Origin: Dysidea avara
Taxonomy: Eukaryota > Porifera > Demospongiae > Dictyoceratida > Dysideidae
Reading direction: 5' to 3'
Length of the DNA stretch: 64,000 nt
NCBI RefSeq assembly: GCF_963678975.1
Contig: NC_089275.1
Location: 18,736,220-18,800,219, forward strand
The notes under the pieces were generated by a model. It saw only the letters and a list, made by a program, of their open reading frames with translations, was not told where the DNA came from and searched no databases. The translations under genes and the position numbers were made by a program. Position 1 is the stretch's first letter. Each line of letters starts with the position of its first letter. Of the stretch, positions 1 to 64,000 are shown one piece after another.

Positions 1-2150
1 TCCTCCGCAGCAGCACGATAAGTAGAGGCATTGTCAGATAGCATCTGTGTTGGGAGTGACTTTCGACTTGAGAATCTACGAAAAGCAAGTAAAAAACTAT
101 CCACAGTTAAGTCATGTACAATTTCTAAATGCACTGCCCTAGTACAGGCGCAGGTAAACAAGCATATGTAAACCTTCCTCTCTCCTGTTGTGTCTCTTAC
201 ATACAGTGCCCCAGTGATGTCAACTCCTGTGACTTTAAATGGCTGAGATGCTTCTACACGCATTCTTGGTAACGGTGGAGGATCTGGAGCTTGGTAAGGT
301 TTACCCATGAGTCTATTGCATGTCACACACTGGCGTAGCTGCTTCTTGACTCGTTGTCGAATAGTCGGAATCCAGAAGACTTGTCTCAACGCGGTTATGG
401 TGGTACTGACTCCAGCATGGTGAAGCTTCTTGTGTGTTTGTTGTATAAACATGTCAGTCAGTAAGTGTTTGGGGGGTAGTAGAATTGGAAATTTGGCAGC
501 ATCTGCTACAGGGGCATTGTGTATTCTGCCACCACATCGTATGAGGTTACTCTTGTCAAGGAACAATCTCAGCTGCTTAACCAGCGTAGGGCAATGGTGC
601 TTGCTCCTCTTCATCAAATAGGAGAGTTCCTCCTTGAAACATGAGTGCTGGCTACTTGAGATCCAGAGCTTCTTAGCTGCCTGCAATTCAGAAGCACTCA
701 AGGGTCCACTTAGTCTAGTGTGTTGTCGAGACAAATTGTGAGTAAACCTCAAAACATATGCAGTTACAGCTAACAACTTGTAGATGTTACTATGGCGTGT
801 TATGGTGACAACATTTGAAATACCTGTAGTAATGCTGGCGTCATCTTCTGGTGTAGTCACTTCTACCTCCTCCTCAGCTTCTGCTATGTTGATGTGTAGA
901 ATACCTGTTGGCAACCACTTGGGCCATTCAGATTCTGATGGTAACCAGCAGGGACCTTGAAGCCACAACTGTGAAGAAAATAACTGCTGGGCTGATATGC
1001 CTCTTGTAAGTAGGTCAGCTGGGTTGTCTGATGTTGGAGTAAATGACCACATCTTAGGTGGGAAGGAGTTGACAATTTCAGTGACACGGTGATTGATAAA
1101 TGGCTTTGAACTGGTCTGTTTGTAAATCCAATACAGCACAATTTGGCTATCAGTCCATAAGTGAGTATTGGTAGACAAATTGTAACTATGTAGTGAAGAC
1201 TTGACAAAGTTAGCTAGTCGAGAAGCCATTACTGCAGCCATTAACTCTAGTTTGGGTAGTGTAACAGTCCTAGTAGGAGCAACTCGGCTCTTGGACATCA
1301 CTAAACAGACCTTGCCCTGCTGACATAAGTACACTACTGTGCCATAAGCTTTGGTGCTGGCATCTGAAAACACATACATGTTACAAGTATTGTACCTCTG
1401 ATTAGATGGTGTGAAGTAGGGTCTTGGTACTGTTAGCTTGGGTAACTCAAACAAGTCAGCAAGAATACCGATCCATCTGTCTCTGATATCAGTTGGTAGA
1501 GGCTCATCCCAAGAGAGCTTGCTTTGCCAAATATCTTGAAGTAGTATCTTGGCCTTAATTGTAATGGGTGTAGCCCATCCTAGAGGATCATAGATTTGTG
1601 AGGATGTTTGCAACATGTCTCTCTTGGTAAGTAGATTTGTGTTAGTGGACAACTTCTTTGGGGAGAGCGACAAAGTATCCGTTGCTATGTTCCACTGTAA
1701 CCCCAAAATTCCAACTGTTGTGCTAGGATCTCCTGTCTTCTCTTTGGCTACAAGTTCTTGGAGCTGTTGACTGTTAGAGGACCACGACCACAGATTAAAC
1801 TTTGCCTTACCCATGATTGTTCTAGCTTGAGTGTAGTACTGTACTACTTCCTCCTCTGTATCACAGCCTGATAAAATATTATCTACGTATAGATTCTCTT
1901 TCATATCATCAGCTATGGGTGAAGGCGTATTGTTTAGATGTAGATTAAGAACAGCAGCAAGCATGAAGGGGGAACTACAGGAGCCAAATGGTACAACTGC
2001 AAAGCGGTACGCCTGAAACTTGCTGTCTGGTTTATCTGGTAGCTTTGGCCATAGGAAGCGAGTAAAGTTCCGATCATCATTATGCAACTGAACATGTAAA
2101 AAGGCCTTCTCAATGTCTGTAGAAAGCGCATAATTATGATACGGAATCTG
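1..2150 (-). pseudogene. BEL/Pao pol: reverse transcriptase, RNase H, integrase start
   Basis: My reading of the minus strand finds one frame open from about 2150 to the window edge. It carries the RT fingers (TDIEKAFLHV, near 2110), the RT catalytic box YVDNILSG near 1880, RNase H signatures (FSDAS near 1360, TDSQIV near 1160), and an integrase HHCC finger (HHAG near 415, CVTC near 325). The first integrase core aspartate follows in GVDITG near 215, and the second in LSDN near 35. The RT box reads YVDN where many elements have YVDD. It is in a different frame from the upstream gag/protease frame, so the polyprotein cannot be read straight through. Confidence 0.85.
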
Positions 2151-4357
2151 AGTAAGATGGCACAAAGGTTATTAAGGAATGGAGGCCCCACCATCAAACA
2201 GTCATTGAGACTAGGAGAATTTGAATGTTCTCTACAGCTACAGTCGTATACGATACGAACAGGTGTTGTGGTGGAATCCTTCTTCACAGGGCGATGTGGT
2301 AAATAGTGTGTATTGTTGGTACTGTGATCAATAATCCTCTCAATAAATCCACGTCTCTCTTGTTCCAGTATTATCTCATCATAGATCTTCAAGAGTTGTG
2401 GAGTACCCCTTAACTTGTTGAGCAGGTGAGTTGTTCTCTTCTGACAAATGGCAAAATTTGATGGTAAGAATGGTCTGTCTTCCTTCCATGGGAATCTTGC
2501 TACATACATTCCTGTGGGTGACTGATAAACACAAGTATCTTGGTATGTCTGTAGGAATGATGAGTCAGATGATTTGTCACTGGTAGTGCCAATTGCTTCT
2601 ACTGACCAGAATTGTTCTAGATCTGGTGCTTCTGGAGTAGGTACTGCTGAAGTGAGTTGTAAAAGAACTGACGATGATGATTCTAGAAGTGGAGAAGGTA
2701 CTGGTCCTGACAGCAAATAGCCCAGCTTGGATTGTTGAGCTGTGGGACCATCTCCTCTGACTATGTGATCTTGGATAAATGTCCAATAATAGTCGGTCCC
2801 AATGAGTATGGAAATCTTGAATTGATGGTTGGAGGTTACTGGGTGTGCCAACTTGAGACCTTGTAAATACAACATGTTTCTGACTGAAGAGTTGATTGAG
2901 CTTTGAATAGGAGCTGCTATGGATGGTATAACCAGAACTGATATTGGAATAACTTCACCGGATATCGTCTCAATTTCTACAGTTGCCACGCCAAGCTCTT
3001 GGTATGAAGCTGTAGTAGTGCCAAAGGATGCTAGTGCCATTCCTTGTGTTGAAGTCGGCTGAATGCACAGTTCAGTGGCATGTTCAGCAGAAATAAATGA
3101 GCGTTGAGCTCCTTCATCGAATAAGATGTTGGCCTGTGTCTTGATGGAGCCAGCAATAACAGGGGCAACAGCTGTTTTCAATAAACAAGTATAGTTGTGG
3201 GAGTGACTATTAAGTGCTGAAGTAAGCAGACCAGCTGTTGTGAAAGGGACAACTTGAACATCAGATGATGCACCACCTTGGTTACTGCTTCTGCTGTCAT
3301 TGGGTCTAGGTGTCTCACTGCTGCACAGACTTGTGTGATGTCGTTTCTTGCAGCGAAATCTGGATGTGCATTGAGAGATCTTATGATGGCCCAAACAGTT
3401 AAAACACAAGTTTTCCTTCTTAACTATGTCAATCCGTACTTGCTGATCTGTTGTAACACAGGAGTGTGAAGGATGTGGGCCCTTACAAAAGACACAAGCT
3501 GTACTTTTCTTAGTACCTGAGTGAGAACCTGGGAAATTGCTCTTAGATCCAACATAAAATGTCGCTGTGCTTCTGGAGGAAGCATGTAAATCTGTTGGTT
3601 GGTAACCAGATTCGAGAACTCTGATCTCTTTCAAAATAGCTGCTGTCAAATCGTCAAACGTCCATTCAGTATTTGCCTGTTCTCGTGCAAGATTTCTTCT
3701 AATCTCTGCAGGGAGCTTCTTCAATATAACTGACACCATTATATCACCATACGAGTCCTTCGACTTCCCCAAAGAAGCAAGTGCCCTTGTGTGTGTTGCA
3801 ACTGTGTCATAAAGCAGACGGAGACTGGTAAGGCTTGCAGTAGCATTAGGCATATCTAACAGGACTTGCATGTGTGCATTGATCAGTTTGTGGGGTTGTC
3901 CAAATCTCTCTTCAAGTAGTGCAACTGAATGCTGGTAGTTCAGCTCTGTGAGTGGAAGACCTGCTATGGCTCTTGCAGCGTCTCCTTGTAACTGGGCCTT
4001 CAAGTAGTTGAACTTTTGTATACCATCTAAGGCAGGATTTGTGTGCACTGCTGCATTGAATGAGTCCCAGAAAGTTTGCCAGCTTAAGGGGTCTCCAGAG
4101 AAAGTAGGCAATGTGAGCTTAGGGAGACGACTGTTAGCAGATTGTAAGGAGGCATGTACATGGCTTCTCTGTTCTGGGGTGGTAATAGAGCTATGACTTG
4201 AAAGGCTTGTTGTACTTGTAATAGTGGTCACTGGTAACATTGGAAGTGCTAAAGAATTAAGACTTGCTGTGGTGTTTGTAGCAGGCACTAGAGAAGGTAA
4301 CAGCAGCGGGGTAGTGAGTGGCACTGTTGTGACTGTGGCATTGCTGCTTGCTGTTGG
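2150..4357 (-). pseudogene. BEL/Pao gag C-terminal part, protease and RT start
   Basis: This long frame begins after a TAA at 4358-4360. It contains a gag-type DUF1759 region (LPTFSGDPLSWQTFWDSF, then FNYLKAQLQGDAA), two zinc-knuckle-like clusters (CVFCKGPHPSHSC and CFNCLGHHKISQC), and a DUF1758 retropepsin-like segment (ILFDEGAQRSFIS). The RT N-terminus follows, with PHRPVKKDS and VRIVYDCS. The protease triad reads D-E-G rather than the usual D-S/T-G. After about 2150 the frame leaves the RT sense and ends at 1934. Confidence 0.88.
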
Positions 4358-4442
4358 TTAAGTTGCTAGACTAACAATGGACGGTGTTGGGGCACTACTA
4401 ACAATGGTTGATACAGTCTGGTGTGTAGAGTTTAACAGTGGA

Positions 4443-4784
4443 CTAGCTTCTAGTGATAGTGGCTGAGCTCATAGGCTGTATGTGTGGATTTGATAGTAAT
4501 GGACCCATCTCAGTTGATGGTTGAGTGGTGGGGTTTATCAATGTATGTGGCTTTACACTGTTCTTATTTAGCTCTATAAACCTCTTCACCTTAGCAATCT
4601 TATCCATGATTGAGTCCTCGAGTTCTCCAGCTTCGATCATAGCCTCAGTGAGCTCCTCAGGTTCCTTAATCAGCGTGGTGATCCGTTCATCTAGCTCAGC
4701 GATCTTAGTCTGTTTGCTGCTCAGTTGTTCGACGGCAGTAGTCAAGGTTGTGATAGTATAATCGTCGGTCTCAGAGTTAAACAA
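4443..4784 (-). pseudogene. BEL/Pao gag N-terminal coiled-coil fragment
   Basis: An open frame of about 113 codons rich in E, L and K (EELTEAMIEAGELEDSIMDK), typical of the N-terminus of BEL gag. A likely true start, MEDLTRLQASRKAYK, lies just upstream near 4855-4811 in another frame, so a frame change separates start and body. The frame stops at TAG 4443-4445, before the main gag domain. No function is expected beyond that of the element. Confidence 0.7.
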
Positions 4785-4869
4785 GTCGTCAATCTTATTG
4801 TAGAGCCTCGTGACTTGTAGGCCTTCCGGGAAGCTTGAAGGCGTGTTAGGTCCTCCATCAGAATGATTC

Positions 4870-5260
4870 GCTAAAACGACAGGAACAAAAAAAAAACAGT
4901 ACTGACAGTTAACGAAGCTTGCCTTAAATGGTACCGTTAACTGCTAGGCAGTCTGCCACGGTACCACGACTTCTGGGGGTGTACGGTGAAGTAAGAGTCC
5001 CGGTCGAGGGTCGAGTCAGTTGCGTCAGCAAATCACTCCCACTGGTCCACAGCACCAAACAATATCTGAAAACGTTCGCGATCAGAACCGTAACGAACTG
5101 GAACTATCCCGGATTGCCGTGATGTCGACGGATTCCCCTCAGCTCGAGCACACACAACACATGCCACAGTATTCTCACGTGATTAAACATTACATAATAC
5201 ATTCTAAATAGTACACACTAATTCTAAATAATAAGCGCTATATAACCTGTTCTCTACACA
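4870..5260 (-). other. Possible 5' LTR/leader of the BEL/Pao element
   Basis: This stretch lies directly upstream of the gag start and lacks coding sense. A TATA-like GGTTATATAGC is present on the minus strand near 5233-5243. LTR edges cannot be set because the partner LTR is outside the window. This is inference from position only. Confidence 0.3.
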
Positions 5261-6211
5261 TATGATGCAGTATACCAGCAGCTCACCAGGAGCTCCACTC
5301 AGCTCGAATCAAAAATGAAAGATTTTGTGCTTTTTTCGGTTTGTTTTTGGATGTTTTGCAGCATAATGGTGATGTAGGGTGATCTAGTGAAGATTTGAAG
5401 CTGCTGCGGAGCGTGAGAGGTGAAGTCAAATTTGGACGATTTTGCTGCCTCCCTTGATACATAGCTTAGAGCGAGGCGTGGAAGCCGTGGATGAAATAAT
5501 AATTGACAACCGCTGCTACCAAATGTTCAGGGACATCTTTTGCCATAGTTTTAGTTTATAATTGATGATTGTTGTGACTGCAGAAGCGCTGGAAATGACT
5601 AGAAAGCGTGACACAATTCTTTGATGCTGCAGAAAATTTTGACGCTCGTCACCCAGATGGTGAGAAGTTCAGATCTTTTCCAAACTAACAGCATAGACAG
5701 ACTATGCACCCAACCGTATCGAAACACTATGAGGAAGAGTTGGCTTCTCTTGCCCTGGGTGGTAGGGCAGTTTGAATTCGAAACTTCATATCTCTTTGTC
5801 TGTTTTTTCAAAGAAAGCAACCCTGTGCCGGGCACCCAGCAAATCATTTACTTATTTTTGTGCGTACTTTTCAACTACAACAACTCTGGATACGATTTGG
5901 CTAAGTAGCAAGTTTCATCCAGTCCTTTGTGTGGAGCACGAAATTTTAAAAATAAATTTTGCATCTTGCGGGATACTGAAAACAACATTTCTGTGAAGAC
6001 AACAATCGTGCCTCCGGTTTCATGGTGAATCAAGCAATGGGATACTACAATGAACATCCCACAATGGTAGGGGGATTGATTTGTAGAAGTTGATTTTTCG
6101 GATTGCGGACCCTAGTAAAGGCGAAGAAAGTTCAATATCTCTGCCACAGTTTTGGGTGAGGCACTTCCGTTAAGGCCATTTTCGTTACGTCATTACATTC
6201 AAATTAAATTC
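5260..6211. other. Unassigned spacer
   Basis: Several short frames overlap on both strands with no recognisable protein. Parts resemble in style the body of the dispersed repeat at 62300-63060, but I cannot align them confidently. I see no gene. Confidence 0.4.
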
Positions 6212-6560
6212 CAGTGTTGCCAGCTGATTTGCTCCAAATGTTCATGTGAAAAAATAAATTTGTTCATAAAAAGTTCATAAATACATAGTCACTTTCCGAA
6301 AACTAGCCTACACATTATAAATAGGTGGATCTCTGGGTTAGTAGGGCACTGAAGAGCAAAAAAAAAAAAGGTTACCACCTAAAATTGCCAAAAGTTCTTA
6401 AAAGTTCACAGATTACTCCAGGTTCATAAAAAAGTTCATAGATTATTTCAGGTTCACAAACCAGCCAAAGTTCATAAAAAGTTCATAGATTATTTCAGGT
6501 TCACAAACAAGACAAAAAGTTCATAAATCTATGAACTTTATTCACAGCATGGCAACACTG
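6212..6560. mobile_element. hAT-type MITE with internal tandem repeats
   Basis: Ends are inverted (CAGTGTTGCC at the left, GGCAACACTG at the right) and flanked by a perfect 8-bp duplication TTAAATTC at 6204-6211 and 6561-6568, as expected for hAT transposition. The 349-bp interior has no frame. It is built of reiterated AAAGTTCATAAA and GGTTCACAAA motifs, several in units of about 50 bp. Confidence 0.85.
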
Positions 6561-6679
6561 TTAAATTCCTCCAGAACAACTCGGTGATACTAAGCATACC
6601 AGACCCTTACTCTATGCGAAGGGGCGGGTGCCGTCAGACTAAGTTTTATATAGTTTCCTCCTATATGGAAGAACGGTTA

Positions 6680-7036
6680 TGCACCTATCAATGTTAGGCC
6701 CCTACCCCCCCAGTACGGGCCATGTGGGGACAAGGTGGGGATTTGGCACCCTGCAAGAGCAATAACCCCACTACTGAGGCCTAGCTAAGTGTTTGTCTAA
6801 TCCCCTACCTACCCCCTTTATTCCCCGAGGTATTCCCCCACTCCATGATTAACGCCGCTTCGCTGGCTAAGGGGCAACATCATGTGATTTAACTAAATGT
6901 AGTTACACAATTCGATTGTTATAAAAATGTTTATGTCAAAAGCCCCACTACTGGGGGTAACTTTGTAGGTAAACCCCCTATAATCCCCCTATGGATCCCG
7001 TACTGGGGGTACTGGCAGTTACAATTGATAGGTGCA
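6680..7036. mobile_element. Harbinger-like MITE, copy A
   Basis: Inverted ends (TGCACCTATCAAT at the left, ATTGATAGGTGCA at the right) flanked by TTA at 6677-6679 and 7037-7039. A 3-bp TTA duplication fits the PIF/Harbinger superfamily. The interior is C-rich on one strand, with repeated CCCCTA-type motifs, and is non-coding. The orthologous copy is at 43942-44338. Confidence 0.65.
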
Positions 7037-7039
7037 TTA

Positions 7040-7634
7040 TGCCGAATATAGGAGTTTAAAACCAAATTCAAATATTCAAATTATCCCACTATAGACATGT
7101 GGCTGTGCTGTGAACATGCTCCTGTCTTGATTCCGAGCTTGATTCCTTTTAATATATTAAGGTGATTCGGGATGATCACGTCGACTCGGTGGACGGAGTT
7201 TGGAAGCGTTGAGTCGGTTGACATGAGGAATACTTGAATGATAACTGATCATTGCGAGTATGAAACACCAGCTAAAGATCCCAGGAGAGAAGCAAATCTT
7301 ATTTCAAGGCTGTTCTTTGGGTAAGCCACTATACATTTAGACTGGGCAGGGGGGGTACTAACTAACAACAGAAACTGTTAACTCGCTGTAGTGCACCTAC
7401 CCGCATTGCAGTAAAGTGTACAGAGCAGTCACGTATAGCATTAAAATACCAAAACTATCTTGGAAAGCGTTATCTTCTGCATCTTTAAAATCCAAAAGGA
7501 TTTCCTTATTAGCAATGTTGATGTCATAATCTGGTTTCAGCTTTTTTAACATTTTAAGTGAGTATCAACAAAGCCTTACCTATCAAGTGCTCATTTTGAT
7601 GGCTGAGCAGTGCCCTAGTCCTACCACATGCCAT
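7040..7634. other. Unassigned spacer shared with copy B
   Basis: Aligns closely with 44342-44952. No open frame, exon or repeat family is recognisable. Confidence 0.4.
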
Positions 7635-7642
7635 GTACTATC

Positions 7643-8201
7643 CAGACATGGGGCCAAGTACATGAGTACTTATACTTAAGTACACTTAAGTACAGATTTG
7701 AAAGTACTTGTACTTTACTTAAATACTTTCTTAATTTCCCCAATGTACTTGTACTTATACTCAAGTACTTTGCTAAGTACTTGCATGTACCTGAGTACTT
7801 AAAGTACTTGTAAGTACTGTAAACATTAAACGTAGTTTGTACACAGTGCAGTTTACAGCTTCTTGCGATTCTTCTACTGCCTTCCCCAACCTTACTATGT
7901 ACCATGTTGTCATGATTAATGATGTCATAGCATTCTGGCAAACAAAAACAATGCTGCTGTTCAAGTCAGTGAATTTTAAGAGTTTAAGAGAGAGAATGGT
8001 TGACAAAAACCAACCCCCCTAGGCACACTTACATACTACAATACACTGAATACAGCATATATTTTACTACAGCAAAATGTACTTGTACTTTACTTAAGTA
8101 CTCTCTTGATTGCTGCTGGAGTACTTGTACTTGTACTTGCAAAATTCAAAAGTACTTGTACTTTACTTAAGTACTTTTAAATGTACTTGGCCCCATGTCT
8201 G
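7643..8201. mobile_element. hAT-type MITE rich in AAGTACTTGTACTT
   Basis: Inverted ends CAGACATGGGGCCAAGTAC and GTACTTGGCCCCATGTCTG, with a perfect 8-bp duplication GTACTATC at 7635-7642 and 8202-8209. Copy B keeps the empty site, with a single GTACTATC at 44953-44960, so the 559-bp element inserted into copy A after the copies separated. Both subterminal regions are crowded with AGTACTT and AAGTAC motifs. Confidence 0.92.
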
Positions 8202-8464
8202 GTACTATCTGGTAATATTATCAAGGCATACAACATTTGCATATGGAAAGTGGTGACAACCTCCAATAAGACATCAGCCTTAAACCACTGCAATTCTTGA
8301 AAGAGTGACTGAAATATAGCATACTGCCTGTCACAGCCAAAACTATATAGGAATCATCACCATCTAAACTCACTAATTTGTCAATTGCATCAGAATGTGT
8401 CTGACCAGCTGAGTTAGGTTCTATGCACTCCTTAATCAAAGGAAAGAATGCAATAATCAAACAG

Positions 8465-9075
8465 TACGGTTGTACCGTTTAAGCGGATCTTGTTGAAATA
8501 TTTGTGTGCCGCCCAAAATTCTTCTTTTAAAAATCATCCTAGAGACATTTTACACGACGAAAATCACCTTTATGGAATAGTACTATATATAAAACAGCAT
8601 TAAATATAAACACTTACGGGTGGCCAGATATAGAATTTTTAAAAATCACCAAAACTTGAATTTTAGTCTCACTGCCTCACTGCCTCACTGACCACAGTCA
8701 CAAGGCTAGAGACTAAACGAAGCAACGTGCGGCCACCATTTTACGCCACAACAACAAACTCACCAGAGGGATGTGCCTTTGGGGTTCCGACGAGTGGAGG
8801 CCCTGTGCGCCTTGCTTTTTCTTTTATCTTCAATCAGGCTGCTTGTCTTCTTCTTCATCCAACGAAGCAATATTATATACTAGCTAGATATCTGCAAGTT
8901 CATGATTGGGATCTCGTTCATGATAGGTTTGCAACCACGCTGATCAAAATAGTGAAAGAGTATGGAGACCGTGTCTCTTAACAATCTAGCTATTTTTTTA
9001 ACAGTAAACAAGATCACCTCACTCCTTATTGGTCTAGCTAGCTGCTCACCCCTTGGCTGACTCGAGATATACTCT
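8465..9075. repeat. Dispersed repeat, family R2
   Basis: Matches 45206-45830 (copy B) and, inverted, about 14640-15415 inside a hAT element. A short open frame here is not a gene, because the same sequence recurs in both orientations in different contexts. The right edge carries TACTCTAATACAACAGTC, a variant of the recurrent module described in the findings. Confidence 0.6.
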
Positions 9076-9344
9076 AATACAACAGTCAAGTATGATAGAA
9101 CAGTTACAAGTTACATTGTTATGGTAGACATATTTATGTAAGAAAAAGAAGCAAGCACAATACAAAAACATTATTGCTCTAAAGGAGACAGATGCCCCTC
9201 AGCAACAGCAAGGTTGTCAGCTGGAGGTACAAGTGATGGTGTCTGCCCTCCCATACCTACAGATGTGGGAAATACAAGTGGACTAATACAAGTTACATTG
9301 TAGCTAGCTGTGCCACAACAATAAAAACTAAACAAACTAGTATC

Positions 9345-9705
9345 TTTAAAAATTGTTAATCTAAAATGAAGTAGGGATCTATGGAACAAAAAGTAGTAAA
9401 ACAAGAGATGAATGATGGTGTTACAGCATAGCTCAGTGGGAAGTCCCTACTTTGGCACTGATAGCTAATATGCCAAAGTAGGGACTTTCCCACTGAGCTA
9501 TGCTGTAACACCATCATTCATCTCTTGTTTTACTACTTTTTATTGCATAGATCCCTACTTAATTTTTAAATTAACAATTGTTCAATGCCAAAGTAGGGAC
9601 TTCCCACTGAGCTGTGCTGTAACACCATCATTCATGTTGTAACACCATCATACTTTTTGTTGCATAGAACTCTACTTCATTTTTAAATTAACAATTTAAA
9701 AAATA
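9345..9705. repeat. Palindromic element, family P1, with a third partial arm
   Basis: The left arm (GAAGTAGGGATCTATG then GATGAATGATGG) is repeated inverted about 110 bp later around a short spacer, giving a long hairpin to about 9585. A shortened third arm follows to 9705. Related copies are at 14311-14578 and about 46107-46430. Non-coding. Confidence 0.8.
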
Positions 9706-10385
9706 CTAATCTTGAAAGGGTTGATTCTTTCATTGTCCACTTTCTCTATTTCTTTTCTAGCCTTTTTGACAGAGCTCTAATATAGCCAGCTCACCCTGTA
9801 AAAATTTACGATCAGTTTACTTCCTGTCCTCTACAGTAATCTGACCAGTATGACTTCCAACTTTATAGTTGCCCTGGTCAGGAATGGGTGCAAGGGGGGG
9901 TTCTTTGGGGTCCCGAGACCCCCCTCAGGTTGAACCTCGAACAGGAAATCTAAGACAGAAAGTGCACAGAGAAAAGCAACAGATTGTGAAAGATCGATAT
10001 ACTCTAATAGAGCAGTCCCAAACTATAGTCTGTTCGCGTTCACCTGAGCCCTCATTTCTTGTTAATAACTCTTGTTATAAGGGCCAGCTGCTCAAACATT
10101 TAGTAGTACTGTGAAGACCTTCAAACACCAGAACTGTTAATCAAAAAAGCGCTTTGATGCTGACAAAAGCAAGTGAGTTATGAGGTTTTAAAAATATCCC
10201 ATACATTTAGTATGGATGATTCAGGCGCAAACAGTTAACAACATGAAAACATACTTGTTCCTGTACAAAAGCATTGGCAGTGAACATCTCTTTGATATTA
10301 CTATAGGTATTTGGCAGGCTCAGCGACTATTCTAATTAACTATGATATATTATTATTATTAGTAATTAGCAAAGCCCTGTAAGGG
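9706..10385. other. Shared spacer with a recurrent module copy
   Basis: Aligns with 46430-47146 of copy B. GATCGATATACTCTAATAGA at 9993-10012, followed by GCAGTC, is a clear copy of the recurrent module in minus orientation. The short open frame here is not recognisable. Copies A and B part at about 10388. Confidence 0.5.
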
Positions 10386-10387
10386 CA

Positions 10388-11100
10388 AATTCGAGTTTTG
10401 GTGACTTTCCAGATCCTGTTATGTTGGCTGTACTGCCACAATATCCTTTCTTTGTTGAAATAAAATAAACTTGAAACCTTTAACCTCTTTTATTTTTAAA
10501 GTTGACTTAGCTACAGTATCTCCATGTCTACACTACAGTAGCTTGGAGAATACTATCGTCAAGATGAGATACCATAGAATCTTGGGACAATGTTGTTAGA
10601 CTGTAAGAGTATAGTGCAACAGAAGCATTGGACACACCCAAGACAGTTGAATCTTGTTTAGATGGTAAAGAGGTTCCAAGGTAAGACAGTGTTGAATCAT
10701 GGGATATGCTACTGTGTAACTGATTCTCAGCAGGTGTTAAATTACTTTTGTCAGAAGTGTTAGGCACTGTAGAACTATACAAGCTCATAGTAGTGGAGCT
10801 TGACTGGTTATCATTAGTCTTACTAAGTTGATGGGATGCTACTGTGGTACTAAAAGTTGACTTTGATGTGGAAGTACTGCATGATGAGGCATAACAATGT
10901 CAGTATCTGAGCCGTAGCTTATTTATAATAAGAACTAGAACACTGTTAAGTGTCTTTATGGCTTCTTTTAACATTTGCAATACCTGTGGGCACATGGCTG
11001 CAAATTGTAGTCATGTTGCCAACATTAATTACATCTTAGTTATAAACTGAGGCTTGCTTGTATGTCACTGAGTTAATTGTGAATTTATTTCATTTTCCTT
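10388..11100. other. Copy A-specific spacer
   Basis: No match to copy B at the equivalent place (47150-48415 there). I see no gene. A serine-rich minus-strand frame at 10528-10788 has no recognisable domain. Confidence 0.35.
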
Positions 11101-11602
11101 TTAGTGCCTGCCATGCTTGGAATCATCAGAATTGCACTAACAAAGCATGAAAGAATTTTACAGTCACCTTGTTTGAAAGCTGTCACACCCCTTTTGGGTA
11201 AACTAAAGCCTTTTTTGCTTGCAGCAACAGAATCAACAGATAATAACTTGACATGTTGCAACAACTTGGCCCCAAGATATCTTAAGTAGAAGAGTTACAC
11301 TTAATGCTGATCTCAAAGCTTCTGAATAGGTTAATTTACAGTTGTTCTTGTAACTTCTTTGCTTTTATAATATTAATCTCTTGCCAATAATTGGTTAAGC
11401 ATCATTGTCACATAGTGTTGTTGACATCAGCAAGTGTTGTCGTGATGTAGTCATGCTGGAATTCCTGGTGGATGTTTGATCATGTTGTATGCATTTCAGC
11501 CCTGCCTTTGTAAAGACATTATTTAATTACATGTACATTATGTGGTTATGGGGAGATTACTGCTGTGCGTATGTATGATGGTTAGTGGGACTGAATGTGT
11601 AC

Positions 11603-11671
11603 GTGTGTAGGTTTTGCTAGCACAGGATCAGAACTGATGAGAATGGATTAAGTCCACAATGTAGAAGAAAG
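11603..11671 (+). pseudogene. CNOT4: CNOT4 copy A RING exon with nonsense codon
   Basis: Encodes CRFC, a TAG stop (11618-11620) where copy B and the family have Trp, then HRIRTDENGLSPQCRRK, and a good donor at 11672. The acceptor CATAG seen before the same exon in copy B is deleted here. Both copies read SPQC where vertebrate CNOT4 has CPAC, so one zinc-ligand cysteine is replaced by serine. Confidence 0.85.
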
Positions 11672-11756
11672 GTGAGGATGTGTGATGTGTGTATATTTAA
11701 ATTGGACCTGTTTAGGGAAAAACGTATTTCTTTACTATTGTTTTGGTCTGATATAG

Positions 11757-11785
11757 CTGTACTCAGAAAACCCAGCAGAATATAT
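11757..11785 (+). pseudogene. CNOT4: CNOT4 copy A second exon, truncated
   Basis: Begins after ATATAG and reads LYSENPAEY, matching copy B's PYSENPAEYIPLSN. After TATAT the two copies stop matching and the donor is missing, at the edge of a segment that is inverted in copy B. Confidence 0.7.
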
Positions 11786-12563
11786 GGTGTTTGTGTGTCA
11801 GAGATGATCATTACAGAAGGTTCTGTATCCTTTACTAGCGAGTTGTTGAACATAATTATTTAGCTGAGCATGTATTCAAAAAAATGCTAGACAGTTAAAG
11901 CAAGACTTAATAATAATATGTACCTCATTATTAACTCTTGGTTCAAGTCAATAAAAAAACAATGATTGCTTACAATAAAGTGTTTAGTTTTGTAATCACT
12001 ATTCAACCTTATTTCTGACATTTTCAGTATGCCTTGTGTGTATTTCAAAATTTCCTCTTCATGTTAATTCCTTTTGTGTGTGTGTGTGTTTTAGGGCTGG
12101 AACAGAGGTCTAATTTTAACCCCTAAAGTTTCTTGTAAGCTACCAAAGCTTTGAGGTTTTGATGATTATGTCATGTTACTAATGTATGATCATAGTTGAT
12201 GGGTATGAAGCCATATGGTCTTACACATTATTGCAAGTGTAGTACATGATCTGGTACAACTGCTTAGACTACAATAATAGTTACTTGCTTTTAGGAAACA
12301 CTTGGCTTTTTGACTGGTTGGACATGCCAGTATTCATGGTTGTAAAGCTGTGGATAGGGTAAAACTACTTCAAAATTAGTTACAAAAAACCTTTACACAA
12401 CATTGGTAATAGAGCTTCAAAGCTTCAGAAGCACTTTCATAGGGTGCTTTGGAGGACAGACATATTTGTACATTCGTTCCCACCTTAGTATGTGACTCTG
12501 TGTGTGTGTGTATGTGTGCGCATGTACATAATAAGCTATGATTTTTGTCCTACCCCACAACAG

Positions 12564-12714
12564 GTTACAGAATATGAAGGAAGTTAAGAAAAAACGAAGT
12601 ATGGAGAAGAAACACAAAGTGATTGAGAGCAGCAAGAGTCTTAACAATGTCAGAGTGGTGTTGAAGAATCTGGTGTTTGTAATAGGATTATCGCCAAGTC
12701 TGGCTGACCCCGAG
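12564..12714 (+). CDS. CNOT4: CNOT4 copy A linker and first RRM exon
   Basis: Reads RLQNMKEVKKKRSMEKKH, then VRVVLKNLVFVIGLSPSLAD and PE. This matches the basic coiled linker and the RRM start of CNOT4 (human: VRVVQKNLVFVVGLSQRLAD). Acceptor CAACAG, donor GTATGT, ends in phase 0. This exon has no counterpart in copy B. Confidence 0.92.
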
Positions 12715-12935
12715 GTATGTGTGTGTGCGTGTGTGTGTATGTGTCACTATGTTGAATTCCCCTGTATGCCCGGACCATGTGGTGCAGACCAGGTCGGGTG
12801 TGCTGCTGATCCATCTTGGTGTTGCGAGCCATGATGGTAACCTTAAGCACCCGAGAGTATGCAGGAAACGTAGTGGTAAGTGTATATCTTGTAAGGTTTT
12901 ACTGGGTTGTGTCAGTTGAATGTACTGATTTTAAT

Positions 12936-13562
12936 TAGAGATGGACCGATACCACTTTTTACCGATACTTCCGATACGATTATTTGTACTGCCGATACCA
13001 ATACTTAGCCTAGACAAGTTTATTGTAGAAATTTCACTGTTGTGATACATAGCTAGCTATTAAAATATCACAGTAATTGATTGATCTCAGCTCAATCAAG
13101 TTTTAAAATATTCAGTTATAACAGCTAAACATGATAAACATCATTGTGAATTACTAATTTCTTGATTTGAGGTAGTTTTCTTGTAAGCTTATTGATTAGG
13201 CAATTAATTGCATGGGCGGCTGATAATTGTACAATGTTTGTTACAGCTTTGTAACCGAACCTTTTCATGAAAAAGCAAGCCAAGTAGTCATAAACTTATT
13301 TCTTGAGGAACAACTGCACTGCCATTTAGTTACAAAGGATTCACGTGCTCTAATATATTAGAATATACAACTAAGTTACTGATTTGCTCAACTAAGTTAT
13401 TAGCTACTGGAAACTTAGCTATCTGATGGTTTAATAAAAGTGGTGAGTGTCTACTGGTGGTATCTGTACCTTGTATTACCGATACCGATCCGATCCGATA
13501 CCGATCCGATACCACTGGTATCAACATCAGTACGGATACTGGTATCGGTATCGGTCCACCTT
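12936..13562. mobile_element. hAT-like MITE with GATGGACCGATACC ends
   Basis: Inverted ends: AGATGGACCGATACC at the left, GGTATCGGTCCACC at the right. Subterminal CCGATACCGATCC repeats cluster at both sides. A target duplication is not clean, so the edges are uncertain by a few bases. Lies in a CNOT4 intron. Confidence 0.6.
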
Positions 13563-14310
13563 TTGTTTTAACAGCCATTAACTTGGCTCCATCCAGTCTG
13601 TCTGGTTATTCACATTGTATTTGTGTTATGACAATTACATGTGTGGATGTTATCAAGTTACAGTGTGCTGGTGAGATAGCAAAAAAATGGCTGATAACTG
13701 TCTGTACTGTACTGTACTATCTCTGACTTGTAAATATGTTGTCTGTAAAATAAAACAAGGAGTGCTTACACTGTATGTATGTTTTATTGTGCTAACACAA
13801 CCATTACCAATGATGGCTATCCTATTCGTGTTTGGCTAAACTAAGTTGCACGACCATCATTCACATGTCTCCATTCACACTTATGTTGGAAAGCCACTTT
13901 ACATTTTCATCCAAAATAGAACCAGTGTTGGGAGTAACGCGTTACGTAATATTAATACTTTTGTGGTAACTAAGTAATATAACGAAATACGCTATAAAAA
14001 CAGGTAATATAACTCAAGTTACTTTACTTACTAATGTAACACGTTACCTAAGTAATATAGTTACTGAACGAGTCTAATATTACGTAATATTATTACTACA
14101 AGTAACGAAGTTACTAATCTCGTTAATAATCCACTGAGTAATGCCTAGCCACAACGAAGTAATGAAGCCTACTGAATGAAGCTTATTCACCAGCTTCTTA
14201 CTTATAACCCAAGATTTGCACATTGCTCAATGACGCAATCATGTCACGTGATAAGGTGGTAGTTTCACACGTGACAGCTTTAGCTGTGGACACAAAGTAA
14301 TATAATATAT

Positions 14311-14578
14311 AACTATTATATTAAAAATTTAAAATTTAAACATGAAGTAGGGATCCAAGTGATAAAAAGTAGTGAAACAAGAGATGAATGATGGTAGTTA
14401 TTACAGCATAGCTCGGTGGGAAATCCCTACTTTGGCATGGTATAGCAATTATTTTGTGATCAATGCCAAAGTAGGGATTTCCCACCAAACTGTGCCGTAA
14501 TAACTACCATCATTCATCTCTTGTTTCACTACTTTTTATCGCTTGGATCCCTACTTCATGTTTAAATTTTTAATATAC
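14311..14578. repeat. Palindromic element, family P1
   Basis: Near-perfect inverted arms of about 115 bp starting at TTAAAAATTTAAA and GAAGTAGGGATCC, with a spacer of about 35 bp. Nested in the hAT element. Flanking TA steps would allow a TA target, but this is not proven. Confidence 0.8.
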
Positions 14579-14639
14579 TAGTTTGTTTAGTTTTTGTTAA
14601 GGCATACAGCCAGCTATAAACATGTGACTGTTCTATTAG

Positions 14640-15415
14640 AGTGACTGCTGTATTAGAGTATTTCGAGTCAGCTTGCAAAGATGTGCGCTTACCCAAAATG
14701 GGCGTGGTCATCATAGTTTCGATCAATTATTGGACTATCTCAAGTCAGCCTTCCAACTTGAAGGTGTGTGGTCACTGAAATACAGCTAGCGTAAAAGGGG
14801 TGTGTCAATCAATAGATCGGTAATGCGTATATAAAGAATGGGTGTGATCTTGTGACCTATTGTGAAAGCTATCTAGTACCGGTACCTCCGTATAGTAGCG
14901 CGTAGTCTAAGCCGCATCTTAAATAATCTTGTGGCATCTATTATGCTGCTTAGAGAAAGTGTTGATACGGAAAATTAACGCCTTGATATAGTTTCGTTAG
15001 ATGAAGAGGAAGACAAGCAGCCTGATTGAAGATAAAAGAAAAGATAAGGCGCAGAGGGCACACACTCGTCGGAACCCCAAAAGGCACATCCCACTGGTGA
15101 GTTTGTTATTGTGGCGTTAAATGGTGGCCGTGCACTGCTTCATTTGGCCCCTAGGCTTGCGACTGTGGTCAGTCAGGCAGTCAGGCAGTCAGTCTAAAAT
15201 TCAAGTCTTGGTGATTTTTTAAAATTCTATATTCGGCCACCTGTAAGTGTTTTGTTGTATTTAATGCTGTTTTATGTATTGTATGGACTAGTACTATTCC
15301 GTAAAGGTGATTTTCGTCTCATAAGATATCTCTAGGATGCTTTTTAAAGGCGGAATTTTGGGCAGCGCGCGAAAATTTCACCAGGATCCTTACTTAAACA
15401 GTACGACCATACTGT
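14640..15415 (-). repeat. Inverted copy of repeat family R2
   Basis: The reverse complement of 8465-9075, including the stretch around GGTTCCGACGAGTGG. Its edge near 14640 carries module copies (GACTGCTGTATTAGAG). It rode into, or was captured by, the surrounding hAT element. Confidence 0.6.
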
Positions 15416-15513
15416 TTGATATTATTATGTATTTTGAATAGTATACAACTGCAACTAAATAGTTCTGTTGCAAGTAATATGTAATATGTAACTGTCCCAA
15501 CACTGAATAGAAC

Positions 15514-16270
15514 TGCTTAACACAACCACTGCTCCTATTGTATCCGTCACATATTTTTGGTCGTGCACATGTTGTCAACTATGGAAATGCACATACATTG
15601 CTTATTACACTAAGTCGTCTTGTTTTCAGTACATTTGACACTAATCCCCCACAATTCAATTATTCATGAACTGTGAAAATTTGTAGTTTGCACTGGATGT
15701 GTTAACAAGTATCACAATGTGTGTTTGCACGCCTCGTCGACCCTAAGGGTATGCTGAAACATTGTGTAACGATTCTTTAAAAGTTGGCAGTTCTAATCAG
15801 ATTGCTGCATTTCAAGTTGTGTATATTTCTAAGTATTCATGGCTAATGGCTTAATTGTTACTTCCAGTGATTGTGATAAAACCTGGTGTGGTGTTATACA
15901 AGTAGCACCATCAAGTTGTGGATCAGGTTAAGTAATAGTTGTAACACGGGCATAGGGGGGCTTTGCCTGAAATGTATGCCTGAGGGCCCAGCAAGGGTGG
16001 AGGACAATATGTGAAACCTGGTATATCAGTGTATCATTGTGTGAGTTAGTGTTAAGTAATGCAAGATGGAAAATTTCAATGTGCTCATTTTGTGGGAGTA
16101 AATTTTGCAATGTGCAAGGCGTCAGTAGGAAGTTTTTGTTATATAGAATGTAAGTGCAGTACGTGAAGAAATAGCTACAGTGCATGTAGTAAATAGTTAA
16201 ATTAAAATATCCACTAACTGGTGGTTGTATGTGTAACAAGGTTAATGATGTTGATTGTACTCCTCTGCAG
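15514..16270. other. CNOT4 copy A intron remainder
   Basis: No repeat family or exon recognised. It ends in the acceptor CTCTGCAG before the RRM exon. Confidence 0.4.
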
Positions 16271-16357
16271 GTACTGAAGAAACCAGGATAGTTTGGCAAG
16301 TTTGGCAGGATCTACAGGGTGGTGATTAATAACAGTACTGTATATACCTGTTCTCAG
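16271..16357 (+). pseudogene. CNOT4: CNOT4 copy A RRM exon with nonsense codon
   Basis: Reads VLKKPG, stop, FGKFGRIYRVVINNSTVY and TCSQ over 29 codons, phase 0 to 0. The TAG at 16289-16291 stands where the family has Tyr (human PEYFGKFG). Acceptor CTGCAG and donor GTAGGC are intact. Confidence 0.9.
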
Positions 16358-16461
16358 GTAGGCTATGTACATACATGTATATGGTAAAGATATTATATGT
16401 GTGTATGTATAGATAGTGTATGTGTGATTGTATTTGACAGTCCCTATAGAATGTTGTGTAG

Positions 16462-16562
16462 GGAAACAGCCTGGGGGCATACATAACATTCTACCATAGT
16501 GAAGATGCCACTAAAGCAATACAAGCTGTCAATAATGCTTACATTGATGGGAGATGTCTTAA
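16462..16562 (+). CDS. CNOT4: CNOT4 copy A RRM exon
   Basis: Reads GNSLGAYITFYHSEDATKAI then QAVNNAYIDGRCLK, covering the RNP1-like strand (GAYITF) and the second helix of the RRM. Acceptor TGTGTAG, donor GTGAGT, ends in phase 2. The exon must start at 16462, because the frame upstream has two TAG codons, which are intronic. Confidence 0.9.
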
Positions 16563-16955
16563 GTGAGTGAATGTTGTTATGTTAATCCTCACTTTTGATT
16601 ATCATTGTGATCTCATCCAAAGTGTTGTAAATGTGTTGTATTGAGCATAAGCAGTGATACTATATGTTCAAAGGACTCATTGTCCGCAAGCTATGTATGG
16701 TATATATAGTGATAGAAGGAAAATAGTCTTTTGTATGGTAGGGAAATGGCTAGTGCCACCTTGAAGTTATTGGAGTCATGGTAGATGTGTTTGTGTGGTA
16801 CATATCACCACAATGACACTGTACTAAACTTTAAAATGAAAAAGTTATTTTATTGGCTTTGTTCTGGTAAATCGTGTAACTGATGTTCATAATTGTTTTG
16901 TACAGTTTAAGTTTTGCAATTACAATTAGTTATATTATTTATTCTTCCTGTGTAG

Positions 16956-17019
16956 GGCATCATTAGGAACAACAAAGTATTGTTCACACTTCTTGGCTGG
17001 TTTGACATGTCCCAAGTCG
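16956..17019 (+). CDS. CNOT4: CNOT4 copy A RRM end and zinc-finger start
   Basis: Reads ASLGTTKYCSHFLAGLTCPK and S. This matches human ASLGTTKYCSYFLKNMQCPK and carries the first two cysteines of the CCCH finger. Phase 2 in, 0 out, with TGTAG and GTGAGT borders. Confidence 0.92.
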
Positions 17020-17183
17020 GTGAGTACTGTATAGTGTGTGTCAATGCTAGACTTGGTAGCCTTTTGTATTTGTGGTTGTGTACACATGTCTAATGTGTCA
17101 GAAGCAAGTCCTCTCCAATATTACTGGACGTACCATTCTCCCATTATAATTCTAACCCTGTATGTACATGTATGTTCTTACAG

Positions 17184-17251
17184 GATTGTTTATTCCTTCA
17201 TGAGCTAGGAGAAGAGGAAGCTAGCTTTACTAAGGAGGACATGCAACTTGG
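17184..17251 (+). CDS. CNOT4: CNOT4 copy A zinc-finger end
   Basis: Reads DCLFLHELGEEEASFTKEDM and QLG, the same as the human DCMYLHELGDEAASFTKEEM region. Supplies the last Cys and the His of the finger. Acceptor TTACAG, donor GTAGGT, phase 2 out. Confidence 0.92.
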
Positions 17252-17363
17252 GTAGGTAGCTGTATAACATGCAGTCACATGTACTAGTTTGGGAATAATG
17301 TCTTGTAGACTTGCGGTTCTGACCTGAAATATGCTTCAGTTAAGGTGGCAGTCACCTTATAAC

Positions 17364-17735
17364 CAGGGCCGCCCAGAGAAATTAAGGGGCCCAGAGTTAA
17401 AATTGGGCCCCAGGGGCAAGGAGGTTTCCATTCTGAATCACAAATTCACCCAAGAAGACCAACAACAAAAAAAAAAGTCATTACATGCTGACAATGACAA
17501 TAGCTACCCCTCACCAACCATATCTCCTTATTTATAAGCTTGCTACACTGCTCCTCTGAAGAATACTGTGACTGCTCTATTAGAGTATCTAGATCTGACT
17601 GCTCTATTAGAGTATATCGATCTTTTAAACAGGTATTCAAGGGGCCCTTCATGAGGCCTCCTGGGACCTCTTTCAGGCTGGGGCCTGGGACAAAATTCCC
17701 CAGTTGTCCCCCTCCCCCTACCGTGGGTGGCCCTG
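17364..17735. mobile_element. hAT-type MITE carrying two module copies
   Basis: Ends CAGGGCCGCCC and GGGTGGCCCTG with a perfect 8-bp duplication CTTATAAC at 17356-17363 and 17736-17743. The 372-bp interior holds two direct copies of GACTGCTCTATTAGAG at about 17569 and 17597, the second followed by TATATCGATC. Confidence 0.9.
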
Positions 17736-18075
17736 CTTATAACTTACCTGTAACCCACAAGTGTGCATGATTAGGTTAGCTATGTGGGCACGTCTTGTAC
17801 AGGGAAGTCACGGTGGAGCTGTTAATCCTTGTTGAGGTGCTTCACATGTAGAGAATACATTATAGCAACCCATCAGTACAAGTGCTTGTACAACAGAAGC
17901 TGTTATATAATGCTGTGGTGAACATGCCATTGTGAAATCCGCATTGATTATGTAACTTGTGCATATTCCTGTTGAGCAAGATTTTTCTACAATAGTTCAT
18001 GGTAACAGGACCAATTTTTGAAAGCTAATCGTGAACAGTTTAAGGAATATTCCCTTGTATAACCATCATGCTATG

Positions 18076-18856
18076 TAGAGGTGTACCGATATAAGTAAAC
18101 TAAACTGATCTGATACCGATCCGATATGAGATTGATCATTTTGAAACCGATACGATACCAATCCAATATACCGATATAATTAAATGTAGCTATTTATATT
18201 TGAGAAACACGTATATATGACTTCATTCTAACTACTGAAGACAGTCTTAAGATCATTGGCTATGCTTGGTTACCCATGGTGGTGTGGCCTCTATTCACAG
18301 CTCAGACTATAAAGCACCACAAATATTTTAATACTTTCCCCTACTAAGATTGGTCCGGATTAGTCCGGATTACTTGTAGAGATTAGTCCGGATGGCTTGT
18401 AGAGATTAGTCCGGTCCGGATTAGTCCGGATGGCTTGTAGAGATTAGTCCGGTCCGGATTAGTCCGGATGGCTTGTAGAGATGGTTGGTTGTTTTATGCT
18501 GTGCTCTTGGCATTTTATTGCTGTTTCTCTAGGCTCACCACTATGAGTGTTTGTTGTATGATGGGTAAGTATTGTGACAACAAAACAGTAGTTATGGATG
18601 CACTTATATGGCTTCACACTGAGCTTCGCACAGCGTACTCGGTGCTTTTAGACAAGGAAAATGACTACTGTTTCCCACCCTTTTTAGCCAAATAATAGGA
18701 TTTATAAAGTGGCTTGATCATTGGACAGTGTCCTTAAGATAGTTCAGTTGTATATTGGTGTATCGTATCGGTTTTTAGCAGCAATATCGGCTCCCTCTAA
18801 TCGCAATATAGTCAAAATTTCTATATTGGCCACCAATGTATATCGGTACACTTATA
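18076..18856. mobile_element. hAT-type MITE with an internal minisatellite
   Basis: Ends TAGAGGTGTACCGATATA and TATATCGGTACACTTATA are inverted. The flanking 8-mers ATGCTATG (18068-18075) and ATGCTGTG (18857-18864) differ by one base. Contains a tandem array at about 18350-18480 of GATTAGTCCGGATGGCTTG-type units in steps of 23 or 38 bp. Confidence 0.82.
18350..18480. repeat. Tandem repeat with TTAGTCCGGA core
   Basis: Repeated blocks of GATTAGTCCGGATGGCTTG plus TAGA, some with an extra GGTCCGGATTAGTCC. Located inside the hAT element at 18076-18856. Confidence 0.8.
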
Positions 18857-19396
18857 ATGCTGTGGTTAGGTTTTTTACCAGTAGAGCTGCTTTTTCCAGC
18901 GTAGTGTGAGCTTTGTGCATCCAGTATTGATTGTAATATATAGGAACATCAGCGTTAAGAATCACAAGTTACCAAAAAGGATGATTATTGCTTCGTGTTT
19001 GTTTATAAACTTACTTATTGTAATATTCTGAAACAGTATAGCGTAGTGCCGAAGATGAAATGGTCTTTTTTACACAGTGGGAACATACAGTAGGCCATGA
19101 ATTTTAGTTAATTAACGAGTTCATGAATGTTCATGACAATGTCATAAAACATGTTTCATAAATGGTTCATGACATACGCTTGGAGCAGTGTTCATGAAAA
19201 TTCATCTCTTAATTGTAAAGTTTTTTGTGCATCCTAACTGTATGTTAAACATAAACAATTGGTTGATAATTGCAGTAAATTTGTCTGACTGAAAATAGGG
19301 TCGGTTGTCTGATTGCTAAAATTATGCCAACTTGACTGCTATTGCTGGTGTACATGTTATAATACATTACCTTTACTTATCCCCTCATGTGTACAG

Positions 19397-19480
19397 GAAA
19401 CACCAAACCTATGAGTCTGCCACACTGGCTCAAGCTGCTAACACTGCTGCAGTCAGTAAAGAGCAGGATAAACAGCCACA
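19397..19480 (+). CDS. CNOT4: CNOT4 copy A exon after the zinc finger
   Basis: Completes a Gly codon, then KHQTYESATLAQAANTAAVS and KEQDKQPQ. Human CNOT4 continues GKHQEYEQKLLQELYKLNP here, so KHQ-YE is the anchor and the rest has diverged. Acceptor TACAG, donor GTACGT, phase 2 in and 2 out. Confidence 0.85.
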
Positions 19481-19574
19481 GTACGTTAAAAGGTCAGCTT
19501 GTGGTAATGTGTATCACTACATGAGTTAGTTGTAAAACATTGTAGTGTCTATCATGCAGTACGGTAGTACTGTA

Positions 19575-20427
19575 TTTAGGGATCATAGAGATTTGAGTTT
19601 TCCTAGACAAAAAAAAAATCATCCTAAAACCAGTTTCACAACTCCATCCTGGCACCTTGGCAGTATAACCAAGCCCAAAAGTGCCTTCAGTATGACCCTA
19701 AAGGCTTCCAATAAATTGTTACAAAATTTTTATTTATAAAAAATTATTCAATGGAATTTTCTACTGACTAACTGCCTGATCCCTTCAGGCAAGCATAACT
19801 CGATAACGGATGGCTAAGGCTATGAGCTTGATTTTTTCACTGTTCGACGTCGCTTCACCCCGAGACGTGCCTTTTGGCATACCACAGTATGTACAATGCA
19901 CGTGTCATGGGTTTACCTTTTTCCTCCTTTGTGTCCCATTTCTTTTTGCTGACAACCCAAGGTGCCAATTCGTGGTAGCACGATACATGGCTTCCCTACA
20001 GTACGTTGGTAAACGGGAATCGTCCGTATTTCCTTGGTGACTGGATTGATTGCAGAGACGATTCTAACACTGTTCTTTGTTTCTAACGCTGTGTAATGGG
20101 CTTAACATAACTGAAAGCGAAGCGTAATAGCCGCTACACTTTCAAGGCATTGATAGTTGGGGGTGCACAAATTGTCGTATTTTCGTGGTAACCGGATTGT
20201 TGCAGAGGAACTTCCTATATTATTTATTGTCTGTAGCGCTACGTAATGGGCTGAGCATAGCTGAAAGCAAAGCGTAATGGCCACTGCACTTTCATAGCAG
20301 TATTTGATAGCTGGGGTGCACGTTCAGACGAAAACATTAGTTCTGGCACCATCCTTTGTTTTGATGTAGTATGCATGGGTTCACCAATTGTTACAAAAAA
20401 AGTAAACAAACAAGTTTAAGGAAAAAT
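19575..20427. repeat. Dispersed repeat, family R1
   Basis: Begins with TAGGGATCATAG and runs through blocks recognisable elsewhere in the window (CCTTTTGGCATACCACAGTA, CTCGATAACGG). Related copies: about 23895-24600, 28330-28690, 51612-52262, 54598-55440 and 56815-57500. No protein is recognisable. Here it leads straight into a P2 palindrome. Confidence 0.75.
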
Positions 20428-20652
20428 GAGGAATTTTAAATTTGATTAGGGATAATAGAAAAAAAGCAGGGAAACAAGGGAAGTCGCCTACACCTGCAGA
20501 TATACTAGTGAACATTTAATCCCTAATTCAGTCTATACCCATGAATTAGGGATTAAATGTTCACTAGTATATCTGCAGGTGTAGGCAACCTCCCTTGTTT
20601 CCCTGCTTTTTTTTTCTACGATCCCTAATCGAACTTAAAATTCCTAATTTTC
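20428..20652. repeat. Palindromic element, family P2
   Basis: Arms of about 105 bp, from GAATTTTAAATTTGATTAGG through CACCTGCAGATATACTAG, inverted around a spacer of about 15 bp. Half-copies with one arm are at about 22490-22600 and 55430-55560. Confidence 0.85.
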
Positions 20653-20706
20653 CCTTAATGTAATGTACTGTACACACTTTCTTTAATTCACATGTGTGTT
20701 TTGTAG

Positions 20707-20734
20707 GCCTCTGGTTGCTCAAAAGTCTAAAGAG
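20707..20734 (+). CDS. CNOT4: CNOT4 copy A small exon
   Basis: Completes a Gln codon and reads PLVAQKSKE. Acceptor TTGTAG, donor GTTAGT, 28 nt, phase 0 out. The next segment is in the same frame after 81 bp, so the short intron could also be retained. Confidence 0.65.
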
Positions 20735-20815
20735 GTTAGTGTATGTGTGTTTGTATGGTCAGATGTGTACATTAATGATTGGTCATTGTTTAGTGTGATA
20801 GTATTCCTGAACCAG

Positions 20816-20858
20816 TTCACCTCCAGTCAGAATCAGCCTTACCTGCTACAGCCAACTG
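20816..20858 (+). CDS. CNOT4: CNOT4 copy A small exon
   Basis: Reads FTSSQNQPYLLQPTG and ends in phase 1 at GTAATG. Phase 1 fits both the next exon in this copy (22895) and copy B's 53386 exon, which begins by completing a Gly codon. That supports one ancestral gene. Confidence 0.65.
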
Positions 20859-20888
20859 GTAATGTTTGTCAGTATGTTGGTGTATACG

Positions 20889-21476
20889 CAGAGTTGGGGG
20901 TAACACATTACAAATGTAACGCGTGTAATGCATTACATAATAATATTACTTTTACAGTAACGAGTAATATAACGTGTTACATGACAAAGTAGTGAGTAAT
21001 ATGTAGCGGATATTACATCCGGAAATTGTAACGAATGTAATGCGTTACTTCCTTTTAAGGCGCATTGTATCTGGGCACGTGATTGATTGCATTTTGGGTC
21101 CAGACAAGACTGGAGATGGCGTTATAGGCACGGACAAAGAATGATAGTGTATGGGGAGTGCCCTTGAGGCCAAGATACAACAACAAAGTATGTATTTGTG
21201 GCTGAACTACACCAGAGAAACACAGGTCTCGCTTGTGTCACTTGTGGTTGTAGGCTGGTAGCTTTTACTTAGAAGGTTGGACTTACTTTATAGTTTGTAA
21301 TGAACAAATGTAATATGTAATATTGATACTAGTTACAGCCCTCAGAGTAGCGAGTAATATGTAACTCGTTACATTTTTCAGTAGGTACTAATATGTAACT
21401 GTAGCACGCTACATCGCGTAAAAATAACAAGTAATATGTAACTAGTTACATTTTTAGTGTAACGTCCCCAACTCTG
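20889..21476. mobile_element. hAT-type MITE with TAACGCGT-type ends
   Basis: Ends CAGAGTTGGGGGTAACA and TGTAACGTCCCCAACTCTG with a perfect 8-bp duplication TGTATACG at 20881-20888 and 21477-21484. The 588-bp interior is full of GTAATATGTAAC motifs near both ends and has no long frame. Lies in the intron after the PTG exon. Confidence 0.92.
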
Positions 21477-21484
21477 TGTATACG

Positions 21485-22480
21485 TGTATCCGTTACATTA
21501 TATTCACTTTATATTGAGTTATGGATGGAGATATACTTTGTGGACTGTTTCCCATATGTAAAATTGTGTGACAGGCAAATCAAAGCTGAAAATAAAACAA
21601 AAATGCTTGTGGTGTGTTTTTGTTGTGGAATTATGCTACCTGCACTATCATTCCAATTATCCCATTTAGTTGTTTCAGGTGTGAATGCTTGTTATTTTTA
21701 AGTTTTAGCCTGTATAATTGGCTGAAAGTGAGCATAGTGGCCACTACAATTTAGAGTCAGTAATTGATAACTGGGGTGCGTGTTCAGATGTAAACTTTCC
21801 ATGTGTTATTGCTCTGGATGGGATTAGGATCCAGATTAATTTTTGAGCCCCATTTATACTACGAAGGCTGAGCATGTTCCAATCTGAAAAAATTTAAACC
21901 CACAATCATAATTTGCATCAAACTAAAGGTTGTTGATTAAGTTAAAAAGGATTGTACTCTCAGGTTATTAGGAATGATAAAGTCTATAAGTGTTGGCGTC
22001 GGTGTTAGTGACTACTCTCAGCTCCATATAGTTAGTTAATGTTGATTTGTACACATATGTGTTTGCTTTGAGTCCTCATGTTGTTCTAGAGGGTGTCTTT
22101 CTGTATCATCGTCTAAACACTTTGTTGTTTCTTCATTCCGTCATTGCAGTCACCATTTTAATTAGCTGTAACTGTCCGTACCTCTATTCCATTTATTAGA
22201 GTTAAATCGAACTGCAAGGTCACAACTGTTTACACGCAGATGTGAGTCACATTGAATTGAACTGGACCACTTCAGGTAGTAGCCCATTCAAATTTGTATG
22301 GCTTAATTCGGCATGTGTTTACACTGAAGCGTTAATCGCCCAGGTTTATTTACGCCACTGTAGCTTGAATTTTGCATCTAGTGTAAATGTGCTATATATC
22401 TCTGGTGCCATCCTTCCTTGTGATGTGGTATGGGGGATTCACCAGTCATAATAAAGTTACAAAAAATGTATAAAGAAAAA
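21485..22480. other. CNOT4 copy A intron, partly R1-like
   Basis: About 21720-21800 and 22385-22480 match R1 sequence near 55250-55440 of copy B. The piece between is copy A-specific and unassigned. The two exons copy B has in the corresponding intron are not found here. Confidence 0.45.
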
Positions 22481-22489
22481 TTAAGAATT

Positions 22490-22610
22490 TTATGTTTGAT
22501 TGGGGATTATAGAAAAAAGTAGGGAAACAAGGGAGGTTGCCTATACCTGCAGATAAACTAATGAACACTTATTCCCTGATTCATGATCAGTCTACGATAT
22601 AAAATTCCTA
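22490..22610. repeat. Half-copy of palindrome P2
   Basis: Carries one arm only (GTAGGGAAACAAGGGAGGTT and CCTGCAGATAAACTA) and ends shortly after the centre. The copy B equivalent at 55430-55560 is also one arm, so loss of the second arm predates the duplication. Confidence 0.65.
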
Positions 22611-22624
22611 ATACTTGTATATTA

Positions 22625-22798
22625 CCATAATTTGCTTTTTTTATTTGTTGATTTTCATATGCAAAACGAGTACAAAAATTTCTTACACAAAAATTGTTAC
22701 ATAAGATCGAATTACTCTAATAGAGCAATCAGTAAATATTTTTGCACGAAAAATTTTATCATAAAATTTTTTTTGCACGAAAATAAAGTGAATTATGG
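22625..22798. mobile_element. TA-flanked MITE with a module copy, copy A
   Basis: Ends CCATAATTTGC and the inverted GTGAATTATGG, flanked by TA, as in Tc1/mariner-type MITEs. The middle contains ATTACTCTAATAGAGCAATC, the recurrent module. Related copies: 55578-55738 and about 27358-27533. Confidence 0.7.
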
Positions 22799-22894
22799 TA
22801 TAATAGACTATCATACAGTACAGTAGTACTGTGTAGTAGTAAGATATATGTACTACATGTATGATGGTTTATTAATGACTTGTCTGTTCTATAG

Positions 22895-23281
22895 CTGGTG
22901 CACAGTACCCACTTCCTCACAACAACACACACTACACCTCATCATATCCTACTCAACAAGTTCAACCTCCACCTTCACTGCCGATGATACCACATGCCCA
23001 GTCACGGCCTACCCTCCCACTGACACACCGCCCTGCAGTAACCAGCTCCAGACATGTCATTGCATCTCCATTTGATATTCCTTTCCTCAGCTATGTCACT
23101 ACCACCATGCAGAGTGGATGGCCTGACTTGATCAATAGTAGTAACAGTAGAGGTGGTTCTGTTAACAGTAGTAGTGTAGGTTGTGTTGGTGGTAGAGCAA
23201 TGATGAGGGAACCAGTGACTGCTTCACATCATCATCAACCACAGCCCACTGTGTTCCTATCCAATCCTGAACCATTTCTAA
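22895..23281 (+). CDS. CNOT4: CNOT4 copy A long tail exon
   Basis: Reads GAQYPLPHNNTHYTSSYP, a Pro/Gln/Ser-rich stretch, then SPFDIPFLSYVTTTMQSGWP and a His-rich end. It is disordered, as in the family tail. Acceptor CTATAG, donor GTATAG at 23282, 387 nt, phase 1 to 1. Nearly identical to 55837-56223, with mostly synonymous or conservative changes. Confidence 0.88.
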
Positions 23282-23299
23282 GTATAGTGTGAGCTTGTG

Positions 23300-23894
23300 A
23301 TGTGTACACTATGTACGTTATAATACACACAAGTGTACACAGGACACACTGTATAATGCTCTTTTGTAGTAAATGTATTGTATGATGTACATTTTTTGAG
23401 TGCAACTTGATGCAGGCACAAAGGTACAGTGCTAGCACTTGGAGGGGTGGGGAGTTACCTTTTGACCAACTAATAGCTTTTATAAATCTTATTAAAAGGG
23501 TATATCGATCTCCTTTAGCATTATGTTTGTCTGTCTGACATGTGAGCAAGAGTTGTGGGTTTCAAACAGCAACTAAAGTTTTCACTACTACACATGTGGT
23601 ACAGCTTAAGCACAAATTGATACAGTGGCTACCTTAAGTTACCCTTGAAGTCGCCCTCAAGGCAACCTGATTGTTACATGATCTTATCAACTATATCAAG
23701 TACTGACAGGTACACTAGTACTGATACCTGCTCTATGGTATGGACTTACCCTACTGAGCAATACTTGCAAGAGTATAAAGTTGTGACCAACAAAAACAAA
23801 AGAGAGGATGAAAGGAATTGAATTGACTACCTCTCAATTAGAAAGCACCTCTAACAAGTGGTCTGTAAAAGAAAACATGAATAATCATACAGTA
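23300..23894. other. CNOT4 copy A intron sequence shared with copy B
   Basis: Matches 56235-56814. No repeat family is identified apart from this duplication. Confidence 0.4.
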
Positions 23895-24600
23895 CTAGGG
23901 ACCACAAAGAAGTAGGTGTGGCCCACTAAATAACATCAGTCAAAAACCAGCCTCAAATTCCCCTGACGACGATGAGGTAGTATGGTCAAGTAAAACTAAG
24001 CCCAAACAAGCTTTCAGATTGACTCGAAACACTTTCAACAAGTTGCTATGGAATTTAAATATATATGTATATATTAATTTTCCACTAACTGACTGAGTAA
24101 CTGACTGATGTCTTCAGACAAGCATAACTCGATAGCGGCTAAGGCTACGGGTTTGATTTTTCACTGTTTGACATCGCTTTGACCTGAGAAGTGCCTTTTG
24201 GCATACTGGAGTATGTACAATGCATTCTTCGTGGACTTACCAGTGTCCTCCTTTGTGTACCATTCATCTTTGCTGACAGCGAAAAGTGTCCATTTTGTGG
24301 TGGCATGTTATGGCTTCCCTTCATAATGGAAACCGTCCATATTTTTCATAGTGGCTATTTTGATTGCAGTGGTGCTTTTTGAACAGTTCTTAATTCAAAA
24401 TGCTGTGTAACAGGTTGAACATAGATGACAACGAAGTATACTGGATACTTCACTTTTCAGACGATAATTAATATAGCTGGGGTATGCGGAGCCATTTCTT
24501 TTGTGGTATGCGTAGGTTCAATGGTCATAATAATTATTTACAAAAAAGTTAACAAACAAGTACACAAAAAAATTTGGAATTTTTAACTACAGCAGGGACC
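23895..24600. repeat. Dispersed repeat, family R1
   Basis: Starts GGGACCACAAAGAAGTAGG and ends GCAGGGACCATAGCAC. Matches 56815-57520 in copy B along its full length. Confidence 0.75.
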
Positions 24601-24607
24601 ATAGCAC

Positions 24608-24955
24608 ATTAGTGTTGGGAGGTATAGCATTTTTTGATCTGGTATTCAGTATTGAGAAAATACCCCGGTATCCTGTATTTCACGGTATCCTGGCAGTCAA
24701 CTAATAATACATTTCAGTCAACATGGTATTGCTCTATTTGTGACAAAGAACAGTCAATTGCAAGTCAAGTGTTAATCTGTAGTTACTATCCAAAGTTGGA
24801 TGTATGCCACAAGTAAAAGTTACTTATGTCTAACAGGTTATAAATACTTGTAACCTGAAACCTCACAGTTTACTGTTAGGCTGGCCTTGTGGTCACATCC
24901 AAACCATTAACACATTACTTAATTAAATGCCAAGACCTGATATCTGGATTCCTTT
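24608..24955. mobile_element. 5' half of a hAT element, truncated
   Basis: Begins TAGTGTTGGGAGGTATAGCA, as does the complete element at 57528-58318. Homology to copy B stops near 24955 and resumes at about 58645, so one deletion removed the right half of the element and the following palindrome arm. Confidence 0.75.
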
Positions 24956-25191
24956 TCTTGCATCCAATGCATTGTGGACAATGATTGATTAGTGTTATAA
25001 GCTGCATTGAAAGTCCACGTGAATGTTGTTTGATGCAAGAATCATTTCAGCACACAAAAGTGGGTGACAGCAATGGACAGACAGACAGACAGCTTTAAGA
25101 GACCTATAGGACTGTTTATCACAGAGCTGGTCACATGTTATTATTTAACCTAATTGTACTGTAGATTATTACACTGGTATAAGGTATTCAG

Positions 25192-25290
25192 CCCCAGTGA
25201 CTAGTAGAACTACTGCTAGTGCTACTCATCAAGTTGATGGTGAACACAACAAGGGAGAATACAACCTGTGGAGTGATAACAGTTCATTTG
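25192..25290 (+). CDS. CNOT4: CNOT4 copy A tail exon
   Basis: Reads PVTSRTTASATHQVDGEHNK then GEYNLWSDNSSFG. Acceptor ATTCAG, donor GTATGT, 99 nt, phase 1 to 1. Copy B's 58870-58968 is the same length with few substitutions. Confidence 0.85.
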
Positions 25291-25500
25291 GTATGTGTCT
25301 GGGTTGGTGTACTTTTGCCTGTAGTTCTACAAGTGCAGAGGTGTAAATCTACAGTTTGATTGTAAATCAGTGTTTGAAACAGTAATTTGAATGTCTGCTT
25401 AAAAAAATATTTATGTTTTGGAAGTTATACTTATTAATTGGGGAGGCTGAATAAGCCACTGTCATACCAAGTGCACTTATAGTATTTCTATATTTCACAG

Positions 25501-25559
25501 GTACTGATTTCAACTTATTTTCATCATATGCTACTGAGTACCACCAGACCATCATCAAG
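25501..25559 (+). CDS. CNOT4: CNOT4 copy A tail exon with GC donor
   Basis: Reads TDFNLFSSYATEYHQTIIK after completing a Gly codon. The 3' border AAG/GCAAGT is the consensus for a GC-AG intron and joins in phase 0 to the last exon. If unspliced, the frame would stop at a TAA 14 codons later, giving an alternative end. Confidence 0.78.
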
Positions 25560-25943
25560 GCAAGTTGTACCATCAAGAGACAAACAGCTACAAGATAACT
25601 GAAATGTTTACTCAGAGAATTTTATGTTTGTATGCAAATGACTGTATATTATGTACAGATGTACTTTGTGACTGAGAACAGTTTTATACAAAACTAAAAA
25701 AATCTGGTTTGTTTTCTGTGCATGGGAGTGTACGAAATTTAGTTTGTGTGTGTGTCTGTCTGCGTGCATGTGTGTTGAGTTACATGGTGAATGACCAAGC
25801 TTTGATAGAGCCAGAGCATCGTTGAGCATGTTGCATGAAGTTGGCTTGTTTTAAATGTGAGTTGTGAGCGTATTAGCATACCATGTGTATGTGTGCGAGT
25901 TTCTAATATAGTGAGATTTTAAATCTCTTTTCTCTTTGTATAG

Positions 25944-26435
25944 GAGATGCAAGGTACGAAATCTTCGAAGAGCTTGGATTTGTGTAGCAATGGTGACTGT
26001 AACGTTCCTCCATCTGGTCTGGAGTTCCACAACACACGACTACTACCAGACAATGCTTCACAACAATCTGCTACTGTCAATCCGTCACCAAATCCTCAAG
26101 CTAAATTCCCTCAACAACTTCAGGGGAGAGAAACTGTGGAACAATCAGCTGTTGGTAAACCAAAACAGAACAATACAGCAAAGTTTACTAGTGGTAATTG
26201 TGTTTCTCAGAGTAACCCACTGACTACAACAAGTGTTCAAGACACCAGTAGACATGTTGGTGCTATAAAGAGTCATAACAAGCCCAACCAAAGTGTCACC
26301 ACTATAATGAACTATTCATCACATCATTACACTGGTCCACACTACAGTAGACTACAAGCAGCATCATCATCATCAGGTAGTTATCAGAGAAACAGTAGAC
26401 ACTCTAATTATCATCAACATCATCACAATACATAG
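25944..26435 (+). CDS. CNOT4: CNOT4 copy A last coding exon
   Basis: Reads EMQGTKSSKSLDLCSNGDC, then a Gln/Asn/Ser-rich tail ending HSNYHQHHHNT and a TAG stop. Acceptor TGTATAG. No folded domain is visible. Copy B's 59604-60101 is two codons longer near its start and otherwise very close. Confidence 0.85.
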   Translation, partial: EMQGTKSSKSLDLCSNGDCNVPPSGLEFHNTRLLPDNASQQSATVNPSPNPQAKFPQQLQGRETVEQSAVGKPKQNNTAKFTSGNCVSQSNPLTTTSVQDTSRHVGAIKSHNKPNQSVTTIMNYSSHHYTGPHYSRLQAASSSSGSYQRNSRHSNYHQHHHNT

Positions 26436-26493
26436 ATCTTCTGGCATATCTGTCAACTTCACATACATTTTTATTATTTCTCAATGAAAATAA

Positions 26494-26499
26494 AATAAA
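26494..26499 (+). promoter_or_regulatory. Poly(A) signal AATAAA of CNOT4 copy A
   Basis: AATAAA about 60 bp after the stop codon. Copy B has AATAAA at 60155-60160 at the equivalent distance. Confidence 0.6.
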
Positions 26500-26559
26500 G
26501 CCTTCAAATATAAAATCCCTCTGGGAGCATTGGTAATAGCAGCCTGTAAAACCTGTTTG

Positions 26560-29100
26560 TGAAAGAACAAATTGAGTAGGTATGCAACAAGAACTATGCT
26601 AATGGATTGACATTAATATTATGTTAACAATAAAAGCCAGTAGAGATGAGAGCATTTTATGTGAACAGACAACAAAATAGTCCCCTTCTTACATAGTAAT
26701 ATATGGTGTTGTTTCCAGTTGCTATAATACAAAGTGCAGCCCCACCATAGTTATTTCTTTGTGCATGTCGGAAACTGCATGATCATTGACATCATTGTCC
26801 ATGTAAACCATATTTACTGAATATAGTGCAACCAGGTATAAACCTCCGAGTTATTTACTCACCCACCCACACATTTATTCTATATCCCATTATGTTCTAC
26901 ATTGTTGATTATGCTTTCATGCCTTGATCTCATTACTATTATTTGTGACCGAATTTTGGAAATGAATGTGAGTGAAATAATTAGAATATTCATGTTTAGT
27001 GGGTTACTATTATGAGCAGAGCAAAGTTATAAAAATATTTCTAGAATTTTAAGGTATTGAGAATGGCTTACAATCAATAACAAGTAGGTTTGCACTGTAA
27101 AGCTTGTTATTTAGTGATTAAATATTTTAAGTGTCAAATGCATCCATGTGGTTTATTTTCCAAAATTCGGTCACATTTACTGCTTTATTGTGGTTATAAA
27201 TGTTTGTGGTGTCTCAAAGCACACTTATAAATAGTAACAAAAATCTGTAATCTGAGTTCACTGTCGTAAAACAAAAATTTCATAAACCCCACTTATTGAA
27301 TATTAGACAGGTCTATCTTCTTTCAGAAAATAATTAGTAAATGTATACATTATTGAGAACCGTAATTTGCTTTATTTTCGTGCAAAAAATTTTTCACAAA
27401 TATTTTCACATGATTTACTTGGATGACCACTCTATTACAGTTGTTTGATCTTGCGTAAAAGTTTTTGTGTAAGAAATTTTTGTACAAGTTTTGATACAAA
27501 ATTATTTTACAACGAAAAAAAGCAAATTGCAATATCTGAAAAACTATATATGTTTTTTGAAAACCTAACAATGTAACTTAAAAACATGTTTTTTTAAAAA
27601 TCTGTTCCTATTAAACGTTGGGCCTAGTGAGAGCTTTCATCTACTACAAAATCATTGCCAATGAAACTGAAAACCATAAATATACAAGTCATGGCATAAT
27701 TTTGTGTGGTTTGCCATGGTAACATGTGCACAAATGTTGTATGATTGTACAAGTTGAGCTGGATCCTGAAAAATAACTAAAAATTAAAAGTGGACTTTTC
27801 TCAACAGAGTTAACATTTCAGCCAACCAGATGATAAGTGGTGACAATAAAGGTGTCAACAACAGGCATGTACAGTTTGGCTTCATTACCAGTTTGGGAAC
27901 AGGCTGTAATGGACACTGTACTTTTATGGCTTCCATATAGGAAATATGGGAAAACTTTGATTGGCTATAATATTGTGTCAACCAAAACAATTTTGAAATA
28001 TTTTTAGTGGAAATGAGCCAAATTTCAAGATCGTGTGTAATTGTGCATCCGTGGGTTATTAAACGTTTTTGAAGATCTAGTATCATAGCTACTATCGGTA
28101 CAGATACATGAGGATAATGATGTACAACTAAACAGAATTAAGGAATCTGGCCATGGAGTAGATCCGAAGTTATGATCAAAAAATTAAACCTTGTCCGGTG
28201 GCCCTATACAACAATGTCTGCAAGAAGTATGCATTATACTGAAAGTCCAGAACCTTACAAATACATTGACATTCGTAAATTCTAAGTTGAGAACTTCACA
28301 ATATGAACTTTATCATACAGTACAATAGTATTGCATAGTAAAGACCACAAAGTTGTGGTCATGGCTCATAACAAAACATTACCCAAAAACCAGTCTCTTT
28401 TTTTTCCCTGACGACAATGAAGCAGTTCTGGTTAGCATAAACAAGCCTTCAGATTGACCTGAAATGCTTTCAACAAGTTGCTATATTATATGGGAATTTT
28501 CTACTAACTAATGTCAAGCATAACTCAATAATGGCTAAGGCTACAGGATTTTTTACTGTTTGATGTCGCTTCAGCCGGACACGCGCCTTTTGGCATACCG
28601 CAGTACATACAATGCGTTCTTCATGGACTTATACCAGTGTCCTCCTTTGTGCCCCATTCATCATTGCTACTATCGTGAAAGGTGTCGATTTTTCAGTATT
28701 GGAGAACTCTAGAACTGTAGGAGTTGGTGAGATTTTTTTTTTAAATTCTGGGGGGTTCATCTGAACATCCAACCCCCCCGTCTATGCCCTTGACGTAGTC
28801 TTGTCCTACCCCCACCTTTTGAAATGAAAATCTTCAGTACAAAGATGGCTGTAAAGGTGACCAAAGGTCAAACCAGAGATGGCACTATAAAAAAAATGAA
28901 TGTCATTAGGAATACAATTACTATATTATGGAAAGTTTCATCACAAATGACACAACTTTCACACTATGCCACTCTCTCCTATCACCAAATTAATTTGTAC
29001 TGCTCTAGAGAAAGTTGTACTTTTAGCAAACATTTCTGATATATGCAAAGTGTTTTAAAGTTGGTTGTGGGGATGAAACATGTGGCATGCTTGTATGTTA
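26560..29100. other. Intergenic repeats, no gene seen
   Basis: 26640-27300 matches copy B on both sides of its composite insertion, and ATAT at 26810-26813 is the empty site. About 27358-27533 is a TA-type MITE related to 22625-22798. 28330-28690 is a truncated R1 repeat. The remaining short frames have no recognisable product. Confidence 0.5.
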
Positions 29101-29107
29101 CAACTAA

Positions 29108-29490
29108 TTTTAGAAAAGGTTTAGAGGCGTGTATATAGCTAGATGGGTTCTATCTGACTATAGTTATCACAGTAGTGTCAGTGCCATGCTGGGACAGCTC
29201 AACTTGTTACCCCTAGTGAAGAGAAAGAAGCAACAGAGGCTTAATTTGTTCTATCAAATAATGCATGGAGAAATTGGCTTATCTTTACCAGAATACATTC
29301 ATTTCACCACCAGACACACTAGACATCATCCGTTTCACTTGATTGTGCCACCAACAAACAACACCTACATGACAAGTTATTTTCCAAGAACCATCCGGGA
29401 ATAGAATTCACTGCCACCGCAACTAATTGAACTGAACACTTTAGCTACATTTTCAAACTTGATTGAACAGCACTTATAATTTGTAATTGT
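29108..29490 (+). pseudogene. 3' end of a non-LTR retrotransposon ORF2
   Basis: The frame reads LGQLNLLPLVKRKKQQRLNL, then FYQIMHG and SYFPRTIRE, a stop, NSLPPQLIEL. This resembles the C-terminal tail that follows the reverse transcriptase of many non-LTR elements (FFPRTIREWNSLP). The TAG near 29402 replaces the tryptophan. An (AAT)n tail follows near 29521. The element is 5'-truncated. Confidence 0.75.
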
Positions 29491-29772
29491 TTGGACTTTG
29501 CTGTCTGCCCTTTTCCCCCAAATAATAATAATAATACAGTGTGACCACTAACTGACTATACTACACATACACCCTGTGTACATATAGCCAGAGATTATAG
29601 ATACTATACATGTTCATGCTCCACATTAAACCCTTTAATCCTCATTTGATATTAAAGTAAAATACAAAACTACAGAAAAGTACATCACACAGTAATACTA
29701 TTACAGGTTTGTGTGTAGAAGTTGTACATATACAAAACAATACTTACAATTGGGTCATAACTGATAATAATG

Positions 29773-30521
29773 TCAAGTGGTAATAACTTGAAGACGATGA
29801 TTGTAGTGCTCTGTAACAAAGATAGTACCAACACTGTTGACTGCTATACCATGGATGAAATTGAATTGTCGTCTTTGACTTCCTTTTATTCCAAACATAG
29901 TAATCAACTGGTGGGTGGGGCTGAACACTGTGAAGTAGTGGTTGAAAAGAGCATTAGTAATTATATAATGATCAGGGGTAAGGCAAATGGTATATGGATT
30001 ATTATAGTCTATATTCTTAATGAATTTTCCATCTTCACTAAATATAGCTATTCCTTGAACACTCTGGTCAGTCACATACACTTGATCACCATTGTCCAGA
30101 GCAATATAACGTGGATTTCGGAGAATTCGGGAGCCAAAGGTGAAAGAAAAATGATCGTTTTTATCAAATACTTGAACTCTGCAATTATCATTGTCCACCA
30201 CATATAGTAAACCTTTACTATTAAATGTTAGTCCTTGAGGATGATTGAATTGGCCATCTCCACTGCCATAGGAGCCAAACTTTGATAGGTAGTCTCCTTG
30301 TAGAGTAAACTTCTTCACCACATGATCATCATACTCACTAACTGCTATTACATTGTGACCTACAGCTACACCTACAGGATCGTTCAGTTTACTATCTCCA
30401 CTTCCTTGACCAAATGATCTGATCAACTTCATATCTTTATTTAGTATCACTACATCTTTATTGTCTCTGTCTACCATAACAACATCATCATTAGTGGTGG
30501 TGGTAATATCACCAGGACACA
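29773..30521 (-). CDS. TRIM-NHL exon 3: NHL propeller
   Basis: Starts CPGDITTTTNDDVVMVDRDN. Repeated blades follow, with anchors such as LNDPVGVAV, FNHPQGLTF, LRNPRYIAL and FIHGIAV, and a final TIFVTEHYNHRLQVI. Five to six NHL blades can be counted. The acceptor TTTTTCACAG lies inside the terminal inverted repeat of the element that forms the intron. Confidence 0.9.
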
Positions 30522-33500
30522 CTGTGAAAAAGGTGGGATATAAGATGGTATTTCCAGTGGCTTATTGAATACAAATAAGCCTTAATATAAATTCTGTATT
30601 ATACTCATGTTATACTTTAGTATAATCCATACTATACTATTACATATATGGTTTCAGTTTATTTACCACATTACCTGAAATAGCTTATATCTAGTATAAT
30701 GTCCACGCTATACCATCACATATATGGTTTCAGTATGTTTAACACAGTAACTAAAGCCTTACATGTGATTGTTAGTATAATACAGATTATATCAAGCTTT
30801 TTTGTATTCAATAAGCCACTGGAAATACCATCTTATATCCCTCATTTTTCACAGTGACACTGAAACTTCTTCCCTCCATATTGTGTGATCAGTTGACAAT
30901 TTTGTACTTCAATTTTAGTGTAGTCTCTCAATGTTGTTGTCACTCTAAAACAATACACAATTTTGTTAGCCAATTGCAATGTTAAGGCTACCTCAATTAA
31001 AAGATAAAAATTTTTCTATTTCATAGTTCACCAAAATACAAATCAAAATACAAATCATTTTGTGAGGGATAAACTATCAGCAGTTCATACTTTCTACACA
31101 AGCAACAAAATTCTAACAATACATTAATTGTTGAACTGGTGTTTGCTGTTCACTGAAATTCTGGCACTATTGTTAGTACCTTCACAGTGGCTATCACCAG
31201 CTAGCCAAACTCTACACAAAACTTGAGTATGCCAAAATTAATGTATCATTTAATCTTGATGAATGGCAGGTCTTGCAAATATATATAATTTGAAAACAAA
31301 GACCTTTCAAAATAATCACAAATCAACCTTTTGAAATTATCTGCCACAGAAAATATTTGGTGTGAAGAAACTAGTACCATGGGGATCTAAATATTTACTG
31401 ATAGTCCACAATTGTATTACAAGTAGCATAATAAATGATGTCTCTCCTTAGCATTATCAAGACACGTGTGTGTCATGCAGCCAAGAAAGCTGGGGCACCA
31501 CACCGTGAGTATATTGACAGGAAGTAAGAAAACAGCTTTTTACGTCTGCATAGCTCCAAGGCCCCTTCTCCAAAGCATCCCATTTTTGCATTATAGCTGT
31601 CCACCAGGTAGGGTAGGGTGTGCCACACAGCAAATTTGATTAAACTCACAACAGCCATTTGCGAGATATAGGCGTTCAAAGTTTCATTTTAGTTTCTTCA
31701 TTTTTTCTTCTTATGCAGTACGGGGGGCTATAGAGGCTTCAATTTATTTTTGCACACTTTGCAAAAATTGTTATAAAATGCAAACATGTAAATCAATTGC
31801 CTCGATCATTTGTACAAATGAAGAGCATGTAACGGTGGATTCACGTACCAAGTTTGCTGTGAATCTGAGGAATATGGAATATCCAAGGAGTTATGAGTAT
31901 TTATTCACATAAAATAAAGATCAAACTTCTGTCACGGCTACAGGGTAAACCGAATATAGGAATAACTTGAAAATTGGTGTGTAGATAGGCTGATCATCGT
32001 AGCAGTGCCTTGATAGTCTGAAAAGCAATAGAGTTACAGCAACAAAGTTATAAAGTAAAAACCAAAAAAAGTGTAAAATTACAGGATCAAGATACTCTAA
32101 TAGAGCAGTCACCATGGGGTAAAAAAAGTGTACAAAAAATGTCAAAAAAAACTTTACCAGAGTTCGAACCAGGGACCTCCATGCCTAACACCTGCATCCT
32201 TAACCACTGAACCACTGCTACCTTTACTGATCACCTCACGTAATATCTGCTTTATAAAAGAAATTTTCAGTTTAAATCTACTTATAATCAAATGTTTGTA
32301 AACCACACAAAAGCAGCCAAGCTGTGAAAAAAAGGTGCGGCCTTAAAAGCCTGGGTGAAAAAAGATGTGAAATCAAAGGCGGCAGCCAATAAATGGCTGC
32401 AATGATGTTAATGCTAATAAATTTCAACAATACACACAGCCATTATTAAATTTTATTAACATTAACATCATTGCAGCCATTTGTTGGCTGCCGCCTTTGA
32501 TTTCACATCTTTTTTCACCCAGGCTTTTAAGGCCGCACCTTTTTTTCACAGCTTGGTTGCTTTTGTGTGGATATTAATGTGTAATTGCAAGTTCCAAAAC
32601 CAGCCTATGGTTGACCTTGATAATTCCTTTTAACATTTTCCCTTTACTACAGGAATCATCAAAGACTGAGTGGCTATATGAAGAACTGAAATAAGATGAA
32701 TTTTGAAGGTGCATATACCCACAACTGAGCAGATTCAACTCAAACTAGGAATGGGAGATGCCCTACCCTGAGGAAGCTTCCACTACAGAAAATGGTTAAT
32801 TATACTGTTCAAGCACTATGGAGCTATGGATACATGAAAACTTTTTTATTTAGATTCCTTATTATTATTCCCAGGATTACCAGCACCCTGAACTATATGA
32901 CATTGCTCATTCTGAAGAGAGACAAGGAGAGCAAGTCTTCTGTAAAATACAGCACTGAGCAGCATGACCCATATCACCCCTTAATGTTGAAAATACAAGT
33001 GGGGTAAAAGAACCCATCTCAATTTCACTGTCCATACTTTTGTTGTTTCTCACATTCAAAACGTGGATAAACTACAGTGAGGATACTTGGGTACTACGAT
33101 ATGAAGGAGCAATAGCCTTAACTTTGACATTTAAAAAATGCCTTCAGATGTTTGTTTACCTCCCCAGAATCCTGAAGCATAAATGTCTACACGAGCTCCA
33201 TCCTCATTATTAGGTGTTGCGTGTCAAAGGCTGCAATGGATGCATGAAAATGACATTTCCTGGTTCCGTAAAACAAGAGTTGCCCGCCCACACTGGCTGC
33301 ACTTGGCCGCACGACACAGCTGCTTTCATAATATTTGTAGAATGTTCTAGAACAATCTAGATTTTCCATTGGTAGATCTATGAAATTATGAACTTGGCTA
33401 TTGAGTAGATTTTAGCTAGAATTTTCATATATACAGTAGAAACAAAGTGAGGCGATCAGTAGTGACAGCAGTGGCTCAGTGGTTAAGGATTTGGGTGTTC

Positions 33501-36500
33501 AGTGTGGAGGTCCCTGGTTCGAATGCTGGTCAGTAATTTTTTTGACATTTCCCCCCAACATTTTTTATGCAACTTTTTACCTCGCAGTGACTGTTCTATT
33601 ATAGTATTTCGACCCTGTGATTTACAGCTGTTTGGTTTTTGCCTTGTACCTCTGTAGCAGTCAATGCGATTTCACAAAAGGTTTGAGCTATGATGGTTAA
33701 CCTATAATTATGCATACCAATTTTTAAGTTACTCCCATAAATGGTTTACCCTGTAAGCGTGACAACAAGTTGGCCTTTTTTAACGTCCATAGCTCTATGA
33801 ATATTAATTTATACAAAAACAGCCAAGCTGTGAAAAAAGGGTGCAGCCTCCAAAAAATCCCAGGGTGAAAAATCAAAGATGGTGGCCAAGGAATGGCTGT
33901 GATGGTAGGTTAATGGCAAAAAATTTAATAACAACAATTCTTGTGTTGGGATTCGGCAACAAATTCATCTGAATTGTCGTTATTAAAATTTTTGCCATTA
34001 ACCTACCATCACAGCCATTTCTTGGCCACCACCGTTGATTTCACATCCTTTTTCACCCTGGCTTTTTTGGAGGCCGTACCCTTTTTCACAGCTTGGCTGT
34101 TTTTGTATAGATATCACTTCTTTTTGTATTTGTCTACTCCAAAGCCAGCCTGTGGCCAGTGTTGTAGTTCTTTTATTTGTCTTTTTCTGCAGAAATGAGA
34201 AGACATCAAGATCTGAGTTCTATGGATACTTTTTTATGATGCATTTTTTACAAAAATTAATACTGTATGAAAATTATCACATGTCCTCTCTCCTACAGGT
34301 AGACAACTTTGTAGCAGAAATCTCCACAAGGTAACTTGTTTGTTGCTGAATTCTACAGGGTGACTTGTTTGTTGCTGAACTCGCTACAGGGCGATTTGTT
34401 TGTAGCTGAACTCTCTACAGGGTGATTTGTTTGTAACTGAACTCTCTACAGGGTGATTTGTTTGTAGCTGAACTCTCTACAGGGTGATTTGTTTGTAGCT
34501 GAACTCTCTATAGGGTGACTTATTTGTAACTGAACTCTCTACAGGGTGATTTGTTTGTAGCCCCCTCAGAATGATATCCTCAGAATGATATCTTGCTGAA
34601 ATTATCCTTCTTGGGGTACTGTGAAAAAGATCGATATATCCTAATATAATGCTCAAATACCCTAATAGAGCAGTCAAAGTGTTTCATAAAAGTGCTCCTA
34701 AAACTAAAAGATGAAGAAAACAAATTCCTACAGTGAGAATCAAACCACTGACCTCTTACTTTGAAAGCAGGTATCTTTCCACTGTGCTAACTATTTCCAG
34801 GCTATTTTTACTGCTTATACAGTAAATACTGTATATATGTTCATCAACTCTGTAGTTGACAGCTAAAAACTTTGTCAAAAGATGTTTTTATTAACTGCAA
34901 ATAGCCTGTTTTAAGCACTTTTGACTAAAAAAACTTAGCATTTTAGTTGAAATGCTTCAAATTGCACCTATAAATTAATTCTGGTGAATAGACCTGCGCC
35001 TAATATGCCTGCATATAATAGGTCACCAATTTTGTATCAGTAGTAAGGGGCGTACCTATTCTTGATTAGCTAGAAGAAAGCACTAAACTACTAAGAATGA
35101 CAGGTAGTTGGCATTATTATACGAGTGCTGGCTGAATGGAGCTCAAAACTGAACCTCTGAAAGATCGATAGAACGCTCAAATACTCTAATAGAGCAGTCA
35201 GATTGTTTCATGTTAACAATCTGCAGACAGCATCAGGGATTTAACAGCATGATTATCTGCAATTCTGAAACTTATACATCTTATACCAGTGTATCTTCTT
35301 TAAGTCTTTCAACAAACATATTGATATCATTATCCACTAAACTTAGCATGTAGTTATAGCTACAGCTTTAATACACTGATAATTGAAAACTCTTTTGTTA
35401 TACTCCTGATACCTATTTTATGTCTGTTGTAATGGCTATAACCATTATGTGTAAGGTTGAATGCTTCATTTATGGCTAGCTATTGATTAATTAATACTGA
35501 CAAAACTAGCATCTTGAGAATTAAGTGACTATAGCTACAGAAACTAAGTGAGCATTATTATGGAATAATAGGTTAGATAAAAGAATAATAAAAGAATAAT
35601 AGGAGAAAATTTTGGGAATTTCTGGAAAGAATAATAGGTAAAAGTTTGAGCATATTAGGCTCAGGCCTACTGGTGAACTTTTGAGACATTGTGAAAGCTT
35701 AAATGGCTACAGCTTTGGGAGGGCTTTGCCCCCAGACCCCAACTGCATACTCCGGTCAGCCCCCCCCTCACATCAACTACTTCCTCCACCACTGCTGTAA
35801 CACTCTTCACAAAGAAAACTATCCATGCACAACCAGTCTATGGGTAGCTATTCTTGCTTGTGTTTAACATGAGCAGTCATTATTGAGTGTGAGGATTTTC
35901 TCGTGCCATAGACGTAGGCACCCAGTCTCCTAGTGATCTTAATTTGTAACTGTTGTTTATGATTGCAATTAAAAATTATTAATTTACAAAATATATGAAT
36001 GATTACAACATAGCTATGTAGTGGCCATAGGCATAGCAAGATATTTTTAGATAGGGAGGCTCTGCTCCAAGATAAAGCTAATAAATACAGTAGTATTCAA
36101 GACACATGAGCTCAATCCCTCTGGTGGACTGGGGGCATGCCCCACAGGAATTTTAGCCTTCCAAAGTCAATTGAGGGCAATTATTTTCATTGACTGCTGT
36201 AGAACAACTGACTGTTATATTACAGTATTTCAATCTTAAAATCAATAGGCCTTTCGTTTAAGGTAGTGGAATGTTGTGGTTAGACTGTGACGACATAATT
36301 GGTCTATATATGACGTGGCTTCTGGAGTGCAATGTTGCCTTCAATGACTAATACATTACCATTGATATTGGTAGTGTTTGTAGCAGTGCAGCTGCCATAT
36401 AATATTATATTGCTAACAAATTCGTATGAACTGGTAAGCATTTGCAAGTGGTGGATTATTCCTTTCAGTGCTAATTCGAGAGTAATAAGTGAGATTATCT

Positions 36501-39500
36501 TAGCTTTGTTGCCATGTTAGGTAAACGCTAGTCCTGTATTGTTCACTGAAACAGCATGAAAGGAGAGTACTGTATACAGGTAGCCCAGCAATGTAGCCTA
36601 GATACACCTAGATCAACAGCATGGCACTCACAAGCATCAGATAAATTCCCAGCTGTGCATAGATTTTTAGTGTCACTGCCAGCTATTTTAAATTTCTTTA
36701 GCTTCTCTAGTATGCTGGTTTCTCTATACAATAACTACCATCAAAGTTTGGAAACAGTACACTGGTCAACTGTCGCCTTCACCATTGCTCCAGGTATGTC
36801 ATTCACTCTAAGATCACTATTTTCTGTTGTTGCAATCCTTAGCTGGGCTTGAATGGCTGCTAGTGGTGAGAATGGTGGTGAACTATCATTAGCACTAGAA
36901 TTATCACCAGTGGCTTCGTTAACTACAGCGCTAAGCAAAGCGATTAAGTACATGACCAGACGTTTATACAACTTCTGTAACTCCAGACAAGTTGTTGTAA
37001 TGCAATGAGACAAAGTGTTCATGAGAGAGGAAGACCACATCTAACATCTACAGAAACTTGAGATGCATATACGGTGGTAGTATGAAAAAGTCTCAGCTTA
37101 AGGTTACGGGATACTGTAAACCCCACATGTACACTATCGATCATTTTTCATGATTAGGGGTTTGATTTTTCTTAATGTATTGTTATCAAATATTTATGCA
37201 TTCTTAACTTCTCATAAATCGACATGGAATTCAAATGTTGTTATGGAAACATGAGTTGTCCCCATGCCAAACAGTGAAAACTGTGAACCAAAAATCAGAC
37301 CAATGAAGAACCATGAGAACTTATGAACAATTCTAAAGTTTGAAGAACATCACTTGTGAGGGACTGACAAGAGGATTTGTGAATAATGTGTATAGTTGCT
37401 GAAATATGACTACAATATGGCCTAAAGCAAGACACTAGTCACAAAATTAATTTTTAAATTGATATCACAAGCACTAGAAACATTATTTCTAACAAATGGC
37501 TCCGTCAGGACCTAGACAAGAAGCCAGACTAGTAGTCTGTTTATACAAAATGTTAACAACTAGTTTGACAGTCCTGATTTTTGGTTCAGGAAAATATCGC
37601 CATTAGTCAGCAAAACTACGCATGCGCTTACAGGTGCGCCAGTTGCTAAGTGTGTTGTATCTATGTTATCTTGTACTGTTACGTGTGTTTTCTTGTACCT
37701 TGTAACTGTCCAGTCAGCACGCTATTATTCTCCCAACAATTTAAGCCTGTTACCAGCTGATACAAAACACAACAACACCAAGCCCGCCTTAATTACGTAA
37801 TAAAGTTTTTGTTTGACAGTCGCTCACTATCCCGTAACCTTAAAAAAGTATTTTTGCACAGGGAACTGCAAGTTGTGGATAGCAATATCGTACTCCAGAA
37901 AAGTGAAGGAAGTAATTAATACTAATGAAATATCTTGGTTAGTTAAACAAAAAGGCCTTAGGGCTCCAGCTACTTCAATTTAAGCAATTGTTTAATTGCA
38001 CTAGTTTAGGTCATTATGCAGTGATTTTTTTGTTTTTCATCAGAAAATTACAAAATAATGTAAAGTGTGGGTAGGTGTGTCACTACCATTAACCCTAGTG
38101 CTGGCACGATATAGCTAGCTAGTAGGCTTATTTTCATACTTCTATTCTCTGCATAACTGGAAGTTAGATGGCTCTACATACGTACAACTTGGTATACCTA
38201 CTGAACTGATACTGATACCTAGCAGTAAATTTTCACTGATACAGATACCGATAATTGCCATACAATTTACACACCTCTCAAGTTAGCTATGTGTGACTGC
38301 TCTATTAGAATATTTATTGTGCAGTGACTGTTCTATTAGAGTATTTCAATCTTTAAAAAAAAAATCAGAAAATCATTAAGGAGCTCTAGTTACTTCAATT
38401 TTAAATGCACTAGGTTAGGCCATTATTCAGTGATTTTCTGTAAAATTCCAAATGTAAAGTGTGGGAGGGTGGGTCATTACCATTATCCATATAGTGCTGG
38501 TGCAATATAGCTAGCTAGTAGGCTTATTTTCGTACTTCTATTCTCTGCACAACTGGAAGTTAGCTAAATACATACATATAACTTGTTATATCCTCTAAAG
38601 TAACAACCACACTTGCAACCACAAGAATCCGGTCCACTTCAGATGTAGCTACAGTACATATACTAGTCATCGTTCCACTTGTGATTCAACCTCTTTTAAA
38701 ATTTTGCAAATGCTAATTTTCATAGAGTTTACTGGCTACAAAGCACAAGGTACAGTAGCTACTGTATGGCTATCTTGAAAAACTGAAGTGTACATGCTCA
38801 GTATTTCATTAATAATGGTTAAATCTCTAGTAATGGGAAATACGTGCGGAAGTAAAAATACATTTGGTATGTATAGTGAAAAACAGAAAATCATTAAAAT
38901 TTAATAGTGTAACCCACTCACTAGCAAATTTGTAGAAGCTCTAACCGACTGCTTCTAAACTGCTATAACTTATAAAGCATACAATATAAGCCCATAAAAG
39001 TATGTACAGGTTATTGCACAAATCCAGGTTTCTTCGCTATTTTAGAGNNNNNNNNNNNNNNNNNNNNNNNNNNNNNNNNNNNNNNNNNNNNNNNNNNNNN
39101 NNNNNNNNNNNNNNNNNNNNNNNNNNNNNNNNNNNNNNNNNNNNNNNNNNNNNNNNNNNNNNNNNNNNNNNNNNNNNNNNNNNNNNNNNNNNNNNNNNNN
39201 NNNNNNNNNNNNNNNNNNNNNNNNNNNNNNNNNNNNNNNNNNNNNNNTAGTACTTTAAACAAATACTGCTTTTACGGGAGTATGGAAAACTCGGAACGCC
39301 GGAACCCGGATCAGCATTATTTTTGCGATTGGAGTCACGTGCAAGCACTAGCATGCAAGATTATTAATATTAAAAGAAGAATTTGTCTGTTAATATGTTC
39401 TATAGCATTTATATAATCCTTACTTGAAACAAATCTGCAGGATCTAAGATAAATCAACAGAAAAGCGAGCGTTAATTAGGATCAGTGCACGTAACCGTGC

Positions 39501-42500
39501 ATCCTAAACCAATCCAGCTATCTCAACTACACTCCATACTCTTAACTAATAACCAAATGATTTCAAAGATAATGCAACTTCTAGCTAGTACTGTGCTAAG
39601 TCGCTACAATCCATTTTTGTACTGAAGAATGCCTCTAATAAATTAGGTCACTGACCACCAGTAGGCTAGCTGGCTTGTGTTAAGTGTAGCAAATTATTTC
39701 TTGGGATTGTAGCGATTGTGTAGTTAGGAATGCTTAGATGAAATTTTGGCTGAGAAGGATGGTTTTCAGATAAAAGATTTAATGCGTATTCCAATTAACG
39801 ATCACTCTCATGTTAATTTATGTTGTACCCTACAGATTTGTTACAAGTAAGAATAATAGCAATGTTGTAGAACATATTAGCAAACAAATTTCGTTCATTC
39901 CACTGTGGAGTCTTTATAATCTGGCATGCTAGTGCTTACACGTGATTCCAATCGCAAAAATAACACTGTTCCGGCTGATCCGGGTTGTTCCAGCGTTCTG
40001 GGTTTTCCATACTACCCTGCTTTTACCATTCTTACATAACCTTTTTAGGTAATGAGATAGACAAACATGGAATTTCACCTGACTCAAAGAAAACCACCAT
40101 GGTCACCAGAGTATCCAACACTGTAGGATGCATGTCTCACCTTCTTAGGGAAATTGAGAATTTGTGCAATCATGTCTTGTCTGTTAGAAAACAACAACTA
40201 TAACAGAGAGCCTCTGATTGATGTACCATTGCCCAGTCATCGTTGGGAAAATATTGTTGTAAAACTCTTTGAGCTTAGGAATTCTACCTATCTAATAACA
40301 GTTGATTATCACTCCAGAAGTATAAAGATGAATTCAACAGTTTCGTGATACATTTAAAGTCTATTTTTGCAAGGGTTGAGATCATAGGCATAGCAAGATA
40401 TTTTTTAGATAGGGGGGCTCTAGTTTGGTGTTGAAGAGAAAAAAAAAAAAAAAGGTTGACACCTGCTAAGAATGGCTGCCCTCCACTAAATAATATCAAT
40501 TGTATCACTGATAAAGCACATAAAATCCTTATTCACAAGTGAATTGTAACTTCACAGTTTGCTACATTGTTTTTCTGAACATTGTGACTGCTTTATTAGA
40601 GTAACTGACTGCTCTATTAGAGTACCTCGATCTTTTTTGAGTTTACAATCAACAAATCGTAAGGGGGCTCCAGCCCCCCTACCCCTCTGGGTTGCTACAC
40701 CTATGGAGATGGTATCAAAAATGGATATCTACACTATTTCTGAAGCCCTAAGAGGCAATTAAGCACTTGTCAAGCACAATAAGAAGGTTATTGACAAAGA
40801 CTGTGTAGAGTTGCTGTACCCAAATTTCACACCAGCAGAAAGAAACCACCTCAGAGCAAAGCATACTGTACCTATGTGGAGGCTAAAGCAGGCTTCATTA
40901 GCCTATCACCACGTAATGGTTTGCTCAAGTCTGTGTATACGGACAAACATGGGTACATGCACAGATATGCATAGATAAGTACACACACACACACACTTTA
41001 TTAGGAAAGTAGGAACACTCATAGCTTGCCTGCGACTGGCTGTAGGCAAGCACCTGGTTAAAAGTATTAAAAATGTGCCAATACGTGAGGTCACAGATTT
41101 GTACATTAACTTACTTAAATGGACTTCCTGGGATTGGTTTTCCTGCCACTAGTACAGACAAGGTGTGGACACCACCAACCCTGGGGGTATACGAGACTTC
41201 ATAGTGACCACGTCCAGTATCTTTGATTGTAGCTAGTTCAGTAAGGTGAGGTTTACCACAGTAGTGAACTTCAACCTCCATACAATTTGCAACATTTGGT
41301 ACCCCTTGACCATGTGAGTCATTAACTTTAGCAGAAAAGGTGGTCATACAATTCTTCTTAAAAGGAAACAAGCATTTCATGTCACTTACGGTGCACTTTT
41401 GTATATCAATAGGTGTAAACATTCCTAAACAAGATAACCTTTTCTTCACTTGATGACTGCCATAAAATTGTATCTTCTCTTGCTCACAAACTGTTGGATT
41501 TAGATTTGTGTTGCTCTTCATTTCTTTCAGTTTATCTCTTCGCTCCAACATTGATTTCTTCATGGCCAACACATCTTTGCTAATACCTCGTTGTAGTTTG
41601 TCATCAATGAAACTCCAACAGCTCTTCAACTGGCTTAACAAGAAACACAGTTCATCTTCCTGTACTGTTAAGCTTTTATCCTTTCCCTCTGTATCCTGTG
41701 TGATCTGTTGTTGTAACTGTCTCTTTCGTTCATCTAGGACAGCATGCAGGGTATGAAAGGTATCATCCAACCTGTGAAAATTTTCTTCTTTCCTGTTCTT
41801 CACATCTTGTCTTTTACTCTTTACTCCATTGATGGCTCCTTCTACTTCATCTATTAGTTGCTGGATACCAGGAAGAGCTTCCTTTAGTATCTTCTTCTCA
41901 CCATCAACAACATCAGAGATCACATCATAGTCATGGTCCTTGTGTTTCTTTATGATGCAGTCTCGACAGATCAACACATCTTCACACCTGCAGTACAACT
42001 CTAGTGGTTTGGTAGGGTGGATGGGACACATCTCAACCTTCTCTGGTAAGATGGATGGAATATCAGTAGCACTGCCTTTTTTCAGCTCATCCAGTGAGCG
42101 GATTTTGTGTCCGCTAAAGGTTTTCATTTTTCGATGTGCCTTTTCACAAAAATCACACAAGAATATAGCACACTCGCTGCACGACGACGTTGCCACTTCT
42201 CCATCTTCACAACTCTGACAGATGGGCGTGACCTTCTTACTCTTTGCTTGTTCTTGTAGACGCACGATCTCCACCAGACGAACAACTGAAAAATGCGATG
42301 GTAACTCTTCTACAGCACGTGGAGTAGATAGCGGAACCTTTCCTCTGCATAGTGGACACTCAAGCTCACGTTTCGAAGCCTCCAAGTAGGGCAATCGTCC
42401 CAACCATTCTTTAAGGCAGCCAGTACAAAACGAATGAAGACAAGGGAGTATCTTGGGGTCATTCAGGAGATCTTGACAAATTGCACAAGTCAGCTCTTCT

Positions 42501-42526
42501 TTAACCTTTTCCCAGTTAGTCGCCAT
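29773..42526 (-). CDS. TRIM-NHL protein with filamin repeat, three exons
   Basis: Exons on the minus strand: 42526-41115, 30944-30853 and 30521-29773, giving 750 codons plus stop. Domain order: RING (residues 14-61), two B-boxes, a coiled coil, an Ig/filamin repeat, then NHL beta-propeller repeats. This is the TRIM2/3/71 architecture. These proteins act in the cytoplasm as E3 ligases and, through NHL, as RNA or partner binders; which applies here cannot be told. The exon 1/2 join is AA/A in phase 2 and gives SPFKVTTTLRDYTKIE. Intron 1 is about 10.2 kb and holds the gap; intron 2 is a palindromic transposon. Confidence 0.88.
30520..30856. mobile_element. CACTA-like palindromic MITE forming an intron
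   Basis: Ends CACTGTGAAAAAGGTGGG and the inverted TTTTTCACAGTG. Arms of about 60 bp are nearly identical, with AGATGGTATTTCCAGTGGC in both. ACA flanks both sides (30517-30519 and 30857-30859), a 3-bp target duplication. CACTG ends with a 3-bp duplication fit the CACTA/EnSpm superfamily. On the minus strand GTGAAA at one end and TTCACAG at the other are used as splice donor and acceptor of the TRIM-NHL gene. Without the element the exon would read KKFQCPGD in frame. Confidence 0.85.
30853..30944 (-). CDS. TRIM-NHL exon 2
   Basis: Acceptor GTTTTAG. Reads VTTTLRDYTKIEVQNCQLIT then QYGGKKFQCH and ends in phase 1 before GTGAAA. RDY plus YGGKKF is the link between filamin and NHL seen in TRIM-NHL proteins. 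It joins exon 1 without a frame change. Confidence 0.82.
31451..32239 (-). mobile_element. tRNA-headed retroposon with conserved 3' body
   Basis: Minus strand, 5' to 3': a tRNA-like head with A-box (GGTTCAGTGGTTAAGGATGC) and B-box (GGTTCGAACTC) at about 32239-32165; the module (GACTGCTCTATTAGAG) at 32110-32086; a body of about 600 bp including GGTTTACCCTGTAGCCGTGA; and a terminal hairpin GACAC-ACAC-GTGTC followed by TTGAT at about 31474-31455. The same body, module and hairpin recur at 62276-63088 behind a different head. Confidence 0.75.
32303..32570. repeat. Palindromic head element, copy 1
   Basis: Arms run CCACACAAAAGCAGCCAAGC to GCAGCCAATAAATGGCTGC and back in reverse, with a loop of about 35 bp. 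Related to 33812-34117 and 60501-60831. The arms carry CTGTGAAAAA and TTTTTCACAG near their outer ends. Confidence 0.85.
32571..33440. other. TRIM-NHL intron 1, repeat tails
   Basis: 32571-32690 is the tail that follows the palindromic head in other copies, with CCCTTTACTACAG. About 33180-33330 resembles, in reverse, a decayed retroposon body (GGCCGCACGACACAG). I see no gene. Confidence 0.4.
33447..33810 (+). mobile_element. tRNA-headed retroposon, truncated body
   Basis: tRNA-like head with GGCTCAGTGGTTAAGGAT and B-box GGTTCGAATGC (33516-33526), then a module variant GACTGTTCTATTATAG at 33591-33606, then body sequence to GGTTTACCCTGTAAGCGTGA. The 3' part ends where a palindromic head begins. 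The head lacks a full acceptor stem, so it is not a tRNA gene. Confidence 0.7.
33812..34117. repeat. Palindromic head element, copy 2
   Basis: Inverted arms of about 135 bp, from ACAAAAACAGCCAAGCTGTG to the reverse ending GGCTGTTTTTGTATAG. Followed by a pyrimidine-rich tail ending TTTTTCTGCAG and then a 31-bp minisatellite. Confidence 0.85.
34310..34570. repeat. 31-bp minisatellite, short array
   Basis: About eight units of GTAGCTGAACTCTCTACAGG plus GTGATTTGTTT. The same unit forms the long array at 61000-62275, also just downstream of a palindromic head. Confidence 0.9.
34620..34812 (-). mobile_element. tRNA-headed retroposon, short copy
   Basis: The minus strand has a tRNA-like head (TAGCACAGTGGAAAGATACC, B-box GGTTTGATTCTC), a linker, then the module near 34675-34620, where it ends. 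The head differs from those at 32165 and 33470, so a second tRNA ancestry is possible. Confidence 0.6.
34813..37950. other. TRIM-NHL intron 1, no exon recognised
   Basis: Contains a module copy at 35163-35200 and fragments of high-copy repeats near 36010-36230 (ATAGGCATAGCAAGATAT). Overlapping open frames on both strands at 36330-37040 reach about 98 codons; none has a recognisable domain. One may be a gene remnant, but I cannot support it. Confidence 0.35.
37955..38570. repeat. Tandem duplication, about 420-bp step
   Basis: About 37955-38175 and 38378-38570 match (CTACTTCAATT, GTAAAGTGTGGG, GCTAGCTAGTAGGC). The second copy is preceded by two module copies at 38293-38352. Confidence 0.75.
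39048..39247. other. Assembly gap of 200 N
   Basis: Exactly 200 N, a conventional gap length, so the true distance is unknown. Frames that cross it are artefacts. Confidence 1.
39276..40019. mobile_element. DNA transposon fragment with long inverted ends
   Basis: Ends of about 85 bp are inverted: GAGTATGGAAAACTCGG at the left, the reverse near 40000 at the right. Both contain GCGATTGGA(G/A)TCACGTG. CTTTTAC flanks both sides (39269-39275 and 40020-40026). The first two bases at the left may be lost. No transposase frame. Confidence 0.7.
40045..40382 (+). pseudogene. Ty3/Gypsy pol remnant
   Basis: Reads FLGNEIDKHGISPDSKKT, the RT thumb (family FLGHVIDxxGISPDPxK), and shortly after PLIDVPLPSHRWENIVVKLF then YLITVDYHSR, the integrase core start around its first catalytic aspartate. 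The two pieces are too close together, so RNase H and the zinc finger are deleted. Frame-broken and non-functional. Confidence 0.7.
40383..40705. mobile_element. MITE inserted in the Gypsy remnant
   Basis: Inverted ends CATAGGCATAGCAA and TTGCTACACCTATG, flanked by GAGAT at 40378-40382 and 40706-40710, a 5-bp duplication. Carries two module copies (GACTGCTTTATTAGAG and GACTGCTCTATTAGAG) at 40585-40632. The superfamily is unclear. Confidence 0.7.
41115..42526 (-). CDS. TRIM-NHL exon 1: RING, B-boxes, coiled coil, filamin
   Basis: Starts MATNWEKVKEELTCAICQDL. An in-frame extension upstream exists, but this is the first ATG. The RING has CAIC, CLHSFCTGC and CPLC. B-box 1 runs CQSCEDGE to HRKMKTFSGH, B-box 2 runs CPIHPTKPLELYC to KKHKDH. 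A Lys/Glu/Gln-rich coiled coil covers about residues 210-350. The filamin repeat ends VAGKPIPGSPFK. The exon ends in AA at 41115, followed by the donor GTAAGT. A TAA two bases later would end the protein without splicing, leaving no NHL domain. Confidence 0.92.
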
Positions 42527-42577
42527 GTTTCTATTGTTAAGTTGCTTGCATGCAGCTGCAGCAATAACTGTAACTAA

Positions 42578-43696
42578 GGCCACACCAAGTCAAACCTTAG
42601 TTTCTGGTCACCCGCCCGCATGGTAAACCTGAAACCCTAGTTTATGAGGACTATTATTAATATTACAGGTGCTTAAGTGCACGTGACCCAGCAAGACACT
42701 TATTTTTTACTGCAAAAGATCGATATACTCTAATAGAGCATTCAGGGATTCCAATAGAGCAGTCACACTACTCTTAACTCTAATATTAGGTATATATTAG
42801 GTATATATGCCACACTAATAAAATGTTTCTAACTATAGCTAGTTTTGTCCTTGATTATATAGCTGTTCAGATTATAACTGTTACTAAAGCTTCTGTAACC
42901 AAAGTAATTTCAGTAGCATTAACTACTAGTCCATGCAGATGGGCCATAGCTTTAACTTTATAATTCAAATGTAGTCCTCTAATGATTAGTCTAATTCCTT
43001 ATCACTGAACACTACAGGGGTATGGAAAGCCGGCAACATTCGGTGAGCTTAAACTTAAACTTTTCCATAACTAAAATTAGATTGGCAAGTAGAAACCCTT
43101 ATAGTTTAAACATTCCCAGATGATCACTAAAAAACAGTAGTCTGGAGCACTCAATGACTCAAAACTTTGACAGTTACTTTTCTCAAGGTTACTGAATAGA
43201 AGGCTGGAAACACATAGCTAGTGGGCTAAGACTTTACATTTGAATGAAGAATTTCTGATGTGAAAATAGAAGTTAAATTTCATTGTGTATCATGATCATT
43301 TGAACAACTTAGCTATAAGTCATAGTAATACTTTCCTGACATAGCTAATGAGACATTTATTTCACTTGGAAAGCATAAGTAGCTACATGAGCAAAACATT
43401 TCCTATAGTATATTCTAAATAAATAAATAAATATATACTTAAATGCTATACATCAGTGTATAGCTAGCCATGATCCATCAACAACTTTCCTAGTGCATTT
43501 TTTGCCGAAGCACAACTACTTATGTTGTTGGTTAAGTATAAAATCAACATGAATTTGCTAAATTGAGCAAATGATAATACCATACAGTATATTGTCACAG
43601 TAGAGTCTATAGTCCTGAAGTCCTGATCATCCGCCCGCCCGCATCTATTTGTAGGCTTGGGAGTGACCAGAAACTAAGGTATGACTTGGAGTGGCC
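42578..43696. mobile_element. Harbinger-like element at the TRIM-NHL 5' end
   Basis: Ends GGCCACACCAAGTCAAACC and the inverted GGTATGACTTGGAGTGGCC, continuing in CCTTAGTTTCTGGTCAC, flanked by TAA at 42575-42577 and 43697-43699. TAA with such ends fits PIF/Harbinger. The left end is 52 bp upstream of the TRIM-NHL start codon, so the gene's leader and proximal promoter must lie in or beside it. Two module copies at 42719-42766. Confidence 0.75.
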
Positions 43697-43829
43697 TAAA
43701 TATAGAAATGTTCGGGCATGTTGCTTAGCTACAAGCGCTAGTATAAGCATATATTGCGCCTGTGCGTAAAACTGAGTTCATGCTTGGGCTCGTGCTTGGA
43801 ACCTTGGTTGGGACCCATTCTCTCTGCAG

Positions 43830-43886
43830 CCGTATGCAATCGAAGAAGGAACAATCACTGGCGAGATCACCGGGAATCATCTATCT
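43830..43886 (+). CDS. Exon-like block before copy B
   Basis: Bounded by a good acceptor (CTCTCTGCAG) and donor (GTAAGT). One frame reads PYAIEEGTITGEITGNHLS; another starts at ATG and reads MQSKKEQSLARSPGIIY. The duplication begins right after its donor, so copy A lacks it. It could be a CNOT4 5' exon or part of another gene. Not recognised. Confidence 0.3.
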
Positions 43887-43941
43887 GTAAGTGTTATATA
43901 GTTTCCAAGAGATAGTTTCCTCCTATATGGAAGAACGGTTA

Positions 43942-44338
43942 TGCACCTATCAATTTTAGGCCCCTACCCCCCAGTACGGGCCATGTGGGGATTTGGCACC
44001 CTGCAAGAGCAATAACCCCACTACTGGGGCCTAAGTGTTTGTCTAATCATAGATAGTATATACTACGTACCGTAGTATATAATATCTATGGTCTAATCCC
44101 CTACGTAGCTACCCCCTTTATTCCCCGAGGTATTCCCCCACTCCATGATCAACCTCGCTTCGCTGGCTAAGGAGCAACGTCACGTGATTTAACTAAATAT
44201 AGCTACACAATTCGATTGTTATAAAAAATGCTTATGTCAAAAGCCCCACTACTGGGGGTAGCTTTGTAGGTGAACCCCCGTTTAATCCCCCTATGGATCC
44301 CGTACTGGGGGTACTGGCGGTTACAATTGATAGGCGCA
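43942..44338. mobile_element. Harbinger-like MITE, copy B
   Basis: Orthologue of 6680-7036 with TTA flanks at 43939-43941 and 44339-44341. It has itself received a 43-bp palindrome at 44048-44090. Confidence 0.65.
44048..44090. mobile_element. 43-bp palindromic insertion
   Basis: Near-perfect palindrome, CATAGATAGTATATACTACG to its reverse, flanked by GTCTAAT at 44041-44047 and 44091-44097. Copy A has a single GTCTAAT. A very small element with a 7-bp (possibly 8-bp) duplication. Confidence 0.85.
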
Positions 44339-44341
44339 TTA

Positions 44342-45205
44342 TGCCAAATATAGGAGTTTAAAACCAAATTCAAATATTCAAATTATCCCACTATGGACAT
44401 GTGGCTGTGTTGTGAACATACTCCTGTCTTGATTCCGAGCTTGATTCCGAGCTTGATTCCTTTTAATATAGTAAGGTGATTCGGGATGATCACGTCGACT
44501 CGGTGGACGGAGTTTGGAAGCATTGAGTCGGTTGACATGAGGAATACTTGAATGATAACTGATCATTACGAGTATGAAGCACCAGCTAAAGATCCCAGGA
44601 GAGAAGCAAATCTTATTTCAAGGCTGTTCTTTGGGTAAGCCACTATACATTTAGACTGGGCAGGGGGGGGGTACTAACTAACTACAGAAACTGTTAACTT
44701 GCTGTAGTGTACCTACCCGCATTGCAGTAAAGTGTACAGAGCAGTCACGTATAGTGTTTTAAAATACCAAAACTATCTTGGAAAGCGTTATCTTCTGCAT
44801 CATCAAAATCCAAAAGGATTTCCTTATTAGCAATGTTGATGTCATAATCTGGTTTCAGCTTTTTAAACATTTTGAGTGAGTATCAACAAAGCCTTACCTA
44901 TCAAGTGTTCATTTTGATGGCTGAGCAGTGCCCTAGTCCTACCACATGCCATGTACTATCTGGTAATATTATCAAGGCATGCAACATTTGCGTATGGAAA
45001 GTAGTGACAACCTCCAATAAGACATCAGCCTCAAACCACTGCAATTCTTGAAAGGGTGACTGAAATAATAGCATACTGCCTGTCACAGCCAAAACTATAT
45101 AGGCATCTAAACTCACTAATTTGTCAATTGCATCAGAATGTGTCTGACCAGATGAGTTAGGTTCTATGCACTCCTTAATCAAAGGAAAGGATGCAATAAT
45201 CAAAC
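44342..45205. other. Spacer shared with copy A, no gene
   Basis: Equivalent to 7040-8464 without the hAT insertion. A serial open frame on the minus strand at 44901-45203 is also present in pieces in copy A and has no recognisable product. Confidence 0.4.
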
Positions 45206-45830
45206 AGTACGGTTGTACCGTTTAAGTGGATCCTGGTGAAATATTTGTGTGCCGCCCAAAATTCTTCTTTTAAAAATCATCCTAGAGACATTTTACGCGA
45301 CGAAAATCACCTTTATGGAATAGTACTATATATAAAACAGCATTAAATATAAACACTTACGGGTGGCCAGATATAGAATTTTAAAAAAATCACCAAAACT
45401 TGAATTTTAGTCTCACTGCCTCACTGACCACAGTCACAAGGCTAGAGACTAAACGAAGCAACGCGCAGCCACCATTTTACGCCACAACAACAAACTCACC
45501 AATGGGATGTGCCTTTGGGGTTCCGACGAGTGGAGGCCCTGTGCGCCTTGCCTTTTCTTTTATCTTCAATCAGGCTGCTTGTCTTCTTCTTCATCCAACG
45601 AAACAATATGGATATATACTAGCTAGATATCTGCAAGTTCAGGATTGGGATTCCGTTCATGATAGGTTTGCAACCACGCCGATCAAAATAGTGAGAGAGT
45701 ATGGAGACCGTGCCTCTTAACAATCTAGCTATTTTTTTTAACAGTAAACAAGATCACCTCACTCCTTATTGGTCTAGCTAGCTGCTCACCCCTTGACTGA
45801 CTCGAGATATACTCTAATACAACAGTCACT
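45206..45830. repeat. Dispersed repeat, family R2, copy B
   Basis: Orthologue of 8465-9075. Its right edge has a doubled ACTCTAATACAACAGTC, where copy A has one, a local duplication of the module. Confidence 0.6.
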
Positions 45831-46106
45831 CTAATACAACAGTCATATATGATAGAACAGTTACAAGTTACATTGTTATGGTAGACATATTTATGTAAGA
45901 AAAAGAAGCAAGCACAATACATTATTGCTCTAAAGGAGACAGATGCCCCTCAGCAACAGCAAGGTTGATAGCTGGAGGTACAAGAAGTGATGGTGTCTGC
46001 CTTCCCCATACCTACAGATGTGGAAAATACAAGTGGACTGATACAAGTTACATTGTAGCTAGCTGTGCCACAACAAAAAAAAACTAAACAAAGTAGTATC
46101 TTTAAA

Positions 46107-46430
46107 AATTGTTAATTTAAAATGAAGTAGGGATCTATGCAACAAAAAGTAGTAAAACGAGATGAATGATGGTGTTACAGCATAGCTCAGTGGGAAAGTC
46201 CCTACTTTGGCAGATTAGCTATCAATGCCAAGTAGGGACTTCACACTGAGCTATGCTGTAACACCATCATTCATCTCTTGTTTCACTACTTTTTATTGCA
46301 TAGATCCCTACTTCATTTTTAAATTAACAATTGTTCAATGCCAAAATAGGGACTTCCCATTGAGCTGTGCTGTAACACCATCATACTTTTTGTTACATAG
46401 AACCCTACTTCATTTTTAAATTAACAATTT
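46107..46430. repeat. Palindromic element, family P1, copy B
   Basis: Orthologue of 9345-9705, including the third partial arm. Small deletions have shortened the spacer. Confidence 0.75.
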
Positions 46431-46628
46431 AAAAAACACTAATCTTAAATGGGTTGATTCTTTCATTGTCCACTTTCTCTATTTCTTTTCTAGCCTTTTT
46501 GATAGAGCTCTAATATAGCCAGCTCACCCTGTAAAAATTTACGATCAGTTTGCTTCCTGTCCTCTACAGTAATCTGACCAGTATAATTTCCAACTTTAAA
46601 GTTGCCCTGGTCAGGAATGGGTGCAAGA

Positions 46629-46655
46629 GGGGGGGAGGGGGGGGGGGGGGGGGGG
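46629..46655. repeat. Poly-G tract
   Basis: A run of 27 bases, all G but one, where copy A has only seven G at 9894-9900. Prone to length error. The module (GATCGATATACTCTAATAGA) follows at about 46748. Confidence 0.9.
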
Positions 46656-47210
46656 TTCTTTGGGGTCTCGAGATCCCCCTCAGGTTGAACCTCGAACAGG
46701 AAATCTAAGACAGAAAGTGCACAGAGGAAAGCAACAGATCGTGAAAGATCGATATACTCTAATAGAGCAGTCCCAAACTATAGTCTGTTTGCGTTCACCT
46801 GAGCCCTCATTTATTGTTAATAACTCTTGTTATAAGGGCCAGCTGCTCAAACATTTAGTAGTGCTATGAAGACCTTCAAACACCAGAACTGTTAATCAAT
46901 AAAGTGCTTTGATGCTGGCAAAAACAAGTGAGTTATGAGGTTTTAAAAATATCCCATACATTTAGTATGGACGATTCAGGCACGCAAACAGTTAACAACA
47001 TGAAAACCTACTTTTTCCTGTACAAAAGCATTGGCAGTGAACACATGTTCACCTCTTTGATATTACTATATTTGGTGGGGGCTCAGGTGAACGCGTACTA
47101 ACTATATTCTATGATATATTATTAGTAATTAGCAAAGCCCTGTAAGGGTAACACTGTATAGCATCATGTGATGATAAATCATGTGATATGGCTAGTTTAA
47201 AGTTCAGCAA

Positions 47211-60101
<12,891 letters not shown>

Positions 60102-60500
60102 ATCTTCTGGCATATCTGTCAACTTCACATGCATTTTTATTATTTTTCAATGAAAATAAAAACTGTAGAAATAATGCCTACAAATACAAAATCCCTCTGG
60201 GAGCATTGGTAATATCAGCCCGTAAAACCTGTTTGTGAAAGAGTAAAGTAGCTATGCCACTATAAGATTTTTGTTACTGAAACATATTCACTGATTTTTC
60301 ATGTGAACACTCAAAACCTGAGTAGATATAAGTGTGTTTATGTGAACAGACAACAAAACTTCTTTGATTCCCCTTCTTTACATAGTAATATTTGGTGTTA
60401 TTTCCTGTTGTTATAATACAAAGTGCAGCCCCACCATAGTTGCTTTTTTGTGCATGTCGGAAAGTGCATGATCATTGACATCATTGTCCATGTAAACCAT

Positions 60501-60831
60501 ATCTAATCCAAAACAGCCAAGCTGTAAAAAAAACAGTGCGGCCCTCAAAAAGGCTATGGTGAAAAAAGATGTGAAATCCAAGGTGGCGGCCAAGAAATGG
60601 CTGTGATGGTAGGTTAATGGTAAAAATTTTAATAACGACAATTCAGGTGAATTTTTGTGCTGCTTGGTCTTGGCAAAAAAATCACCTAAATTGCCGTTAT
60701 TAAAATTTTTACCATTAACCTACCATCACAGCCATTTCTTGGCCGCCACCTTGGATTTCACATCTTTTTTCACCATAGCCTTTTTGAGGGCCGCACTGTT
60801 TTTTTACAGCTTGGTTGTTTTGGATTAGATT
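60501..60831. repeat. Palindromic head element, copy 3
   Basis: Arms of about 155 bp (ATCTAATCCAAAACAGCC to its reverse GGTTGTTTTGGATTAGAT) with a loop of about 18 nt, a hairpin of 330 bases. Most intact of the three copies. Confidence 0.9.
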
Positions 60832-60999
60832 TCATTTCTTTTTGTATTTGTATACCATAGGCCGGCTTTGGGACTTTTTTAATCTGTCTTTTTTTTCTTT
60901 ACCACAGGAAGAAGAAAAGATGAAGCAGATGTACTTTAAATATCTGATTTTATCAGTAAATGTACAAATTATATATATAATACATATATATATTACAGA

Positions 61000-62275
61000 A
61001 CTCTCCATGGTGGTTTCTTTGTAACTGAACACTCTACAAGGTGACTTTTTCTTGCTGCCCTCTCTAAAGGGTGAATTGTTAGTAGTTGAACAATCTACAA
61101 GGTAACTTCTTCTAGCTGATCTCTCTACAGGGTGATTTGTTTGTAGCTGAACTATCTACAAGGTAACTTCTTATAGCTGATCTCTCCACAGGGTGATTTG
61201 TTTGTAGCTGAATTCTGTAAAGGTGATTTGTTTGCAGCTGAGCTCTTTACAGAATGGTTTCTTAGTAGCTGAACTCTCTACAAGGTAACTTCTTCTAACT
61301 GATCTTTCTACAGGGCAATTTGTTTGTGGCTGAATTTTCTACAGGGTGATTTCTTTGAAGCTGAACTCTCTACATGGTGGTTTCTTTGTAACTGAACTAT
61401 GTACAAGGTAATTTCTTTTAGCTGATGTCTCTACAAGGTCACTAGTTTGTAGCTGAACTCTCTACATGATGATTTCTTTGTAACTGAACTCTCTACAAGG
61501 TGACTCCTTCTAGCTGATCTTTCTACAGGGTGATTTGTTTGTAGCTGAACCCTCTACAAGGATACTTCTTCTAGCTGATCTCTCTACAGGGAGATTTGTT
61601 TGTAGCTGAACTCTCTACAGGTGATTTGTTTGCAGCTGAACTCTCTATATACATGATGGTTTCTTTGTAGCTGAACTCTCTACAAGGTAACTTCTTCTAG
61701 CTGATCTTTCTACAGGGTGATTTGTTTGTAGCTGAACTCTCTACAGGTGTTATGTTTGCAGCTGAACTCTCTACATGATGGTTTCTTTGTAGTTGAACTC
61801 TCTACAAGGTAATTTCTTCTAGCTGATCTTTCTACAGGGTGATTTGTTTGTAGCTGAACTCTCTACAAGGAAACTTCTTCTAGCTGATCTCTCTACAGGG
61901 AGATTTGCTTGTAGCTGAACTCTCTACATGTGATTTGTTTGCAGCTGAACTCTCTACATGATAGTTTCTCTGTAGCTGAACTCTCTATAAGGTAACTTCT
62001 TTTAGCTGATGTCTCTACAAGGTCACTAGTTTGTAGCTGAACTTTCTACATGATGGTTTCTTTGTAACTGAACTCTCTGCAAGGTGACTTCTTCTAGCTG
62101 ATCTCTCTACAGGGTGATTTGTTTGTAGCTGAACTCTCTACAAGGAAACTTCTTCTGGCTGATCTCTCTACAGGGTGAATTATTTGTAGCTGATCTCTCT
62201 ACAGGGTGACTTGTTTCTAGCTGATCTCTATACAGGTTACTTGTTTCTAGCTGATCTCTTGAATTCTCTTCAGGG
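61000..62275. repeat. 31-bp minisatellite, about 40 units
   Basis: Units such as TAGCTGAACTCTCTACAAGG plus TAACTTCTTC alternate with TAGCTGATCTTTCTACAGGG plus TGATTTGTTTG and ATGATGGTTTCTTTG variants. Groups of about four units recur in order, a higher-order period near 124 bp. It is not a CRISPR: there are no unique spacers. Confidence 0.93.
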
Positions 62276-62278
62276 TGA

Positions 62279-63088
62279 CTGCTCTATTAGAGTATCTCGA
62301 TCTCGCTCTTGCTGCACCAAGTTGGATTTCGTGTTACAGTATAACTCCGTGGCTTTAAGTCTGATTCTTCTACACCATTGAAGAGCCTTTCTAAGATGAT
62401 TACTCCTTCTATACAGCGATTTTCAAAGCATTACCCCTAGCGGTTTATCTGGTAGGCGTGGCAAGTAGTCATTTTTTATTAGCTAATCTCGATTGCGTAA
62501 TTGTTACACACTGTTGGTTTTTTCGTTGTATCTTCCTGGTGTTTAGCTCGATTTCTTTCAAAACACAAAAGGTTTGAGGTTCAATAGTTAACCTATTCAC
62601 CCACCGATTTTCAGCTTCTTCCCATACGCGGTTTACCCTGTAGGCGTGACAACATATTGGTGTTATTTTTCGTGAATAATCGATCATAACTCTTTTCCTG
62701 TTTATCGTATCCTAGCCAAAGTTGGTACAGAGATGCGGCTTTATACCCCCCTTCTGTGTGCCAACTTTCAAGGCAATCGGATATAGCGTTCGCGTTTTAT
62801 AGCAGTTTTTGTAAGTGTGCGAAAAGAGGAAGAAAAAAAAAACAACGAAGAAACTAAGCCAATTTTTGAAGTCGCATATCTCGGGAACGCTTGAAGCGAT
62901 TTCGCTCAAATTTGGAATGTGGAGTGCTGAAGGTGGAGGGAGTGTCCACAGCAAAAATCGTCTTGTTTCATCAAGGCAATACAGAGCTACGGAGGTGCGA
63001 AAATTGCGTTTTCTTTCTTCCTGTCAATATACTCACGGGTGTTACGCGCCGGCTTCTTGGGCCGAACGACACACTACCGTGTGTCTTG
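62279..63088 (+). repeat. Conserved 3' body with terminal hairpin
   Basis: Starts with the module, contains GGTTTACCCTGTAGGCGTGA and CGCATATCTCGGGAACGC, and ends in the hairpin. The reverse complement of 31451-32110 follows the same plan and the hairpin stem is kept with different bases, suggesting selection on the structure. Confidence 0.75.
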
Positions 63089-63499
63089 ATATTTACTGAA
63101 TGTAGTACAACCAGGCGTAAACTTCCAAAGTTATTTACTCACCTGTGCATGCATTTATTCTATGTACATTCCACAATGTTCATTATTATGCTTCCATGCC
63201 TTGCTCTGCTCATTAGTATTTCACAATTTACTCGATTATAACAACAAATTGACTGCTCAATTAGAGTATTTTGTCAATAAGTGTATGCTTTATTAGAGTA
63301 GTTGAGCAAAGCTCTTCGATTTTATGTACTGTTCTATTATGTGTACACCCTTTTCCCCAATTAGTTGGGATAATTGAGGTTCCACATTGTGGTCATAGCT
63401 ACATACATGTTTGCAGTGTCTCAAAGCACACTATAACAAAATCCATAATCTGAGTTCACAATGCTGTAAAACGAAAACTTCGATTCCACCTAACAAAGT

Positions 63500-64000
63500 T
63501 TTAACCTTAGTCTCACTGCAGACTTCACTATTTTCAATGTCCAGACATTCACTAGCTATGCTGACTCAACACTAAATTATCATCAGAACTTCTATTATGT
63601 TGTCTTCTAATCGAGCTTCCAATAATCATAATCATCAGATCACATTGTATTCAAAATCAGACAATGACTTACGTTAATGTTATACCAAATACAATGGCTG
63701 ATCATGAAGCTCAGTTACTGTAAACTACTTTGCCATGCCTTGGTACTAGTTGACACACATGATTGTCCTATAAAACTCAAACCCACAATGAAAAGCACTC
63801 ATTCCGTTGAGTGTAAACTTGTATAAGTGACCTGATCTTGGAAAACCTACCTTTTTGGCACATTGGTCAATTTTCTGTTTTATAGCTTAAATACGGTACT
63901 GGGCAGGGGTGGATTCAGAGTTTGGAAAGAGGGGAGGCACCTTGCTGAAAAAAGTTGAAGAGCAAAAAAAAAAGTCAACAATAATAGCTAGTTATCCTTT
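63500..64000. other. Right edge, no gene
   Basis: No exon or complete repeat. CAGGGGTGGATTCAGAG at about 63904 looks like the left end of another hAT-type element that continues outside the window. Confidence 0.35.

Follow-up and report, generated by a model that had tools for sequence, protein, structure and literature searches.

The window analysed here, a 64-kb stretch of the Dysidea avara genome, contains a gene of the RING/B-box/filamin/NHL (TRIM71-like) type on the minus strand. Exon 1 (41115 to 42526) runs from the likely start codon, an ATG that we infer, through the RING domain, the B-boxes and the filamin repeat to a native donor, AA/GTAAGT. These domains lie in a 491-aa minus-strand frame (41117 to 42589) and the canonical donor follows after 41115. 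Exon 2 begins after TTTTAG at 30944 (TTTTAG/AGTGAC) and is divided by a mobile element, with a portion before it (VTTTLRDYTKIEVQNCQLITQYGGKKFQC; 30857 to 30944) and a portion after it (29773 to 30519) that encodes NHL repeats as far as the stop codon at 29773 to 29775. The 262-aa minus-strand frame ending at 29773 matches the NHL repeat family (Pfam PF01436) with an E value of 1.2e-21. The domain order and the exon junction (GSPFKV.TTLRDYTK) are common to the named D. avara TRIM71-like proteins P0121, P0122 and P0123, so a preliminary description of this DNA was right to call it TRIM-NHL coding sequence. Apart from the element within exon 2, the gene is intact.

No protein record of the host gene was recognised among the 120 matches listed for each protein search. 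The 510-aa record P0241, from a different contig, matches exon 1 at 98%, but NHL is not among the domains listed for it. NHL exons are numerous in the sponge: with 150 of 650 candidates scored, its own genome gave 281 matches, and the best of them lie mostly in C4 at 18.1-20.5 Mb and in C1 at 48-58 Mb.

The element is a palindromic, non-autonomous MITE of the CACTA type, 337 bp long (30520 to 30856, no strand assigned). Its terminal inverted repeats occupy 30520 to 30580 (plus) and 30796 to 30856 (minus); each arm is 61 nt long, the two are 95% complementary, and the element as a whole aligns to its own reverse complement with 72% identity. Both ends carry the 12-bp tip CACTGTGAAAAA. The target-site duplication is ACA, which reads TGT on the coding strand, and its two copies at 30517 to 30519 and 30857 to 30859 abut the element directly. 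On the coding (minus) strand the ends of the element read CACT/GTGAAAAATG and CCTTTTTCACAG/TG. The inverted CACTG/CAGTG ends, the ACA duplications and the GTGAAA and TTCACAG motifs, by which the inverted repeat was said to supply both a donor and an acceptor, had all been reported in the preliminary description, with coordinates that are right to the base. As RNA the element forms one long hairpin of -152 kcal/mol on the coding strand (shuffle mean -65), and for either strand folded singly the energy is 17 s.d. lower than for dinucleotide shuffles. A pattern of the arm matches the genome 659 + 658 times, and its reversed form 0 + 0 times. With this fold and these counts, chance can sensibly be set aside as an explanation of the palindrome.

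There is no second copy of the element in the 64-kb window. Scans of the window for Rfam families and tRNAs returned nothing, and a 24-mer taken from the arm had no exact match in the viral and prokaryote contig collections. The window does hold other long palindromic MITE-like elements, including those at 14327-14574, 20416-20658, 32303-32570 and 60501-60830, whose printed ends do not have CACTG tips. It also holds large direct duplications, about 88-91% identical and 33-37 kb apart (6650-10388 with 43912-47151, and 22397-26816 with 55340-60505), as if it spanned two units of a tandem array. A diverged direct-repeat array at 61001-62259 is also similar to 34307-34561, and at 3-4357 on the minus strand there are long frames that by eye resemble a retrotransposon polyprotein.

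The insertion site is uninterrupted at the DNA level in all 11 of the closest paralogue exons, ten of which are on the same chromosome as the gene. The target TGT is present once in five of them, which read TTTCAGTGT/CCT; among the others the codon at the site is TGG in four and AGG in two. This establishes an insertion with a 3-bp duplication at the DNA level. The preliminary description had proposed to look for the intronless state in orthologues of related species; here it is seen in paralogues, and none of the 11 exons has an unrelated intron at the site. At the protein level the alignment crosses the site in 119 of 120 listed homologues (454 found), the exception, P0050, beginning beyond it. 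These proteins are mostly frames called from genomic DNA, a practice that favours uninterrupted ones, and the six-frame search of the sponge's own genome is therefore the better test. There, with 150 of 650 candidates scored and three partial matches of at least 60% set aside, 27 near-full-length matches were listed, at 61-80% identity; their frames are free of stops and span 278-749 aa, in comparison with 262 for the host exon.

The element differs from a sister copy, L003, at none of its 337 positions and from another, L002, at one. Because another copy is identical across the whole length, the insertion is young. That a CACTA-type MITE entered this coding exon recently is firmly supported.

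The family to which the element belongs was examined in the 550.8 Mb (108 contigs) of the sponge's own genome. A 361-base query gave 1012 first-look candidates, and the 40 that were scored, the studied copy among them, are all full-length and 95-100% identical. The arm pattern used for the genome-wide count above has 34 places, three of them free, and allows up to two mismatches. One element yields one or two matches to it, and we therefore estimate some 660 to 1300 elements, that is, a multicopy family of several hundred copies or more. The 70 loci taken for study gave 68 parsed copies and, after removal of four repeats, 64 distinct elements, of which 58 have perfect 3-bp target duplications; some of the other six are truncated or mis-parsed. 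Of nine loci fetched later, eight have 3-bp duplications and one was unparsed. The sample is biased towards the element's own subfamily, since its first 40 copies were those closest to the query, and the remaining 30 loci and the nine later ones all come from chromosome C1. Median pairwise divergence among 57 copies is 4.5%. The tip CACTGTGAAAAA is exact at one end in 50 of 58 copies and at the other end in all 58, and GT..AG is kept on both strands in 56 of 58. One 1,054-bp member (L048:481-1534) has TAG duplications and consists of two MITE parts about 720 bp apart, and this copy has probably been split by another insertion.

Read without splicing, the host frame continues as FQCHCEK and is then closed by a stop, four codons inside the element. 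The ends of the element predict a 331-nt GT-AG intron on the minus strand (30522 to 30852), with the donor ACT/GTGAAA at 30852 and the acceptor CCTTTTTCACAG ending at 30522. Its removal would give FQC-HLC-PGD, whereas removal of the element and one TGT gives FQCPGD, also in frame; the residues of both products had been given correctly before. A gene spliced in this way is predicted to encode 750 residues. Using approximate metazoan weights, the tip acceptor scores 4.5 and ranks first among 41 AG sites. The tip donor scores -2.3 and ranks 12th among 33 GT sites, in comparison with 4.0 for the native donor of exon 1; it lacks G at both -1 and +5, and we regard it as weak. The tip pair is nonetheless the best-scoring of the 53 frame-restoring pairs among 882 GT/AG pairs, the 52 others having been considered as intron boundaries and set aside on their lower scores. 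The native acceptor of exon 2 scores -4.8, below the tip acceptor, so these weights are rough.

The 9 nt that tip splicing would leave in the message follow from the structure of the ends. The CACTGT tip places GT at positions 5-6 on either transcribed strand, and the mirrored end places AG two bases from the edge. Whichever way round the element lies, what remains is four plus two tip bases and the 3-bp duplication, and a splice at the tips would therefore always keep the frame. Enumeration of all 64 possible duplications shows that the residue introduces a stop in just one of the phases, and there only if the duplication starts with A (16 of 64). A script that follows the frame across the tips was run on eight loci; five qualified on frame, and all five stay in frame with no stop. 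The rule is arithmetic on the sequence and no proof of splicing, which is predicted. Nor is the open frame behind the element evidence for splicing, because the insertion is too young.

Our preferred reading, held tentatively and with somewhat less than even confidence, is that the CACTA MITE that recently inserted into exon 2 of the TRIM71-like gene is spliced out at its tips in at least some transcripts. The non-autonomous element, which duplicated the 3-bp target TGT, would have entered the exon by cut-and-paste. The spliceosome would then take as its donor the GT that lies four bases into one tip, and as its acceptor the AG that lies two bases into the other. The hairpin, which may bring the ends of the element together, would perhaps assist. 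The 331 nt would be excised from at least part of the transcripts, leaving CACT, TG and one extra TGT, and we propose that some full-length protein is still made because this 9-nt residue (HLC) is in frame. The splice sites would be a by-product of the tip recognised by the transposase and would not have evolved for splicing.

A substantial possibility, to which we also give a little under an even chance, is that the element is a recent disruptive insertion. It would be retained in the transcript, or spliced through stronger internal donors, to give a null or truncated TRIM-NHL copy with a stop a few codons in, and the allele would possibly still be segregating. Several observations are consistent with this: the stop four codons into the element, the weakness of the tip donor, the great youth of the element, and the failure to recognise a full-length product among the listed protein matches. 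The donors at 30762 and 30674, inside the element, outscore the tip donor and their use would keep the early stop. There are also tens of paralogues, and loss of the gene could be tolerated because many of these are close. On the other hand, the best-scoring acceptor of the region falls exactly at the tip, the tip pair is the best of the frame-restoring pairs, and maize reportedly provides a precedent for a CACTA element of this kind.

It is improbable that the family as a whole is a true introner family, in which the MITE would spread as introns through sponge genes with its ends maintained for splicing. The retention of GT..AG on both strands in nearly all copies and the frame-keeping 9-nt residue in every orientation are what such a family would have, and the host is aquatic, like most of the introner groups in PMC9860276 (main text). 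However, the sampled copies are not enriched in open frames. With a minimum frame length of 150 aa, the empty site is within an open frame in 5 of 58 copies and 33 of 348 control points; with a minimum of 200 aa the figures are 4 of 58 and 19 of 348; the control points lie 250-450 bases from the site, six per locus, and hence are not independent. In a domain scan of 65 flank pieces from 28 copies with a joined frame of at least 60 aa, NHL repeats appear in L001, the studied element, and reverse transcriptase in L015 and L027; the L015 frame with reverse transcriptase also has a SAND domain. Apart from that SAND domain, L001 is the sole case of a host-gene domain among the flanks, in a scan that would miss short exons with no domain and that covered the loci before the nine later ones. 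Among the 58 + 8 duplication-bearing copies sampled, from a family with several hundred more, L001 is alone in having a host exon that can be recognised. Since there is no enrichment in open frames and one host-exon copy in the sample, we see no sign of intron-making by the family as a whole, and its status as an introner is not demonstrated.

Further copies that fall in long frames were considered and set aside. L003 has a frame of 273 aa, with no Pfam family in the piece scanned; L015 and L027 are reverse-transcriptase frames; L066 has 163 aa and no family; and L084 has 139 aa within short flanks. In L015 (1280-4337, minus strand) a 906-aa SAND and reverse-transcriptase frame is interrupted by the same MITE, with a TTA duplication.

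A further argument against maintenance of the ends for splicing is that transposase-bearing relatives share the tip, so that transposition alone explains its conservation. The GT and AG of the tip are most simply explained as part of the end recognised by the transposase. CACTA (EnSpm) transposons have terminal inverted repeats that start CACTR, and both ends of the element do so; its target duplication is 3 bp, as in CACTA elements, and the empty site in the paralogues agrees. Transposase_21 (PF02992) has 101 matches in the sponge's own genome, only the last listed falling under the cut-off, whereas 14 control genomes have none. A pattern made of the tip CACTGTGAAAAA and, three places further, any base except G occurs 224/227 times, against 62/56 for a control pattern. 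Among the 100 places listed for this pattern, all on C1 and C2, two lie about 2 kb from Transposase_21 matches and have the same 16 letters; a third has those letters and no listed Transposase_21 match nearby. The two relatives with a nearby match open with CACTGTGAAAAA, carry Transposase_21 at E values of 7e-20 and 6e-16, and are 95% identical over 5,089 aligned columns that start exactly at the tip, with flanks that differ. Their left end shares the 12-bp tip with the MITE arm and 78% of 32 bp (E 0.025); a search for their right terminus did not find it. The assignment of the element to CACTA is well supported, though short of certain, and among the features tested (CACTR tips, 3-bp duplications, a palindromic non-autonomous form, and relatives within this genome that have Transposase_21 and the tip in common with it) it does not differ from CACTA/EnSpm MITEs.

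The CACTGTG tip also resembles the Transib/RSS heptamer, and it fits the Transib consensus CACWRTG. Transib elements make target-site duplications of 5 bp, however, whereas 58 of the 64 distinct elements of this family have duplications of 3 bp, and the tip is shared with elements that carry Transposase_21. We have therefore rejected a Transib/RAG-like identity, which is very improbable. The idea that the intron position is old, a MITE having replaced or landed in a pre-existing intron, has next to no chance of being right, since all the fetched paralogue exons are uninterrupted exactly at the site, the models P0121-P0123 read through it, and the target duplication is perfect and in coding sequence.

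The preliminary description had gone on to read the locus as a recent intron gain by a CACTA-like MITE. Two parts of this reading stand, namely the recent exonic insertion (from the empty sites and the identical sister copy) and the CACTA-like family (from the 3-bp duplications and the tip shared with transposase elements). The third part, the intron itself, has a donor ranked 12th of 33 and is a candidate only. In summary, the observation is confirmed, its interpretation is half confirmed, and the claim overall is partly supported.

Intron gain in animals is rarely caught in the act. If the element is spliced, this would be a newborn intron in a sponge whose neighbouring paralogues still show the empty site; if it is not, we are dealing with a young transposon insertion of the ordinary kind. 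The case also suggests a rule by which genomes could be scanned, namely that an element with CACTGT tips and a 3-bp duplication should always leave 9 nt. A broader proposal, which we put forward as speculation and consider rather unlikely, is that CACTGT-tipped CACTA MITEs are ready-made, orientation-independent and frame-neutral introns, that in this sponge, with its hundreds of copies, this lets insertions into exons survive as introns, and that the TRIM71-like gene is an example at birth.

Among the closest known cases is the dSpm form of En/Spm in the maize A2 gene, for which a 1990 report by Menssen and co-workers is said, by its title, to describe splice sites at the termini and a novel intron. 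Going by that title, both are CACTA elements with terminal splice sites, but the intron is real in maize and predicted in the sponge. The plant CACTA tip, CACTACAAGAAAA, lacks GT at positions 5-6, in contrast with the sponge CACTGT tip, which gives GT and AG symmetrically. None of the titles listed by literature searches concerns introners in sponges; four of the papers listed contain both words. A survey that covered 3,325 genomes found introners in only two groups among animals and land plants together, both of them animals, and its main text has no mention of sponge, Porifera or Amphimedon (Gozashti et al., 2022; PMC9860276). As set out there, introners are non-autonomous DNA elements with terminal repeats and a target duplication, inserted in exons and with both splice sites internal; this element has the same make-up, with splice sites that are predicted. 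In the Aureococcus introner, too, both sites lie within the element and the addition is a whole number of codons, 12 bp as against 9 in the sponge (PMC9860276, main text). Introners differ in forming families of many similar introns (same source), whereas here there is one predicted candidate and a sample with no coding bias. The introner elements of Amoebophrya, as outlined in PMC7789003, are many and lie among non-canonical introns, whereas ours is a single case with canonical GT-AG; the two are alike in having inverted and short direct repeats at their ends and a hairpin proposed to join the exons.
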